From Exilibacterium tricleocarpae (lineage in GTDB: Bacteria; Pseudomonadota; Gammaproteobacteria; Pseudomonadales; Cellvibrionaceae), in assembly GCF_007004655.1 (NCBI RefSeq), contig NZ_ML660116.1:1-60342 (forward strand): a stretch of 60,342 nucleotides of DNA, written 5' to 3'. The first letter of the stretch is position 1; the number at the start of each line of letters is the position of its first letter. A model generated the notes under the pieces. It was not told the origin of the DNA. It was given only the letters and a program-made list of their open reading frames with translations, and ran no database searches. This document shows, piece after piece, positions 1-60,342 of the stretch. A program made the translations under genes and the position numbers.

Positions 1-640
1 GCCCTTCGGCGAGACGCTTTCAGCGCCGACAGACGAGATTGGCTATACCGGCCACAAGTTTGATGCTGATCTCGGGTTGAGTTATATGCAGGCCCGATAT
101 TATGATCCGGTGATTGGGCGGTTTTATAGTAATGATCCCGTAGGTCCTTTAGGGCACCTAGAAAATGGAAATATACAAGGTTTTAACCGTTACGCTTACG
201 CAAACAATAACCCTTATAAGTACACTGACCCTACCGGTGAAGTTCCTGCTATTCCAATCGCTATTGCTGCTGCTAGAGCCTGTGCGTCCAATGCTGCTTG
301 TAGAGGCGCTGTTGTAAAAGTTACAAAAAACTTAGCAGATAAAGCTCGAAAAGCTAAACAGCGAGAGCGTAGAAATGAACGACGGCAGCGTAATTCAAGA
401 GATAATAACGACCCGAATAAACAGAATCAAACAGGAACTAATAAAGAGCGGTTTGAAGGCAAGCAAAATGCTAAAAAGCAATCGAGCGGTAAAAAAGAGA
501 AAAGCGATAGTAGGCAAGGGAGTGATACCAAAACTCAGCGTGGGCGCAACAATCAAAAGAGAGATGACGGAAAAAAAACAAATGCGACAGAAAAACAGGC
601 AGGCAACAGAGGGAGTCGAGATCCTGATGACAAATTTTAA
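1..640 (+). CDS. RHS repeat-associated core protein, C-terminal part (partial)
   Basis: The reading frame is open from the window edge, so the 5' end is missing. The visible part begins with the RHS core: a GYTGHKFD stretch, then YMQARYYDPVIGRF and a YANNNP/YTDPTG ending. In RHS proteins this core closes the shell that encloses a variable C-terminal toxin. After TDPTG comes a hydrophobic Ala-rich stretch with two Cys, then about 110 residues rich in Lys, Arg, Asn and Gln ending in DPDDKF. I recognise no nuclease or other toxin fold in this tail; it could be a basic, nucleic-acid-binding tip or a degraded one. A small gene starts 11 bases after the stop, the usual place for an immunity gene. 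The RHS assignment is firm; a toxic function is inference. Confidence 0.85.
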   Translation, partial: PFGETLSAPTDEIGYTGHKFDADLGLSYMQARYYDPVIGRFYSNDPVGPLGHLENGNIQGFNRYAYANNNPYKYTDPTGEVPAIPIAIAAARACASNAACRGAVVKVTKNLADKARKAKQRERRNERRQRNSRDNNDPNKQNQTGTNKERFEGKQNAKKQSSGKKEKSDSRQGSDTKTQRGRNNQKRDDGKKTNATEKQAGNRGSRDPDDKF

Positions 641-651
641 AGGTATCAGAA

Positions 652-1107
652 ATGCCTAAGAGACGTTCTGGTCGAGAAATTCCCAGCTCAAAAAATAAAT
701 TTATTGATGATTTTTTGCATAGCATTAAGAAGAGAGGTAAATCTTTAAAACACAAAACCTCATTTATGAGTTGTGATAAAGTTTTTACCGAAGAAGAAGG
801 TGTTAGGCTTGAAAAAGTCGAATTGAAGCTTTCTCCTGGCCATTCAGCTAGTGCTAGTTGTACGCTGGAAATTCATGTATGGGAAGACCGATGGATAAGA
901 TTATTATTTTCAGAGTGGAAAGATAACGCTTGGGACTGGTCGTGGAATATTGAAGGTTCAATATTGCCGGTATATGACGGAAAATCAATAATTGAGGCGA
1001 TTGAATCCACTCTGCTCCAATCATTTGAAATGTCAGCATCAAGCACTAACAGATTTGATCAGGTATGGAGGCCAATATTGGCGAGAGAGCCAGAATTGGT
1101 TAGGTAG
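652..1107 (+). CDS. Putative immunity protein for the RHS C-terminus
   Basis: This 151-residue protein has no signal peptide or membrane segment, so it is expected in the cytoplasm. It starts with a basic stretch (MPKRRSGREIP) and continues with a mixed alpha/beta-looking region rich in Trp and acidic residues, including WEDRWIRLLFSEW and WDWSWNIEGS. I recognise no named family. Its start lies 11 bases after the stop of the RHS gene, with an AGG at the expected distance, so the two are probably co-transcribed. Position and size match immunity genes of polymorphic toxin systems. The function is inferred from context only. Confidence 0.5.
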   Translation: MPKRRSGREIPSSKNKFIDDFLHSIKKRGKSLKHKTSFMSCDKVFTEEEGVRLEKVELKLSPGHSASASCTLEIHVWEDRWIRLLFSEWKDNAWDWSWNIEGSILPVYDGKSIIEAIESTLLQSFEMSASSTNRFDQVWRPILAREPELVR

Positions 1108-1556
1108 AGGCCTTGAGTGACGCCTGGGAGAAAAGCAGAAAAGGGAACGGAGTTAGACTTTTTGTCAAGCTATTGAAAAAAGTACAGGGTTACATTGGGT
1201 AACATGAACCACCGATCTTGAGGGACGCCTGCAACTTAGCAACTGATTAAAATTTTCTGCGTTGTGTCAGCCTTGCGGTATTGGCTTAAGTTGCACAGTT
1301 GCAGGCGTCCCTCAAGGCGCAGGCGTCCCTCAAGGCGGGAAGCAACGCCTGTCTGCCGACCTGCCAACAGAGAAAATTATCTGTAAAACCTTACCCGATT
1401 CCACTTCTTAACCAAGCCGGATCAAATGCGGATACATACCCTTTATTCCGTGATATGCTCTCGCACCCTGTGGGCTCCTAAGATCACCTGTCACATAAAA
1501 CACCATTTAAAGCCGCGAAAACTTCATGCGCCACAACTCAGTTTCTCATTGCTCTC
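1108..1556. other. Intergenic region with inverted and tandem repeats
   Basis: I see no convincing gene in these 449 bases. The region holds the inverted-repeat element at 1217-1336. The short open frames here have no ribosome binding site or family resemblance. It separates the RHS module from the cytochrome gene and presumably carries the promoter of the latter, though no clear -35/-10 pair stands out. Confidence 0.5.
1217..1336. repeat. Inverted repeat with tandem 18-bp copies
   Basis: Positions 1217-1236 are the exact reverse complement of 1297-1316 (20 of 20 bases). The right arm overlaps a perfect tandem duplication of an 18-base unit at 1301-1318 and 1319-1336 (unit begins GCAGGCGTCC). 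Transcribed, it would form a long hairpin. It resembles a small non-autonomous element or REP doublet just after an RHS module. No transposase is nearby. Confidence 0.7.
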
Positions 1557-3230
1557 ATGTCAACACTTCCTAAAAAAGCGCCAACCAGCTCACCGGATAC
1601 CATTCGAGCAGTTTGGACCATCATGCATTTGGTACTTTCAACAAGTGTAATAATCAGTCTATTAACGGGCTTTAGAATTGCAGCCCACCACCATGAATTT
1701 TTACATTGGTTAAAGCCTGTATTGCCCCAAGGCGACGTATTTTCTCTACATATGCTAGCGGCCAGCATTATGTGCTCTACCGTGCTGGCCTACGTATGTT
1801 TGCAGATTTATTGCTATCGAAAAAAAGTCACCTACCGCTTGATAAAACCGTCCAAAACCAAAGTCTGGGATTATCATCGCCCAGTACAAACGTTTGGCCT
1901 GACACTATGTGGGCTGGCCGTTGCAACCGGTATATTGATCCATCTTGTTCAAGATACCTTGCCGATTGTAAATCCAATAACATACAAAGCATACCTCGCA
2001 ATGGGATTGCGTTATGCACACCTGATCGTTGCCGCGTTGTTTATCGCCTATATTTTCATGCATGCGGCCAGCTATTTTGTCCTGGGGGGAATCAGCTTTG
2101 TAAAGCGTTTTTTCATACCACAAGTAAAGCAACTTCGCTCCCTCAAGGTACTCATATTCGTCAACGCCTCTCTTGTATGCCTGGGCACCTTCATCGTACT
2201 ACTGGACTACGGTTTTAATGGCGCACGCTGGTTTGCCCATAAACTGAAAGCTGCCAGAATCGACGACTCACAGTGGATCGAAATTGACGGCGTTGCGAAT
2301 GACGAAGCCTGGCAAACTGCGAAGAGTATCAAGCTTTTTACCTTTGGTGGCACAGGTTTTTATGAAGGCACCACCGAGATTCAGCTCAAATCCCTGCATA
2401 ATTCACAAGAGATATACTTCCATGTTACCTGGGAAGACCCCAGTGAAAGCATCGCTCACTTGCCTATTGTAAAAACCGCCAACGGCTGGACAGTCAAACA
2501 CGACGGATTTCAATATTTCAATGAAACCAAGCACTACGAAGATAAACTGGCCATACTCATCTCCCGCTCCTGCAGCATTGCGGCCGCAGGAACCGCGCAT
2601 CTCGGGCGAAAACCATTAAGAGCCAAACCTGCGAACTGGCATGGCAAGGGCTACCACTATAGCAAGAGCGCAATCAAACACGATTTGTGGCATTGGAAGG
2701 CCGTGCGCACCAACGGCAAAGGCCAGGCGGACGACAACTACATTGGACCGCCAGAACCGTCAACCCTGTTTTCACGCCGCTACACAGCCGGCTATCAACA
2801 GGATACCAAGCAAAGTGGCGCCTATATAATGAACTGGCAATTATTCAGGCCAGAGGGCGTGCAGCCAAAAAGATTGCCCAGGGACCATTTATTCAGACCT
2901 GAGAGTAAAAGCCAATTGTCACAACCGCCAAGTTATGGGACGTGGTTCGACTACGCGGCATATCGACAGCAACTCGATAATTTCCCGGCCGGCCTGGTAA
3001 TTCCCTCCGTCCTCTACCGATCAAACCAGTTTGAAGGCGACCGCGGAGACGTGCGCGCCAGGGGTGTCTGGAGTAAAGGCTTTTGGTCGCTCGAGCTGGT
3101 GCGTAGAAAAAACACACAATCTGACAATGACGTGGCGGTAACGGATGGCACATGTATTTGGGTTTCAGCATTTGATCACGCCCAGATTGGGCACACTCGC
3201 CACTTGCGCCCGATTGAAATTAATTTTTGA
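1557..3230 (+). CDS. Cytochrome b561-type membrane domain fused to ethylbenzene dehydrogenase-like haem domain
   Basis: The protein has 557 residues in two parts. Residues ~15-220 form five or so membrane helices with His residues placed as in di-haem cytochrome b561/HydC-type subunits (TIMHLVLS, HHHEFLHW, DYHRPVQTF, YAHLIVAA, FMHAASYF). Residues ~235-557 form a soluble domain starting WIEIDGVANDEAWQTA, with VTWEDPSES and a conserved WHWKAVR region, typical of the haem-binding gamma-subunit family of ethylbenzene and DMSO dehydrogenases. The likely role is electron transfer between the quinone pool and a periplasmic redox partner. No molybdoenzyme or other catalytic subunit lies beside it, so the partner is unknown. 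No strong ribosome binding site is visible; the start is the first ATG before the membrane region. Confidence 0.75.
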   Translation: MSTLPKKAPTSSPDTIRAVWTIMHLVLSTSVIISLLTGFRIAAHHHEFLHWLKPVLPQGDVFSLHMLAASIMCSTVLAYVCLQIYCYRKKVTYRLIKPSKTKVWDYHRPVQTFGLTLCGLAVATGILIHLVQDTLPIVNPITYKAYLAMGLRYAHLIVAALFIAYIFMHAASYFVLGGISFVKRFFIPQVKQLRSLKVLIFVNASLVCLGTFIVLLDYGFNGARWFAHKLKAARIDDSQWIEIDGVANDEAWQTAKSIKLFTFGGTGFYEGTTEIQLKSLHNSQEIYFHVTWEDPSESIAHLPIVKTANGWTVKHDGFQYFNETKHYEDKLAILISRSCSIAAAGTAHLGRKPLRAKPANWHGKGYHYSKSAIKHDLWHWKAVRTNGKGQADDNYIGPPEPSTLFSRRYTAGYQQDTKQSGAYIMNWQLFRPEGVQPKRLPRDHLFRPESKSQLSQPPSYGTWFDYAAYRQQLDNFPAGLVIPSVLYRSNQFEGDRGDVRARGVWSKGFWSLELVRRKNTQSDNDVAVTDGTCIWVSAFDHAQIGHTRHLRPIEINF

Positions 3231-3257
3231 TGAATCAATTGTGAATATTTTCACACT

Positions 3258-3938
3258 ATGCAAACTAATCTGACAAAAAGGCAAAAGGCACGTCTCAGCG
3301 GCGTTTTTGTGGCAGTAGTCATGGTATCGCTATTTTTACTTTGGCAGAATTATTGCGCTTATAAAAATAGTGGCGCCTGTAACGTCTGGAAAGATAAATA
3401 CGCCCACAAAGACGAGCTTGAAGGAGAGCACATTGACACGGATTTATTGCCCAGATTCACAAAAATTTCAAAGACGGGTGAGAAGATTCATCCCTGGTCG
3501 GGACCCTGGGCCTGCGTATGGGACAACGTCAACCGAATCTACTGGGAAGTAAAGACCGATGACGAGACAATCCATGACGGTTACTGGAGTTTTTCATGGA
3601 TGGTGAACGGTGAAGGTGTAGGCGATATGGGAGACTGCTACATATTGGAGCGCCGATGCGACACCCAGGATCTGATAGCAATCAGCAACCGCGAGCAACA
3701 TTGCGGCAGAACCCATTGGCGCCTCCCCTCGGCAAAGGAGTTGCGATCCCTCTTATATCGTCCTGACAGGCTGGGAGCGGTGAAGGTAAATTCGGCACTT
3801 TTCCCCAATATCAAGCGCGGCGATTACTGGACTGTGGAGAGCACCTCACAAAAAGCAAGAGCTTATAACTTTCTACATAACCATCTGCTGGATCTACCCA
3901 AGGCCAATGCGGCCTTTACCATCCTGGTAAGCGAGTAA
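3258..3938 (+). CDS. Membrane-anchored DUF1566 (Lcl C-terminal-like) protein
   Basis: This is a 226-residue protein with one N-terminal membrane segment (about residues 12-32, GVFVAVVMVSLFLLW) that acts as signal or anchor. The rest is predicted outside the cytoplasm. The C-terminal half carries the DUF1566/Lcl signature: THWRLPSAKELRSLL, then a FPNI and DYWTVESTS block. DUF1566 domains resemble the fold seen in surface adhesins and formylglycine-type proteins, and their role is mostly unknown. It starts 27 bases after the cytochrome gene on the same strand and may share its transcript. The order b561/haem fusion then DUF1566 suggests a joint envelope function, but no substrate can be named. 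Confidence 0.7.
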   Translation: MQTNLTKRQKARLSGVFVAVVMVSLFLLWQNYCAYKNSGACNVWKDKYAHKDELEGEHIDTDLLPRFTKISKTGEKIHPWSGPWACVWDNVNRIYWEVKTDDETIHDGYWSFSWMVNGEGVGDMGDCYILERRCDTQDLIAISNREQHCGRTHWRLPSAKELRSLLYRPDRLGAVKVNSALFPNIKRGDYWTVESTSQKARAYNFLHNHLLDLPKANAAFTILVSE

Positions 3939-4013
3939 ATGGTCCGGATAGCGCTTTTTCGCAGCATTGAGGTACCCGTACTTACACTCTCAGATACTGG
4001 AGTATCTACATTT

Positions 4014-6215
4014 ATGAAAGAACTAAAACCCGGTGTAAAGTCAATTTGCCTACTACTCTTGCTGGGCTGCGCGACAACGGTCTTTAGTGCGACAAAGTAC
4101 CATCGCCTGACCTGGGATGGTAACGCAAGCAGCGAAGCCGTGGTGGGTTTTTCACCATCGGGCGACAGCCGCTCGCCCTATGTGACGTACGGCACATCGA
4201 CCGACGAATCCCAGTGGGCTCAGGTCTATGCCGATGTTCAACGAACCTTTTCTTCATCGCTTTCAAGTTATTTTGTCCGTTTAGAGAACTTACCGTCCAA
4301 CTCCTCGATTTACTATCGGGTATGCGATCAAGACGGGTGCGGCCAGAGATTTTGGTTTAGAACCGCACCGGCCGACAATTCACCCTATACCGTCATAGCC
4401 GGTGGGGACACACGCTCCGGTTGGACGACACGCAGGAAAGGTAACCAGTTAGTCGCTAAAATCCGGCCGTTGTTTATCATGCATGGTGGCGACTTTACCA
4501 ATGCCAACAGCGCCTATGAAATGGGGGAGTTTTTAAAAGACTGGCAACTGACATTTTCTTCCGATCAAATCGACGGCAAGAGTTACAAGCGCATTTACCC
4601 GATTGTTCCAACCCACGGCAATCACGAAGACGGCAACTTCTCGACACTGTGCCAGGTCTTTGGCGTCGACTATTATCGTGATGGGAACTGTAACGCGAGA
4701 GACACCGTCGGTGCAGTCCAAATTTCACCACTACTGCGGGTGTACACACTGAATTCGCAGTTTCGAAGAAGCGGCTGGTCTTCCTATGCCAACTGGATGA
4801 ACAACTGGCTGGACGACGATTTGCGAACCGCAGGGACCTCGGTCAACTGGCGGTTCGCCCAATACCACAAGCCGATGTTTCCACACTACTCCGGCAAAAG
4901 CGAAGCGGAAATCTTGCATAGCTGGTGGGGAGACATGTTTTACGATCGCAGTGTGAATCTCGTGATTGAATCGGATACGCATATTAATAAAATAACCAAA
5001 ATTGTTCGCCCTACCAGCAGTTCATTTGCAACAGCGAGCGCCGGCACTGTTTATGCGGGCGAAGGCAGTTGGGGCGCACCGGCACGTTCGGCCAATGATC
5101 CGAAATCCTGGACCCAGGACCTGGCAAGCATTCAGCAATTCAAAGTGTTACAAGTGAAAACAGACAAACTACAATTGCGCACAGCCCAGTTCAACAGCTC
5201 GGCACAGGCCCTGAGTCGGGCTGAGCGCACTAATGATCCGCTGGCGCTACCGAATGGCGTAGACTGGTGGTCGGCAAATGGCGTGGGGGAGGTTATGCAG
5301 TTGGGCCTCGACAGCAGCGCGCGAACCATCGCTTACGGCGATGGTGGTGGAGGTGGTGGCCCTGATGGTGGCTCGGGTACCACGGTAAAACTCAACGCCA
5401 ATGAAGATACTTTTGTCGCGCAATCACGCCCTTCTTCTAATTACAACGGCAGCAGCGAAGGCTTGCTCGCCGACGGCAGCGACTCTACTTACGGCAGTTT
5501 AATGTCGTTGCTTAAATTCGACGTATCGAGCCTGCCCGAGTGTTCCGAGGTCACCGCAGCCACTTTGCGACTGCGTGTAACCAATCGCTCACAAGGGAAT
5601 TACCTGGTGCACAACAGCACCATCAACTGGAGTGCCGACTCAGCGACATGGACCGCTGTGTCCGGTGCCGATGTCAAAGGTGAGATCGCCGCTGAATTCC
5701 TACCATCCTCCACGGGATACCGGAATATCCCATTGAACCAAACCGGTGTAGCAGCGACTAACCACTGGTTAGAGGGCAGCAACAACGGTTTCGTTATCGC
5801 CTCGGGCGGCACCGGGGACGGCCTGGATTTTTATTCCAGCGAACAGGGCTACGGACCCGAACTACAGCTCGTCTATAAACAGAGATCGAACTGCAACGGC
5901 AACCCGGATGACAACACCAGCACGACAGTTTATCAAGGTTCATTGGAGAACAGCAGCGCTTCCGATGTACAACCCGGCGGGCAGTGGTTTGAGTTCGCTG
6001 GCGGAAAGCTGCAGGCAAAACTAAGCGGCCCGATAGATAGCGACTTCGATTTGTACTTTTATCGCTGGAACGGCTCAGCCTGGATCATGGTTGCAAAATC
6101 TGAAAGTTCGAACGCCAATGAGGCCATAAATCAAACCGTCGAGCCCGGTTACTATTACTTCCGCGTCTATTCCTACTCCGGCAGCGGCGACTACCATTTC
6201 AGTCTGACGAGATAG
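4014..6215 (+). CDS. Secreted purple acid phosphatase-like metallophosphoesterase with CBM96/DNRLRE and PPC domains
   Basis: ATG 4014 is preferred over the upstream frame start at 3939. It has a GGAG about 11 bases upstream and begins a normal signal peptide (MKELKPGVKSICLLLLLGC...FSA). The 733-residue protein then has an Fn3-like N-terminal domain, a metallophosphoesterase core with GGDTRSG, HGGDF, THGNHE, YHKPMFPH and SDTHI motifs supplying the two-metal centre, a glycine linker, a DNRLRE/CBM96-type beta domain (about residues 455-620), and a C-terminal pre-peptidase C (PPC) domain ending DYHFSLTR. The first residue of the final metal-binding box is Ser rather than the common Gly. It probably removes phosphate from extracellular esters while bound to a polymer. 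Domain calls are confident; the substrate is not known. Confidence 0.85.
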   Translation: MKELKPGVKSICLLLLLGCATTVFSATKYHRLTWDGNASSEAVVGFSPSGDSRSPYVTYGTSTDESQWAQVYADVQRTFSSSLSSYFVRLENLPSNSSIYYRVCDQDGCGQRFWFRTAPADNSPYTVIAGGDTRSGWTTRRKGNQLVAKIRPLFIMHGGDFTNANSAYEMGEFLKDWQLTFSSDQIDGKSYKRIYPIVPTHGNHEDGNFSTLCQVFGVDYYRDGNCNARDTVGAVQISPLLRVYTLNSQFRRSGWSSYANWMNNWLDDDLRTAGTSVNWRFAQYHKPMFPHYSGKSEAEILHSWWGDMFYDRSVNLVIESDTHINKITKIVRPTSSSFATASAGTVYAGEGSWGAPARSANDPKSWTQDLASIQQFKVLQVKTDKLQLRTAQFNSSAQALSRAERTNDPLALPNGVDWWSANGVGEVMQLGLDSSARTIAYGDGGGGGGPDGGSGTTVKLNANEDTFVAQSRPSSNYNGSSEGLLADGSDSTYGSLMSLLKFDVSSLPECSEVTAATLRLRVTNRSQGNYLVHNSTINWSADSATWTAVSGADVKGEIAAEFLPSSTGYRNIPLNQTGVAATNHWLEGSNNGFVIASGGTGDGLDFYSSEQGYGPELQLVYKQRSNCNGNPDDNTSTTVYQGSLENSSASDVQPGGQWFEFAGGKLQAKLSGPIDSDFDLYFYRWNGSAWIMVAKSESSNANEAINQTVEPGYYYFRVYSYSGSGDYHFSLTR

Positions 6216-6832
6216 CCGGCGAAACCAGCAGCCTTGTCAATGAGGCTGCTGCTTCCACGACCCTTGAGTTATCGCACACTAATACAGATAGACACTACCG
6301 ACGTCATCCGCATCAGTGTTGTCCCGATCGCCGCCAATACCTGTGGCGTTGCTGTCTTCCGAGCTACAGGAATAAGGGTCAAATCTTGACTAATAACATT
6401 TAGGTTCGAAACAATATCTTTTTCCATACCAAATCGGCGGTGGGTCTCTTCGAGACGTAGCAGAAGCACTTGACATACCTATCACCGTGAGATGTCCACT
6501 TACGACTCTGGTTATGATTTTACGTAGTAATACGCTCTCTAATGTTTCACTCGCAACGAACGAGCCATCTTGGGAACGGCCTGCTTCAAAAAGTAGAGGA
6601 AAGAGGAATATATCTCATATTTAAGCAATTACTATTAGTCAAGATTTGACCCCCCACCCCGGCCCCCCCACCCCGGCAGGTGAAAATCCAACAGCACTCT
6701 GGTAGCATTGCGACGGCGCAATCTCCCTGTAACGCATTTGAGTTCGTTAGTTTTCACGGTTTTTCGCCACGCCTTAAGACCCTTTTGACACGCTAGCATG
6801 ACTAACGACACCTTATATGGAGGTTCACAATA
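6216..6832. other. Intergenic region holding an inverted-repeat element
   Basis: No gene is supported in these 617 bases. A hairpin with 8-bp arms (6227-6234 and 6243-6250) just after the phosphatase stop may help end transcription, although no T-run follows. The middle is taken up by the element at 6376-6652. Directly after it is a C-rich stretch in which a short CCCCACCCCGG unit is repeated. The last part contains the strong ribosome binding site GGAGG of the next gene. Confidence 0.5.
6376..6652. mobile_element. Putative MITE/REP-type element with 20-bp perfect terminal inverted repeats
   Basis: Positions 6376-6395 (starting GGGTCAAATCTTGAC) are the exact reverse complement of 6633-6652. 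The 277-base interval contains no intact gene. Termini of this kind, GGGTCAAATCTTGAC, are reminiscent of sequences found near REP-associated tyrosine transposases in gammaproteobacteria, from memory and not checked here. No transposase is present, so if mobile it depends on one elsewhere. Confidence 0.6.
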
Positions 6833-7747
6833 ATGTTGAAGGTTCTAATCCCTATTCTCACCCTGACACTGGTTGCCTGCTCGCAAGAGCCGGAAACAAC
6901 AACCACACCGGCACCCGCCGAACCCGCCGCTGCGGCACCGACCGCAACCCCGCCGGCACCAGAGGCCGACCCCCTGGAAGCAACGCTGGCAGCACAAAGC
7001 ACCGAACACAAGGCCCGATACGCCCACCGCAACCCGCGGGAGACCCTGGAATTTTTCGGTATCGAACCGGGCATGACCGTGGTGGAGGCACTGCCCGGCG
7101 GCGGTTGGTATACAAAGATACTCTTGCCCTACCTCGGCACTGAAGGTGCGCTTGCCGGCGTCGATTACGCCCTGGATATGTGGCCGAAGTTCGGCTTCTT
7201 CAGCGACGAGCAGTTAGAAGCCAAAAAGACCTGGATTCCCACCTGGACCGCGGACGCCAATACCTGGCGCACGGAAGACAGCGCCGAAGTCAGCGCCTTT
7301 GTCTTCGGCTCCATGCCCGAGGACCTCGAGGGCAGCGCCGATGCCGTACTGTTTATTCGCGCCCTACACAACCTGAATCGCTTCGAGAACGACGGCGGCT
7401 ACCTTACCACCGCCCTCGGCGATGCCTACCGCGCGCTAAAACCCGGCGGCATTGTCGGCGTGGTGCAGCATGAAGCCCCCGCGGAGATGCCCGATGACTG
7501 GGCCGACGGCTCTAAAGGCTATCTAAAGCGAGCGAATCTGATCGCCAGCATGGAAGCCGCCGGGTTCGAATATGTGGATTCAAGCGATATCAACGCCAAC
7601 CCCAACGATCAGCCCACCACCGAGGATGTCGTCTGGCGCCTGCCGCCCATGCTGTTCACCAGCCGCGATAACCCGGAACTGCGGGCACAAATGCAAGCTG
7701 TCGGCGAATCCAATCGCATGACACTGAAATTTCGCAAACCCGGTTGA
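6833..7747 (+). CDS. Lipoprotein with class I SAM methyltransferase fold (COG4798-like)
   Basis: The 304-residue protein starts with a lipoprotein signal peptide whose lipobox is LVAC (Cys16), followed by a Pro/Ala/Thr-rich linker to about residue 45. The remaining part matches predicted methyltransferases: HRNPRETLEFFGIEPGMTVVE, then a motif I-like ALPGGGWYT, and later a LKPGGIVGVVQHE stretch. A perfect GGAGG lies 9 bases before ATG 6833. Members of this family are exported despite the methyltransferase fold; where S-adenosylmethionine would come from outside the cytoplasm is unclear, so the activity may differ from the fold. It sits alone, with a terminator-like hairpin following. Confidence 0.8.
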   Translation: MLKVLIPILTLTLVACSQEPETTTTPAPAEPAAAAPTATPPAPEADPLEATLAAQSTEHKARYAHRNPRETLEFFGIEPGMTVVEALPGGGWYTKILLPYLGTEGALAGVDYALDMWPKFGFFSDEQLEAKKTWIPTWTADANTWRTEDSAEVSAFVFGSMPEDLEGSADAVLFIRALHNLNRFENDGGYLTTALGDAYRALKPGGIVGVVQHEAPAEMPDDWADGSKGYLKRANLIASMEAAGFEYVDSSDINANPNDQPTTEDVVWRLPPMLFTSRDNPELRAQMQAVGESNRMTLKFRKPG

Positions 7748-8418
7748 TCGCGACAGCCGGTCGCAACCGCGACCGGCTCCTTTGCTGCCCGACAACACCA
7801 CACATACTTAAGCGCCCCCTTGTTAAGCCCGACAACTTCTCGCAGCTATTCCAGCGCAACCACTCCGACTCAGCTGCCTCAGTACCTCAGTAATGTTATG
7901 TCAAACAGCGATTTAGAGAACTCTCCTAAGTCAAATAAGTTATTGAGTGCTGAAGGACGTTTTACCCGAGCAGCCGCCCCTGCCGTGCAAGAATCTGGTT
8001 ACAGTAAGAAACAACCGGCAGATTCCGACCCGGCGACCCAAGTTTCATCGGCACAATCGACATTGTTGGATCGTGCAACAAGCGCTATTAGACTGCCTGT
8101 TCTTCAACAACGATTGCTTCAACACTGACGATTTATTGCAAAAAGCCGCTGGAACAGCGACGGAATTTTAAAATAAATAGGATATATCCGATAAACCCGC
8201 CTAGTATCTCGTCCGGTATTCGCTTAATGCCGTTTTGTTGCGTTCCCTTCGAAGCGAGACCGTTCGGTCAGCGAAACCGGCGTTCCCGATGAGAAGAATG
8301 CCTGCCACACGTCAACAGTCTTTGCTGTGTAGCAACAGTCTTCACTAGCGGACGGTCCCCGCCAACAACGCATCAAGCAGTAATAAAAAGTCACAATAAA
8401 ACCAAATTGAGAGATGAT
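7748..8418. other. Intergenic region without a supported gene
   Basis: The 671 bases hold the terminator-like hairpin at 7755-7783, and otherwise only open frames with no ribosome binding site or recognisable product. The final part should contain the promoter of the large amidohydrolase gene, but no clear promoter elements are seen. Confidence 0.4.
7755..7783 (+). terminator. Terminator-like hairpin after the methyltransferase lipoprotein gene
   Basis: Perfect 10-bp arms (7755-7764 and 7769-7778) flank a four-base loop and are followed by CCTTTG, a weak T-tract. It lies 8 bases after the stop codon. Confidence 0.6.
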
Positions 8419-11358
8419 ATGAACAAAAAACTTCTTAGCGCGTTATTGGTGTACCAACTTTTTGTGGCTGTGCAGTCACATGCCATTTCGGAAAGCGAGG
8501 CCGTCGACAGTCTGGCCCAGGGGTGTTATCTGCTCAAATCCCCCGCAACCGGCCGCTACGTCAAACAGTATCATTCCGGCGGCATCGAAAACGACGGCGA
8601 GAGCTTTGCGTTTTACGCCACTACGCCAGCAGAGGCTAACCGCTTCTTTTTCAAACCCACCATGTTCAAACACTTTATGCTAACCAACCGGGCCGGCCGC
8701 TACCTGGCGTCGCGGCTGCCGGCGGAACCCACCGCCGGCACCGGCCCCGGCAAATTTTCCGAGTGGAAGTTCACCGCCGTTGCCCGGGGCAACGACCAGT
8801 TCTACTACCGCCTGCGCGGCTCGGGTCTGGGGCGGGACCTGCGCCACCATTTTGTCACCAACCGCTTCTACTTTTTTGATCTGCTCAATCCGAATAACAA
8901 TGACAGCGAAGACCTATTTGAACTGGTTCCCGCAACCGACTGCGTCGGTCATCCCGAAATGGAGGTCAACGTCAGCGGCAATACCGACGTTCTAAAAGGC
9001 GATATCAACGGCCCCGTGCGCGGTTTTATCGACCCCCACACCCATATCACGTCCTATGAATTTATGGGCGGCAAATTTATGGCCGGCGAGCCCTTCCACC
9101 GCTGGGGTGTGGCCTCGGCACTGAGCGACAGCAGCGACATTCACGGACCCTGGGGCGCGCTCGATATCATCGGCAACTTCTACGCGCAGAACGATGCCAA
9201 CTTCCGCTACGACACCCGCGGTTGGCCGGAATTTCCCTACTGGCCCACGCACACCGATCAAAGCCATATGGGCTACTACTACCGATGGATCGAGCGGGCT
9301 TATTTGGGCGGCCTGCGTATCATGGTCTCCCATGTAGTGGAGAACAAGGTGTTGTGCACAATCCAGTCCACCGTCAACCCCGCCAGCTGGATCAACCCCA
9401 ACAGTTGCGAAACCATGGATAGCGTGCGCCTGCAATTGCAGCGGCTGCGCGAGATGCAGGACTATATCGACGCCCAGGCCGGCGGTCCCGGCGCTGGTTT
9501 TTTCCGCCTGGTATCATCGCCGCAGCAGGCCCGGGCAGTGATCGCCGACGGTAAACTGGCGGTGGTTATCGGCGTCGAGGCGTCTGAAATTTTCGATTGC
9601 GGCATCCAGACCACCTGTACCCGCCAGAGCATCGAAAACCAATTGCAGGAACTTTATGCTGCGGGCGTGCGCAGTATTTTCCCCGCCCATAAGTTCGACA
9701 ACCAGCTCTCCGGTTCCCGCGTCGAGGATGGCCTGATCAACGCCGGACAGTTTTTCAGCGCCGGCTATTTCTTCGACACCGAACAGTGCGACGACCATAC
9801 CCGCGGCGCGCATATGACATCGGGTTTCCCGGTAGTCGGTGAAATCCCCGTGCTCGGCGATATCGTCAACGGCATTCTCGGCAACCCCGAGTACGACGGG
9901 ACCATCAAACACTGCAATCAACAGGGCCTGTCGGAGCTGGGGGTATACCTGGTCAACCGGATGATCGATATGGGCATGATTATCGAACTCGATCACGCCA
10001 GCACCAAGGCGGCCGACCAGATCATGGAGATCGTCGAAGCGCGCAACTACAGCGGTATCGTATCCGCCCACAGTTGGATGGACAGGGCGCCGGACGGCAG
10101 CCTGCACAACAACACCGTGCGCCTGGCACAAGCCGGCGGCTTTATCACACCCTACAACTGGGAAACCCCCAGGATCGCCGGCGACATCGGCGAGTACCTG
10201 GACCTGGTCGAAACAACGCCCTATCTCAACGGTGTCAGCTTCGCCACGGATATGAGCGGTCTCGGCACCCAGGCCGGACCCCGCGCCGACGCCGCGGAAA
10301 ATCCGCTCAACTATCCTTTCACCACCGAGTTCGGGCTGGTTTTCGACAAGCAGAAATCCGGCAATCGTATTATCGACTACAACACCGAGGGCGTGGCCCA
10401 CTTCGGCATGGTAGCCGATCACCTGCAGGACATTCGGGAACAGGCACCGGCACGTATCTATGAAGCCGTCATGAATTCGGCCGAGGCCTATCTGCAAATG
10501 TGGGAGCGGGCCGGGGCAAATACCGATACCGATTACTATGATCCGCTGGAGCTGGAAGTACGGATCGTCAATCGCGCCACCGGCAAGTGCCTGGATATCC
10601 CCGGCACTGACAACGGCGTCGTGGACGGTCAGCGGGTAAATCAATGGGACTGCGCCCACCAGGCAGCCGACCAGCGCTGGATTTTCGACAAAGCCAACGG
10701 CATGCTGCGCAACAGCGTCAATCCAAACCTGTGCCTGGATGCCCGCGCGCCATCCAACGGTAGCGATGTCAGCCTGCGCACCTGTGAAGACAGCGATAAC
10801 TCCCGCTGGGTTTACGACGGCTACGTACTGCGCAGTAAAAACAATACCAACTACACGCTCGATGCCGGCACCAATACCCGCAATGGCGATCGGGCCCTGA
10901 TGTGGTGGAACCACGGCGGTCACAACCAGGACTGGGAACTGCGCGCCGAGCGGGAAGCCTATGTGTGGACCAGCTTCCGCACTCACATGGGTAGCGGCTG
11001 TCTGGAGGTCGAGGGCGGCAACCTCACCAACGGCACCCACCTGAAACTCGGTCGTTGCGACAACACCGACAAGCAGAGCTGGTTCTACGAACCCGGCAGC
11101 GGCCTGTTACGCAGCGCCCTCGGTTCCAATAAGTGTATGGATATACCGAGCTTCAATACCGCAAACGATACCGATATCGTTCTCTGGGACTGCAACCATG
11201 GCGCCAATCAGCAGTGGAGTCTCGACAACGGGGTTTTCCGTTCGCGATTCGACCCGAATAAAGTCATAGACGCAAACAGCGGCTCTCACGGTGCCGATAT
11301 CTCGGTCTGGGACTATCACGGCGGCGATAATCAGCGCTGGCGCGCAGTTTTGCACTGA
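8419..11358 (+). CDS. Secreted membrane dipeptidase-like amidohydrolase with two C-terminal ricin-type beta-trefoils
   Basis: ATG 8419 is chosen over the frame start TTG at 8407. It follows a GAGAG and begins a signal peptide (MNKKLLSALLVYQLFVAVQSHA). The 979-residue protein has an N-terminal trefoil-like region (about 25-175), then a metal-dependent hydrolase core: DPHTH with His207 and His209 as likely first metal ligands, a central VIGVEASEIF region, ELDHAS and VSAHSWMD. This pattern resembles membrane dipeptidase/amidohydrolase TIM barrels. From about residue 715 there are six QxW-type repeats (DQRW, SRW, NQDW, KQSW, NQQW, NQRW), enough for two ricin B-type lectin domains. It likely cleaves an amide or peptide bond in material held by the lectins. 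The exact substrate is unknown. Confidence 0.8.
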   Translation: MNKKLLSALLVYQLFVAVQSHAISESEAVDSLAQGCYLLKSPATGRYVKQYHSGGIENDGESFAFYATTPAEANRFFFKPTMFKHFMLTNRAGRYLASRLPAEPTAGTGPGKFSEWKFTAVARGNDQFYYRLRGSGLGRDLRHHFVTNRFYFFDLLNPNNNDSEDLFELVPATDCVGHPEMEVNVSGNTDVLKGDINGPVRGFIDPHTHITSYEFMGGKFMAGEPFHRWGVASALSDSSDIHGPWGALDIIGNFYAQNDANFRYDTRGWPEFPYWPTHTDQSHMGYYYRWIERAYLGGLRIMVSHVVENKVLCTIQSTVNPASWINPNSCETMDSVRLQLQRLREMQDYIDAQAGGPGAGFFRLVSSPQQARAVIADGKLAVVIGVEASEIFDCGIQTTCTRQSIENQLQELYAAGVRSIFPAHKFDNQLSGSRVEDGLINAGQFFSAGYFFDTEQCDDHTRGAHMTSGFPVVGEIPVLGDIVNGILGNPEYDGTIKHCNQQGLSELGVYLVNRMIDMGMIIELDHASTKAADQIMEIVEARNYSGIVSAHSWMDRAPDGSLHNNTVRLAQAGGFITPYNWETPRIAGDIGEYLDLVETTPYLNGVSFATDMSGLGTQAGPRADAAENPLNYPFTTEFGLVFDKQKSGNRIIDYNTEGVAHFGMVADHLQDIREQAPARIYEAVMNSAEAYLQMWERAGANTDTDYYDPLELEVRIVNRATGKCLDIPGTDNGVVDGQRVNQWDCAHQAADQRWIFDKANGMLRNSVNPNLCLDARAPSNGSDVSLRTCEDSDNSRWVYDGYVLRSKNNTNYTLDAGTNTRNGDRALMWWNHGGHNQDWELRAEREAYVWTSFRTHMGSGCLEVEGGNLTNGTHLKLGRCDNTDKQSWFYEPGSGLLRSALGSNKCMDIPSFNTANDTDIVLWDCNHGANQQWSLDNGVFRSRFDPNKVIDANSGSHGADISVWDYHGGDNQRWRAVLH

Positions 11359-11385
11359 CGCAGGTTTTCAATCAGGTATTATCGA

Positions 11386-11406
11386 GGGACTGGCTTAGCC
11401 AGTCCC
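11386..11406 (+). terminator. Hairpin after the amidohydrolase gene
   Basis: Perfect 9-bp arms GGGACTGGC/GCCAGTCCC around a TTA loop lie about 27 bases after the stop. There is no T-run, so it may be a weak or Rho-assisted terminator. Confidence 0.45.
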
Positions 11407-11505
11407 CGAACCTTATCATCAGGGGCAGTATTCGCAGGTAGTATCCACTATGCCTCCCGCCAGTTACCGCTGCCGGCAGCACCAACCAATCCTTATGCGG
11501 TGCTG

Positions 11506-11784
11506 TTACCCGCGTCCCAGTCGATACGGCTCGCTGCCGTTGCTGATGCTGATGCTGATGCTGATATGGTTGCGGTCGCTCGCGCTGCCATACATACGCG
11601 CCGTGCCGTTGTGATCCGAACTCCAGGGATAGAGGTAATACCAGTGAGTTTGCAGTTGGTCGTAATTATCCAGTGAATCCTTATCTATCACAATTTCCCA
11701 GCGTTCCGCCTGTGTTTGGCTGGCACCTAGAACAACACCCAATACAAGACATAACAGAAATCTATGCCATTTTCGGTATCGCAT
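11506..11784 (-). CDS. Small secreted protein of unknown function
   Basis: The 92-residue product begins at ATG 11784, the second Met of the frame, because this places a normal signal peptide at the N-terminus (MRYRKWHRFLLCLVLGVVLGASQTQA) after an upstream GAGGAGA. The mature part (about 65 residues, ERWEIVIDKDSLDNYDQ...) is polar with several Trp and Tyr. Near the C-terminus a GATGCT-type hexanucleotide repeat encodes an Ile-Ser run (ISISISIS), which may be prone to slippage. I recognise no family. It lies between two unrelated genes and could be exported to the periplasm. Confidence 0.6.
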   Translation of the reverse strand: MRYRKWHRFLLCLVLGVVLGASQTQAERWEIVIDKDSLDNYDQLQTHWYYLYPWSSDHNGTARMYGSASDRNHISISISISNGSEPYRLGRG

Positions 11785-12029
11785 TTTCTGTCTCCTCGAA
11801 TTGAGTCGCCACTGATGGCGTAAGGCCATTGACGCCGGCGACGCTTATCGGGGGAGTAGTCTACAGCCCTCGGACAAGGTTGTCAGAATTCACACTTCTG
11901 CGGAAATACTCGAATCACCGATGCCGCGCAGTCTCCAGATACCAGACGATCGGCCGCTAAGGAACTGGTACCACCGGCGGCCGCTGCCGGTAGATAGCAT
12001 TCACCGCAGCCGGGCGCCTTGCCCGTATG

Positions 12030-12824
12030 TTACTTCAACAGTTGTGCGTACAGGCCGGTGACTTCGTTCATGCCTCGCAACATCGCATCAGTGGTACCGG
12101 TGACCACCTGGACCAGGCGTTTGCTCGACAGGCTCATAACCCCGTCAAACCCCTTGACGGCGTACCTGAGCTGCCCTTTCACCCGGTCCAGCCGGCTCCG
12201 TATCTGCTCGGTATTGACCGGGCTCTCGTAAAGGTAATCGAGCATAGTCCCGTACTCGGCCAAGTCTGCAGCAAGCGCCGACTTACTCGTATCGACATTG
12301 ATCCCCCAATGACTGGCGAGGAAGTTCTTGGCAATACGCTGCGACAGCATGCGCTGGCGGCCGGCAACGTTGATCAACTCCGCCTTGGTGGTACCGGACA
12401 GGACCTGCAGTTTTCCCACATAAGCGTGGGCGGCAGCCAGTAACGTGTCACTGCGCTCAATCAACAGGGCCGCGCTTTCTTTGCTGACCTCGCCCAACGC
12501 CAGGGTTTTGTACGGCAGCCACAATTGCTCTACCGCATCCAACTCCCCGCGCACCGCAGCGCCGGGAGCAAACTGCTGCAGGGCAGCGTGATTGCGATCA
12601 AATTCATTGATGCTGCGGTTGAGCACCTTGGCACCACGACCGGACTGCGGTTGTAAGCCCATCAACAAATACGACTGCGCAATGCGCTGCGACAACATGC
12701 GTTGGCGTCCGGCTATATTGATGGCATCTCCCATGGTGATGGCGGGGTCCTGGACCCGGGCGGCACCCGCCGCCGCCAGCCCCAGCGCGGCGCTCAGCAG
12801 TAACGTCAATAGTCGAGTTATCAT
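12030..12824 (-). CDS. Periplasmic protein with two PilJ/NarX-type methyl-accepting N-terminal domains
   Basis: ATG 12824 is preferred over the frame start at 12860, because GAGGAC lies about 10 bases upstream and a signal peptide follows (MITRLLTLLLSAALGLAAAGAA). The mature ~240 residues contain the same signature twice: NIAGRQRMLSQRIAQSY at about residue 35 and NVAGRQRMLSQRIAKNF at about residue 155. This is the helical four-helix-bundle domain found at the N-terminus of PilJ and in the nitrate sensor NarX, where the equivalent region binds nitrate or nitrite. Here it occurs without any kinase, HAMP or methyl-accepting signalling part and without a membrane anchor. It may be a soluble periplasmic ligand-binding protein. 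No neighbour suggests a partner. Confidence 0.8.
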   Translation of the reverse strand: MITRLLTLLLSAALGLAAAGAARVQDPAITMGDAINIAGRQRMLSQRIAQSYLLMGLQPQSGRGAKVLNRSINEFDRNHAALQQFAPGAAVRGELDAVEQLWLPYKTLALGEVSKESAALLIERSDTLLAAAHAYVGKLQVLSGTTKAELINVAGRQRMLSQRIAKNFLASHWGINVDTSKSALAADLAEYGTMLDYLYESPVNTEQIRSRLDRVKGQLRYAVKGFDGVMSLSSKRLVQVVTGTTDAMLRGMNEVTGLYAQLLK

Positions 12825-13369
12825 AGCGGAACTGTCCTCATAATGTTCATACACCCACACCTCGTAAAAGCCGGTTGCCCGGCCAGTCTTTTTTCACAAA
12901 CCCGTTTCAGCACTTCTATCTTTGCGATGCTGTTTTCACATCGCAGCTTCGAGTAACAACTGCGATTCCTGGTAACGCCTTTATCAGCCTTCTATCAGCC
13001 TTCTATCAGTCTTTTGCAATTCTTTTGCCACCAGTCCACGGCATAAGTTTGTAATGACCCGAAGCCGCGCAACTGCGGGCAGGGTAGCGATACCGCGCAA
13101 TCGCCGCCGCCCCCGATCGACCCAATACAGTGCGACGACCGTGCATCAGGGCATTAAAATAGCGCAACAGTCATCACATTCCCGCCCCGTTTGCGCCCGA
13201 CTGCCGCCGCATCCGGTCTCCGCGCCCAGTCACAGGGCGGCGGCGCACAAAACCTCATTTGGCATCATTCAGCTTATGTTCATTTCCGCGGGCATACATT
13301 ACTCGCCACTAAAGCCATTCCCGGTTGCGGGAGCGGCATGACTCTTCGGGCGATGCGGGGGCCTGGGCA
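12825..13369. other. Intergenic region between divergent genes
   Basis: These 545 bases separate the minus-strand PilJ-domain gene from the plus-strand envelope operon, so promoters for both should be here. The only clear structure is a short tandem repeat at about 12982-13011, in which a TATCAGCCTTC unit occurs two and a half times. The open frame across 13054-13341 is Arg/Pro-rich and has no supporting features. Confidence 0.4.
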
Positions 13370-14782
13370 ATGCAGAGCATTCGTTTGCGTTACTTGACAC
13401 TGTGTGTGATTTGTTTGGCACTGCTATCAGGGAACAGCCATGCCACCGAGCGCACACTGCTCAAAAGCAGCACTCTGCAACGCTGGATAACCACGGACCT
13501 ACTCTCCTACCTCACCTTCGAATTCAACAATCACCCGCGCTTCAAAGGGCAAAAACTCGCGGTAAAAGCCGAAGGGGGCGACCGCCTGGCAGCAGCCCTG
13601 CACGATACCTTGCAGGACCGGTTGTTGAATGTCAGCGGCCTGCAATTGGTTTCCACATCCGCCCGCAGTAATTTCAATCCCACCGGCCCCAACAGTATCG
13701 ACGACCTGACCTGCAACACTGCGCACGGTGCAGATTACTACCTGCGCCTCAGCGTCACGAACCTGGGCACCTCGAAAACTGAAGTGCGACTGCTGATCGA
13801 GGACGCCGCCAGCGGCGCTGCGGTGACAGGCTTTGGGAAACAATGGCAGGGGCGGTTGTCGCGCCACGAGCGGCGCCTGCAGCGGCAAAAACACAGCGCC
13901 CGGACACCGCTGGGCACCACCGACCAGCCCTACAGAGCCAGCCAGCCCGAATTGGCGGCACGGCACCTGGCGCTTCATATTGCCTGCGGCCTGCGACCCG
14001 AGGTCGGCACTGTGACGGCTATTTACTGGCAGGCGCCCGCGGTCTCCTCGATCAGTTTCGATAACACCCTGACAATCGCCAGACACTACCTGCACAGCTT
14101 CCGGGAGTTTACTTTGGCGCAACAACCGCAACAGGCCGACGTCACGCTGCAGCCCCAGGAGGCGCCGCTCGGACCCGGCCTGCACCAGCTTTGGCTCACC
14201 GGTGTAGCCGCCAACTCGAACACCCCGCTGCCCGGTGTCAATGCTGTGGCTTATATGGCGATAGAGGACCGCGCGGCCGGCGTGCTGCATCGCCGCCGGA
14301 TCGAGCAGCCGGGAGAACTGACAGCCGGCATCCTGCCGCCGGCCATCGAGCCGGCACCGCCAACAATTACCACACCGCGCAGCGACCAGCCAAACAGTGA
14401 TCCCCTGGATGCCCTACAGGTCAATGTCGTGGAGGTGGAACAAAAAACCCGCCGCGGGCAGCGCGCCGATCTCTACTTCACGTTGCGCATTCGCAATCAG
14501 TCGGACTGGCCCATCGCCTATTCGTTTACGCTCTCGGGCGGTCACTTCGACCGTTGCCGTCCCTACAACCGCGACTACCGTCACGAAAAGTTCGGCACCC
14601 TGCGCGAGACCATCGGCCCCGGTGAGACACAGGTGGAGGAACTGGTGATCCGCGACCTGCAACACAATCCCGGTCGCCTGTCCTCGCGCCACAAATGTGC
14701 CGGCGTGGTGGACCTCGACGGCTTCGAGAAATTCGCGTTGCGCGGCAACAAAGTTATCGACTATGTCAACTGGTCTCTCTAG
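13370..14782 (+). CDS. Secreted protein of unknown function, first gene of the TolQR-like envelope operon
   Basis: ATG 13370 has a GGGGG shortly upstream and starts a signal peptide (MQSIRLRYLTLCVICLALLSGNSHA); the frame itself opens at a TTG in 13325. The 470-residue product is predicted periplasmic or outer-membrane associated. The first ~200 residues (KLAVKAEGG...LHDTLQDRLL..GADYYLRLSVTNLG) loosely recall CsgG/FlgO/LpoB-like folds that act as outer-membrane-side assembly factors; this resemblance is tentative. The C-terminal ~120 residues (VNVVEVEQKTRRGQRADLYFTLRIRNQSDWPIA) look like a beta-sandwich. It begins a run of nine plus-strand genes with short gaps or overlaps; the next gene starts 28 bases downstream. 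Confidence 0.6.
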   Translation: MQSIRLRYLTLCVICLALLSGNSHATERTLLKSSTLQRWITTDLLSYLTFEFNNHPRFKGQKLAVKAEGGDRLAAALHDTLQDRLLNVSGLQLVSTSARSNFNPTGPNSIDDLTCNTAHGADYYLRLSVTNLGTSKTEVRLLIEDAASGAAVTGFGKQWQGRLSRHERRLQRQKHSARTPLGTTDQPYRASQPELAARHLALHIACGLRPEVGTVTAIYWQAPAVSSISFDNTLTIARHYLHSFREFTLAQQPQQADVTLQPQEAPLGPGLHQLWLTGVAANSNTPLPGVNAVAYMAIEDRAAGVLHRRRIEQPGELTAGILPPAIEPAPPTITTPRSDQPNSDPLDALQVNVVEVEQKTRRGQRADLYFTLRIRNQSDWPIAYSFTLSGGHFDRCRPYNRDYRHEKFGTLRETIGPGETQVEELVIRDLQHNPGRLSSRHKCAGVVDLDGFEKFALRGNKVIDYVNWSL

Positions 14783-14810
14783 ACCCGGACACACTGTGGA
14801 GACAAGTCCC

Positions 14811-15611
14811 ATGACACAGCTACTCGGTTTTGCAACAGGTTTTCTGATGTCGGTCGGTGTGGTTTTGTATGTTACCGGCGAGGCGCCCTGGCGCGATACG
14901 GTGTGTAAAGTGATGCCGGGGTGCGAGGCGGGTGCCGATACGGCCACAGCGCAACCGGAATCTGGCGCCATACCGAACCCCGGCGACAAATCCGGGCCCG
15001 TCGTCAAACCCAAACCTGTTGTCAAATCCGAGGCTGTTGCCAAACCGGAAACCAAAGCCAACCCAGAAACCAGAGCCAAGCCGGAGACCGAAGTCAAACC
15101 CCTCGTCAAATCGATGGCGAAAGCCGAACCGGCGACAAAATCGGTGAAAGATACCGCTGCGGCGACATCCCCCCAGGCAGCAAAGAAAGTAAAGCCGCTG
15201 CACCGGCCGGAAACAATCGTACCCCAGGAAAAAGCGCTGGTAACCGTGCCGACAGCACCGGCGCCAAAAATCTGGGATGCGCAAAGCGCGGCAACACCCG
15301 CCGGCGTATTGGCACCGCCGATCACCGGGCCCGAAACAACCGATCCGATACCGGCGGTTGCGCGAGCCGCGGCTGTGAACCAGGGTAATCAACAACACAT
15401 CTTTTGGCCGGCGTTCAACAACGCAGTCTCCGCCTCCGGCTTTGCGGAGCTGATCAACGAGAAAACCGGTCTCGATATCGCCGTAATCAAAGAGAGGCCG
15501 GGAAACTATGCCGTGGCAATTGCCTACGAGAATTTGCCGCAACTGCAGCAAAATCTCGACCTGATCGAGTTGGCAGTCGGAGTAAAGCCTCTGCAAGGTA
15601 GGCTGCCATGA
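14811..15611 (+). CDS. Single-pass membrane protein with Lys/Pro-rich linker and C-terminal SPOR-like domain
   Basis: ATG 14811 is preceded by GGAGA. The 266-residue protein has one N-terminal membrane helix (residues about 3-22, LLGFATGFLMSVGVVLYV), then ~150 residues dominated by Lys, Pro, Glu and Ala repeats of the KPEVKPETKA type, and a C-terminal folded part from about residue 195 (HIFWPAFNNAVSASGFAELI...GLDIAVIKERPGNYAVAIAY). The last part has the size and pattern of a SPOR-type peptidoglycan-binding domain, although I rate this only as likely. The linker is long enough to reach from the inner membrane into the cell wall. It overlaps the transglycosylase gene by 4 bases (ATGA), implying coupled translation and joint work on peptidoglycan. 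Confidence 0.65.
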   Translation: MTQLLGFATGFLMSVGVVLYVTGEAPWRDTVCKVMPGCEAGADTATAQPESGAIPNPGDKSGPVVKPKPVVKSEAVAKPETKANPETRAKPETEVKPLVKSMAKAEPATKSVKDTAAATSPQAAKKVKPLHRPETIVPQEKALVTVPTAPAPKIWDAQSAATPAGVLAPPITGPETTDPIPAVARAAAVNQGNQQHIFWPAFNNAVSASGFAELINEKTGLDIAVIKERPGNYAVAIAYENLPQLQQNLDLIELAVGVKPLQGRLP

Positions 15612-16402
15612 AAACTTATCACGCGGTATTACTGGTGTTGCTCGCCGTGGCGCAGCCGGCCCTGGCGCTTATCGACAACAGGGAACTGACCCGGGCCTGG
15701 CGCGACTACCAGAACCACTCGGCCGGCGCCGAACCGAACGCCGAGTTTCCCTATCAACGCTGTTTCGAACGGGCCGGTGCCGCCCACGATCTGCCGGTCA
15801 CACTGCTGTTGGCCGTGGCGCGGGCGGAAAGTGATTTCGATCCGCGGGCGCGGTCGCACAAGAACGCGCTCGGGCTAATGCAGATTCGCTGGCCCATTAC
15901 GGCAAAAGACCTGGGCATTTATCGCAAACGCGACCTCTATCAACCCTGCACCAATGTGGAGGCCGGCGCGCGCTATCTGCGGCGTCTGCTCGACCGCTAC
16001 CACGGCGACCTGCACCTGGCATTGGCAGCCTATAACTACGGCCCCGGTCGCATCAGTGCGCAAAAGGTCCCCGACGGCGCCCGCTGGTACAGCAGTTATG
16101 TGTATCGGCACCTGCGCTATGTCTTGGGCAAATCCGACAACGCCTCCAAGGCGCCGGGCGCCCGGCAGCACAAACAGCGCTATCTCGACGAACGCAAGCA
16201 GGTCGTCATGACGTTTCACCAGGCTTACCTCGCCAGAAATCTGCTCGAGTACCTGGAGGAGGCGTCTCCCGATTCCCGCTTCGAGTGGTTCCGGGCACCG
16301 CTCGGGCGCCATCAGGTAGTGATTCTCTATCGCGGCCCGAAAGAACACACCCGGGCTCTGGCGACGGTTCGCGGGCTGGGTATTCCGGTGGAGCGAAGAT
16401 GA
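15608..16402 (+). CDS. Lytic transglycosylase, SLT domain
   Basis: The 264-residue protein has a signal peptide (MKTYHAVLLVLLAVAQPALA) and a central SLT/Slt70-type domain. The catalytic Glu is Glu74 in VARAESDFDPRA, followed by ALGLMQI, an NVEAGARYL block and LALAAYNYGPGRI. This order is diagnostic of GH23 enzymes that cut the glycan strands of murein without hydrolysis. The C-terminal ~80 residues (after KAPGARQHKQRY) are outside the domain and include ARNLLEYLEEASPDSRFEW. It overlaps the upstream SPOR-like gene by 4 bases and precedes the rest of the envelope operon. In this setting it likely opens the wall locally for a trans-envelope assembly rather than for general turnover. Confidence 0.9.
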   Translation: MKTYHAVLLVLLAVAQPALALIDNRELTRAWRDYQNHSAGAEPNAEFPYQRCFERAGAAHDLPVTLLLAVARAESDFDPRARSHKNALGLMQIRWPITAKDLGIYRKRDLYQPCTNVEAGARYLRRLLDRYHGDLHLALAAYNYGPGRISAQKVPDGARWYSSYVYRHLRYVLGKSDNASKAPGARQHKQRYLDERKQVVMTFHQAYLARNLLEYLEEASPDSRFEWFRAPLGRHQVVILYRGPKEHTRALATVRGLGIPVERR

Positions 16403-16465
16403 CGTTTTTTAAATTTCTATACAGGGATTTTTCCATGCAATCTGTTGACACAAAGGGTGGCAATC

Positions 16466-17302
16466 ATGAGTAAACGAAAAGTGGTAGGTGTTCTGGGCAG
16501 GGCCGCGGTGGTGGCCTTGATTGTCGGCCAGGGGTCGGCCTGGGCCATGCAGCAAAGAGGTGCTGACGGCCGCCCGCAAATCAACCTGTTTCCCACCTCG
16601 GTGGTGGAAAGCCTCAGCGAGGCCTCCCAGGCTGCCAAGGATATGGAAACGGATATGTACGAAGTGGTTGCCGAGTTGGAAAAACAAAAAGAGGTCTACG
16701 ACCGCACCCAGTGCCAGGGCAGCACGGACAAGGGCTGCACCCAGTTGCGCCGCAATATTCGCCAGGCCTACAAAGATATGCTGGATGTAATGAAGGAGCG
16801 CATACCCACCATGCGCGCCACGCTCAATAACACCTCCGATATGATGGGCACCCGCATTCGCTCGGAACTCGGCCGCAAGATGACGCCGGGCGACGTGCAG
16901 CGCACCCTGGCCGGACGCGCCACCAAAAGCGGCCTGCCCAGTGTGTCCAGTCGCCCCTCGGCCCGGCAGGGCAAGCTGAGCAAGATGTTCTCGCGCTACT
17001 ACGACCTGGTCAGGCGCGGCGACAAGCAGGGCCAGGCCCTGCCGGTACTGGCGTCACAGATTTATATCGATTCCATGGAGTCCCTGGATTACCTGGACCT
17101 GATCGAGGCGGAAATCGGCTCGCAGAGCACGGAGCTGGTGTTGGAACTGGAATGGGGTGAACTCACCGACCAGCTCACCACCACCGTCGGCGAAGTGAAA
17201 ACCCTGTTGTGGGGAGAGGGCGAGACGGCGGAAGACATTCTGGACGTGGGCCTCGCCGAAGAAACGGTGGAAGAAAGCTACAGCGACCTTTTAGTAGACT
17301 AG
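16466..17302 (+). CDS. Secreted helical protein of unknown function in the envelope operon
   Basis: The start at ATG 16466 follows an AGGGTGG. The N-terminus (MSKRKVVGVLGRAAVVALIVGQGSAWA) is a signal peptide. The mature ~250 residues are mostly charged and helical in pattern, with a coiled-coil-like stretch (SEASQAAKDMETDMYEVVAELEKQKEVYD) and two Cys about ten residues apart (TQCQGSTDKGCTQL) that could form a disulfide. The C-terminal 60 residues are strongly acidic. I recognise no family. It lies 63 bases after the transglycosylase gene and 13 before the lipoprotein gene, inside the same operon, and probably works in the periplasm with their products. Confidence 0.6.
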   Translation: MSKRKVVGVLGRAAVVALIVGQGSAWAMQQRGADGRPQINLFPTSVVESLSEASQAAKDMETDMYEVVAELEKQKEVYDRTQCQGSTDKGCTQLRRNIRQAYKDMLDVMKERIPTMRATLNNTSDMMGTRIRSELGRKMTPGDVQRTLAGRATKSGLPSVSSRPSARQGKLSKMFSRYYDLVRRGDKQGQALPVLASQIYIDSMESLDYLDLIEAEIGSQSTELVLELEWGELTDQLTTTVGEVKTLLWGEGETAEDILDVGLAEETVEESYSDLLVD

Positions 17303-17315
17303 CGGGAGAAACGAG

Positions 17316-17894
17316 ATGAACAAACTCAATCGACAGACAATCGTTGCGGGGATAAAAACCTGGCGCCTGTGGATTATCGCCGGGGCATTGCTGGCAGTCG
17401 GCGGCTGTGCCTCGCAGTCCAACAGCGTTGCACTGTGCCAGATCAATCCCACCAATAACGTCGACCAAGCCTTTGCGCAAGTATCCGACAAGTTGACGTC
17501 GAACGCTTGTCACTACTACTTCGACGACTATGTGCAAACGCTGTTGACAGTGGCGAAAGGATCCCCCGGCGGCGACAACCGGGAGCGGTTTGCCAACCTG
17601 ATTCGCAGCAGTATCGATCGCGGCGTGATCTCGCAGCGCCAGGGCCAGGAAATCTTCGGCCAGTACTTCGACACGGAGTTCTACACCATCAAGGTCATGC
17701 AGCGTAACAATTGCGCCTCCATGCAAAACAAACCGGCGATCTACGCCAGCATGCGCCGCGAATTGACTATGAAGAAACAGGGACTGCTGGATATCGCCAA
17801 CGATCCGCAGGGCTTCAGGCGCGCCCAGAACCACTATGAAAATATGCAGCATGTGTTCGACGCTGTCGCCCTGGCCTGCGGCCGTGAAGTTTAA
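17316..17894 (+). CDS. Lipoprotein of unknown function in the envelope operon
   Basis: The 192-residue protein begins with a membrane-spanning signal (WLWIIAGALLAVGGC) and a lipobox AVGGC, so the mature form should carry lipid at that Cys. Serine residues after the Cys favour outer-membrane sorting. The mature part is helical, with several further Cys (VALCQIN, SNACHYY, NNCASM, ALACGRE) that may form two disulfides. GGGAGA lies about 8 bases upstream of the start. The gene is 13 bases after one secreted-protein gene and 14 before the channel gene. No family is recognised; a role as the outer-membrane part of the motor complex is inferred from position. Confidence 0.6.
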   Translation: MNKLNRQTIVAGIKTWRLWIIAGALLAVGGCASQSNSVALCQINPTNNVDQAFAQVSDKLTSNACHYYFDDYVQTLLTVAKGSPGGDNRERFANLIRSSIDRGVISQRQGQEIFGQYFDTEFYTIKVMQRNNCASMQNKPAIYASMRRELTMKKQGLLDIANDPQGFRRAQNHYENMQHVFDAVALACGREV

Positions 17895-17908
17895 CGGAGT
17901 TCGCGGTC

Positions 17909-18679
17909 ATGGCACGCCATAGCGTCACCTTCGCCAAAGGCGCTTTTTCCGGCGTCTTTACCGGCGCCGCGCTGTGCCTGGTATTACTGTACGCGCTCAA
18001 TGCCACCGGCGTGGTGATCCTGGCGGTGCCGGCGCTGCCCGGCGTCACCGAGCTGCTCAACGCCGTCTACGCCAACCTGCAGGAGTCGCTGCTGTTTTTT
18101 ATCGGCGTGCTGGTGTTGTATGTGGTGAAGCTGCGCGAGCTGCGCCGCCAACTCGCCGCGCCGCAACCGGACCTGCAACGGGTAATCAGCGCGGAAAACG
18201 CCACCGATCTCTGCGCCAACCTGTTTTTCGGCATCGGCGTGATCTGGACGGCGATCGGCATGCGCGGCGCACTGGTGGCGGCCCTGAGCCACCCGGTGGC
18301 CGCCGCCGCGGAGGGCGCCTTTGCCATCCTGCAACGCCTGGTGGACGGCGGTATTCTGCTGGCGTTGAGCACGACCATCTTCGGCGGGGTCGGCGGCTAC
18401 CTGATGCGGGCCTGGAAAACACTGTCCCTGGGCGGCGCCCTGCACGCATTCTATCTGCACGAGAACCGGCGCCAGGGCGAGGATATTCACGCTGCCCTGC
18501 TGAGAATTGAGCAACGGCTGGCGCAATATCAGGAACCGGAACCGGCGCCGCATTCGGCACTGCAGCCACACCCCCAACCACACACAGGACCCCACCCGCA
18601 GCCAAGCCCCGAATTCCATTCGCAACAACAGCCTGTAACCCGTACGGCAGCGACTTCTAAAACAGAGGACACCCGCTAA
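17909..18679 (+). CDS. MotA/TolQ/ExbB-like proton channel protein
   Basis: The 256-residue membrane protein has about four helices (near residues 14-41, 59-77, 101-126 and 147-168). The last two carry the family pattern: NLFFGIGVIWTAIGMRGAL matches the second TolQ helix, and VDGGILLALSTTIFGGVGGYL matches the third, with Thr155-Thr156 where TolQ/ExbB/MotA have their conserved Thr near the ion path. A cytoplasmic amphipathic segment follows, then a His/Pro/Gln-rich tail that looks disordered. CGGAG precedes the start. The next gene, one base downstream, encodes a TolR/ExbD-like partner, so together they should form a proton-driven motor in the inner membrane. It is divergent from true TolQ, ExbB and MotA; no tolA, tonB or flagellar gene is nearby. 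Confidence 0.7.
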   Translation: MARHSVTFAKGAFSGVFTGAALCLVLLYALNATGVVILAVPALPGVTELLNAVYANLQESLLFFIGVLVLYVVKLRELRRQLAAPQPDLQRVISAENATDLCANLFFGIGVIWTAIGMRGALVAALSHPVAAAAEGAFAILQRLVDGGILLALSTTIFGGVGGYLMRAWKTLSLGGALHAFYLHENRRQGEDIHAALLRIEQRLAQYQEPEPAPHSALQPHPQPHTGPHPQPSPEFHSQQQPVTRTAATSKTEDTR

Positions 18680-18680
18680 C

Positions 18681-19628
18681 ATGTCCGTATTTGGCCACTA
18701 TTTTCCCAATCGCCACAACGACAGCGCAGAGTTGGAAACGCTGCAAACCGACGTTATGCGCTTTCTGGCGATTATCGCCCTGTGTCTGGCCGCAATTTTC
18801 TCGCTGGTGCAGACAGTCTCCATAGCGCCGGTAAAGGATAAACTCCCGCTGGTAAACCGGGACACTCTCTCCCAACAGATCGACCAGTTGATCCAGCGCA
18901 AACTCGCCCTGGCCGAAGAACTGGCAGCCATGCAGGAACAACTGCGGAAGACTCGCGAGAGCACCGCGGAGGCGGCCAAAACACTGCAGACCGCCGGTGC
19001 CAGTGTCAACGACCTGCGCCGTCAGTTGCACGCCGTGCAGAGCGAGTTGGGCCGGTCCGGCAGACGCCTGGAAACGATGAAAAACGCCACCACCCAGCAA
19101 AAACAGACCCTGTCGGCACTGCGCCAGCAGGTGGTTACCGAAACCTTTCGCCTGGACCAGATAACAGCCAAGCTCCCGCGCTCCCGCCCGGCCAGTCCGC
19201 CGCAGCCACCCGCCGCCGCTACAGACAATGCCCGCAAGAGCACAACCAATACCAGCCGGGGGCTAACCCTGGGCTTCGCCTCGGTCGACGCACTGCGCCA
19301 GTTGATTCGCCGGGGCGACGTCGTTTTTTACGCCCGCGCCGGCAATGCCTTCTGGCGCCTGAACCGGGTTGTCCCTGCGGCCTACCGTAAATCCCCGCCG
19401 CCGCGGGCCTACTACGAAATGGTCGGCGTCACGATTCCGCCGGAGTTTGTCACAGCCTTTCACAAAGTCGTGGCCAGCGGCGCCAGCGGCAACCGCTGGG
19501 GCGTCACCCTGGCACCGGCGATCAAACGGCAGTTGGACAGCATTCTGGCGCAGGCCACGGACGGTGAGATTGTGATCCGGGCCGACGGCCAGGTGCAGGC
19601 GCCTCATTCATCGGGGGTTCAGTTTTGA
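18681..19628 (+). CDS. TolR/ExbD/MotB-like single-pass protein with long coiled coil
   Basis: The protein has 315 residues and one membrane helix near the N-terminus (about 25-45). Asp24 at the start of that helix, in TDVMRFLAII, lines up with the essential Asp of TolR and ExbD (their pattern is VDVMLVLL). Residues ~60-165 form a coiled coil (QIDQLIQRKLALAEELAAMQ and onward), followed by a Pro/Ser-rich linker and a folded C-terminal domain from about 195 (LGFASVDALRQLIRRGDVVFYAR). That domain is not an OmpA-type peptidoglycan-binding domain and I do not recognise it. The gene starts one base after the channel gene. The combination suggests a motor stator whose periplasmic arm reaches into the wall or to the secreted partners encoded upstream. 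Confidence 0.65.
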   Translation: MSVFGHYFPNRHNDSAELETLQTDVMRFLAIIALCLAAIFSLVQTVSIAPVKDKLPLVNRDTLSQQIDQLIQRKLALAEELAAMQEQLRKTRESTAEAAKTLQTAGASVNDLRRQLHAVQSELGRSGRRLETMKNATTQQKQTLSALRQQVVTETFRLDQITAKLPRSRPASPPQPPAAATDNARKSTTNTSRGLTLGFASVDALRQLIRRGDVVFYARAGNAFWRLNRVVPAAYRKSPPPRAYYEMVGVTIPPEFVTAFHKVVASGASGNRWGVTLAPAIKRQLDSILAQATDGEIVIRADGQVQAPHSSGVQF

Positions 19629-19699
19629 TGCCCTACTATCACAGACTGATTCCCCATCAAGCACTGGACAAACGCACGACAGATGAAAAGAGGTGCACG

Positions 19700-20140
19700 A
19701 TGAAATACTTCCATTGGTTTTCAAGGGCATGGTTTTCAAGGACGCGGTTTTCAAGGGCGCGGTTTTCAAAGACGTGGTTTTCAGGTCTGGCCCTGCTGAT
19801 CGTCGCCGGCGGCGCACTGGCGCAAAACGGCGACGATTTCCGCACCCAACCCGCAAGACACGGCGCAGGTGATACCTATGTGTACGCCGAGGTAGTCAAC
19901 GTGGAGCCGATTTATGCCCTGGCATCCCCACCCCCGGCAGCAGAGGGCATCTGGCTGGCCGGTACTTGCGGCACCATCGGCACCCGCTGCCGGCCCGAGC
20001 GCCACACCGACAGCGCAGTACCTTTGGAATATCGGGTAACTTACAGTTTTCGCGGTCGGGAGTTTCAGACCCGCCTCGACCACGACCCGGGCCAATGGAT
20101 ACGCATTACCTATTCACCCACTCGCTACTGGCGGATGTAG
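19700..20140 (+). CDS. Secreted protein resembling the C-terminal part of 17-kDa surface antigen-type proteins
   Basis: ATG 19700 is chosen because AGAGG lies about 6 bases upstream and a signal-peptide core follows (LALLIVAGGALAQ); an in-frame ATG at 19628 overlaps the previous gene by one base and gives a poorer N-terminus. The 146-residue protein has an unusual n-region made of five pentapeptide repeats (WFSRA, WFSRT, RFSRA, RFSKT, WFSGL) from tandem 15-base units at 19715-19789. The mature part has YAEVVNVEPI near its start and YRVTYSFRGREF...DHDPGQWIRITYSP at the end, which matches the segments flanking the glycine zipper in 17-kDa/2TM surface-antigen proteins. The glycine zipper itself is missing. 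It is the eighth gene of the operon. Confidence 0.6.
   Translation: MKYFHWFSRAWFSRTRFSRARFSKTWFSGLALLIVAGGALAQNGDDFRTQPARHGAGDTYVYAEVVNVEPIYALASPPPAAEGIWLAGTCGTIGTRCRPERHTDSAVPLEYRVTYSFRGREFQTRLDHDPGQWIRITYSPTRYWRM
19715..19789 (+). repeat. Five tandem 15-base units within a signal-peptide-coding region
   Basis: Units beginning TGGTTTTCAAGG or CGGTTTTCAAGG recur every 15 bases, in frame, with few changes. They encode repeated aromatic-basic pentapeptides at the N-terminus of the operon's eighth gene product. Copy number could vary between strains and would lengthen or shorten the n-region without a frameshift. Confidence 0.8.
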
Positions 20141-20184
20141 AGAACCGCACTCGCCGGCTAGCCGCAACAGTCCGAGGAGATCAG

Positions 20185-20505
20185 ATGACCGAGGCAATCG
20201 CTGCGGTACACAGAAAGCGCATCTTTGAAAACTTTTCCATCGACCTCTCTCGCCGGCGGGTATTTTGCGGTCACCGTGAGGTCGACCTTACCGCCTGTGA
20301 ATACAAGATACTCGAATACCTGACCGGGCATCCGGGCCAGGTGGTGTCCAAAGAAGAACTGATCGATTTTCTCTACAGCGACAAACCCGGTCGCCCGAGT
20401 AACCTGGTGGAGGTTTTTATCTGCCGCCTGCGGCGCAAGCTGGACCCGTCGGGTGAGCATAACCCGGTAGTGACGGTGCGCGGGCGCGGGTATCGTATTG
20501 GGTAA
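20185..20505 (+). CDS. OmpR/PhoB-type winged-helix DNA-binding protein without receiver domain
   Basis: The start at ATG 20185 is set by a strong GAGGAG 7 bases upstream. The 106-residue product is almost entirely a Trans_reg_C winged helix: FENFSIDLSRRRVFCGHREV, LTACEYKILEYLTGHPGQVVSKEELI, then LVEVFICRLRRKLD and the closing VRGRGYRIG. The phospho-acceptor receiver domain of ordinary response regulators is absent, and no sensor kinase gene is nearby. It lies 44 bases after the last envelope gene. It probably regulates this operon, but what signal it responds to is unknown; one idea is protein-protein contact in place of phosphorylation. Confidence 0.85.
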   Translation: MTEAIAAVHRKRIFENFSIDLSRRRVFCGHREVDLTACEYKILEYLTGHPGQVVSKEELIDFLYSDKPGRPSNLVEVFICRLRRKLDPSGEHNPVVTVRGRGYRIG

Positions 20506-20537
20506 CGTCAACAGGCCGGCGGTACTTGCTCGCTGAT

Positions 20538-21085
20538 CGACGGCTACCCGCAATGAGCAAGCCGGCAAACTGATTCTCGATGTCACCGGCGGCAAGCGGG
20601 CAGCGGCGCTCGATTTCGTGCGGCGGGTCATACTCGCCTATATCATCGGCAACGATGATCTACATTTGAAGAATCTCAGCGTCCAGCGCTTGCCCGGCAA
20701 CACCGGACGTTACTAAGATAAGCTGACGCCGAATTATGACTGTCTGTTTTGCGAAGCCCTCAAAACAGATACGGCCGGGGTGACAGGCATGGGATTGCTG
20801 GCCCTCGGCCTGCTCCATGACCCTGACGACGGCGGTGAATACTTTACTGAAGCCTTCAAGCACTACGGCTACTACACCGGCCAGGATTTTGTCGTGCTCG
20901 GCAGTCGGCTGGGTTTACCGGAGAAACCCATTCGGGCGTTTATCCGGAAACTGGCCATCGACCAAAAGAAAATAACCGATACCATCAATCACAGCTATAT
21001 GCCGGATGACATGAAGGGGCGGGCTATCCAGATGGTTAAAGATCGCATGCAGGCACTGCAGCTTTTGGGTCCGGAGGCCAGTTGA
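20538..21085 (+). pseudogene. Remnant of a HipA-like kinase toxin gene
   Basis: One frame reads through a HipA C-terminal sequence: KLILDVTGGKRAAALDFVRR, YIIGNDDLHLKNLSV (the catalytic and metal-binding region), then LTPNYDCLFCEAL and a helical tail. The frame is interrupted by a TAA at 20714-20716, just before LTPNYD, and is closed by TGA at the 5' side near 20535. About two thirds of the usual ~430 residues, including the N-terminal part, are absent, as is any HipB-type antitoxin gene. It may be decayed from an ancestral copy or be an insertion scar. The remaining 3' open frame has no plausible start of its own. Confidence 0.75.
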
Positions 21086-21157
21086 TCGACCCGACGGGGC
21101 AGTCTGGCGCCAAAGCGATTAAATGCCGTGCAAACCCGGATCACTCCAATACTGATG

Positions 21158-23032
21158 TTATTGCTGCTCGGCGCGAGCCTGCACGCTGGAGGCGCCACCA
21201 ATATGCGTCGCCAGAAAACGCTCCAGGGCGGTAAACACAATCAACTCATGGGCCTCGTTGGTGTGCCAGTGCTCACCGTCTTCCAGTTCTATGTACTCCA
21301 CCGGCTTTTTCAGTTTTTTGAGTCTTTTATACATTTTGCGCGAGTGAATAGCAGGCACCACCGTATCTTTTTCACCGGCAATCAACAACACCGGCGCTTT
21401 TATACGCTTTGCCAGATGATAGGGAGAGGCATCTTCCGAATCTTTGCGATCATTCACGATTGCTCGAGGGACTGAGGAAAACACCCGGTCCCGCCCGTCA
21501 TCGATCATACGCTTCAAGTTAAGTACGCCGTTAATACTGACCGCACAGCGATACAGGTTCGGCGTTTTCGCCACCCCCATGGCAGCGGCATAACCGCCGA
21601 AGCTGGCGCCGATAATACAAATGCGGTCGGGGTCGGCAACACCGCGATCAATCACCCACTTGACCCCATCGGTGATATCGTCCTGAATAGCATGACCCCA
21701 TTGGCCGTAGCCGGCTTCCTGGTGTTCGATACCAAATCCGGTAGAGCCCCTGAACTGGGGCTGTAACACCGCGTAACCACGATTAGCCAGAAACTGCACG
21801 TAGTTATCCCACCCCCATTCGTCGCGGCTCCAGGGACCACCATGGGGGTAGACCACCAGCGGCAGGTTTTGCTCTTCCCGACCGACAGGCAGCGTCAAGT
21901 AGGCGGGAATCTCCAGCCCGTCCCGCGCCGTGTAGGTGATGCGCGTCATCGGGGCAAATTGCATACCCACCAGCTCCGGACGCTCGGATGCAAGGAATTC
22001 CAGCGCGTTACGATTCAAATCAAGCCGGTAGTAATCCGGTGGAGTCACGTCGGAATAGGTGCGGACAATGTAGGTTTTTTTTGCCCGGTCATGTGAAACA
22101 ATGTCCACCTTCACGTCCGGCAAAGCATTTTTTAACAACTTCAGAACCTTTTTACGGCGGGTATCGACAAAAGGCCCCACCACCTCGCGCGCAGTCAGGT
22201 CGTAGCGGAAAATTTTCGCAACGGTGTTTTCATCCTTCGCCAGATTGACACTGCTTACCAAGAGAATATTGGGGTCCTGCTTATCAAAGCGGATGGGCAT
22301 CAAGCGGTCGTGATGATAATGATCGATTCTCTGCAAAACCTCCCACTGAGCCTCCTCGGTTTCGCGGTAGTAAACGGTCTCTCGCAGCCCTCTGTTGGTA
22401 GGGCGTTTAACACCGACCCGCACTACGCCCCGACTATCCACTATCCAGTTGTGGATTCCCTTTTTGTTTTTCACCACACGGCGGCTCTTGCCGGTATTTA
22501 CATTGACCAGGTCCACTTCCGGCGCCGCCCATAAGGTCGGTGAATTATCCAGTGCAGCCAGAATATGATCCGGGTCGTGCTCAAGCCAGTCCACGACAGT
22601 GGCGTGTTGGCGATAATACCCCCGTAAATTGGTGGTCATTGGCAACACTTTCATGGATTTGCCCTTGCGGCTCGCAGTGACCAGTCGGCTCAGACTCCAC
22701 AGCGAACCTCGTGATTTTACATTGGAGCGAATACTCACTATCAAGCGCTCATCATTGGCCCAGTCGTACCAACTGAAGAAAAATTCGCCGATGCTGAAAG
22801 GCACCGGGTCCTCTTTGGTTCGATCGGTTTCGGTATACAACTTTTGCACCACCATCAGGGGCCTGCCGTCCAGCGTCAGGGTGACGGCGATACGTTTGCC
22901 ATTTGGGGAGATCATCGGGTCTTTGAAACGAGGCAACTCGGCAAAGCGCTGCAGGGGAACCTCTTCCGCGCCCCTGGCGTTTGAGGCCAGCAGCAGGCTG
23001 AAGGCAATCAACAGTGTCCAGATAAGATTCAT
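21158..23032 (-). CDS. Exported S9-family (prolyl oligopeptidase-like) peptidase
   Basis: The 624-residue protein has a signal peptide (MNLIWTLLIAFSLLLASNARG). The N-terminal ~370 residues form the beta-propeller expected of the family, with FKDPMISPNGKRIAVT and similar blades. The C-terminal alpha/beta-hydrolase part has the nucleophile elbow GASFGGYA with Ser477, preceded by PLVVYPHGGPW and RGSTGFG; the Asp is expected in LLIAGEKDTVVP and the His in LEDGEHW. These enzymes cut short peptides from their N-termini or after proline in the periplasm. It lies convergent to the hipA remnant and downstream of the subtilase gene, separated from it by a terminator. It may process peptides released by that protease, but they are not obviously co-regulated. 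Confidence 0.9.
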   Translation of the reverse strand: MNLIWTLLIAFSLLLASNARGAEEVPLQRFAELPRFKDPMISPNGKRIAVTLTLDGRPLMVVQKLYTETDRTKEDPVPFSIGEFFFSWYDWANDERLIVSIRSNVKSRGSLWSLSRLVTASRKGKSMKVLPMTTNLRGYYRQHATVVDWLEHDPDHILAALDNSPTLWAAPEVDLVNVNTGKSRRVVKNKKGIHNWIVDSRGVVRVGVKRPTNRGLRETVYYRETEEAQWEVLQRIDHYHHDRLMPIRFDKQDPNILLVSSVNLAKDENTVAKIFRYDLTAREVVGPFVDTRRKKVLKLLKNALPDVKVDIVSHDRAKKTYIVRTYSDVTPPDYYRLDLNRNALEFLASERPELVGMQFAPMTRITYTARDGLEIPAYLTLPVGREEQNLPLVVYPHGGPWSRDEWGWDNYVQFLANRGYAVLQPQFRGSTGFGIEHQEAGYGQWGHAIQDDITDGVKWVIDRGVADPDRICIIGASFGGYAAAMGVAKTPNLYRCAVSINGVLNLKRMIDDGRDRVFSSVPRAIVNDRKDSEDASPYHLAKRIKAPVLLIAGEKDTVVPAIHSRKMYKRLKKLKKPVEYIELEDGEHWHTNEAHELIVFTALERFLATHIGGASSVQARAEQQ

Positions 23033-23197
23033 AGTAGCGCCACGTATCCAGGGTTATCGGCGGGATAGTAGACAAGTGGACGACCAACGGTGCAAGACCT
23101 CTTCCATTGCGTGCTACAGGGCCCCGTGGGATCGAAATGGTAACCCAAGTCGGTCAGTCAATACCACCACTGGCCAAACGGCAACGAATCAAAGCCG

Positions 23198-23233
23198 AAA
23201 AAAAAGCCCCCGCACCGAAATGCGAAGGCTTTT
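23198..23233 (-). terminator. Rho-independent terminator of the subtilase gene
   Basis: On the minus strand, AAAAGCC and CGCA pair with TGCG and GGCTTTT, joined by two G-U wobbles, forming a 13-bp stem with a six-base loop that ends in eight T. On the plus strand the wobbles become mismatches, so it fits the minus-strand transcript. It lies 25-60 bases past the subtilase stop. Confidence 0.8.
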
Positions 23234-23257
23234 ACTATCATCGCGACCGAGCCGCTG

Positions 23258-25312
23258 CTAGTTGGCTTCCAGACTGACCCCTGAGTAAGCCGCGTAACCG
23301 TACAAGCCGATATGCCAGGTACCGGCCTGGGGATTGGCAATACTGCAGGTTTCGTTATTGCCGTTTCGATAGGGGCGACAATTGTAAGCACTCAACGTCG
23401 GCGCTGCACCGGCGCGCACATACAGATCGGCATCGCCGCTACCACCGGCTATAGAGACCTCGAGTGCGGTACTGCCCGGGGCTACCTCGATGGTATAGCG
23501 GGTCCAGGAAAATCGCGCTCCGGACAGGTCGGTCTCACTGATACCGCCACCGCCGCCCTCGGTAAAACTGCCCACCAGGCTGACGCCGGAGAAGGTACTG
23601 TAAGCCCGCACCATGACGTAATAGGTCCCTGCCCGGGCCGATGAAATATCGCAGGTCTCGTTGTTGCCGCTGACAAAGGGACGGCAGTCATAGCTGCCGG
23701 TAGTGGGCGCCGAACCGAACTTCACATACAGGTCCGCATCACCGCTGCCGCCACTGAGTTGGAACGACAGATCGCCGGCACCGGCAGGCACCTCCAGGGT
23801 GAAAAACAGTTCAGTCCCGGTACTGCCGGACAACCCCGTCTCTACCACACCGTTTTCCAACACACCATCGGGCGTGCCACCGCCGCCGCCATTAGCTGCA
23901 TCGACTGCAGCCGCCGCGTCGACAATACCGGCACCGCACTGGCTGCAGGTAGCGGGAAAACTGCGCGCGCTGCTTTTGAGAATGGACTCGACGGCATCGG
24001 GCGTAATACCCGGCTGCACCGCATAGAGCAGCGCCGCGGCGCCCGCCACATGGGGAGTCGCCATACTGGTACCCTGGAAAAAGGCATAGCTTTCACTGCC
24101 GGGGCCGGTAGTGCCGCTGTTGAGCGTGGACAGCACACCGTTGGCAGCCGCGAATCTGGTGTCGCCACCGGGCGCGGCCACATCCACGACACTGCCGAAG
24201 TTCGAGTACCAGGCTTTGCCGCCACTGCGATCGACGGAGGCGACGGTGACCACGCCGGCGCAGTTGGCCGGGGTGGCATTGGCGGCGTTGGCATTGGAGT
24301 TGCCGGCCGCCACCACCACGGTCGCGCCGAGGCTGCGGGCGGTGTTGATAGCCGCCTGCTGGGTGGCGCCACAACTGCCGCCACCGCCGAGTGAGAGATT
24401 GAGCACCTGGGCCGGGTTGGCGTTGGCAGGCACACCACTCACACTGCCGCCGGCAGCCCAGATCATGGCATCGGAAATATCCGAGAGCAGGCCGCCACAG
24501 CGGCCCAGCGCGCGAATCGGCACCACCTTGGCTTTATAGGCGACACCGGCGATGCCGACACCGTTATTGGTGACTGCCGCGATGGTGCCGGCGACGTGGG
24601 TACCGTGCCAGCTGCTGTTGCGGGCGGGCTCACCGGCGCCGCAGGCGCCCGCCGGCTCCCAATCGCCGGGATCACGAGCGTCGGCATCGCGCCCGCCGCC
24701 GTCCTGGGCCACGGTAGTGTCGGAAATCATATCGTAGCCGGGCAGTAGATTGGCATTTAAATCCGAATGCGGGCGATAGCCGGTGTCGATAACCGCCACC
24801 ACCACACCCTCACCCTGGGTCACGTCCCAGGCGGCGGGCAGATTGAGACCGCCGGCGTTTTCAAAGTAATGCCACTGCTCGCTGTAGCGCGGGTCCGAGG
24901 GAATCGCCATGGGCCTGAGCATAATATCCCGCTCGGCATATTCCACATTGGGGTCGGCCATCAACTTGGCGATAACATCATCCACTTCTGCACCGGTCAA
25001 CTGCCGTTTGAGTTTGACCAGATGCGCACCCGTGGCCAGTTTACGCATATGTTTGAGGCCGGCACCGGCCAACTGTTCGGCGCGATCGAGCGACGCCTGC
25101 GACAGCGTTGCGGACAAACTTTCCGGCGCGGTATTTTTATACTTGACGATAATGCGATCGGTAATCGCGGCTGCGGCCGCCGGTACCGGACTGGCGGCGG
25201 CGGTCGAATCCAGTTGTACGGCCTGCACCGACACTGACGTTGCCGACAATGCGACAGCGCCGCCGAGCACTAGCTTTTTTAATAAACCCACAGGCAGGGA
25301 GTTGTTTTTCAT
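23258..25312 (-). CDS. Secreted subtilisin-like serine protease with two C-terminal PPC domains
   Basis: The 684-residue preproprotein has a signal peptide (MKNNSLPVGLLKKLVLGGAVALSATS...), an inhibitor-I9-type propeptide (about 51-130, RIIVKYKN to YAERDI) and a peptidase S8 domain. The triad is Asp176 in AVIDTGYRPH, His236 in WHGTHVAGT and Ser416 in GTSMATPHVAG; Asn337 in AAGNSN supplies the oxyanion hole. A glycine linker follows, then two PPC domains, each ending in the pattern YNCRP or YDCRP...CDIS/CSIA, which are usually trimmed off after secretion. GGAG lies 9 bases before the ATG. The gene stands alone with its own terminator and an AT-rich upstream region. It is expected to digest extracellular proteins. 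Confidence 0.95.
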   Translation of the reverse strand: MKNNSLPVGLLKKLVLGGAVALSATSVSVQAVQLDSTAAASPVPAAAAAITDRIIVKYKNTAPESLSATLSQASLDRAEQLAGAGLKHMRKLATGAHLVKLKRQLTGAEVDDVIAKLMADPNVEYAERDIMLRPMAIPSDPRYSEQWHYFENAGGLNLPAAWDVTQGEGVVVAVIDTGYRPHSDLNANLLPGYDMISDTTVAQDGGGRDADARDPGDWEPAGACGAGEPARNSSWHGTHVAGTIAAVTNNGVGIAGVAYKAKVVPIRALGRCGGLLSDISDAMIWAAGGSVSGVPANANPAQVLNLSLGGGGSCGATQQAAINTARSLGATVVVAAGNSNANAANATPANCAGVVTVASVDRSGGKAWYSNFGSVVDVAAPGGDTRFAAANGVLSTLNSGTTGPGSESYAFFQGTSMATPHVAGAAALLYAVQPGITPDAVESILKSSARSFPATCSQCGAGIVDAAAAVDAANGGGGGTPDGVLENGVVETGLSGSTGTELFFTLEVPAGAGDLSFQLSGGSGDADLYVKFGSAPTTGSYDCRPFVSGNNETCDISSARAGTYYVMVRAYSTFSGVSLVGSFTEGGGGGISETDLSGARFSWTRYTIEVAPGSTALEVSIAGGSGDADLYVRAGAAPTLSAYNCRPYRNGNNETCSIANPQAGTWHIGLYGYAAYSGVSLEAN

Positions 25313-26144
25313 GGTGTTTTTTCTCCATTTTTTATAATCGTTTTACTTTGACGAAATATTTATATTTTTAGTTGACTGATTGGTTCCTCCGTCGGTTAGC
25401 GGGTAAATTGTCGCGTGTATTATTTTTTTGGCCGCGACTGCATTTGTGGGACAAAACTGTAACGAAGCTATCACCGTTCACCTCAAAAAACTTTTCACAA
25501 GAAAACAAAAAAAATTTCCAAAAGATAATTTTTTAAAAATAGTTAACAATTTTTTCGGTCGCACATATTTTTTAATCGACGCCTCCTTCAACAACATGAG
25601 TTCAAAAAAGACAAAAAGTATGTATAACGCGGCACAAAACGTTTTCTATTTTCTACAAAAATTATGGGCGCCATAAAACTTCATGCGTTTTTAAAGGCGA
25701 GACATCTTCATGAAAGCGTGAGACTTGCAGTGTTTTACGCCGCCAGTCTTTTGCCAAAGCGTGTGCAATTTCAAAGTTATTCACGGAAAAACAACTTGCG
25801 AAAATACGTAATTGCGCTACCCCTGAGCCACAGGTGGCAAAGACACGTTCCCTCACCGCCTGATTTGGCCGTCGAGCCCACCGCGGCAGGTGACGGCGCC
25901 ACCACCTGCTCAGGTGACGCTAACGATGACCGGCTCGAGAAATGGAGACACCTGGCCCGACGGCGGCCCGCCTCCATAAGGCCGCCGACCAGTCAAATAT
26001 GGCCAACGCGGTCACCAGAGGTCCACGGGTGGGACAATCCGGGCACAAACCAAAGCGGCTTGGCAGCTGAGACCACATGCGAGCAATAACGATAAGAAAG
26101 TATTACAATAGCCGCTCCCATTCAGAGGTACACGGTATCTACCC
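25313..26144. other. Long AT-rich intergenic region upstream of the subtilase
   Basis: The first ~370 bases (25320-25690) are much richer in A and T than the neighbours and should contain the protease promoter on the minus strand; no unique -35/-10 pair can be chosen. The next part (25840-26000) has several CAGGTG/CACCTG boxes that can pair with each other, suggesting local secondary structure, but it matches no riboswitch I know. Open frames at 25428-25676 and 25664-26089 have no ribosome binding site or family resemblance. Confidence 0.4.
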
Positions 26145-26327
26145 ATGTCTCACCACTTCAATCAGGATGAAAACGACTACAGAGGCCCAGAACGCCGTTT
26201 CTACCAGCGACGCCAATTGAAAGACCGGCGCCAGTCCATTCGCTTTGAGTTGCTAAACGGCGATCGGCGTCAAAACAACGGCCGGCGGGGGCCTGACCTG
26301 GATCACTGGCGGCAATACGAAATATAA
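26145..26327 (+). CDS. Small Arg-rich protein of unknown function
   Basis: The 60-residue product has a repeated basic pattern (YRGPERRFYQRRQLKDRRQSIRFE and DRRQNNGRRGPDLDHW). Short proteins with this ERRxxxRRQxxDRRxxIRF pattern accompany many gammaproteobacterial genomes and look like the segment that precedes PilZ domains, but no PilZ domain is present here. No strong ribosome binding site is visible, the nearest being GAGG about 18 bases upstream. It is likely cytoplasmic and may bind nucleic acid or a nucleotide. The function is unknown. Confidence 0.6.
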   Translation: MSHHFNQDENDYRGPERRFYQRRQLKDRRQSIRFELLNGDRRQNNGRRGPDLDHWRQYEI

Positions 26328-26679
26328 GGTCGCATCTGCCAAACGCCCGTGCCATGAGGGCGAGAGTGCCGTTTTTATCAAAAAATGGGACGATCTTTGC
26401 ATTCTTGACGCCCCAATGACTGTATTATCCACCGGTAACTAACGTCGTACCCTGCGCCCAGAACTATAATATAGACTTAACGACTAGAGTCTTGATGGTT
26501 GCAAAGAGATCACCGACACTGGGCAATTCGGTTCAGTCAGTACCCCCAAAGGGCACAACAGTACGAACAACAGTACGAACAACAGTACGAACAACAGTAC
26601 GAATAGTATTACCCTGACAAGGGCGGAACCTCGACAGTCAATCAGGAATAGCGCCCCGGACTAATACGGGGTCAATGTA
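26328..26679. other. Intergenic region with a 12-base tandem repeat
   Basis: No gene is supported in these 352 bases. Four exact copies of CAACAGTACGAA occupy 26556-26603. The region precedes the YbaK-HDOD gene and should include its promoter. Confidence 0.45.
26556..26603 (+). repeat. Four exact tandem copies of a 12-base unit
   Basis: CAACAGTACGAA is repeated four times without change, about 77-124 bases before the start codon of the YbaK-HDOD gene. A GTAC is present in each unit. It could be an array of protein binding sites or simple replication slippage. Confidence 0.85.
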
Positions 26680-28095
26680 ATGAGTGAGGATACGGGTTTG
26701 CCGGTACCTGAGAGCGTCAAAGAACTGCTGAGCACGCGCAACGTCGCCTACAGCCTATCGCCCGCACCGAGGGACGGGGGCACTGAGCGGGTTTGGCACC
26801 AACACCATCTGCGCAGTCTCGGCGCGGCCAAATCACAGATTCTGCAGGACGAGCAGGGCCAGGTGCTGGTATTGATCCCGGCCGACTGCCTGCTGGACCT
26901 GAACGTGGTCAACCGCCGCCTGGGCCGTGACCTGCGCGCCATACCGACCGGCCAGTTGCGCCGTTTTATCGATGAGCACCAGTTGGAGTCGGTACCGGCG
27001 GTGCCCAATATGGCCGGTCTGCCCACGCTCGTGGATCGCCGCCTGCTGAAGCGCGACGACCTGCTGCTCGACTCCGGCTTCGGGGACCAGTTGCTGCGGC
27101 TCAAACAGGCCGATTTCCAGCAGATTCTCTCCGATGTCAATGTCAGCGACATTACCGTGCCCCTGGCCCAGTTGGAAACCGACACCTCCGGTCTCGATGA
27201 CCATACCCAGGTGCAAAACGCTGTCCATAAATTCACCGGTATGCGCATCAAGCAGCGGCTGGAGGAAACACTGGAGTTACCGCCGCTGCCCAAGTCCGCC
27301 AATCGCATCATCAAGCTGCGGGTCGATCGCAATGCCGATGTCAGCGACCTGGCGGAAATCGTGGAGATGGATCCGAGCCTGGCCGCCCAGGTTATCAGTT
27401 GGGCCTCCTCCCCCTATTACTCGACACCGGGCAAGATCAAGTCACTGCACGACGCTATCGTGCGGGTGCTGGGCTTCGATATGGTGCTCAACCTGTCGCT
27501 GGGTCTGGCGATGGGCAAAACCCTCAAGCTGCCTGAAGACCTGCCCCAGGGCACCACGCCCTACTGGCAAATGGCGGTCTATACCGCCACCACAGTGGAG
27601 GGACTGGTGGGCGCCATTCCCCGCGCTCACCGGCCCAGTTTCGGACTGGCCTACCTGTCCGGCCTGTTGAGTAACTTCGGCTACCTGGTGCTGGCTGAGG
27701 TGTTCCCGCCCTATTTCAACGTGATCAACCGCTACACCGAGGCCAACCCCCACGTACAGCACGAGATGATCGACCGCCATATTCTCGGTATCACCCGCGA
27801 ACAGTTGGCGAGTTGCCTGACCGAGCTGTGGAGTGTGCCGCCGGAAATCGTCACCGCCCTGCGCCACCAGAACACCCCGGAATACGACGGCGATCATCAT
27901 GAATATGCCAAACTGGTGCATGTCGCCCAGTTGCTGTTGAGCCAGCGCGGCTTCGGCAGCGGCCCCTCGACAGAAGTGCCCGTGCACCTCTACGAGCAAC
28001 TGAATTTGCAGCCCGACGCCGCCGCTGCGGTGCTCGACGACGTGATGAAATCACTGGACGAACTGGACGGTATCGCCAGACAACTGGGCGGCTGA
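26680..28095 (+). CDS. YbaK/aminoacyl-tRNA deacylase-like plus HDOD domain signalling protein
   Basis: The 471-residue protein has two domains. Residues ~8-155 resemble the YbaK/ProX fold used for editing mischarged tRNA (VPESVKELLSTRNVAYSLSP, AKSQILQDEQGQVLVLIP). Residues ~190-410 form an HDOD domain (LPPLPKSANRIIKLR, ISWASSPYYSTPGKIKSLHDAIVRVLGFD, and GLLSNFGYLVLAEVFP). HDOD domains resemble HD phosphohydrolases but mostly lack the metal ligands and act in signalling. The same fusion is known in pseudomonads and relatives. There is no signal peptide, so it acts in the cytoplasm, perhaps linking amino-acid or tRNA state to a signalling pathway. It stands alone between its repeat-bearing upstream region and the macroglobulin gene. 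Confidence 0.85.
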   Translation: MSEDTGLPVPESVKELLSTRNVAYSLSPAPRDGGTERVWHQHHLRSLGAAKSQILQDEQGQVLVLIPADCLLDLNVVNRRLGRDLRAIPTGQLRRFIDEHQLESVPAVPNMAGLPTLVDRRLLKRDDLLLDSGFGDQLLRLKQADFQQILSDVNVSDITVPLAQLETDTSGLDDHTQVQNAVHKFTGMRIKQRLEETLELPPLPKSANRIIKLRVDRNADVSDLAEIVEMDPSLAAQVISWASSPYYSTPGKIKSLHDAIVRVLGFDMVLNLSLGLAMGKTLKLPEDLPQGTTPYWQMAVYTATTVEGLVGAIPRAHRPSFGLAYLSGLLSNFGYLVLAEVFPPYFNVINRYTEANPHVQHEMIDRHILGITREQLASCLTELWSVPPEIVTALRHQNTPEYDGDHHEYAKLVHVAQLLLSQRGFGSGPSTEVPVHLYEQLNLQPDAAAAVLDDVMKSLDELDGIARQLGG

Positions 28096-28273
28096 GCGGC
28101 ACCCGCCACTACGGCCGGGGTCGCGTCCGCCCCCGGTCGCCGGGATTCCCCGTCGTCCCCGCCGGCACTACTTTTACCTCGCCATACTTCATCATTTTTC
28201 CTCACCCGATGGTCACTTTTGCAGGGGATACTTATATAGTATTCAACCTCAATTCCCTTGATCAGGAACAGCA

Positions 28274-31200
28274 ATGCGACCCCATCGACTTTTGCGTGCA
28301 AGCGGCTGCCGGCCGGATATCTGGCTAGGACTCTGGCTCGGCATCTGCAACGCAACAGCCGCCGCGCCCGCGTTTGATTCGGCCGCCCGCCCCACCGACA
28401 AAGCCCTGAAAATCCTGCGTATCACCCCGGCCGGCGACGATGTCAAAGCGGGCCGGCAGGTGGTGTTTCAGTTCGACCGCCCGGTGGTGCCGATCGGCAG
28501 GATGGAGCGCGATGCCGCCGCTATTCCCATCAGCATTGCCCCCGCACTGGCCTGCGAGTGGCGCTGGCTCAACACCAGCGCCCTGGCCTGCCAGCTGCGC
28601 GAGGAGCACAAAATGCGCCTGGCCACCCGCTACCGCATCGAGGTGGCACCCGGTATTACCGCCACCACCGGCGCCCGTCTGAGCGAAAAGATCACCCATA
28701 CCTTTACCACAGCGCGGCCGAAGATCACCTATACCCGTTTCTTTAACTGGTTGTCACCGGGCACACCTCTGATCCAGGTCACCTTCAACCAACCGGTCAC
28801 GAAAACCTCCGTGGAGCAGGCCCTGGCCATCAAAACCGATGCCAGCGTCCGAAAAGCCCGCGTACCCGTGCTGGCATTTCCCGACGATCTGCCGCGCACC
28901 CAACCCTGGTGGGCGACCGGCAGCGACCTTGAGCAGCAGCGGGTGAACGATCGACCGACCCAACTGGCGGGCGACAGCGCCCGCAAGGTATGGCTGGTGG
29001 AACCGCGCCAGGAACTGCCCCTCGACCGGGCGGCGCGCCTGGAGGTGGCGCCGGGGCTGGTATCCAGCGAAGGCAGCGAAGCGGGTATCGAACAGCGCAC
29101 GGTGGTGAGCTTTCACACTTATCCGGAGTTTGCCGTGATCGGCCTGCGCTGCACCTTACGGGGTCAGCGCCGGGCCAGTGACCTGCTGCTGGGCGATTTG
29201 CAGCCGGACCGGCAGGACAAGCGCTGCGCGCCCCTGAGCGCCGTGGCTTTGATTTTCTCGGCGCCGGTGCTGAACTCCAGCGTGAAGAATCACATCCGTT
29301 TCAAGCCGGCGCTGGACGGCGGCCGCAAGGACTACGACCCCTGGCAAAACACCCATGACTGGACCCGCCTGACTTCGGCCCACCGCGCCAACCGGCACTA
29401 CTACGTCTGGCTGCCGGAACTCCTGCAGGCCCACCGGCAGTATGCGGTCAACATCGACCGCCAGTCCTTCACCGATGAATTCGGACGCACTTTGCCCGCG
29501 CCCGCCGACTTTACTTTTTTTACCTCCCACCGCGAACCCGGCCTGCGCCTGCGCCATCGCCAGGCGGTGCTGGAAAAAGATATCGACAGCGAGGTGCCGC
29601 TCTATGTCACCAACCTGGACAAAGTCACTGTGACCTATGACAGGCTCGACGCCGCTGCCGCTGCCAGCGGCCTGGTGCGGGAGCTACCGGTAGAGAAAGC
29701 CCAGAATATCGCCTACGCCACCCCGCTGGGTGTGCGGACACTGCTCGGCGGCAACAGCGGTATGATTTACGGTCGCCTGCGCCCCGATCCCACACCGCCG
29801 GACTGGCGCGAGGACACCGAAATCCTGGCCCAGGTAACGCCCTACCAGGTCCACGCCAAAATGGGACACTTTAACTCACTGCTCTGGGTCACCGACTTTG
29901 CCGCCGGCCAACCGGTGCCGGCGGCCAGGGTCTCGCTGCTGAAAGGCAGCTACCAGGACCTGGCCGGCCTGGAAGAACTGGGCATTGAGGCCACCACCGA
30001 CGGGCGGGGACTGGCAACACTGCCGGGGCTGGCGCAGCTGGACCCCGAACTCGAGTTTATCTACGGCGGCTACCGCGCCAACCAACCCGGTTTTTTCGCC
30101 CGGGTTGAAAGCGAAGGAGAGATCGCCGTCATTCCCATCAACCACCACTTTGCGGTGCGCGGCGGCGGTGTTTATTCCCACCTGCGGAAACGCCGCGGGC
30201 ACAGCCACGCCTGGGGCACTACCGCGCAGGGGGTCTACAAACTGGGCGATACCATAGATTTCAAGCTCTACCTGAGAGACCAGAGCAATACCCAATGGGT
30301 AGCGCCGCCACCGGCGGGTTACAACCTGCGGGTGCTCGATCCGCAGCAGAAAGTGGTCTACGAAAAAAAGGCCATCAGCCTCAATGCCTTCGGCGCCTTT
30401 GACGACACCTTCAAGGTGCCGGAACAGGGAGCCGTGGGCTGGTATCGGTTTGAGCTGGCACCGGTCGAGCAACCGGCCAACCGCTGGGACCGTATTGCCT
30501 GGGAGCCGATGACGGTACTGGTCAGCGATTTCACCCCCTCACCGTTTAAGGTCAAAGCGGAACTCAACGGTGAGCGATTTGCCACCGGCGAGCAGGTGGC
30601 GGTAACCTCTCTGGCCACCCTGCATGCCGGCGGACCCTTTGCGGCGGCGGAAATTCGCCTCACTGCCAGGCTGCGGCCGAAAACGTTTACCAGTGCCAGT
30701 CCGCTCGCCAGGGGTTTCAGTTTCGGCGCCGGCGAGCAGCGCAGCAGCGACCAGGTGACACTGCTCGATGTGCGTGGCCAACTCGACGATCTCGGCCAGC
30801 ACGAAGATAGTTTTACCCTGCCGGAAACCGAGATTTACTACGGCACTGTGGCGGTGGAAGCGGCGGTGAAAGACGAGCGCGGCAAGTTCGTCGCCGCTGC
30901 CGCCAGCGCCGACTACGCCGGCCGCACCCGCTTCGTCGGCTTGAAAAATACCCGCTGGCTCTACCAGCAGGGTAAGACCGCAAACCTGCAAACACTGGTG
31001 GTGGACGCCGCCGGCAACCCCGCGCCTGGAATCGAGGTTACAGTCGCCATCAGCCACCGCGATTACAAGGCCGCCCGGGTTAAGGGGCCCGGCAACGCCT
31101 ACATCACCAAAAATATCATGAGTTGGGTGGAGGAGACCCGGTGCCGGGCAACCAGCACGAAAACGGCTGCCACCTGTAAATTCAAACCCGAGCGCGCCGG

Positions 31201-34174
31201 CTACTACCAGTTTGTCGCGCGTATCACCGACACCGAGGGCAAGACCCACAGCACCACCCTGCACGGCTGGGTCACCGGCCGCGGCGCCGTGGTGTGGGAC
31301 CAGTCCGACGACGCCACCCTGCCGCTGGTCCCCGAGCAAAACGCCTACACTGTCGGCGACACCGCCCGCTATTTAATCAAAAACCCGTTTCCCGGCACCC
31401 GGGCACTGGTGACCGTGGAACGCTACGGCGTGCTGGACAGTTGGATCGAAACCCTGGACACCAGCACACCGGTCATCGAGGTGCCGATCAAACCCGATTA
31501 TCTGCCGGGGTTTTATCTGTCAGTGGTGGCCCTCTCACCGCGGGTTGCCAAACCCCTGGGGCCCGACCGGGTCGACCTGGGCAAACCCGCCTTTCGCATG
31601 GGCTATGTGCAAACCCGCGTCAGCGATCCGTACAAAGAGTTGGCGGTCAGCATTAAAACCGATCGCACCACTTACAAACCGCGCGACAGGGTCAAGGCCA
31701 CCCTGCGGGTGAAGCCCAAAGCCGGTGACAACCGCGAGCCCTACGAAATCGCCGTGGCGGTGGTGGACGAGGCGGTGCTCGCCCTCAATCGCCAGGGCAG
31801 GAGTTACTACGATCCGTACGCGGGCTTTAACCGCCTCGACTCCCTCGATGTCAACAACTACAGCCTCTTGAGCCGTCTGGTAGGACGGCAGAAGTTCGAG
31901 AAAAAAGGCGCCAATCCGGGCGGCGACGGCGGCTCCGGTTACGGGCAATTGCGCAGCCTGTTCAAATTCGTCAGCTATTGGAATCCCGCCATCAAACCGG
32001 ATAAGCGCGGCCGCGCCAGTATCGAATTCGAGGTGCCGGACAATCTCACCGGTTGGCGTATCCTCGCCTTTGCCGTCACCCCCAGCGATCGCATGGGACT
32101 CGGCGACGCCAACTTCAAAGTCAACCGCCCCACCGAAATCCGCCCGGTGATGCCCAACCAGGTCACCGAGGGCGACAGCTTCAACGCCGGCTTCTCGGTG
32201 ATGAATCGCACCGACAAGGCGCGCACGCTCAGTATCGATATCCGCGCCAGTGGGCCACTGGACACCGCCGCCAAAGCGACGATTAACCGGCGGGTGCAAG
32301 TGGCGCCGTTTAAACGCGTCAACGTCTGGCTGCCGGTGCAGACCGAGGGGAGCGGACAACTGCGTTTTGTCGCCCGCGGCGGCGACCGCCGCGACCGCGA
32401 CGCCGTGGAACACCAGGTGCCGGTACACCCGCGGCGCTCGCTGGAAACCGCCACCACCTACGGCACCACCACGGCCGCCCGGGTTAGCGAGGAGATTCAG
32501 ATACCCGAGGGCATCTATCCGGACGTGGGCAGTATCAGCGCCGTGCTCTCGCCCACGGTGATCGGCACTCTCGACGGCGCTTTCGACTACCTGAAAGACT
32601 ACCCGCACCTGTGCTGGGAACAGCGCCTGACCAAGGCGGTGGCGGCGGGCGCCTATATCGAACTGGCCACTTATCTCGACGATAAAGTGGCCTGGGCGGA
32701 ACCCGGCGACGACATCCGGGAGACGCTCACCGCGGCGACCAACTTCCAGGCGCCCAACGGCGGTATGACGTACTGGGTTCCCTCCAACCGCCATGTCAGT
32801 CCCTATCTGTCCGCCTATACCGCGCTGGCGTTCAACTGGCTGCGGCGCAACAACTTCGAGGTGCCGGCGCAGGTGGAGGCGCGCCTGCATACCTATCTGT
32901 TGCGGCTGCTGCGCCGCGATGAGTTGCCGTCGTTTTACAGCCAGGGCATGGCGTCCTCGGTGCGCGCCGTGGCCCTGGCGGCCCTGGCACAGAGCGGCAA
33001 GATCGGCACCGCCGACATCCAGCGCTACCGGCGCCATCTGCCGGAAATGAACCTGTTCGGCAAGGCGCATTTTCTGCAGGCGGCGCTGCAAACCGAACCG
33101 CTGGATAAGGATATTGTCAGCGACACCGTCAACACCCTGCTTGGCCAGGCCAGCCAGAGCGGCGGCAAATTCCAGTTCAACGAAGCCTGGGACGACAGCT
33201 ACAAGTACCTGCTGGCCACGCCCCTGCGCGCCAACTGCGCCATTCTCTCGAGTTTCCTGCGGCCGGGTATCGACGCCGATATCGCCGCCCGTATCGGTGA
33301 TATTCCCTTTAAGCTGGTGCGCAGCATTACCCAGAGCCGCGGCGCCCGCAGCCACTGGGAAAACACCCAGGAAAACATGTTCTGCCTCAACGCCCTGATC
33401 GATTACGCGAAAATTTACGAGAGTACAGACCCGGCTATGAACATCGCCGTCAACCTCGGCGCGACGCGCCTCGGCGAGGCGATTTTTACCCGCCCCACCG
33501 ATGCACCGGTCACCCTGACCCGGCCACTGTCGGTCCACTCACCGGGTGAAGCCACCACCATGACCATCGATCGTGAGGGCGACGGCCGTCTCTACTACGC
33601 CGCGCGTATCGCCTACGATCTGCAGGTCGATAACGCCGCGCGCATTAACGCCGGCATTGAGGTGCGGCGCGAGTACTCGGTGGAACGCGACGGCGAGTTT
33701 GTACTGCTACAAGGTCCTACTCAAAAACGTCCCATGCAGATACGGCGCGGCGAGTTGGTCAAGGTGGATTTGTTTGTGTCGGTGCCCACTGCCCGGCACT
33801 TTGTCACGCTCTACGATCCCGTGCCCGGTGGCCTGGAACCGGTCAATACCGATTTGGCCACCGCCTCCGGCGTCGATGCGGACAAAGGCAGTTTTCAAGC
33901 GGCGGCGGGCTCCTGGTTTTTCACCGTTGCCGATTGGTCTTACTACGGCCGCTATTTTTGGAGTTTTTACCACAGGGAACTGCGCCACGATTCAGCGCGC
34001 TTCTACGCCGATTATCTGCCGGCGGGGAACTATGCGCTGTCCTACACCGCCCAGGCCATAGCCACCGGCGAGTTTTCCGTGATGCCGCTGCACGCCGAAG
34101 AGATGTACGACCCGGATATTTACGGCAAGGGGCTGCCGGCACTGCTCGAGGTGAAGGACGAGGTGCAGCAATAG
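28274..34174 (+). CDS. Bacterial alpha-2-macroglobulin (large extracellular/periplasmic alpha-helical protein)
   Basis: With 1966 residues this is a long member of the bacterial A2M family (YfhM-like). A signal peptide follows an unusually long charged n-region (MRPHRLLRASGCRPDIWLGLWLGICNATA); there is no lipobox, unlike the lipid-anchored E. coli protein. MG-type beta domains fill the first ~1300 residues, and the thioester motif is CWEQ at 1447-1450 (common form CxEQ), inside an alpha/alpha toroid that runs to about 1700. Such proteins trap proteases that cut the bait region and bind them covalently. AGGAA precedes the start. The stop overlaps the GTG of pbpC by one base, the classical pairing in which the macroglobulin protects cells while PbpC repairs murein. 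Confidence 0.95.
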   Translation: MRPHRLLRASGCRPDIWLGLWLGICNATAAAPAFDSAARPTDKALKILRITPAGDDVKAGRQVVFQFDRPVVPIGRMERDAAAIPISIAPALACEWRWLNTSALACQLREEHKMRLATRYRIEVAPGITATTGARLSEKITHTFTTARPKITYTRFFNWLSPGTPLIQVTFNQPVTKTSVEQALAIKTDASVRKARVPVLAFPDDLPRTQPWWATGSDLEQQRVNDRPTQLAGDSARKVWLVEPRQELPLDRAARLEVAPGLVSSEGSEAGIEQRTVVSFHTYPEFAVIGLRCTLRGQRRASDLLLGDLQPDRQDKRCAPLSAVALIFSAPVLNSSVKNHIRFKPALDGGRKDYDPWQNTHDWTRLTSAHRANRHYYVWLPELLQAHRQYAVNIDRQSFTDEFGRTLPAPADFTFFTSHREPGLRLRHRQAVLEKDIDSEVPLYVTNLDKVTVTYDRLDAAAAASGLVRELPVEKAQNIAYATPLGVRTLLGGNSGMIYGRLRPDPTPPDWREDTEILAQVTPYQVHAKMGHFNSLLWVTDFAAGQPVPAARVSLLKGSYQDLAGLEELGIEATTDGRGLATLPGLAQLDPELEFIYGGYRANQPGFFARVESEGEIAVIPINHHFAVRGGGVYSHLRKRRGHSHAWGTTAQGVYKLGDTIDFKLYLRDQSNTQWVAPPPAGYNLRVLDPQQKVVYEKKAISLNAFGAFDDTFKVPEQGAVGWYRFELAPVEQPANRWDRIAWEPMTVLVSDFTPSPFKVKAELNGERFATGEQVAVTSLATLHAGGPFAAAEIRLTARLRPKTFTSASPLARGFSFGAGEQRSSDQVTLLDVRGQLDDLGQHEDSFTLPETEIYYGTVAVEAAVKDERGKFVAAAASADYAGRTRFVGLKNTRWLYQQGKTANLQTLVVDAAGNPAPGIEVTVAISHRDYKAARVKGPGNAYITKNIMSWVEETRCRATSTKTAATCKFKPERAGYYQFVARITDTEGKTHSTTLHGWVTGRGAVVWDQSDDATLPLVPEQNAYTVGDTARYLIKNPFPGTRALVTVERYGVLDSWIETLDTSTPVIEVPIKPDYLPGFYLSVVALSPRVAKPLGPDRVDLGKPAFRMGYVQTRVSDPYKELAVSIKTDRTTYKPRDRVKATLRVKPKAGDNREPYEIAVAVVDEAVLALNRQGRSYYDPYAGFNRLDSLDVNNYSLLSRLVGRQKFEKKGANPGGDGGSGYGQLRSLFKFVSYWNPAIKPDKRGRASIEFEVPDNLTGWRILAFAVTPSDRMGLGDANFKVNRPTEIRPVMPNQVTEGDSFNAGFSVMNRTDKARTLSIDIRASGPLDTAAKATINRRVQVAPFKRVNVWLPVQTEGSGQLRFVARGGDRRDRDAVEHQVPVHPRRSLETATTYGTTTAARVSEEIQIPEGIYPDVGSISAVLSPTVIGTLDGAFDYLKDYPHLCWEQRLTKAVAAGAYIELATYLDDKVAWAEPGDDIRETLTAATNFQAPNGGMTYWVPSNRHVSPYLSAYTALAFNWLRRNNFEVPAQVEARLHTYLLRLLRRDELPSFYSQGMASSVRAVALAALAQSGKIGTADIQRYRRHLPEMNLFGKAHFLQAALQTEPLDKDIVSDTVNTLLGQASQSGGKFQFNEAWDDSYKYLLATPLRANCAILSSFLRPGIDADIAARIGDIPFKLVRSITQSRGARSHWENTQENMFCLNALIDYAKIYESTDPAMNIAVNLGATRLGEAIFTRPTDAPVTLTRPLSVHSPGEATTMTIDREGDGRLYYAARIAYDLQVDNAARINAGIEVRREYSVERDGEFVLLQGPTQKRPMQIRRGELVKVDLFVSVPTARHFVTLYDPVPGGLEPVNTDLATASGVDADKGSFQAAAGSWFFTVADWSYYGRYFWSFYHRELRHDSARFYADYLPAGNYALSYTAQAIATGEFSVMPLHAEEMYDPDIYGKGLPALLEVKDEVQQ

Positions 34175-36339
34175 TGACCGGCGGCGCCCGCAGTTACCGT
34201 TGCATCGCGCTGGGGGCGCTGGCGGTCCTGGGCTTGGGCCTCGGTCTTGGGCTCACGCTTGCCACCTCCCGGTCACTGCAGCCGCTGCCGGACAGCTTCG
34301 AGCACTTGTTCGACCACGCGGCCAGACATACCTTTCTGGATCGCCACGGACAGCCGCTGAACATCACCTATCAAAACCGCTGGAATCTCAACGACCGGGT
34401 CTATCTGCATCAGGTACCGGAGTTTCTGCAAAACGCGTTTATCGTGTCGGAAGACAAACGCTTTTTCGCCCACCGCGGGGTCGACTGGATCGCCCGCGCC
34501 CATGCGCTGGTGCAAAACCTGCTGGCCGGCGATATTGTCCGCGGCGCCAGCACCCTGTCCGAACAGGTGGTGCGTATGCTGCACCCGCGCCCGCGCACGC
34601 CCTGGTCGCGGTGGCTGGAAGGCTTCGAGGCGGCGCAACTGGAGCGGCGTTTCAGCAAACTGGATATCTTCGAGTTTTATTTGAACCAGGTCCCCTACGG
34701 CGCCAATCGCCGCGGTATCGCGCAGGCTGCGGCCCATTATTTCGACCGCGATATCAGCACCCTCAGCGAACGCGAAATGCTGGCACTGGCGGTGTTGGTG
34801 CGCGCGCCCCGCTGGCTCGATCCGCAGCGGCGCGCGGCGCATCTCGACAGCGCCATCGCCGACCTGGCCGCCCGCACGGGCACCGCGGCGATCGAGCGGC
34901 AACCACTGCAACCGGCCAGCGGCCAGTTCGGTCACAATCTCGAACACTTCCTGCAATTTGCCAGCACCCGTGTGGATGCGCCGCGCGGGCAGCCGGTCGA
35001 CACCACCGTCGATATCGAGCTGCAGCAAAAAGTCCAGCGCATACTCGACACGCGCCTGCAAAACCTGGCTCCCCGGCACGTGCAAAACGGCGCCGCCTTA
35101 GTGGTCGACCACCACCGCAACCAGGTGATTGCCTGGGCGGTCGGCCACGCCGGACGCGACGACATGCCCTACAATCAACTCAATGCAGTAGTGGTACGGC
35201 GCCAACCCGGCTCGGCGCTGAAGCCGCTGTTGTATGCGGCCGCGCTGGCGCGCGGTTGGACCGCGGCCACGATGCTGGAAGACATGCCCCTGGAAGAGGG
35301 TGTCGGCCCCGGCATGCACACCTATCACAACTACAGCCGCATCCACTACGGCCCGGTCTCGCTGCGCGAGGCACTGGGCAACTCGCTGAATATTCCCGCA
35401 GTGCGCACAGTGCAATACTTAGGTGCCCAGCACTTTCTCGATTTTCTGCACCGCTTCGGGTTTACCAGCCTGGCAGGTCACCCCAATGTCTATGGCGACG
35501 GGCTGGCCCTCGGCAACGGCGAGGTGACCCTGTTTGAACTGGTGCAGGCCTATGCGGTGCTGGCGCGCATGGGTGACTTCAAACCGCTGACACTGCTGGA
35601 ACACCGACACCGGCAGACCCGCGGCAGGCGGGTCCTGTCGGAGGATGTCGCCAGCCTGATCGCCGATATCCTGTCCGACCCGGGCGCGCGGGAAAAAGAA
35701 TTCGGCCGCGATTCGATTCTCAATTTTCCCTACCAGACCGCGGTCAAAACCGGCACCTCCAGCGACTATCGCGACGCCTGGGCCATCGGCTACAACGACC
35801 GCTACACTGTCGGTGTCTGGATTGGCAATCTCGATTACTCGGCCATGCACAAAGTCACCGGCGCCACCGGACCCGCCCAGGTGCTGCGCTCGGTGGTTAA
35901 CGAATTGAACCGCAACCGCGATGTGAGACCGCTTTATTTCAGCGAGAAACTGGTTAAAAAGTCGGTGTGTGTCGCCACCGGCGCACCGGCACAGGAAGAT
36001 TGCCGCACCCGCGAAGAATGGTTTGTGCCCGGCACCTCTGCGCAGCCGGCGGCCACCACCGCAGTAACCCTGCGCCTGCGCAAACCCAGCCCGGGGCTGC
36101 TGCTGGCCATGGACCCGCGTATTCCCGACAGCCACGAATACTTTGAATTCGCCGTTACCGAAGCCGACGATATTCGCCGGGTCGACTGGTTTGTCAACGA
36201 TACGCTGGTCGCCACCACTGCCGGCCCCCGCTATGCCTGGCCGCTGCGGCGCGGCCAATTTACGGCGCGCGCCGAGGTGATAACCGGGGCTGGCGCCGAA
36301 CCGGTGAAAACCGCGGCGGTCAGCTACCGGGTTCACTGA
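34174..36339 (+). CDS. pbpC: Penicillin-binding protein 1C (bifunctional transglycosylase/transpeptidase)
   Basis: The start is GTG 34174, overlapping the TAG of the macroglobulin gene by one base, with GAGG upstream. The 721-residue protein has a short cytoplasmic tail and one membrane helix (IALGALAVLGLGLGLGLTLA), a GT51 glycosyltransferase with Glu93 in SEDKRFFAHRGVDW and the GASTLSEQ motif, and a transpeptidase with SxxK nucleophile Ser347 (SALK) and KTGTS. The C-terminal ~100 residues form the BiPBP_C domain typical of PBP1C. It polymerises and crosslinks murein at the inner membrane. Partner is the alpha-2-macroglobulin encoded directly upstream. Confidence 0.95.
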   Translation: MTGGARSYRCIALGALAVLGLGLGLGLTLATSRSLQPLPDSFEHLFDHAARHTFLDRHGQPLNITYQNRWNLNDRVYLHQVPEFLQNAFIVSEDKRFFAHRGVDWIARAHALVQNLLAGDIVRGASTLSEQVVRMLHPRPRTPWSRWLEGFEAAQLERRFSKLDIFEFYLNQVPYGANRRGIAQAAAHYFDRDISTLSEREMLALAVLVRAPRWLDPQRRAAHLDSAIADLAARTGTAAIERQPLQPASGQFGHNLEHFLQFASTRVDAPRGQPVDTTVDIELQQKVQRILDTRLQNLAPRHVQNGAALVVDHHRNQVIAWAVGHAGRDDMPYNQLNAVVVRRQPGSALKPLLYAAALARGWTAATMLEDMPLEEGVGPGMHTYHNYSRIHYGPVSLREALGNSLNIPAVRTVQYLGAQHFLDFLHRFGFTSLAGHPNVYGDGLALGNGEVTLFELVQAYAVLARMGDFKPLTLLEHRHRQTRGRRVLSEDVASLIADILSDPGAREKEFGRDSILNFPYQTAVKTGTSSDYRDAWAIGYNDRYTVGVWIGNLDYSAMHKVTGATGPAQVLRSVVNELNRNRDVRPLYFSEKLVKKSVCVATGAPAQEDCRTREEWFVPGTSAQPAATTAVTLRLRKPSPGLLLAMDPRIPDSHEYFEFAVTEADDIRRVDWFVNDTLVATTAGPRYAWPLRRGQFTARAEVITGAGAEPVKTAAVSYRVH

Positions 36340-36373
36340 GTCCGCGTGCTCGTCAGGTTGGCGTCTAAAAAAT

Positions 36374-39300
36374 TCAACCGCTATGCAACTCATACTCACT
36401 GCTGCCATCCGCCCATCCAGCCTCCCAACTGGCGGTAAGCACCTCGTTGGTAAAATGATGGCTGTCGAAAGGCTTGCGGTTGAAACCCTGGCGGAAGCCT
36501 TCTTGGTAGGCTTGCTCAATATCCACCTCCCACTCTTTGCGCAGGCTAAACCAAGCACGCAGTTTTCCAAGCAGCCTGCTCGCCCAACCATTAACCTGAT
36601 TGAGTGTCAGGTAAGCCGCAGGCACCAGTATCAAGCTGATAAAGGTCGCAAAGAGCACGCCAAAAGAAAGCGACACCGCCATCGGTATTAAGAACTGTGC
36701 CTGTACGCTGGTTTCAAGAATGATTGGCATTAACCCGACAAATGTGGTTAACGACGTCAAAATAATCGGCCGGAATTTGGCTACACCCGCGTCCCTGATC
36801 GCATCGACGAGCGGCACCCCCTCGCGGCGCTTAACGTTGATAAAATCAACCAGCACCAGATTGTCGTTAATGACAATGCCACTTACTGCGATAACGCCTA
36901 CAAACGACCATAGCGTAATATCCACACCGGTAATCCAATGGCCCAGCAATGATCCGATGACACCGAAAGGTATGGCGTACATCACCATTAAAGGCTGTGA
37001 GTATGAACCGAACAAAACCGCCATTAGTAAATACATAATAATCAGGGCAAACAGATAGCTTTTTCCCATCATGTGAAAAAATTCCTGGGTGGTTTTTTGT
37101 TTTCCGGTGATACCCCAGCGGATGTCAGGGTACTTAAGCGCCAGGTCTTTGAGTACGGACTGCTCCAGTTCCGTCATCACCTTTGCCACCGAAGCTTCAT
37201 TATTGTCCACAAATGCGGTGACGGTAACGACCCTTTTGCGATCAATTCTCTTAATCGTCGGAGCACCCGTACCATCCTCTATTTCAGCAACGTGTAATAA
37301 CGGTGTCGTAGAACCATCGGCAAGCCGAATATGCATATTTTCCAAATGCCACAGAGAATCCCGCGCTCTATCGGGATAACGCACCATCACCTTGACCTCG
37401 TCCTCGTTACGGTAGAAGCTCTGCACTTCAATGCCGTGAAACGCCTGCTGCACCTGCTGGCCCACGTCACTTAGTGTCAATCCCAGATCACGGGCGGCCG
37501 GGCGCATTTGTATAGCAACCTGCTTGCGACCAGACTGTAGTGAGTCCCGAATTTCGTAGACGCCGCGATACTCAATGAGCTGCTTTTTGACGTCTTCAGT
37601 CACTGATTTCAATGTGCTTAGGCTGGCGCCATAAAAATTAATGGCGAAATCGGGAACCGGGCTATTTAGGTTGGACTCAAAACGCAACTCCAGTGCTCCC
37701 TGAATGTCGCCAACTTTTTCACGCCAACGTGAAAGCACTGCTTTTCCATTAACCTTGCGGTTTTTACTGGCGACAAACTCAATAGACACATTGCCTCTGT
37801 GTTCCTGGTTTTGCGAATCGGCATTAGATACCTTTTGTCTCGGCGCGACGACGGCCAGCACCTGGCCGATTTGTGGTGTTCCAACTTCCTGTTCAAGCTC
37901 TTTTGATAACTGCAAAGCGGCTTGCTCAATTCTGTCCACCGCTTTGCGCGTTACTCCGCTCGGTGTACCTTCTGAAAAAGCCACTGAAGCAACTGCAACG
38001 TCGCCTTCTATCTCCGAAAACAGGACCATTTTCAACCAGCCACCTGACAGCAGCGAACCAGCAACGATAAAAACAGCGATAAAAGCCAGCAGCGAAGCGA
38101 GGTTCCAGCGTAAAATAAACGACAGAAACGGCCGATAAAAACGCTCGATAAAGCGCTCGAGACCGCGTGCAAACTTTTGTTGAAAACCGGATTGATGGTC
38201 TCTTTCAGTGATGCTGCTTTGCGCTAAATGGGCAGGCAATATCAGTAGTGACTCAACCAGGGAAAATACCAGCGTTGAGATCACGACAATGGGAATCACC
38301 TGCATCAGTTTACCCTCGGGCCCCGGTAGATATAACAAAGGAACAAAGGCAATGATCGTCGTCAACACCGCAAAAACTATCGGTTTTGATACATTCTTTA
38401 CACCGGCGACGGAAGCGGCAACACCAATCAGCCCTTGCCGTTGCTGTGAATAAATACTTTCGCCAACAATAATGGCATCATCCACTACGATTCCCAATAC
38501 CAAAATGAAGGCAAACAACGAAATAACATTGATGGAGCCACCCATAACAGGCAATAACCAAAAAGCGCCCATAAAGGCGATGGGGATACCAACGCTTACC
38601 CAGAGCGATATTCGCCAGTGCAAAAAGAGCATCAGGGCTACAAACAGTAGCGCCAGACCCTGTGCTGCATTGGTAAGCAGTAGACTGATGCGACTGGCGA
38701 AGTGCTTGGAGTCGTCCTGCCAAATATAGAGGGAAATTCCCGGCGGGATATAACTGGTCGGTTGCGCTACATATTCCTTTACCACCTCCGCCACATCTAC
38801 AATATTTTGCTTGCCAACGCGATAGACTTCGAGCGAAACCGCCGGCTCTCCGTTGAAAGTCGCGCGCGTATTACCGTATTGGAAGCCATCTACCACTACG
38901 GCCAAATCTGACAAGCGCAGTCGGCCGCCATCGGGCTTGGCACGTAAAATAATAGAGTCGAATCCGTCAGTGGTTTCTACTTTACCCTCTGTCTGCAACA
39001 GCACATCACCCGATGCTGTATTTAAGGTGCCTCCCGGCATATTTTGCGAGGTGTCCCTGACAATGGAGGCCACCTCTGCCAGGCTTAAACCGTACTGCTG
39101 TAGCGAGGACTCCGAGACCTGAACCGAGACTTCATAGGGTCTGACGTTTTCCAAATCCACCACAGATACCAGCGGGTTAGTGAGTAAATCATCGCGAATG
39201 CGTGTCGCTATTTTTTTTAACACCCACTCTTCTGTCTCGCCGCTGATCACCAGCGTAGCGACGCGGTTTCGAACTTTCAGCTCTTTCACAACAGGCCGCT

Positions 39301-39670
39301 GCACTTCTGGCGGAAAACCACTGATACCACCCACCCGTGACTTTACCTCTTCGAGCATCACCCGGGTGTCATAACCAAAATCGACATCCAGTTGTACCGA
39401 ACAATTGCCTTTACTGGCATGACTAATCAGGTCCACCATGCCTTCGATATCGTAAACAGCGGACTCAATACGCTTACAAACTGCCTCTTCCACTTCAAAG
39501 GGCGAAGCGCCCGGATAAGCGGCTTGAATCGCTATGCGTTCGAGGGACACATTGGGGATCAACTCTTTACGGGTATCGGGAATAGACAGATATCCCATTA
39601 CCAGAATAAAGATCATCAGCACATTTGCTGCAACTGAATTATGAGCGAACCATGTAAGCAATCGATTCAT
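36374..39670 (-). CDS. RND-family efflux permease
   Basis: The start is ATG 39670 (MNRLLTWFAHNSVAANVLM), the normal beginning of RND pumps; the frame is open to 39796 but that part overlaps the previous gene. The 1098-residue protein shows two RND repeats, each a membrane helix, a large periplasmic loop and five or six further helices. The proton-relay Asp pair is in GIVVDDAIIV and PYPGASPFEVEEAV-type porter sequence is seen as AAYPGASPFEVEEAV. The last ~70 residues (EVDIEQAYQEGFRQGFN onward) extend past the usual end and are polar. It is the last gene of the six-gene minus-strand cluster, 31 bases after its adaptor gene, so the pair likely exports the cluster's product. No outer-membrane channel gene is nearby; TolC would be needed in trans. 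Confidence 0.95.
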   Translation of the reverse strand: MNRLLTWFAHNSVAANVLMIFILVMGYLSIPDTRKELIPNVSLERIAIQAAYPGASPFEVEEAVCKRIESAVYDIEGMVDLISHASKGNCSVQLDVDFGYDTRVMLEEVKSRVGGISGFPPEVQRPVVKELKVRNRVATLVISGETEEWVLKKIATRIRDDLLTNPLVSVVDLENVRPYEVSVQVSESSLQQYGLSLAEVASIVRDTSQNMPGGTLNTASGDVLLQTEGKVETTDGFDSIILRAKPDGGRLRLSDLAVVVDGFQYGNTRATFNGEPAVSLEVYRVGKQNIVDVAEVVKEYVAQPTSYIPPGISLYIWQDDSKHFASRISLLLTNAAQGLALLFVALMLFLHWRISLWVSVGIPIAFMGAFWLLPVMGGSINVISLFAFILVLGIVVDDAIIVGESIYSQQRQGLIGVAASVAGVKNVSKPIVFAVLTTIIAFVPLLYLPGPEGKLMQVIPIVVISTLVFSLVESLLILPAHLAQSSITERDHQSGFQQKFARGLERFIERFYRPFLSFILRWNLASLLAFIAVFIVAGSLLSGGWLKMVLFSEIEGDVAVASVAFSEGTPSGVTRKAVDRIEQAALQLSKELEQEVGTPQIGQVLAVVAPRQKVSNADSQNQEHRGNVSIEFVASKNRKVNGKAVLSRWREKVGDIQGALELRFESNLNSPVPDFAINFYGASLSTLKSVTEDVKKQLIEYRGVYEIRDSLQSGRKQVAIQMRPAARDLGLTLSDVGQQVQQAFHGIEVQSFYRNEDEVKVMVRYPDRARDSLWHLENMHIRLADGSTTPLLHVAEIEDGTGAPTIKRIDRKRVVTVTAFVDNNEASVAKVMTELEQSVLKDLALKYPDIRWGITGKQKTTQEFFHMMGKSYLFALIIMYLLMAVLFGSYSQPLMVMYAIPFGVIGSLLGHWITGVDITLWSFVGVIAVSGIVINDNLVLVDFINVKRREGVPLVDAIRDAGVAKFRPIILTSLTTFVGLMPIILETSVQAQFLIPMAVSLSFGVLFATFISLILVPAAYLTLNQVNGWASRLLGKLRAWFSLRKEWEVDIEQAYQEGFRQGFNRKPFDSHHFTNEVLTASWEAGWADGSSEYELHSG

Positions 39671-39701
39671 ACCAAATAAATTCTGAATCCCTTCAGACTT
39701 G

Positions 39702-41441
39702 CTAATGCAGAGAAAATGATTGACTGGACTGACGGCCTTCCTCCAAAGTCCCTCCAGCTTCCTCGCCAATACGCACTTCCATGCCGTTAACCACATAGTC
39801 CAGCGCGGTAATCACTATCTGTTCACCGTCGCTCAGGCCACGATCAACATATATCATTTCCGGCCCGCGATAAACTACATTGACCTGTTTAGCATGCAGG
39901 CGGTTTTTCTCGTCCACCGTCCAGACTTTATTGCCGCCGTGGAGTGCCTGTCGGGGAACTTCATAGACCGCATCAAAGTGCCTGCCTTGTATCTCGGCTT
40001 CGACAAACAGGCCGGGCTCCAGCGGTGGACGCTCCGGGTCTTGGAGACTCCTTTGGTAAGGTCGGCCTATTTCACCAACCAGGTACATTATCTGGTTTTC
40101 GTCCAGTCCGCCTTCTGCGTATTCTATTTTTCCCTGCCAGGTATACTTGCTGCCGCCAAAAAATCCGGAGACTTTCAACTGTGGTAGATTTTGCCGTAGA
40201 GAGTTATTCTCCGCGGCATCGCTTCGGGTTTCGTCACTATTGTCCAAATCGTGATCGGGGCTCGGGGCGGGGGCAATACTGTCTGAATAAAACCAGGGCA
40301 AATCAATCAACTTGAGCTGTTTGTTTGACACCGGGAGCCTTATTATCGCCATATCCAGGGCATAGATATCAGCCACCAGTGCCCCGGCGTTGATATATTG
40401 TCCCACGTTTATGTCGCTGACTTTTACCCGACCGGTAAAAGGCGCTTTGAGCTGTGTATTGGCCAGTTGCAGTTGAGCCACCTGAAGATCCGCCTTAGCG
40501 GCTGCAAGTTTGGCTTTTGCCTCGTTTAATTGAGGAATATGTAGCGCATAGGCCGAGGCGTTACGCTTGGCGCCTCTACGCGCGACCTTGGCGGTGGCAG
40601 TGGCTTTCTCCAGAAATAGCTCCGCGCTGGCAACTGCACTTTGTGCCTTAGTCACTTCAAGCTCGTAGCGAGAGGCGTCGATTTGCAATAGCAGTTCACC
40701 TTCTTTGAACACGCCGCCGTTTTTTAGGTTGACGGAAACATAGGTAGCCTTGCCTTCAACCTCAGCAATGAGATTAATCTGGGTTTTTGGTTGTACCGTA
40801 CCGCGGCTGAATACCGGGATTCTTCTCGCCACCTGATTAACCTGCACCACCTCTATCAGGGGAGTGCGTTGGATGACCGGTTGTTTCACCGCCGCAGGGG
40901 CCATTTCTATCAGCGCCCAACCAGCGAGGATGCCGGCTGCCAATATGCTGCCTGCAACAAAAAACTGGAGCTTGCCGATCTTATGTTCCGGCTCAGCCTG
41001 TGATTCATTGGCGTATTTTTTGTCGGATTCCCCGGGCCCCGCTGTCGGGTTACGTCCATTGATCCCCGTGACTGCCCATTTCAGCAGCTTGGCAAAGCCG
41101 AGAAACAGTTTGACCACGTTACCTAAGGCCGTGTTGGTTTGCAGAACACCGCTATCGTCATATAGCTTCTCCCGGCCGTGCTTTTTCTTGTTGCCGGAAG
41201 TTTTCCTTCTTGCCGCCAACAGCTTTTTTCTCAATGCTTGTCGCGCTTCGGGCGTCAGTTGCTTCGGATCGCGCTTCCCGATGGTGCCGCTAGTTTTGAT
41301 TTGATTTTGGCGCTGCCCATGCGTGCGAAGTTCAGCGCGCCCTGCATGGCCCGGTTCGGCTTGGGAGCTGCGCTTTGATCCTGTTCTGTGGTTGACAGTG
41401 CCACGGCTGGTAGCATGTGCTTTATCAGTCGTTTTTTTCAT
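39702..41441 (-). CDS. RND efflux periplasmic adaptor (HlyD/MFP family) with long cytoplasmic extension
   Basis: The 579-residue protein has the membrane-fusion fold after an inner-membrane helix at about residues 160-180 (FFVAGSILAAGILAGWALIE): lipoyl-type halves VARRIPVFSRGTVQPKTQINL and LKAPFTGRVKVSDINVGQYI around a helical hairpin, then a beta-barrel region. Unusually, about 155 residues precede the helix, very basic and rich in Gln, Asn and Lys (KLLAARRKTSGNKKKHGREKL) and predicted in the cytoplasm. Ordinary RND adaptors start with a signal or lipoprotein peptide. The extension may bind a cytoplasmic enzyme of the cluster or nucleic acid. It lies between the condensation-like and pump genes. 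Confidence 0.9.
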   Translation of the reverse strand: MKKTTDKAHATSRGTVNHRTGSKRSSQAEPGHAGRAELRTHGQRQNQIKTSGTIGKRDPKQLTPEARQALRKKLLAARRKTSGNKKKHGREKLYDDSGVLQTNTALGNVVKLFLGFAKLLKWAVTGINGRNPTAGPGESDKKYANESQAEPEHKIGKLQFFVAGSILAAGILAGWALIEMAPAAVKQPVIQRTPLIEVVQVNQVARRIPVFSRGTVQPKTQINLIAEVEGKATYVSVNLKNGGVFKEGELLLQIDASRYELEVTKAQSAVASAELFLEKATATAKVARRGAKRNASAYALHIPQLNEAKAKLAAAKADLQVAQLQLANTQLKAPFTGRVKVSDINVGQYINAGALVADIYALDMAIIRLPVSNKQLKLIDLPWFYSDSIAPAPSPDHDLDNSDETRSDAAENNSLRQNLPQLKVSGFFGGSKYTWQGKIEYAEGGLDENQIMYLVGEIGRPYQRSLQDPERPPLEPGLFVEAEIQGRHFDAVYEVPRQALHGGNKVWTVDEKNRLHAKQVNVVYRGPEMIYVDRGLSDGEQIVITALDYVVNGMEVRIGEEAGGTLEEGRQSSQSFSLH

Positions 41442-41503
41442 AGTCTACTTAGCGTCTGTCAACAGGCCCTGGCTGACCATGCAATACCTGCTAACAGATC
41501 GGG

Positions 41504-42565
41504 TTACTGAGTATCGAGAGCCTTCTCGCGATCAGTCGGACTTATCTGTACCACTTTCCTGCCTGCACTACTTTCCGGTAAAAGATACCTTTTCCACTGC
41601 GCTAAACAACGGCGGGTAAGCGCAATGTCGTCACAGATACTAGGGTGTAGTTTGATGCCAAGCGATAAACGGTCATACCACACGAGTATACCCGTGGATA
41701 CAGGATAATTCCGTGTTCCAATTCCGCAGGCAACCCACATTTCATTGAGGTTTTTTTTGGGATTTTCCGCATCGGGTAATGGCCAGCTACCTAAAAAGCT
41801 AAATGAGCCGGCATAAAACTGGCGCTTGCTGATATATTGGTAGACCCACTTGACGCCAGACTTGCCTATCAGTTTGCCGATATTACCTAAGTACCAGTTA
41901 ACCCAGTACGCCTTGGCTTTTAGTTGCTCTTTTACTCTTTCTTGCAACTTGCGCGGTTCTATACGATTGGTCACACACAGGTTAATGGAGGAGGAATAGT
42001 TAAACATATCCGTGTTAAAATCCAGTGGCCCCCGCAAATTGACAGGGTACAACCAATAGTAGTGTTGTTCGCCGTCAATGAGTAGTTCCGCAACCGCGCG
42101 GTTGAGCGCCCAGAGTATATAGTGGCTAAAGGTAACCCTGTTTTTTCTGGCAAGCTTTTTAACAATAGCGGTCTCCTCTTCTGTCAGAAAGTCATAGGCG
42201 ATTTCTCCGTCGACAGAGCTGTCAATATCCCGCGGGTATTTCCACTTTATCGTCTTCTTGGCGATAGGCTTTGGTTGCTTGAACATCAAGCCTAAAAAAC
42301 GCCAAAACGATGGCACTGCCGTTTCCGTCGACTGAGGCAAGTTGCGCGATGGATACCCGGCACTGCGCATGGTGGTCGCCATACCACCCAATCCGTCCAT
42401 TTTGCTGTGGGGAAAGGTTTTCCAGTGAGTCTGGGCAGTGGCTAAATCCAACCGGGCTACACGCATCGCATCACTGATGCCAAATTCCCTCCTCGCCTCG
42501 AACCACATGGCAATGTAGTCACGCTGTCTGGCAGCAGAATTTTCCTTATCTATATTCTCTCTCAT
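41504..42565 (-). CDS. Condensation/WS-DGAT-like acyltransferase
   Basis: The 353-residue protein looks like a CoA- or carrier-dependent acyltransferase of the NRPS condensation / wax-ester-synthase superfamily. An HxxxDG motif (His53, Asp57-Gly58, in PHSKMDGLGG) is present, then a central VPVNLRGP-like segment (LYPVNLRGPLDFNTDMFNYSS) and a C-terminal region with FSFLGSWPLPD, matching the SN-G-type strand. The motif lies unusually near the N-terminus, as if about 80 residues of the first subdomain were lost or replaced. No membrane segment is clear. It is the fourth of six consecutive minus-strand genes. It probably moves an acyl or aminoacyl group onto the product. The superfamily call is tentative. 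Confidence 0.55.
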   Translation of the reverse strand: MRENIDKENSAARQRDYIAMWFEARREFGISDAMRVARLDLATAQTHWKTFPHSKMDGLGGMATTMRSAGYPSRNLPQSTETAVPSFWRFLGLMFKQPKPIAKKTIKWKYPRDIDSSVDGEIAYDFLTEEETAIVKKLARKNRVTFSHYILWALNRAVAELLIDGEQHYYWLYPVNLRGPLDFNTDMFNYSSSINLCVTNRIEPRKLQERVKEQLKAKAYWVNWYLGNIGKLIGKSGVKWVYQYISKRQFYAGSFSFLGSWPLPDAENPKKNLNEMWVACGIGTRNYPVSTGILVWYDRLSLGIKLHPSICDDIALTRRCLAQWKRYLLPESSAGRKVVQISPTDREKALDTQ

Positions 42566-42630
42566 GGCAACTTTCTTTAAGCCTTACCAGACCGCGCTTG
42601 ATATCGTTCGGTTACAATGATGCAGATTTG

Positions 42631-43731
42631 CTACAGACGCGCTACTTCAATATACAGGGGCCTGCTTTTATCGAGCTGTTTGCCGGGGTCATCTCCATAG
42701 CTCACCAGAAAATGCCTGCTGCGCAGCGACTCTTTTCTGTAGTCACGGTAAGCATCGTGAAGGGGGTCCTGATCGTATAAGCCACTGACGATGACGCCAT
42801 CGGGTTTATTGACATAACCGTTATAAACATATCGCAACAGCGCGCGAAAGATGTCTACTTGATTTTCCTTGACCAAAATACTGTGTAGTAAAACGTAGTC
42901 AAGTGTTTCACCGGGTCTGGGTAACTGTATCCCCCCAAAGCACCTCGAATAGCCGTTGTTAAAGTAGCGTAGCCAACGCATTTTTCCTTTGTAGGCCAAG
43001 AAACGTGTTTGTTTGAACTCTTTTTGATTCCAGGTGCCGCAGATACCTACCAGGTCTTTGTTGTCAAAGGCTAAAAAATAGTCTTCTATAGAAAGATTTT
43101 TATAATAAGCATTACCTTCGACCATTGCCGAGAAATCATAATGGGGGTATAGCTGTTTTTTGGGGGCTTCGCCTTCAAAAAAAGTTTGCATCTGCTGCAA
43201 GTCACCGGATCCGGCCTGACGAATGGTGAGACCCATATCTAAAGCGGGCTTGCTACTTTTGATGTATATCATATGAGTATTAATCTCACCGAAAGGATGG
43301 TAGGCGGGCATACCAGCCCGACTACTGCCAATCGTTGACAGCGAGGCGTGATTGTCGGAGAGTATCACGGTCTGCATCCATTCACGCTCGCCAAGGCGCT
43401 TTTTGACTTGGTTGGCGATACGCAACAAGCCCCTTGAGCCTCGATAATCGCTGTGTATTCTTAAATCATTTGCGTATCGTATACGCCGTTTTTTGCCGTT
43501 GACGTAAACCGGTCGGGTACCTATGCTGAAAGCGCCAGCCAGGCGCTGCTTTTTAGTATCGCAATAGAGCCAGACTTCCGGCGAAGAGGTGACAACCTGA
43601 GTACCATCAAAGAAATTCGCTCCTCGCTCGAAGTTAATCACCATATCACTTCCTTGGGGCGTGGCGTCAACCAAGCCTTTTAGCAGCGCAACGTCAGTGG
43701 TTGTAGCGAGGCGTAAGTCGAAGTTGGCCAT
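42631..43731 (-). CDS. GNAT-like N-acyltransferase, double domain
   Basis: ATG 43731 is chosen over GTG 43734; the start lies 5 bases after the stop of the GH3 gene, implying coupled expression. The 366-residue protein begins ANFDLRLATTTDVALLKGLV, the typical GNAT beta1-alpha1, with an RYANDLRIHSDYRGSRGLLR region for acyl-CoA binding. A second GNAT-like block starts near residue 165 (LTIRQAGSGDLQQMQTFF). Two tandem GNAT folds are seen in N-acyl-homoserine and N-acyl-amino-acid synthase-like families. It is the third gene of the cluster. A role in N-acylation of an amino-acid or amine is plausible; no substrate can be named. Confidence 0.7.
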   Translation of the reverse strand: MANFDLRLATTTDVALLKGLVDATPQGSDMVINFERGANFFDGTQVVTSSPEVWLYCDTKKQRLAGAFSIGTRPVYVNGKKRRIRYANDLRIHSDYRGSRGLLRIANQVKKRLGEREWMQTVILSDNHASLSTIGSSRAGMPAYHPFGEINTHMIYIKSSKPALDMGLTIRQAGSGDLQQMQTFFEGEAPKKQLYPHYDFSAMVEGNAYYKNLSIEDYFLAFDNKDLVGICGTWNQKEFKQTRFLAYKGKMRWLRYFNNGYSRCFGGIQLPRPGETLDYVLLHSILVKENQVDIFRALLRYVYNGYVNKPDGVIVSGLYDQDPLHDAYRDYRKESLRSRHFLVSYGDDPGKQLDKSRPLYIEVARL

Positions 43732-43736
43732 CACGA

Positions 43737-45404
43737 CTATGCTATTTTTGCTGTCGGTTGACGGATCGGCTCGACTGATGCGGAGTCAGAATCAAACTCA
43801 TCGGGCAATTGATCATCCCAGCACACCAACGGCTCTACCTTAATGTTCCCTATAACCATTCCCCGTCGCCGGCACCGTTCCTGGTAGAGTTCCCACGCAT
43901 TTTCGGTAACCACACACTGGGCCGGACCAAGCTGAGTCAGATCTCGCGCTAACTTGTAGTGAAAATGTTGACTCAGGCCTTCCTCAAGCATCGCGGCAAC
44001 TCTATCCCTCTCATCGGACCCGCGAGAAGTGCCTTCACAGAGCAGCAGATAAAAGGGGGGCCGGTTTGATGCAGCCGGTATAGCTACCAGACTAATAGGC
44101 TTAAACGCCTGAGACTGCGGCTCAACCTGGCTGAGTAATTGAGCGGCGAGTTCATTACTCATTTTTTCGCCTACCATATCTGTCCCGTCCATGCGCCCTA
44201 AAAATTCAAAGCAGGGACACTCATTCATAAAATCTACAACCTGCATTTTATCTTTCATGGCGTAACGCATCAGGCCGCTGCCCGTTGTCAAGAGAGGCTT
44301 GACGATCTGGTTCTTTCTAAGTTGCCAGGCGCTATAGATGTTATTGTCTTGTAAATCCATGAATTCATAAAAGTGACTATTTACCGCAAGCGGATACTTT
44401 CCGGAAAAAGGAATTGTGATAACGCCCTCTGTCGCCCACAGCCCTTTGCCTTGGAAATCTGGCCGTTGAAACAATCCTCGAAGTTGTTTTGCCCAACGCG
44501 CCGACGTCGAGGTATCCCATGAACTCACCAGGGCGAGATTGGGCCAGAGTGCAGCAACAAATTCCGGATCGGGCTTGCCATTCCACGCCGCTAATAGCTG
44601 TGCAGCCCGACTCGATTTAGGTGGACCCATTGCCTGTAGCTCACCGGCGAAGTGATTCCACTCCCCTGTGGCGAGGGTTTCGGCAACTGCATTGCGATAG
44701 CGGCCCATATTTTCCAACAGATTAATGGCAAACGTCGGACTCCAGACAGAAATCATTGACAGTGAGCGATCTGCCGCCAAATAGCACAGCGTTGAAAATA
44801 GCGACTGTTCGGAGGTATTGGTTTGTGACACCTCATCGGTCACCGCCATGATGGCCGACATAAACAAGCGCTTCCATAACGGCAATAGCTTCATATCATC
44901 GTTCACATTGCCGCTTATTTGCTTGCGCAGTGAGGTGGGAACCCAGGATAAAGACCAGTAATGGCTGCCTTTACTGATACCCGGGTAACGACAATACATA
45001 TCCCACATCCAGGGTGAAATCGCCGCATCAAGCTCGTCGAGAAACACGTTTGTATAAGGTATCCACTTAATAGCGGAGGTCGAGCCGCTGGTCGGCTGGT
45101 AACGGTCGCACTGGGCATTGGTAACTGCCGTAAGCCCGGTGCTGCGCTGCCGTTCAATACAAGAGGACCAGTCGCTGTAGTCGGTGACCGGGACCTGATC
45201 TCTGAAGCTCTGTAGTGAATCAACTGTATGCAGATGGTACCGTTGTGCGATCTCTGTCGCTTGGGAAAAATGCAGAATTGACTTTAAACGGCCTTGCTGT
45301 GTCGCTTCAAGTTGTTGTGTGCCTCTTATGAATTTCCTACAACCGTTGTAACTGGCAAGTTTTGCAAGTTTATGGGCAATTTTGCTGGTCTGATGATTAA
45401 GCAT
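43737..45404 (-). CDS. GH3-family acyl-acid amido synthetase-like protein
   Basis: The start is ATG 45404; an in-frame GTG at 45407 is less likely. The 555-residue protein matches the GH3 family of adenylating enzymes best known from plants, where they join an acyl acid such as an auxin to an amino acid. The ATP-binding signature is YQPTSGSTSAIKWIPYT at about residue 103; WATEGVITIP resembles the acceptor-side SEG box, and CFEFLGRMDG lies at the hinge. Bacterial GH3 proteins are known, but their products are mostly unknown. It is the second gene of the cluster, next to two GNAT-like genes and an acyltransferase-like gene. It likely activates a carboxylic acid as acyl-AMP and forms an amide. 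Family assignment is firm; the substrate is not known. Confidence 0.85.
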   Translation of the reverse strand: MLNHQTSKIAHKLAKLASYNGCRKFIRGTQQLEATQQGRLKSILHFSQATEIAQRYHLHTVDSLQSFRDQVPVTDYSDWSSCIERQRSTGLTAVTNAQCDRYQPTSGSTSAIKWIPYTNVFLDELDAAISPWMWDMYCRYPGISKGSHYWSLSWVPTSLRKQISGNVNDDMKLLPLWKRLFMSAIMAVTDEVSQTNTSEQSLFSTLCYLAADRSLSMISVWSPTFAINLLENMGRYRNAVAETLATGEWNHFAGELQAMGPPKSSRAAQLLAAWNGKPDPEFVAALWPNLALVSSWDTSTSARWAKQLRGLFQRPDFQGKGLWATEGVITIPFSGKYPLAVNSHFYEFMDLQDNNIYSAWQLRKNQIVKPLLTTGSGLMRYAMKDKMQVVDFMNECPCFEFLGRMDGTDMVGEKMSNELAAQLLSQVEPQSQAFKPISLVAIPAASNRPPFYLLLCEGTSRGSDERDRVAAMLEEGLSQHFHYKLARDLTQLGPAQCVVTENAWELYQERCRRRGMVIGNIKVEPLVCWDDQLPDEFDSDSASVEPIRQPTAKIA

Positions 45405-45434
45405 CACTTACTTCTCTGTATCAAGGTGCTTAAA

Positions 45435-46247
45435 TTATGTCGCCGCCACCTCTTTTCCAGCCGGCACTTGCGTATTGACATCGGCCTTCTTCACCGACTT
45501 GCCTTTGCACAGCTTGAGAAAATAGGCGGCAAATAACTTAAAGGAGACCTCTCCGGCACAAGGCAACTCTACACCTTTGTGCCACTCAGGGTTCTTTTCG
45601 ACAAAGAAGTCGATTTTCGCGTGTTTGGAGCGCATTTCATCAGTGATCTCTGCAACATTTTCCTTTAGCCTTTGGCTATCTTCGCCGAACTCCAGAAGCA
45701 TTTTTTCTTTATTAAAGGACTTCTCAAACAATGTTTCACAGTAATTTCTAACGACCAACTCCAGATTTTTGCACTGACTTTTAGATTTTTTGTCAACAGG
45801 CGTATCGACTCTTGGATAATACGACAAGAAATTGTTTGCCAGCAGCAAATAGGTTTTATATCCCTTGGAGATTAGCAACCAATAGATGGGAGTCACTGGG
45901 TTGGATAGCTTTAAACCAAAAAGGTAAGTTGAAAACCTTTTATGCAATGAACGATCCCCCCAATATTGACGTTCAAGTATTGTGTCACCACTGAATACGC
46001 CGATAGACTTGCGGCCGCCGAGATTCATTTCAAATGTTTTTAACGTGCTAAACCCAACTATTCTTTTTGTCGTCTTTTCCATAAGGATGATTACGCCGTC
46101 TTTCGCAATCATATCTTGAATAAATACATCTTGTTCAACACAGTTGTAATATTTTATAAATACTGCATACATACCCAAAACTTGTTGCAGCGAGAGTTTT
46201 TCGATTAATACATATTTGGCTTCAAGACTGCTTTGCTGTTTTGCCAT
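45435..46247 (-). CDS. Putative GNAT-like protein, first gene of the GH3 cluster
   Basis: ATG 46247 is preferred because GAAGG lies 8 bases upstream; the open frame extends to 46415 without a ribosome binding site. The 270-residue protein has VLGMYAVFIKYYNCVEQDVF near the start, then a GNAT-like strand pattern (KDGVIILMEKTTKRIVGFSTLKTF) and SIGVFSGDTILERQYWGD, which could be a CoA-binding core. The remainder is helical, with SKGYKTYLLLANNFLSYYPR. It matches no family I can name with certainty. It heads the minus-strand cluster, 30 bases before the GH3 gene, and faces the AraC gene across a 505-base region. It may provide a second acyl transfer step. Confidence 0.5.
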   Translation of the reverse strand: MAKQQSSLEAKYVLIEKLSLQQVLGMYAVFIKYYNCVEQDVFIQDMIAKDGVIILMEKTTKRIVGFSTLKTFEMNLGGRKSIGVFSGDTILERQYWGDRSLHKRFSTYLFGLKLSNPVTPIYWLLISKGYKTYLLLANNFLSYYPRVDTPVDKKSKSQCKNLELVVRNYCETLFEKSFNKEKMLLEFGEDSQRLKENVAEITDEMRSKHAKIDFFVEKNPEWHKGVELPCAGEVSFKLFAAYFLKLCKGKSVKKADVNTQVPAGKEVAAT

Positions 46248-46752
46248 TGGTAGTACCTTCGCTAATTTCCTGTGATGCTGTTGACTCGAAACGACACCGG
46301 AGCATGACCCGAGTTTCAATTGAAACGAAATTTGGTGACAAAAAAATAAGATTAGTTGGCTTGGAAACGAAGTTTTCTTGAGTTGAAAAATATAGACGGA
46401 GTGTGCGCAAGGCATTGGATTGCGAAAAGGTTTAAAGGGGTCACCAAGAGGTCTTTAGCGGTCATGGTTTTGTTCAAAATCACGTTTTGTGATTGGCCTA
46501 GCAATACCGGTGCGCAGCAAACCGCATTCTCTGGAAATTGCGAAAATGGCTGCATTATGATATTCCACAACAGTGATACGATACTGGCGATGTGCTGTGG
46601 TAGACGTTTTTCTGAAGCCGAAGCAGCGGCATAGCATAAGTCGGGCTGAAACACCAAAAATACTACCGTATTTCATAATATGTTCTGTCCAAAGCTTCGG
46701 ATAGATCCGAAAAATTTCACTATGTTTAGAAAAGGTATTGTGTAAACACAAT
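46248..46752. promoter_or_regulatory. Divergent control region between GH3 cluster and AraC gene
   Basis: These 505 bases separate the start of the minus-strand cluster from the AraC-type regulator on the plus strand, so both promoters lie here. No clear palindrome or -35/-10 pair was found. Short open frames across it (for example 46356-46634) lack ribosome binding sites. Regulation of both directions by the neighbouring AraC protein is expected from the arrangement. Confidence 0.45.
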
Positions 46753-47757
46753 ATGAAAACAGGCCCTTTAGAGTTTGATTCTCCAACCATTCCTATCCTT
46801 TATGCTGCAAAATTGGTCACACTGGTTGAGGAGGAGGGCTGCAAAGTTGATGTCATTTTAAAGGACTGTGACATTAAACGCCGCTCTTTTCTTGAGCCGG
46901 AATCTAAAGTTACAACGTCTCAATTAAAAAAACTTATCCTGAAACTACAGAAAGTTTCAAACAATGAATTTCTTGCACTGGATTTAGGCAGTCACCTGAA
47001 TTTTTCCTCCCATGGTCTCTCGTGCCCGAATGCGTTTCAGGGTTTGAGTATAGGGTTCATTCTCTCCGCCGGCATTGAGTATCTCAAGATTCGCTTTCCG
47101 CCGGTGAAGCTTGAACTGGATGTTACCGAAAAGTATGCCGCTATCACTATCGACGTTGTCAGGGCACTGGATGTTATCCGGATTTTTATCATCGAAGTGA
47201 TTCTAAGCAGCTTTAAGCTAATGTGTGATAGATACATACAAATAGAAGAGATTGTGCTGGATTACCCTATGCCTACTTATGCCGGCAACAAGTATAACGA
47301 GAGGTTTACTACGAATATCCGTTACGATTGTGACTCGACACAAATACGATTTGAGAAAAAGTCGCTCGAGCGGCTTTATGTGCCAATTGGCCAGAAACAT
47401 GAAAAGCCGGTCGGTAAACACAGTCCATCCGGGCATATTGTAAACCAGATCAGAGCAATGGTTGGTCGCGAGAAAGATGTGTTTATAAGCTTAGAACAGG
47501 TCTCCGATAAACTGGATTTGTCACCGAGAACCTGCCGGCGTCAACTCAATGCCCATGGATACTCTTTCAAACAACTGCGGGACGAAGTACTTTACTCCAA
47601 AGCCCTTCGGTATTTGCAGGAAACCGATATGCCGATGGAAGACATTGCGTTTAGTCTGGGCTACAGCGACAAAGCCAATTTTCGCAGGGCATTTCGTCGC
47701 TGGTCTGGCAAGCCGCCGAGTGCGTTTCGGAAATCAACCAAAGCTGAGGCGACCTAG
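46753..47757 (+). CDS. AraC-family transcriptional regulator
   Basis: ATG 46753 gives a 334-residue protein; the frame opens at TTG 46738. The N-terminal ~200 residues match the arabinose-binding-like domain of the OruR/ArgR-type AraC group (PTIPILYAAKLVTLVEEEG, a SHGLSCPNAFQGLSIGF block). The C-terminal ~100 residues hold two helix-turn-helix motifs (ISLEQVSDKLDLSPRTCRRQL and MEDIAFSLGYSDKANFRRAFRRWSGKPPSAFR). The arrangement of an AraC gene facing a biosynthetic operon points to autoregulation and control of the cluster in response to a small molecule, possibly the product or a fatty acid. The inducer is unknown. Confidence 0.9.
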   Translation: MKTGPLEFDSPTIPILYAAKLVTLVEEEGCKVDVILKDCDIKRRSFLEPESKVTTSQLKKLILKLQKVSNNEFLALDLGSHLNFSSHGLSCPNAFQGLSIGFILSAGIEYLKIRFPPVKLELDVTEKYAAITIDVVRALDVIRIFIIEVILSSFKLMCDRYIQIEEIVLDYPMPTYAGNKYNERFTTNIRYDCDSTQIRFEKKSLERLYVPIGQKHEKPVGKHSPSGHIVNQIRAMVGREKDVFISLEQVSDKLDLSPRTCRRQLNAHGYSFKQLRDEVLYSKALRYLQETDMPMEDIAFSLGYSDKANFRRAFRRWSGKPPSAFRKSTKAEAT

Positions 47758-47857
47758 CGTCAATAGGACCTGGCTCTTACCTAATACCGATATATCGGTG
47801 AACCTTCATTTTGTAAGTTGTTCGGATGCTTGTGCGGATAGTTTTTAAGAGGTGATA

Positions 47858-49171
47858 ATGAGATTTATACTGGTTACAGCCGGCAGCTTTGGTGATGTTG
47901 TACCTTTTGTCAATATTGGCGCAGAACTGCAACGCCGGGGGCATGAGGTTAAAATTGTTGCCAGTGGCTATTTCCAGGCGCTATGTGATAGAAACGCATT
48001 GACGCTGTGTGCTTATTCAAACAAAGAAGACTACCAAAATGTTTTAGACGATCCCCGATTAGTCGATGGCCGCAAAAGTGCAAAAACCTTCGCACAGAAA
48101 GTCCTCCTGCCCGCAATTCGCCCGGTTTATGAGATTATCTTGCAGCACTATATTCCCGGCGAAACAGTCCTCTTGTCCACGGGTTTTTGTTTCGGCGCCC
48201 GCATAGCTTCTGAAAAATTCAATATCCCCCTAGCTACTGTTAAATTGGCACCCGTTCAGTTTCGATCCCTTAGCGACTTGCCTAAACACCCTTTATTTAA
48301 AAGCTGGCTGCCCGACTGGTGGCCCCGCAGTATATGGTATCTCTACGACAAGCTGATGGTCGATCCACTTATTAAATCCGCGATTAATGAAGTTAGGAGC
48401 AGCATTGGCCTATCGCCGGCACACCGCATACTGCATAAATGGTATGAATCTCCCGAGAAGGTGTTCGGCCTCGTGCCGGAGTGGTTTATGAGAATGGATA
48501 AGCACTGGCCGGCACACAGCGAACTGGTTGGATTTCCATTGCCTGCGCTAAATCAGCAGGTTTTGGACAGTGATATAGAATCTTTTTTAGACCGCCACCC
48601 CAATCCGATGATATTTACCGGAGGCACTGCTAATAAAAAGGCAAAGTCTTTTTTTTATGAGGCAGTTACAATCGCAGAACAGCTGGAAAAGCCTGCTATA
48701 CTGCTCACGTTACACAAGGATATGTTACCGAAAACCCTGCCGGCATACGTAAGACATGTAGATTTTTCGCCCTTGGGTGTACTACTTGCCCGAGCCTCTA
48801 TTTTGATACACCCGGGCGGTATCGGCACAATTAGCGAAGCGATAAGGGCTGGAATACCGCAGGTTATTGTACCCGTGGCCAATGATCAGTTTGATAACGG
48901 CAATCGAATAGAAGCGTTTGGACTAGGCGTCTGTATCAAACGCAAACACTTTCTGGCAGACGCTATGGTGCCAAAAGTAAAAACCGCCCTGCAGTCATTG
49001 GAAATAAGAAACCTTTGTGCTCACCGCAGCCGTATGTTGCAAAGCAATAACCTCGTATATATAGGTGATCGCATCGAAGCTTATGTTAAGAACATAGAAT
49101 GCATCGCAAAATGTGCCGACTCTCCTGACGCCGGCGATGCAACGTCTGCGACCATTGCGGCAGCTAATTGA
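47858..49171 (+). CDS. GT1-type glycosyltransferase (UGT/RhlB-like)
   Basis: ATG 47858 follows an AAGAGG; the frame also opens at GTG 47852. The 437-residue protein begins MRFILVTAGSFGDVVPFVNIGAEL, the typical nucleotide-sugar glycosyltransferase N-terminus. Near the C-terminus HPGGIGTISEAIRAGIPQVIVPVANDQ carries the UGT donor-binding motif (HPGGIGT and the final DQ). Such enzymes move a sugar from UDP- or dTDP-sugars onto lipids, sterols or small molecules; RhlB makes rhamnolipid this way. There is no signal peptide. It lies 100 bases after the AraC gene and may glycosylate the cluster's acylated product. That link is inferred. Confidence 0.85.
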   Translation: MRFILVTAGSFGDVVPFVNIGAELQRRGHEVKIVASGYFQALCDRNALTLCAYSNKEDYQNVLDDPRLVDGRKSAKTFAQKVLLPAIRPVYEIILQHYIPGETVLLSTGFCFGARIASEKFNIPLATVKLAPVQFRSLSDLPKHPLFKSWLPDWWPRSIWYLYDKLMVDPLIKSAINEVRSSIGLSPAHRILHKWYESPEKVFGLVPEWFMRMDKHWPAHSELVGFPLPALNQQVLDSDIESFLDRHPNPMIFTGGTANKKAKSFFYEAVTIAEQLEKPAILLTLHKDMLPKTLPAYVRHVDFSPLGVLLARASILIHPGGIGTISEAIRAGIPQVIVPVANDQFDNGNRIEAFGLGVCIKRKHFLADAMVPKVKTALQSLEIRNLCAHRSRMLQSNNLVYIGDRIEAYVKNIECIAKCADSPDAGDATSATIAAAN

Positions 49172-49222
49172 AATACAGTGCCTGTTCATGGCTTATCACC
49201 ACCTATCGCCAAGAGAGATAAA

Positions 49223-49860
49223 ATGCAATCAATACCCTACCTAAAACGGAAGTTGACGCCGGTGGAACGCTACTATGTCTGCTTTGACAGTTTTGATAAA
49301 CCCAGGCATTCACCTTGCATGAACCAGATGACAATTGAAGGGGAGGGTCAGTTCTGTGAACAGGCTTGGAGGGATGCAGTCGCCATTGCCTCCAAGGCAA
49401 ACAGTTCCAGCCGACTGCGGATGGTCGGAAAATTAGGGATGACGCGGTGGGTGGTTCAAGGCGACACCGCACCGATAAGAGTTATCGACGGCTCGCAGTG
49501 GAATGGGCTTGGCAGCGATGGTTGCCACTTCGAACCATGCGGAAGATTAATGATAAAGCCAATAGAAAACGTTTAAATAATGGCCGCTTTCGCTTCAATG
49601 ACCTGATATCCAACCTCGGGTTGTTACCCCTGGACAGCTATGCGGGCGGTGGTTTTACAGCAAAGACCTGCTTCTTTATACCGGCCGAGGAGAGCGCCAT
49701 ACCGATGTTTTTCACCTTGGCCGGCTCTGCCCAGGGTGTGGATCTTGCGCTGCGAATGCCTGCAAGTTTAGCGACTGAAAACCGTGCGGCGCAGGCTCTG
49801 GATTTCGTGGCTGATTTTGTCAGGTGTAGCCAGTCCGGTCGAGCCAGTCAGATACCGTAG
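49223..49860 (+). pseudogene. Decayed condensation/acyltransferase-like gene
   Basis: Two frames carry pieces of one protein. Frame one, from ATG 49223 to 49576, reads MQSIPYLKRKLTPVERYYVC and onward to WNGLGSDGCHFEPCG, the N-terminal subdomain of condensation/WS-DGAT-type acyltransferases. The other frame, ending at TAG 49860, contains RFNDLISNLGLLPLDSYAG and PMFFTLAGSAQGVDLALRMP, the C-terminal part of the same superfamily. About 230 central residues, with the HHxxxDG site, are missing, and the pieces are out of frame near 49520-49576. The gene looks inactivated by an internal deletion. It resembles the incomplete condensation-like gene at 41504-42565 and may once have been part of the cluster. 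Confidence 0.6.
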
Positions 49861-49873
49861 TGCTCGCACTTCT

Positions 49874-50557
49874 CTATAGCTTCTCGCCATCTACATCGTC
49901 GATCACCCCTTCAATAGCCTGGATATCATCCATGATGCCGCGGGCGGCATCCATGGCATCCATGCGCCCGATATTCTCTGTTATGGCGTCTTGTAGCGCA
50001 TCCCGTGCCTCATCAAATTTTCCCTCCTCTTGCAATCTGTCAGACTCCTCTAAGGCGTCCTCATAGGCCTGCTCGTGTTGCTGCACCTGGTCGCGCAGGT
50101 CTTGCAAACTTTCCTCCAGGCCATCAAGCACCGTCTCCGCCTCATCCAAGAAGTCGTTAATAGCCTGGGCTGCGGCAAAACCGGCATCGGCATCCCCGCC
50201 ATCCGCCTCGCTGCCGTCTTCACCGAGATCACTGTCGGAGGGTTCTGACAGCCCCCTGCCACGGTCACCTTCACCCCCCTCGCCCGAGGCGGCAAGCCCG
50301 GTCGGGTCTTTGAGAGACACAGGATTATTGAATCCATACGTGTAGCGATTAAGCCCAACGCCATCCGCCAGGGGGGCTGACGGGTCCGCCGATATAAAGC
50401 GGGCCAGCACCGGGTCGTAATACCGCGTATTTAACAACATCGACCCGCCCCCCTGCGGACGCTCGCCGATAAAGCGGTGGGACTCCATTGTTTCGCCAGC
50501 CAACACCGTGTTAAATCCATAGACATCCAGCACCAGAATCAGCGCAAGTATACGCAT
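49874..50557 (-). CDS. Small secreted protein with RHS core domain and acidic coiled-coil tail
   Basis: The 227-residue protein has a short signal peptide (MRILALILVLDVYGFNTVLAG), then an RHS core (LLNTRYYDPVLARFISADPSAPLADGV...RYTYGFNNPVSLKDPTGL) without the long run of YD repeats that normally forms the RHS shell. The rest is acidic and helical, with a coiled-coil-like stretch of ~70 residues (ETVLDGLEESLQDLRDQVQQ onward). A good AAGGA lies 9 bases before the ATG, so it is likely expressed rather than a random fragment. It might be a degenerate RHS end that gained a signal sequence, or a small surface protein. The acidic tail contrasts with the basic tail of the RHS gene at the left end. 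Confidence 0.7.
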   Translation of the reverse strand: MRILALILVLDVYGFNTVLAGETMESHRFIGERPQGGGSMLLNTRYYDPVLARFISADPSAPLADGVGLNRYTYGFNNPVSLKDPTGLAASGEGGEGDRGRGLSEPSDSDLGEDGSEADGGDADAGFAAAQAINDFLDEAETVLDGLEESLQDLRDQVQQHEQAYEDALEESDRLQEEGKFDEARDALQDAITENIGRMDAMDAARGIMDDIQAIEGVIDDVDGEKL

Positions 50558-51069
50558 CTGTTTTAATCCTTGATTGAGTAGTGTTAGACAGGGAACTGTA
50601 GGGCTTGCCGGTGGCTACGTCGTCTCACTCGATCGAGAAAAACACCCTATTTCCGGTTTTTTTGACACAGTTGACACACTGGCCTGTATTTCATTTCACC
50701 GAAGTAAACCTGTTGCCCTTCGCGCCAGTCAGAAAATACTTTCACCTCGGTGGCACTTAGGTCTCAATCCGGGCATAGTCCTTCGGGACCTTCGCCAGCA
50801 AGGATGCAGGCGCAGAGCCTACAGGGGTGGAGCGGGCATCAGCGAAGCACTGCTTCGCTCCGCGGAACGACCGAAATCCATGATTTCGGGCCGGGCCCGC
50901 TTGCGGGTATAAATCGGGGGGCGCCTAGCCCGTGTCCCGAAGGACTATGCCCGGGTTGAGAGCGGGCTGGTTAAGGGAACCAAAACCCGTTTTGAGGTAA
51001 AAGATTTACTGGTCAGAGCACTAGACTCCAACATAGCGTAATATTGCCCAAAAGATGAGAGGACTCCCC
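50558..51069. other. Intergenic region with a large inverted-repeat element
   Basis: These 512 bases are dominated by the element at 50763-50960. Otherwise no gene is supported. The AGAGG ribosome binding site of the cystathionine beta-synthase gene lies at its right end; the frame of that gene also opens at ATG 51055. Confidence 0.5.
50763..50960. mobile_element. Putative MITE: 27-bp inverted repeats around internal hairpins
   Basis: Positions 50763-50789 pair with 50934-50960 (26 of 27 bases; the inner 21 are exact). Between them are further perfect hairpins, such as AGCGAAGCA/TGCTTCGCT and CGAAATC/GATTTCG. The 198-base unit could form a multi-branched structure and carries no gene. It looks like a non-autonomous mobile or repetitive element; a structured RNA is the alternative. 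Confidence 0.55.
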
Positions 51070-52458
51070 ATGTTGAACGTGAATCCACCGGCCGACTCGG
51101 TACTGGACCTGATTGGCAACACCCCGATGGTGCGGGTCAACCGCCTGGATACCGGTCCCTGCGCACTCTACCTGAAACTGGAAAGCCAAAACCCCGGCGG
51201 CTCCATCAAAGACCGTATCGGCCTGTCCATGATCAATGCCGCCGAAGCCGAGGGCCTGATCAAACCGGGCGGCACCCTGGTAGAGGCGACCGCCGGCAAC
51301 ACCGGCCTGGGGCTGGCCCTGGTGGCCTACCAAAAAGGCTACAAGCTGAAGCTGGTCATCCCCGATAAGATGAGCCGCGACAAAATCATGCACCTGCAGG
51401 CCATGGGGGTGGAAGTGGTGCTCACCCGCTCCGACGTCGGCAAGGGCCACCCGGAGTACTACCAGGATATGGCCGAGCGCATCGCCGCAGAAACCCCCAA
51501 CGCTTTCTTTATCAACCAGTTCGGCAATCCGGCCAACGTACTGGCGCATGAAACCACCACCGGCCCGGAAATCTGGGCACAGATGCAAGCCGATGTGGAC
51601 GCCTTTGTGGCCGGCGTGGGCTCCGGCGGCACCGTGACCGGCAACGGTCGCTTCCTGAAACAGAAGAACCCGGACATCGATATCATTCTCGCCGACCCCG
51701 AGGGTTCGGTACTGGCCGAGGCGGTGGCGACCGGCACTCCCGCCAAAGAGGTGGGCAGTTGGGTGGTGGAGGGCATCGGCGAAGACTTCGTGCCGGATAT
51801 TCTCGACCTGTCACTGGTGGACAAAGCCTACAGCATTCCCGATCGCGAAGCGCTGGCGGTGGTGCGCGAACTGCTGTTGAAAGAGGGTATTCTCGCCGGC
51901 ACCAGCTCCGGCACCCTGATTGCCGCAGCGCTGCGCTACTGCCGCGCCCAGACCACCCCCAAGCGGGTAGTGACCTTTGTCTGCGACACCGGCAATAAAT
52001 ATCTCTCCAAGGCCTACAACGACTATTGGATGAAAGATCACGGCTTTCTGCAAAAGGAAACGTTCGGCGACCTGCGGGACTTTATCTCTCACCACTACGC
52101 CAGTCACGACGTTGTCACTTTACGCCCCAACGACACACTGATGGCCGCCTACGGCAAAATGAAACTCTACGAAGTTTCGCAATTGCCGGTGGTCGCGGAG
52201 GACGGCAGACTGGCCGGTATTCTCGACGAGACCGATGTGCTGCTGGCGGTAAAGTCGCAGGAGGATCACTTCGGCGACCCGGTGGCGGGCACCATGAGCC
52301 AAAACCTGAAAACCGTACCGCCCACGGCCAAACTGGACGACTTGATTCCGCTGTTCGACAAGGGCATGGTACCGATTATCGCCGACGACCAACAATTCTA
52401 CGGTCTGATCACCCGCATCGATGTCATCAACCACCTGCGCGAAGAGCTGGGCCATTAA
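51070..52458 (+). CDS. Cystathionine beta-synthase
   Basis: ATG 51070 is favoured, with AGAGG 8 bases upstream. The 462-residue protein has the PLP-dependent fold type II domain (LIGNTPMVRVNRL, Lys47 in GGSIKDR as Schiff-base lysine, TAGNTGLGLA, GVGSGGTVTG) followed by two C-terminal CBS repeats from about residue 340 (VTLRPNDTLMAAYGKM and MSQNLKTVPPTAKLDDLIPL). It condenses serine and homocysteine to cystathionine in the cytoplasm. O-acetylserine sulfhydrylases usually lack the CBS tail, and the gamma-lyase-like gene 16 bases downstream supports reverse transsulfuration from methionine to cysteine. The CBS pair may sense adenosyl compounds, as in relatives. Confidence 0.93.
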   Translation: MLNVNPPADSVLDLIGNTPMVRVNRLDTGPCALYLKLESQNPGGSIKDRIGLSMINAAEAEGLIKPGGTLVEATAGNTGLGLALVAYQKGYKLKLVIPDKMSRDKIMHLQAMGVEVVLTRSDVGKGHPEYYQDMAERIAAETPNAFFINQFGNPANVLAHETTTGPEIWAQMQADVDAFVAGVGSGGTVTGNGRFLKQKNPDIDIILADPEGSVLAEAVATGTPAKEVGSWVVEGIGEDFVPDILDLSLVDKAYSIPDREALAVVRELLLKEGILAGTSSGTLIAAALRYCRAQTTPKRVVTFVCDTGNKYLSKAYNDYWMKDHGFLQKETFGDLRDFISHHYASHDVVTLRPNDTLMAAYGKMKLYEVSQLPVVAEDGRLAGILDETDVLLAVKSQEDHFGDPVAGTMSQNLKTVPPTAKLDDLIPLFDKGMVPIIADDQQFYGLITRIDVINHLREELGH

Positions 52459-52474
52459 TCCCTGAGGAACCACC

Positions 52475-53650
52475 ATGTCAGACAGCAGTAAGCGGCGCGG
52501 TTTCGCCACCCGCGCCATCCACGCGGGCCAGGCCCCGGACCCGTCCACCGGCGCCATCATGACCCCCATTTATGCCACCTCCACCTACGTGCAGGACAGT
52601 CCCGGCGTGCACAAGGGGTATGAATATTCCCGCTCTCACAACCCGACCCGCTTCGCCTACGAACGCTGTCTTGCCGATCTGGAAAACGGCGTCGCCGGCT
52701 TTGCCTTCGCCTCGGGTCTGGCGGCGGAGAACACCGCGCTCGATTTACTCGCCAGCCATTTGCCCCCGCACCGAAACCAGGTGATCGCCATGGACGATCT
52801 CTACGGCGGCACCTACCGGTTGTTTAAACAAGTGCGGGAGAAAAACTCGAACCTGACGTTTGAGTTTGTCGACCTGAGCCAACCCGACAAGCTGGCAGCG
52901 GCCATTACCGACAACACCGGTATGATCTGGGTGGAATCGCCCACCAATCCGTTGCTGAAGCTGGCGGACTTGGCGGCCGTTGCGGAACTTGCCAGGCCGC
53001 GGGGTATCTTGACGCTGTGCGACAACACTTTCGCCTCGCCCTACTTCCAGCGGCCTCTGGATCACGGCTTCGATCTGGTGCTGCACTCCGCCACCAAGTA
53101 TCTCAACGGCCACTCCGATATGGTCGGCGGCGCCCTGGTGACGGCCGATGCGGCACTGGCGGAACAGCTCGCGTTCCTGCAAAACGCCACCGGTGCCGTG
53201 GCCGGTCCGTTCGACAGTTTTATGGTGCTGCGCAGCCTGAAAACCCTGCCGCTGCGCATGCAGCGCCACGCCGAAAATGCCTTGGCGCTGGCGCAATGGC
53301 TCGAATCCCATCCGCAAGTGGAAAAGGTGATTTACCCCGGGCTGCCCAGCCATCCGCAGCACAACCTGGCGCGGCGGCAGATGAGCGGCTTTTCGGGTAT
53401 GGTGACGCTGCTGCTGAAGGGCGGCTTGGACACCTCGCGGGCCTTTCTCGAAAAGCTGGAGCTGTTCGCCCTGGCCGAGAGCCTCGGCGGTGTCGAAAGC
53501 CTGGTGGACCACCCCGCCATTATGACCCACGCCTCAGTTCCCGAGGCCCAGCGCCGGGCCCTGGGGATTATGGACAACCTGGTGCGCTTGAGCGTCGGGG
53601 TGGAAGACCTGGAGGATTTGCGCCGGGACCTGGCCCAGGCGTTAGGTTAA
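52475..53650 (+). CDS. Cystathionine gamma-lyase (Cys/Met metabolism PLP enzyme)
   Basis: The 391-residue protein is a fold type I PLP enzyme of the Cys/Met family: AIHAGQAPDPSTGAIMTPIYATSTY near the start, SRSHNPTRFAYE, the lysine Lys208 in SATKYLNGHSD, and SLGGVESLVDHPAIMTHAS near the end. TGAGG lies 9 bases upstream. Gamma-lyase and gamma-synthase are hard to separate by sequence; the adjacent cystathionine beta-synthase gene makes the lyase, which yields cysteine, more likely. It is the second gene of this two-gene unit. Confidence 0.88.
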   Translation: MSDSSKRRGFATRAIHAGQAPDPSTGAIMTPIYATSTYVQDSPGVHKGYEYSRSHNPTRFAYERCLADLENGVAGFAFASGLAAENTALDLLASHLPPHRNQVIAMDDLYGGTYRLFKQVREKNSNLTFEFVDLSQPDKLAAAITDNTGMIWVESPTNPLLKLADLAAVAELARPRGILTLCDNTFASPYFQRPLDHGFDLVLHSATKYLNGHSDMVGGALVTADAALAEQLAFLQNATGAVAGPFDSFMVLRSLKTLPLRMQRHAENALALAQWLESHPQVEKVIYPGLPSHPQHNLARRQMSGFSGMVTLLLKGGLDTSRAFLEKLELFALAESLGGVESLVDHPAIMTHASVPEAQRRALGIMDNLVRLSVGVEDLEDLRRDLAQALG

Positions 53651-53768
53651 AGGTCTGGGGCGTCCCCTTTTCACGTTATTGCCGGACGGCACTGCGCGGT
53701 CGCGGCTGTTATTTGCAACTAGAACCGGGTATCGCACCCGGCCAATACCACCGGCGGAAGCTACTGAT

Positions 53769-54236
53769 ATGAATCCGATATTTCGCACTGCCACCGCTGC
53801 CGACAAGGCCGCACTGATGGATTTGATGCCGCGGCTGGCAGACTTCGACGTGCCCGCCCACCGCAACCCTAAAGACCTCTGGCGCGGCGACGCCGACATG
53901 CTGGCAGCGCATCTGGCGGGGACGAGAGACGATTGCTTTTGTCGCCTGGCCACTGACAGCAACGGCCAGCTATTGGGTTTTATCCTGGTCAGCCTCTGCG
54001 AAGAGCTGCTGAGCCATGAGCCCAGCGCTCACGTCGAGGCGCTGGCCGTGACCCGCGATGCCCAGGGCCGCGGTATCGGCCGGCAGTTGCTGGAAGACGC
54101 CGAGCGTTGCGCGCAGGAGCGAGGCGCGCTGAGCATGTCACTGCATGTCTTCGGCAACAATACCCGCGCCCGCGGGCTCTACGCGCGCCAGGGCTATGAC
54201 GAAGAGCTGATCCGCTGCAGTAAGCCGCTGGAGTAA
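53769..54236 (+). CDS. GNAT-family N-acetyltransferase
   Basis: ATG 53769 follows GGAAG by about 7 bases; the open frame starts earlier at 53679. The 155-residue protein shows the usual GNAT order: FRTATAADKAALMDLM, a central VEALAVTRDAQGRGIGRQLLE with the RGIG acetyl-CoA loop, and ALSMSLHVFGNNTRARGLYARQGY. It transfers an acetyl group to an unidentified amine. It lies downstream of the transsulfuration genes with a gap of about 118 bases and may be independent. Confidence 0.9.
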   Translation: MNPIFRTATAADKAALMDLMPRLADFDVPAHRNPKDLWRGDADMLAAHLAGTRDDCFCRLATDSNGQLLGFILVSLCEELLSHEPSAHVEALAVTRDAQGRGIGRQLLEDAERCAQERGALSMSLHVFGNNTRARGLYARQGYDEELIRCSKPLE

Positions 54237-54248
54237 TCCCGGCGCCAC

Positions 54249-54857
54249 TCAGGCAAATTTCGGCAGCCGTAAATCCCAGATAATTGCCGCGCCGCGCAGC
54301 CCCAGGGCACAGCCCATCGCCACCAGCAGCGCGGTGGTCTCGGCAATGCCCAGGCTGTGCAAACCGAGGTAGACAAGAGCCCCCAGGGCACAGGCGGTGA
54401 CGTAGATCTCCGGCCCCAGCAACACCGGGTTTTGATTGAGAATGACATCGCGCAGCAGCGAACCAAACGTGGGGGTGATCACGCCCATGGTAACGGCAAC
54501 GATCGGCGGCACCCCGAGGCTGAGGGCCTTGGCGGTGCCGGCCACACAAAACAGCGCCATGCCGACCGCATCCATCCATACCAGCAAACTGTGCCTGGCG
54601 GCGATAAAGCGGTTGAAGAAGTAAGTGGCTACGGACCCCAGCAGACAGCCCCACAGATACAGCGTATCGCCGATCCAGAACACAGGGGCGTCCAGAATAA
54701 GGTCACGCAGGGTGCCGCCGCCAATACCGGTGACCGTGCCGATCAACATAAACGAGACGATATCCAGGTTGCGCTCGGCCGCTGCCAGGGCACCGCTGAT
54801 GGCGAAGACCAGGCCCGCCGACAGGCCCACCAGGTACATAAGTTGTTCTATTGCCAA
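54249..54857 (-). CDS. TRIC/YicG-type cation channel membrane protein (UPF0126)
   Basis: The 202-residue protein has about seven membrane helices arranged as two repeats, each starting with a glycine-rich helix (VGLSAGLVFAISGALAA and WMDAVGMALFCVAGTAKA) and containing GIGGGTLRDLIL and TFGSLLRDVIL. These match the trimeric intracellular cation channel family, which conducts K+ in eukaryotes and whose bacterial members are trimeric channels. The start is TTG at 54857, with a GGGGGA upstream; an ATG at 54839 is possible but shortens the first helix. It is convergent with the acetyltransferase gene. Confidence 0.88.
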   Translation of the reverse strand: MAIEQLMYLVGLSAGLVFAISGALAAAERNLDIVSFMLIGTVTGIGGGTLRDLILDAPVFWIGDTLYLWGCLLGSVATYFFNRFIAARHSLLVWMDAVGMALFCVAGTAKALSLGVPPIVAVTMGVITPTFGSLLRDVILNQNPVLLGPEIYVTACALGALVYLGLHSLGIAETTALLVAMGCALGLRGAAIIWDLRLPKFA

Positions 54858-55208
54858 CGACTGAAATTCCCCCGTCTTTGTCGCCGCTGTCCCGATGCGG
54901 TTAGCGCCCTATATCCATTGCGCCCATGATACCGCTTACTCAAGCACAATTTATCGGCCCCCGTATTTCTATGGAACTTGATTAAGAATACCGGGGGTAG
55001 GTCTGCCGCTGGGTGGGGCTCTCAGAAACTCTCGACAGCAGGGATGCTGTCGAGACCAACAGTAGGCGCTTTAGGCGAGTCCCCAGGGAGGGGTTCACGA
55101 CGTGTTTCTGAGAGCCCCACCCAGCGGCAGGCCGTTCAATTGGCACCGTCTCTACTTAGGCGCCTCTCTTTAGTGCGCGCTATTCCATCCTCAAAAGCAC
55201 AGCGTAAA
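54858..55208. other. Intergenic region with a palindromic repeat element
   Basis: These 351 bases hold the element at 55003-55130 and no supported gene. The ends of the TRIC gene's promoter region and of the ribbon-helix-helix gene flank it. Confidence 0.5.
55003..55130. mobile_element. Palindromic element with 27-bp perfect inverted repeats
   Basis: Positions 55003-55029 (starting CTGCCGCTGGG) are the exact reverse complement of 55104-55130. Inside is a second perfect hairpin with 10-bp arms, 55031-55040 and 55045-55054, around GGGA. The whole 128-base unit contains no gene. It is like the REP/BIME or MITE-type repeats scattered in gammaproteobacterial intergenic DNA. Confidence 0.7.
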
Positions 55209-55418
55209 TTAAATATCTTGTTCTCTCTCCGGCGCATCGGCGGCGATAATTTCAGTTGTCACCTGCTGCACCACTTTTACCCGCCCCGCCTGCACCAGGG
55301 CGTCGCGCAGGACATACTCGATCTGCGCATTGACGCTGCGCAGCTCATCGTCGGCCCAGCGTTGCATAGCCGCCAGCACATCGGCGTGAATTCGCAAAGG
55401 ATAGGCTTTTTTTGCCAC
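55209..55418 (-). CDS. Arc-type ribbon-helix-helix DNA-binding protein
   Basis: The 69-residue protein starts with GTG at 55418. Residues 5-50 ([34 protein letters not shown]) match the Arc/MetJ-like ribbon-helix-helix: the first strand gives the DNA-contacting residues and the helices form the dimer. The last ~20 residues are acidic. It lies 20 bases after the SPFH gene, an arrangement I recall from other gammaproteobacteria. It most likely represses its own operon through the palindrome at 56311-56347, although this link is inferred. Confidence 0.8.
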
Positions 55419-55438
55419 CGTTGAATACCCGAAGCTGT

Positions 55439-56296
55439 TTAGTTGTATAGCGTTCCCGCATTTACAACCGGTTGTGTGTTTTGGTCGCCGCAGAGCACCA
55501 CCATCAGGTTGCTGACCATCGCCGCCTTGCGCTCCTCGTCCAGTTCAACCACGTTTTGCTGCTTCAACTTCTCCAGCGCCAGTTCCACCATACCCACGGC
55601 GCCCTCGACGATCTTATGCCGGGCCGCCACTATGGCGCCGGCCTGCTGCCGCTGCAGCATGGCCTGGGCGATTTCCGGGGCGTAGGCGAGGTGACTGATG
55701 CGCGCCTCGATCACATCGACGCCGGCCTTGTCGAGGCGGGCCCGGATTTCCTTACGGGCCAGTTCGGCAATATCCTTGGCGTTGCCGCGCAGGCAAATCT
55801 CCTCGGCCTCGTGATTGTCGTAGGGGTAGCGGGTAGCGAGATTGCGGATGGCGGCCTCACTCTGGATGGTGACGAATTCCTCGTAGTCATCCACCTCGAA
55901 TACCGCCTCGGCGGTATCCACCACCCGCCACACCACCACGGCGGCAATCTCAATGGGATTGCCGTTCTTGTCGTTGACCTTGAGCTTGCCGCTCTCGAAA
56001 TTGCGCACCCGCAGCGATACTTTGGTTTTACTGTACAGCGGATTGGCCCAGCGCAGACCGGCGCTGCGGTCGGTGCCGGCATACTTGCCGAACAATTGCA
56101 TCACCTTGCCCTGGTTGGGGTGCACCATATACAACCCGAACCAGCAGATAAGCACAATGATGGTCACTACGACGGCGACCAGGTTCCAAAACGCCGGCAT
56201 GGTCACAATTGCCCATACTGAAGCCACCTGCAGTACCAACAGCACAACAATCATGCTGTAGCCAGAGGTGCTGGAAGCCTTTTTTTCTTTTATCAT
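55439..56296 (-). CDS. SPFH/Band 7 (prohibitin-like) membrane protein
   Basis: ATG 56296 is supported by AAGGAGA 8 bases upstream and is used rather than ATG 56314. The 285-residue protein has two adjacent membrane helices in the first ~55 residues ([21 protein letters not shown] and [21 protein letters not shown]), followed by the SPFH domain ([38 protein letters not shown], and IREARLD-type [22 protein letters not shown]) and a C-terminal helical region ([28 protein letters not shown]) that forms oligomers. SPFH proteins scaffold membrane domains and sometimes hold proteases. It is the first gene of a two-gene operon with the ribbon-helix-helix protein. Confidence 0.92.
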
Positions 56297-56310
56297 GACG
56301 GATCTCCTTT

Positions 56311-56347
56311 GCATCTCAATGATATCAATTTGATATCATTGAGATGC
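56311..56347. promoter_or_regulatory. 37-bp perfect palindrome upstream of the SPFH gene
   Basis: The left 18 bases (56311-56328) are the exact reverse complement of the right 18 (56330-56347), with one central T. It contains two TGATATCA boxes. It begins about 15 bases before the SPFH start codon. This is the size and form expected for an operator bound by a dimer or dimer-of-dimers such as the ribbon-helix-helix protein of this operon. It could also act as an RNA hairpin near the ribosome binding site. Confidence 0.8.
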
Positions 56348-56473
56348 ATTCAAGCATACTGCGACAAAAAAGGCAATAACAGGAGCGGCATGATGCAAGA
56401 GAGGCAGATGAGAGGGCGGGCAGACAAAGAAACCGGCACAGTCGCAGAAAAGAAAACCGCAAAGTGAACGCCC

Positions 56474-56504
56474 ATAAAAAAAGCAAGGCCCCTGGCCTTG
56501 CTTT
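56474..56504 (-). terminator. Rho-independent terminator of the cold-shock gene
   Basis: Perfect 11-bp arms AAAGCAAGGCC/GGCCTTGCTTT around a three-base loop, followed on the minus strand by a run of T, lie about 100 bases after the cold-shock stop codon. Confidence 0.85.
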
Positions 56505-56605
56505 CGATATTCTGCGCGTACGCGGGAATACAGTGGGCGATCCACCCGGATCAACCCGCCCCTAACAATCCCGGGGCCAATCCTTATCTTTCTAAAGGTA
56601 CGATC

Positions 56606-56815
56606 TTATAACGGTACGATATTTTCCGCTTGCGGGCCCTTTTGGCCTTGGGTAACGGTGAACTGGACCTTTTGGCCTTCGGCCAAGGTTTTGAAACCGC
56701 TGCCTTGGATGGCGCTGAAGTGGGCGAATACGTCAGGACCATTTTCCTGCTCAATGAAACCGAAGCCTTTGCTGTCGTTGAACCATTTAACGGTTCCAGT
56801 AGTAGTGTCAGACAT
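56606..56815 (-). CDS. CspA-type cold-shock protein
   Basis: ATG 56815 gives the usual 69 residues; an ATG four codons earlier (56827) belongs to the same frame but the later one matches family length, with GGA upstream. The protein is a single OB-fold: [18 protein letters not shown] with RNP1-type KGFGFI, then [10 protein letters not shown] (RNP2 type VFAHF) and a [11 protein letters not shown] end. It binds single-stranded RNA and prevents secondary structure. The TxDxGPDVFAH pattern is common in constitutively expressed or cold-induced members. Confidence 0.95.
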
Positions 56816-57462
56816 AGTTATATCCATTCAAATCAATAGTCAGATAGCCTCTCGCGAGACCGGTTTTAGCTGAGAAGAGTTGGGATTACTTATGAAGAAC
56901 TAGGACGATGTACTACATATGGAACGTCGTAATGGTAGAACATAAATATAGGCCGTACTTTCTAGCTGCGACTATTGTTATACCCAGCGGCTATAAAGTC
57001 AAAGCCTGATTGCACTTTTCAAATTTATTTCATCGCTGCATTCGGGTAACCACCCCAAAATTGCCGCCGGTAAGTACGGTGAGTGAGCGTTTGCCAGGGC
57101 CCGGAGCCGCTAACCGCCGGGTGTATAGCCGTGCCAGCCGCCGGCAGCCAACAAAGTCCATCCCGGCCACCACAGGCGACGGGCGATACGCCCAGCCGGT
57201 GAGCCGTGGGCAATATTCGGCTCCGTCAGCCGAGCCGGCGGGCGGCCGCTTTGCACTCGCGCCTGCGATTGGCCCGGAGTATCCGCACTACAGATGAGGG
57301 AAATACCAGGCAATGCCGACCGACCCGGTAAGGTAAACGGACACCACGGGCCCGCCCCCAGGCAGTTTGCAGCAACGGCAAAATAGGGTGTATGGCCCCC
57401 TGAAAACACTTAGAATCGGCGGGCAGATATTCTCTCGATAAACCCGCCAGACAGAGGCATCT
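56816..57462. other. Cold-shock 5' region and divergent intergenic DNA
   Basis: The first ~170 bases up to 57002 are probably the promoter and long leader of the cold-shock gene. The rest to 57462 is GC-rich and carries no supported gene. AGAGG directly before 57463 is the ribosome binding site of the metalloprotease gene. Confidence 0.5.
56974..57002 (-). promoter_or_regulatory. Candidate sigma-70 promoter of the cold-shock gene
   Basis: On the minus strand TTGACT (56997-57002) is followed after 17 bases by AACAAT (56974-56979), a plausible -35/-10 pair. A TATAAC overlaps just upstream of the proposed -10. The resulting leader would be about 150 bases, typical for cspA-like genes that are regulated by leader structure. 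Confidence 0.4.
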
Positions 57463-59859
57463 ATGGTCCGTTTGTTACTCGCGCTCCTCAGTATCAGTTT
57501 TCTTTCTCCGATCTACGCCAGTACAGCATCCATTGCGGATTTCACCCGCGACATGATCCATCGACCCGGATTATTTGATCTCTACTATCACCGGACCACC
57601 GGCAAGGTCTATCTTACGGTCCGCGACACGCGCCAGCCGTTCCTGTTTCAAAGCAGTCTTCCCCAGGGCGTGGGTTCCAACGATATCGGCCTCGACCGCG
57701 GGCAACTGGGCGAGACCCGCCTGGTGCGCTTTGAACACTACGGCGACAAAGTACTGCTCAAACAACTCAACACCCGTTTTCGCGCCGGCAGTGGCAACCC
57801 GGCCGAGCGCACCAGCGTCGATGAGGCATTTGCCGATTCGGTGATCGCCGGCCTGCCGGTAGTGGCGCAGGGCGGTGAGCAGTTGCTGGTGGACTACACC
57901 GATTTCCTGTTGTCGGATATTCACCGCATCGCCGATCGCCTGACGAAGACCAAACAGGGCACCTACAAGCCCGACCCGCAGCGCAGCGGCGTGCACCTGC
58001 CGCGCACCAAGGCGTTTCCGGACAACACGGAACTGGAGGCCCTGGTAACCTTCGCCGGCACCAAACCCGGCGCCTACGTCAAGCAGGTGACACCGCAGCC
58101 GCAAAGCATTTCCGTGCATCTGCACCACTCGCTGATTCGACTCCCGGACGACGGCTACCAGCCCCGGCGCTTCCATCCCTACTCGGGATTCTGGAGTCTG
58201 GAACACCTCGATTACGCGGTACCCATCGAAGCACCGATGGCACAGCGCTTTATTCCCCGCCACCGGTTGCAAAAGCGCAATCCGCAGGCCGAGCGCAGCG
58301 ATCCAGTCGAACCTATTGTCTATTACCTGGACCCCGGTCTGCCGCCTGCCATCAAACAGGCCCTGCGCGACGGTGCCCTGTGGTGGGATGCCGCGTTTGC
58401 CGCTATCGGTTACAACAACGCCTTTCAAGTTCGGGACCTGCCTGCCGACGCCGATCCCATGGATGTCCGTTACAACGTTATCCAGTGGGTACATCGGGCC
58501 ACCCGCGGCTGGTCCTACGGCACCTCGGTGGTCGATCCCCGCACCGGCGAAATTATCAAGGGCCACGTCACCCTGGGCTCGCTGCGGGTGCGCCACGACT
58601 ATTTGATTGCCCTGGGTTTGACCAGTCCGTTCAGCGGTGAAAATACGGTTACCGAGACGCAGAAACAGATGGCGCTGGCACGTATTCGCCAGCTATCGGC
58701 CCACGAGGTCGGCCACACGCTGGGTATCGCCCATAACTTCGCCGCCAGTGAAAACGAGCGCGCCTCCGTGATGGACTATCCACACCCATTACTCAGCCTG
58801 CAAAACGGTCGCGTTTCGCTACAAAATGCCTACGCGAGCGGAACCGGCGCCTGGGACAACTACGTTATCGCCTACGGCTATCAGGACTACCCCGACGCCG
58901 AGCGGGAACAGGCCGGCCTGCTGGCGTTGATGCAACAGGCCCGCGACAGCGGCCTGGCCTACCAGTCCGACCCGGATGCAAGGGGCGCCGGCGCCGCCAA
59001 CTCACAGGGGCACCTGTGGGACAACGGCGCCGATCCCCTGGCAGAGCTGCAACGCCTGTTCGATATCCGCCGGGTGGCGCTGGCGAACTTCGGTATCAAC
59101 AGCATTCCGGCGGGCACGCCGCTGGCCAATCTGGAAGAAAGTCTTGCGCCTATCTATTTACTGCACCGCTACCAGGCCGAGGCCGTGGCCAAGCTGGTCG
59201 GCGGCGTAACTTACCAATACGAACTCAAAGGCGATTATCCGTCTCCGCAGGGGATACAGGTGGTAGCCCCGGAGCGACAGCTACAGGCGGTCGACGCCCT
59301 GATCAGCATTGTCTCGCCGGAGTTCCTGGCCATACCGGAGCCGCTGCAGCAGTTGATCGTGCCCAAGGCCTACGGCGACAAGCGCACCCGGGAGAGTTTT
59401 CACAGTCGCAGCGGCATTACGTTCGATCCGGTCAGCGCCGGCGAGGCGGCGGCCGGCCATGCCCTGTCGCTGCTGTTGCAACCGCAGCGGTTGAACCGGG
59501 TGGCACAGCAACACAGTGTCGACGCCGCGCAACCGGGCGTGGCGATATTGGTAGAGCGATTGTTGGAGCAAACGCTGAAAAGTGGTGGCGGCAGAAAGTC
59601 ACCGGCCCACCCGCTGAAATACCGTCTCGACCACGTCGTGCTGAACGCCCTGGTGCAGTTACTCGAGCGCAACACACTGGCCCCGGAAGTAAAAGCGGCG
59701 GTGTACTACCGGTTGATGCAACTGCCGCGCTGGCTGAAAAAAGATTCGAGAAACCCACAAAAGGCGGCCATGGCACAACAGCTCGAAATTTACTTTGAGA
59801 GCGGCAAGTGGAAAGGTGAATTCGAGGTATTGAAGTTGCCGCCGGGGTCGCCGATTTAG
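57463..59859 (+). CDS. Secreted zinc-dependent metalloprotease (DUF5117/DUF5118 type)
   Basis: The 798-residue protein has a signal peptide (MVRLLLALLSISFLSPIYA), a ~240-residue N-terminal region (DLYYHRTTGKVYLTVRDT, LFQSSLPQGVGSNDIGLDR) with the DUF5118/5117 pattern, and a metzincin-like peptidase centre HEVGHTLGIAHNF: His414, Glu415, His418 and His424. The following SVMDYPHPL supplies the Met-turn. The C-terminal ~200 residues are helical. Proteins of this type occur in many gammaproteobacteria; their substrates are unknown. AGAGG lies 6 bases before the ATG. It should act in the periplasm or outside the cell. Confidence 0.92.
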   Translation: MVRLLLALLSISFLSPIYASTASIADFTRDMIHRPGLFDLYYHRTTGKVYLTVRDTRQPFLFQSSLPQGVGSNDIGLDRGQLGETRLVRFEHYGDKVLLKQLNTRFRAGSGNPAERTSVDEAFADSVIAGLPVVAQGGEQLLVDYTDFLLSDIHRIADRLTKTKQGTYKPDPQRSGVHLPRTKAFPDNTELEALVTFAGTKPGAYVKQVTPQPQSISVHLHHSLIRLPDDGYQPRRFHPYSGFWSLEHLDYAVPIEAPMAQRFIPRHRLQKRNPQAERSDPVEPIVYYLDPGLPPAIKQALRDGALWWDAAFAAIGYNNAFQVRDLPADADPMDVRYNVIQWVHRATRGWSYGTSVVDPRTGEIIKGHVTLGSLRVRHDYLIALGLTSPFSGENTVTETQKQMALARIRQLSAHEVGHTLGIAHNFAASENERASVMDYPHPLLSLQNGRVSLQNAYASGTGAWDNYVIAYGYQDYPDAEREQAGLLALMQQARDSGLAYQSDPDARGAGAANSQGHLWDNGADPLAELQRLFDIRRVALANFGINSIPAGTPLANLEESLAPIYLLHRYQAEAVAKLVGGVTYQYELKGDYPSPQGIQVVAPERQLQAVDALISIVSPEFLAIPEPLQQLIVPKAYGDKRTRESFHSRSGITFDPVSAGEAAAGHALSLLLQPQRLNRVAQQHSVDAAQPGVAILVERLLEQTLKSGGGRKSPAHPLKYRLDHVVLNALVQLLERNTLAPEVKAAVYYRLMQLPRWLKKDSRNPQKAAMAQQLEIYFESGKWKGEFEVLKLPPGSPI

Positions 59860-60031
59860 AAAACGACCGCCGCCAAGCCATTCACCCGGATACCACACCG
59901 GTGCGACATAAACTGGTGCAGTATCCAAACAGGTTAGATGAATGATGCAATCCCCTTTGGAAGACAGGCGGTAAAAACGCGTTAGCCCCTATCAGCGGTA
60001 TGCATCAATGCCAGGAGGGAAGCTGACCTGT

Positions 60032-60342
60032 TTAGGCAGCCTCCTCCTCTGCTGCAACAGCGTCCTCATACTGGCTGGCCAGACTGCCGGTGCCGGCTAA
60101 AGCTGTGGCCCCCGCCTCTCCAGAGACCGGGGCTCCCTCAGCCGGCGCCTGCTCGCTGTTCTCCTCACCCGTCTGCTGCTCCTCCTTCAACTCAACGTGA
60201 CTGTAATCCTCCTCTGCCGGGGGCGCCTGCTCGATGGTCTGACCGGTGTCCGTCACCTGCACACCCTCACCGTCATAGCGCAGGTCAAACACCTGGCCAC
60301 TGTCGTCCACCATCGCAAACGGAGTGGCCTCTGCCTCATAAA
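60032..60342 (-). CDS. Partial C-terminus of an acidic protein, open at the window edge
   Basis: The frame runs past the window end, so the first ATG at 60313 is not necessarily the start. The visible ~103 residues begin YEAEATPFAMVDDSGQVFDL, then become very rich in Glu, Ala, Gly and Thr (APPAEEDYSHVELKEEQQTG and similar), ending AVAAEEEAA. No family is recognised from the part seen. It could be the acidic tail of a large repetitive or surface protein; the RYDGEGVQVTD part is faintly like an RHS YD repeat, but one such match is not enough to claim it. Confidence 0.5.
   Translation of the reverse strand, partial: YEAEATPFAMVDDSGQVFDLRYDGEGVQVTDTGQTIEQAPPAEEDYSHVELKEEQQTGEENSEQAPAEGAPVSGEAGATALAGTGSLASQYEDAVAAEEEAA

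Follow-up and report, generated by a model that had tools for sequence, protein, structure and literature searches.

Organization of the locus

The window analysed in this work, a 60,342-nucleotide stretch of DNA from Exilibacterium tricleocarpae, harbors six genes on the minus strand (A to F, 36374-46415) that, according to the list of open reading frames (ORFs), face a gene for an AraC-type regulator (G). With the translational starts adopted here, the gaps between consecutive genes from A to F span 27, 2, 65, 62 and approximately 31 bases. An earlier note on this DNA had named eight genes, consisting of these six, the AraC regulator and a GT1 glycosyltransferase, and each of them is found as an ORF where the note had placed it. 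The G+C content ranges from 0.43 to 0.53 across 36-50 kb (in 2-kb steps), with values of 0.62-0.64 just to the left and 0.59-0.61 just to the right of this region, and a repeat search found no insertion-marking repeats. The layout delimits a divergent intergenic region between A and G (46248..46737, no strand assigned). A promoter scan of positions 36200-50000 returned 16 sigma-70-like sites for an expectation of 16.2, which corresponds to the chance level.

Conservation was assessed on 83 loci, comprising 80 selected by their GH3 gene alone together with the window and loci L018 and L021; L021 and L085 denote a single locus, so the set contains one duplicate. The reference lists omit ORFs containing X and loci L064 and L100. 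Gene G (46738..47757, plus strand) exceeds the Pfam cut-offs for HTH_18 and Arabinose_bd and has a blastp match anywhere in the locus in 31 of the 83 loci, bearing out its designation as an AraC-type regulator, and one AraC-related family lies approximately 2.3 kb upstream of the GH3 gene in 23 loci. The glycosyltransferase (H; 47852..49171, plus strand), which passes EryCIII-like_C and UDPGT, had also been counted as part of the set. It has a match in two of the 83 loci, the window and a single other one, and we consequently reject it as a tailoring enzyme and consider it a neighbour outside the system.

The GH3 protein

Gene B (43737..45407, minus strand) encodes a predicted GH3 acyl-adenylating amide ligase. 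Its N-terminal, middle and C-terminal domains (Pfam GH3, GH3_M and GH3_C; PF03321, PF23571 and PF23572) score 136.4, 56.9 and 36.5 bits against cut-offs of 23.6, confirming by profile search the family that the earlier note had assigned from the sequence. In a seven-row alignment (A1), T106 and G108 of a TSGST motif, T326, E327, D386 and K523 are invariant, and we take them to be the conserved residues of the adenylation motifs. Five sequences of solved structures match this protein, all of them plant GH3s, with the benzoate ligase GH3.12 as the best match (E 3.8e-8, 36 bits). For the GH3 tree, the part of each sequence matching the GH3 of the window plus 8 residues was used as input. Identity with OlsH, a bacterial GH3 reported to make N-acyl ornithine using ATP (PMC12493201), was considered and rejected, given a score of 14.1 against the 620-bit cut-off of the NCBIfam OlsH equivalog model.

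Candidate acyltransferases

Three further genes (A, C and D) encode candidate acyltransferases. Alignments A4, A5 and A6 comprised 54, 43 and 20 rows selected by hand. Profiles of all three gave nothing clear against the sequences of solved structures, with weak GNAT matches for C starting at E 0.04, and in the window neither A nor C has any Pfam match above cut-off. The putative GNAT nature of A and C rests on predicted structure, complemented for C by matches to Acetyltransf_9 in 14 of its 43 aligned homologues.

Gene A (45435..46415, minus strand) likely starts at 46247, the edge of the homologue match, and in the long ORF, residues 1-21 and 23-51 fall below a pLDDT of 50. Its predicted structure (mean pLDDT 82.2) returns 173 Foldseek matches at E <= 0.001, and the best 50 are almost all GNAT-type acyltransferases, although the fold match is partial (E 2.3e-6), with a TM-score of only about 0.3 of the query. 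Gene C (42631..43734, minus strand) is predicted with higher confidence (AlphaFold mean pLDDT 93.9) as a tandem GNAT with an N-myristoyltransferase-like fold. Its best Foldseek match, 4uwi, covers the whole length (E 1.5e-12, TM-scores of 0.63/0.60, 11% identity), and a match to the tandem GNAT 7q3a (E 2.7e-12) likewise suggests two GNAT halves. The C-terminus (-EVARL) is fixed, with all 43 aligned rows ending at the same column; in N-myristoyltransferase and Eis, the C-terminal carboxylate acts as the catalytic base.

Gene D (41504..42565, minus strand) encodes a PapA/condensation-like acyltransferase carrying an HxxxDG motif (HSKMDG), in which H53, D57 and G58 are invariant in 20 rows. In the window the PapA_C domain stays below its cut-off (16.7 against 30 bits); among homologues it is matched at E <= 0.01 in 8 of the 20 rows, with a best E of 1.4e-7. 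By blastp, D is present in 31 of the 83 loci, and an ORF of the HxxxDG family in 45 of the 80.

Exporter and its variants

The remaining two genes encode an RND periplasmic adaptor whose basic N-terminal extension spans approximately 155 residues (E; 39702..41441, minus strand; RND_mfp 139.6 against 94.9) and an RND permease (F; 36374..39796, minus strand; ACR_tran 547 against 28 bits), the true start of which is probably near 39670. With both components above their profile cut-offs, the pair corresponds to the permease and adaptor of an RND tripartite exporter. None of the ten proteins scanned with Pfam between 36374 and 50557 is an outer-membrane channel; the channels of RND exporters are often encoded elsewhere. 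Residues 1092-1132 of the F ORF (36401..36523, minus strand) form a putative RMF-like C-terminal tail, which in the window lies below the PF04957 cut-off (E 0.0022, 18.5 against 27.9 bits) and, among six pumps scanned, exceeds it in L030 and L035. A W-x-A-G motif marks this tail in 20 of 39 aligned pump rows.

The link to a dedicated exporter claimed in the earlier note is conserved, with an F homologue within 8 kb of the GH3 gene in 37 of the 80 loci. D and E form a single ORF in all three Moritella loci (L031-L033; Pfam was run on L031). The type of exporter next to A, GH3 and C varies by lineage, encompassing RND, an MFS pair (EmrAB-like, as read from its sequence) with a TolC-type protein, ABC/HlyD and, in L044, an MMPL pump after C. 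Such switching between exporter families is easier to reconcile with export of a product than with a general drug pump. No recognised exporter adjoins the genes in 30 of the 80 loci, as judged by ORF families and with some contigs cut.

Conservation and host range

Homologues of A and C occur in 81 and 78 of the 83 loci, respectively. In a draw of 369 genomes from the class, A and GH3 were found in the same 9 genomes, in two of which (G223 and G357) they lie on separate contigs. The core of the system is A-GH3-C, and distant instances of this triad adjoin radical SAM, Rieske-type or other genes, the Rieske and desaturase labels in L022-L029 being provisional readings of the sequences. The search for GH3-GNAT-RND neighbourhoods advocated in the earlier note returns non-random neighbours and supports the reading of the acyltransferases as dedicated ones, and the conservation of these neighbours over the 83 loci and the 369-genome draw renders chance association untenable.

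The cluster is found in Alcanivorax, Marinobacter, Thalassolituus, Oleispira, Alkanindiges, Acinetobacter and Aquabacterium, with Pleionea (L030) as the closest relative, and its hosts are largely bacteria able to attack alkanes. Within the genus of A. jadensis, the GH3 gene is present in 16 of 17 genomes, and the sole exception is the smallest genome (3.1 Mb). In the taxonomic order of the window, an AlkB motif was detected in all 34 A-bearing genomes versus 99 of 332 others, an association with a chance probability of 5e-4 when labels are permuted within families. Exceptions occur outside this order. Pleionea and three Moritella genomes are without the motif, as are 11 of 45 host genomes (44 hand-picked from the 80 loci plus that of the window), and in the class draw it was found in only 3 of the 9 triad genomes (G000, G223 and G266). 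Hosts also include Acinetobacter baylyi (L096), a species with a strain, ADP1, that is readily handled in the laboratory, Alcanivorax hongdengensis (L039) and two Alloalcanivorax species (L077 and L078), the latter three being presumably kin of a producer of a proline lipid.

Proposed function

The explanation that we favour, with about as much doubt as confidence, is that the operon directs the synthesis and export of a small, acylated, amphiphilic molecule, likeliest an N-acyl amino acid or acylated amine (a lipoamino acid) and perhaps a surfactant, without a nonribosomal peptide or polyketide synthase. In the order of steps that we infer, the GH3 enzyme would adenylate a fatty acid and join it in amide linkage to an amino acid or amine; C would take an acyl group from acyl-CoA and place it on an amino group, with its own C-terminal carboxylate serving as base; and A, as a second GNAT-like enzyme, would add or prepare another group. 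D may then attach the last acyl chain through an ester or amide and pass the product to the E-F pump, with the AraC regulator switching the operon, perhaps in response to alkane or fatty-acid cues.

This model draws on the domains and residues of the GH3 protein, the OlsH precedent, the linkage of A, GH3 and C, the fold and fixed C-terminus of C, the HxxxDG motif of D, the single D-E ORF, the exporters beside the triad, the AlkB association and the Alcanivorax and Alloalcanivorax hosts. Counting against it are the loci with no recognised exporter, the AlkB exceptions, the many loci missing D and the partial fold match of A, as well as two published datasets: proteomics of alkane-grown Thalassolituus, with no GH3 named in the main text (PMC6304351), and a transcriptome of A. 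dieselolei in which proline metabolism is regulated equally on alkane and pyruvate (PMC5174103).

Several known systems share features with the operon. In the OlsH/OlsI ornithine lipid pathway of planctomycetes, a bacterial GH3 amide ligase and an acyltransferase likewise yield a lipoamino acid, but the GH3 of the operon falls far under the OlsH cut-off, and the six operon proteins, when scanned, include no OlsI-like hydrolase. What accompanies GH3 here is instead a pair of GNAT-type proteins, together with the HxxxDG acyltransferase and an exporter. In mycobacteria, PapA acyltransferases work with MmpL lipid export, and here too a PapA-like HxxxDG enzyme lies beside an exporter of the RND superfamily; in contrast, no polyketide synthase or FAAL was found among the proteins scanned, GH3 is the likely activating enzyme and the RND pump is adaptor-dependent. 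C resembles N-myristoyltransferase and other tandem GNATs in its whole-length fold match and fixed C-terminus, yet identity is only about 11%, and a peptide substrate is not expected. The N-acyl amino acid synthases FeeM and NasY have the same expected product class, but rely on one acyl-ACP-using enzyme rather than on a predicted ATP-using ligase with partners.

Among other explanations, the product could be an acylated aminolipid retained in the envelope, similar to ornithine lipids, with the pumps carrying it to the outer membrane instead of secreting a surfactant. This we consider rather unlikely, even though the MMPL pump in L044 and the loci with no recognised adjacent exporter would suit it and OlsH, the characterised bacterial GH3, yields a membrane lipid precursor (PMC12493201); the other exporters, including the MFS pair with its TolC-type outer-membrane protein, usually export out of the cell, and the scan of the operon proteins revealed no OlsI-like alpha/beta hydrolase. 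A metal chelator or signal secreted in place of a surfactant appears improbable. The presence of a dedicated exporter together with AraC-type control and more than one acyltransferase would also suit a siderophore or signal pathway, but the AlkB link would have no obvious reason, and selected neighbours scanned with Pfam include no TonB receptor or iron gene, which weakly argues against it.

Plant GH3s account for all five solved-structure matches, with a benzoate ligase as the best of them, which could indicate that the enzyme conjugates aromatic or indole acids with amino acids in the manner of its plant counterparts and that the pump expels the conjugates. Given that this similarity is weak, and that the N-myristoyltransferase- and PapA-like partners, like the association with AlkB, are suggestive of fatty acyl groups, we find this very unlikely. 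Least credible, to the point of near dismissal, is an ordinary multidrug pump in chance company: the genome of the window does hold 10 matches to F at E <= 1e-100, F included, but the gene order is conserved across many genera, which already contradicts this notion, D and E can form a single ORF and about half of the aligned pumps carry the RMF-like tail.

Returning to the exported lipoamino acid, we tentatively raise a broader possibility, on the doubtful side as a whole: that these loci represent a widespread, undescribed class of NRPS-free clusters for the synthesis and secretion of an amino acid or amine lipid that bears several acyl groups. Such clusters would be the missing pathway by which alkane-degrading marine bacteria make lipoamino-acid surfactants, the proline lipid of Alcanivorax dieselolei being one example; their last acyltransferase would be physically tied to the export adaptor, and their pump may bear an RMF-like docking tail. 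If true, the range of GH3 enzymes would widen from plant hormones and a single lipid of planctomycetes to many exported molecules. The synthesis of lipoamino-acid surfactants in marine bacteria 'was not described', in the words of one article (PMC6669457). Among the literature matches listed we found no published description of the cluster, in agreement with the earlier note, which knew of no product for this gene set. Reports on Acinetobacter baumannii name a GH3 gene among the predicted interactions of a membrane protein (PMC5997985) and an MFS/HlyD-type pair by its locus tag (PMC8543017, PMC7667040).

Methods

Loci carrying GH3 homologues were the best 80 from one genome-collection scan with a GH3 alignment, with GH3 as the sole selection criterion. 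Tallies over 83 loci add the window, an Acinetobacter baumannii record (L018) and L021, which is the same locus as L085; a gene was scored as present if it had a blastp match at E ≤ 1e-4 anywhere within the locus, and the window was counted in every tally. The AlkB motif, used as a marker for alkane degraders, was located by a DNA pattern search; the backward-read control gave 0 matches among the rows listed. For the draw of genomes from the window's order, protein A was the query used as cluster marker, and some of these genomes are shared with the set of 45 host genomes. The names PbpC-like, CBS-like and EmrAB are readings of sequence.

Results

The genome of Exilibacterium tricleocarpae comprises 7.18 Mb in 73 contigs. 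The window lies on one of these, and in it six minus-strand genes separated by short gaps form an operon (36374-46415) encoding a GNAT-like protein (A), a GH3 protein (B), a tandem GNAT protein (C), an HxxxDG acyltransferase (D), an RND adaptor (E) and an RND pump (F), with a divergent AraC regulator gene facing it from 46738. The GH3 assignment, made in the earlier note by inspection, holds in a profile search, which passes the cut-off for all three Pfam domains. The five solved-structure matches of this protein are all plant GH3s, and a search of the genome at E ≤ 0.001 returned no second GH3. Profile searches also place E over the adaptor-model cut-off and F over the pump-model cut-off. Identity with OlsH, the characterised GH3 of the planctomycete ornithine lipid pathway, was rejected, the score against the OlsH model being far below its cut-off.

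The genes around GH3 are not randomly associated, as the alternative to the earlier proposal of a GH3-centred cluster would have it: A and C recur near GH3, and since the loci were chosen by GH3 alone, this association is not built into the sample. Presence by blastp per 83 loci was 81 for A, 78 for C, 39 for the RND pump, 34 for the adaptor, 31 each for D and AraC and 2 for the glycosyltransferase gene GT1 beyond AraC, the match to C in L042 and several to AraC being weak. When loci are scored by ORF family and distance, 74/80 have A no more than 2.5 kb from GH3, 74/80 have C within 3.5 kb, and 69/80 have both. In an even draw of 369 genomes of the class, GH3 (E ≤ 1e-20) and A (E ≤ 1e-10) occurred in the identical nine, adjacent in seven and on separate contigs in the other two (G223 and G357). 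More distant loci keep most or all of A-GH3-C next to radical SAM, Rieske-type or desaturase-like neighbours. Conservation across both sets of loci therefore identifies the A-GH3-C triad as the core of the cluster, around which the remaining genes vary.

Several of these loci have features of their own. On a Citrobacter plasmid (L020:9247-21342), a distant triad is accompanied by a PAP2 phosphatase, a fatty acid desaturase and five genes annotated as radical SAM. In L034 (Myxococcota) and L042 (deltaproteobacterial), A and GH3 are joined by three condensation-like ORFs per locus; L034 has a radical SAM protein and lacks C, and the C match in L042 is at 21%. L018 (NZ_CP104448.1) is entered in PLSDB as an A. 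baumannii plasmid, yet at 4.09 Mb it is probably a mislabelled chromosome.

Among the best 80 loci, an RND pump lies within 8 kb of GH3 in 37, an EmrAB-like MFS pair is found near it in four, ABC/HlyD components in eight and an MMPL pump in one. No recognised exporter was called by ORF family in 30/80; several contigs are cut, and the ORF-family call overlooked an RND match in L057, which blastp detects. Pfam confirmed one example each of an ABC ATPase, HlyD, ABC-2 parts, an MMPL pump and, in A. baylyi, a TolC-type protein. A quick GH3 tree, which came with long-branch warnings, requires four changes of exporter label among rows with a recognised exporter, and 18 if "none seen" is treated as a state; the window is sister to Pleionea on this tree (SH-aLRT 99, under the same warnings). 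That the core swaps exporter type suggests that its product has to leave the cytoplasm.

The acyltransferase is itself tied to the exporter, since D and E are a single ORF in three Moritella loci (L031:12979-15492, L032:12923-15310, L033:12944-15349). The L031 ORF, the sole one scanned with Pfam, contains PapA_C (below cut-off) and HlyD parts, and in the window adaptor about 155 extra residues precede the membrane helix, at the position of D and the linker in the Moritella ORF. An RMF-like (ribosome modulation factor) C-terminal tail is present on 20/39 aligned RND pump rows; in the window pump it lies at 36401-36523 (minus strand). Among the pumps scanned, the tail passes the Pfam cut-off in L030 and L035, scores under it in L036, L081 and the window, and goes unreported in L087 and L045; a docking role for it is speculation.

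Protein A matches no Pfam family, apart from a stray TLD match in 1/54 members, and its predicted structure (pLDDT 82) matches GNAT enzymes over partial length (E 2.3e-6). The predicted structure of C matches N-myristoyltransferases and tandem GNATs along its whole length (E 1.5e-12, TM 0.63), and 14/43 C homologues match a Pfam GNAT family. In an alignment of 43 C proteins, every sequence stops at one shared column, mostly in (E/D)xx(R/S)(L/I). The catalytic base of N-myristoyltransferase and Eis is the C-terminal carboxylate, and given this precedent and the fixed C-terminus, we predict the same role for the C-terminal carboxylate of C. In D, the HxxxDG motif is invariant in 20 aligned rows, eight of which show weak PapA_C similarity.

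The named host genera of the cluster are largely alkane degraders. The AlkB motif was found in 34/45 host genomes (44 hand-picked from the 80 loci, plus E. tricleocarpae) and in 33/369 genomes of the class; the match in E. tricleocarpae sits in a 400-residue ORF that reads as having AlkB-like histidine motifs. Of 366 genomes drawn from the window's order, 34 carry A, spread over 17 genera and 10 families, and 133 carry the motif; it is present in 34/34 A-bearing genomes versus 99/332 others (Fisher p 5e-17 by genome, 2e-8 by genus); under within-family label permutation, the chance of 34/34 positives is 5e-4. Eleven of the 45 hosts lack the exact motif, among them Pleionea, Pseudomonas segetis and three Moritella genomes, and in the class draw only 3/9 triad genomes have it. 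The alkane link is thus strong in the window's order, but not universal.

Discussion

Lipid synthesis by bacterial GH3s, the coupling of PapA with MmpL, and NMT-like enzymes all have precedents; our searches of open-access literature, a set without most subscription journals, showed no description of this gene combination. Carriers of the cluster include Alcanivorax hongdengensis (L039) and two close kin of A. dieselolei, Alloalcanivorax xenomutans and balearicus (L077, L078), and the GH3 gene is found in 16/17 genomes of the A. jadensis genus. The A. dieselolei product is a proline lipid, that of A. hongdengensis a lipopeptide whose structure is not known, and lipoamino-acid biosynthesis in marine bacteria is termed undescribed (PMC6669457, PMC5174103). 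The main text on OlsH presents it as a bacterial GH3 able to couple a fatty acid and an amino acid, voices the expectation that further bacterial GH3s yield other N-acyl amino acids, and leaves Alcanivorax, Acinetobacter and Marinobacter unmentioned (PMC12493201).

Given the OlsH precedent and the presence of the cluster in A. hongdengensis and in kin of A. dieselolei, our preferred prediction for the product is a lipoamino acid or acylated amine that is exported, a reading to which we give about even chances; a surfactant role for it is a further guess. The competing readings are that the product is an envelope lipid, a chelator or signal, or an aromatic conjugate.

The G+C content of the window is 0.43-0.53 at 36-50 kb and higher in the nearest flanks (0.62-0.64 and 0.59-0.61). 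The flanking PbpC-like (71% identity) and CBS-like (88%) genes lie on one contig in another genome of the genus (G001), 18.5 kb apart versus 14.7 kb in the window. The cargo of the G001 interval (L129; G+C 0.38-0.45 across 12/19 kb) differs from that of the window (36340-51054), none of eight cluster-region proteins having a tblastn match within it; the best matches in G001 are at 24-25% identity for GH3 and 42% for the pump. The contents of this site therefore vary between the two genomes, and the cluster was probably gained by horizontal transfer. No tRNA was found in the window, nor an integrase among ten window proteins scanned with Pfam. The L129 cargo includes a 794-residue ORF that reads as helicase-like, along with other unrelated genes. 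Just beyond the cluster in the window, a short ORF (49874-50557) carries an RHS repeat-associated core domain over the NCBIfam cut-off, and is perhaps an RHS remnant.
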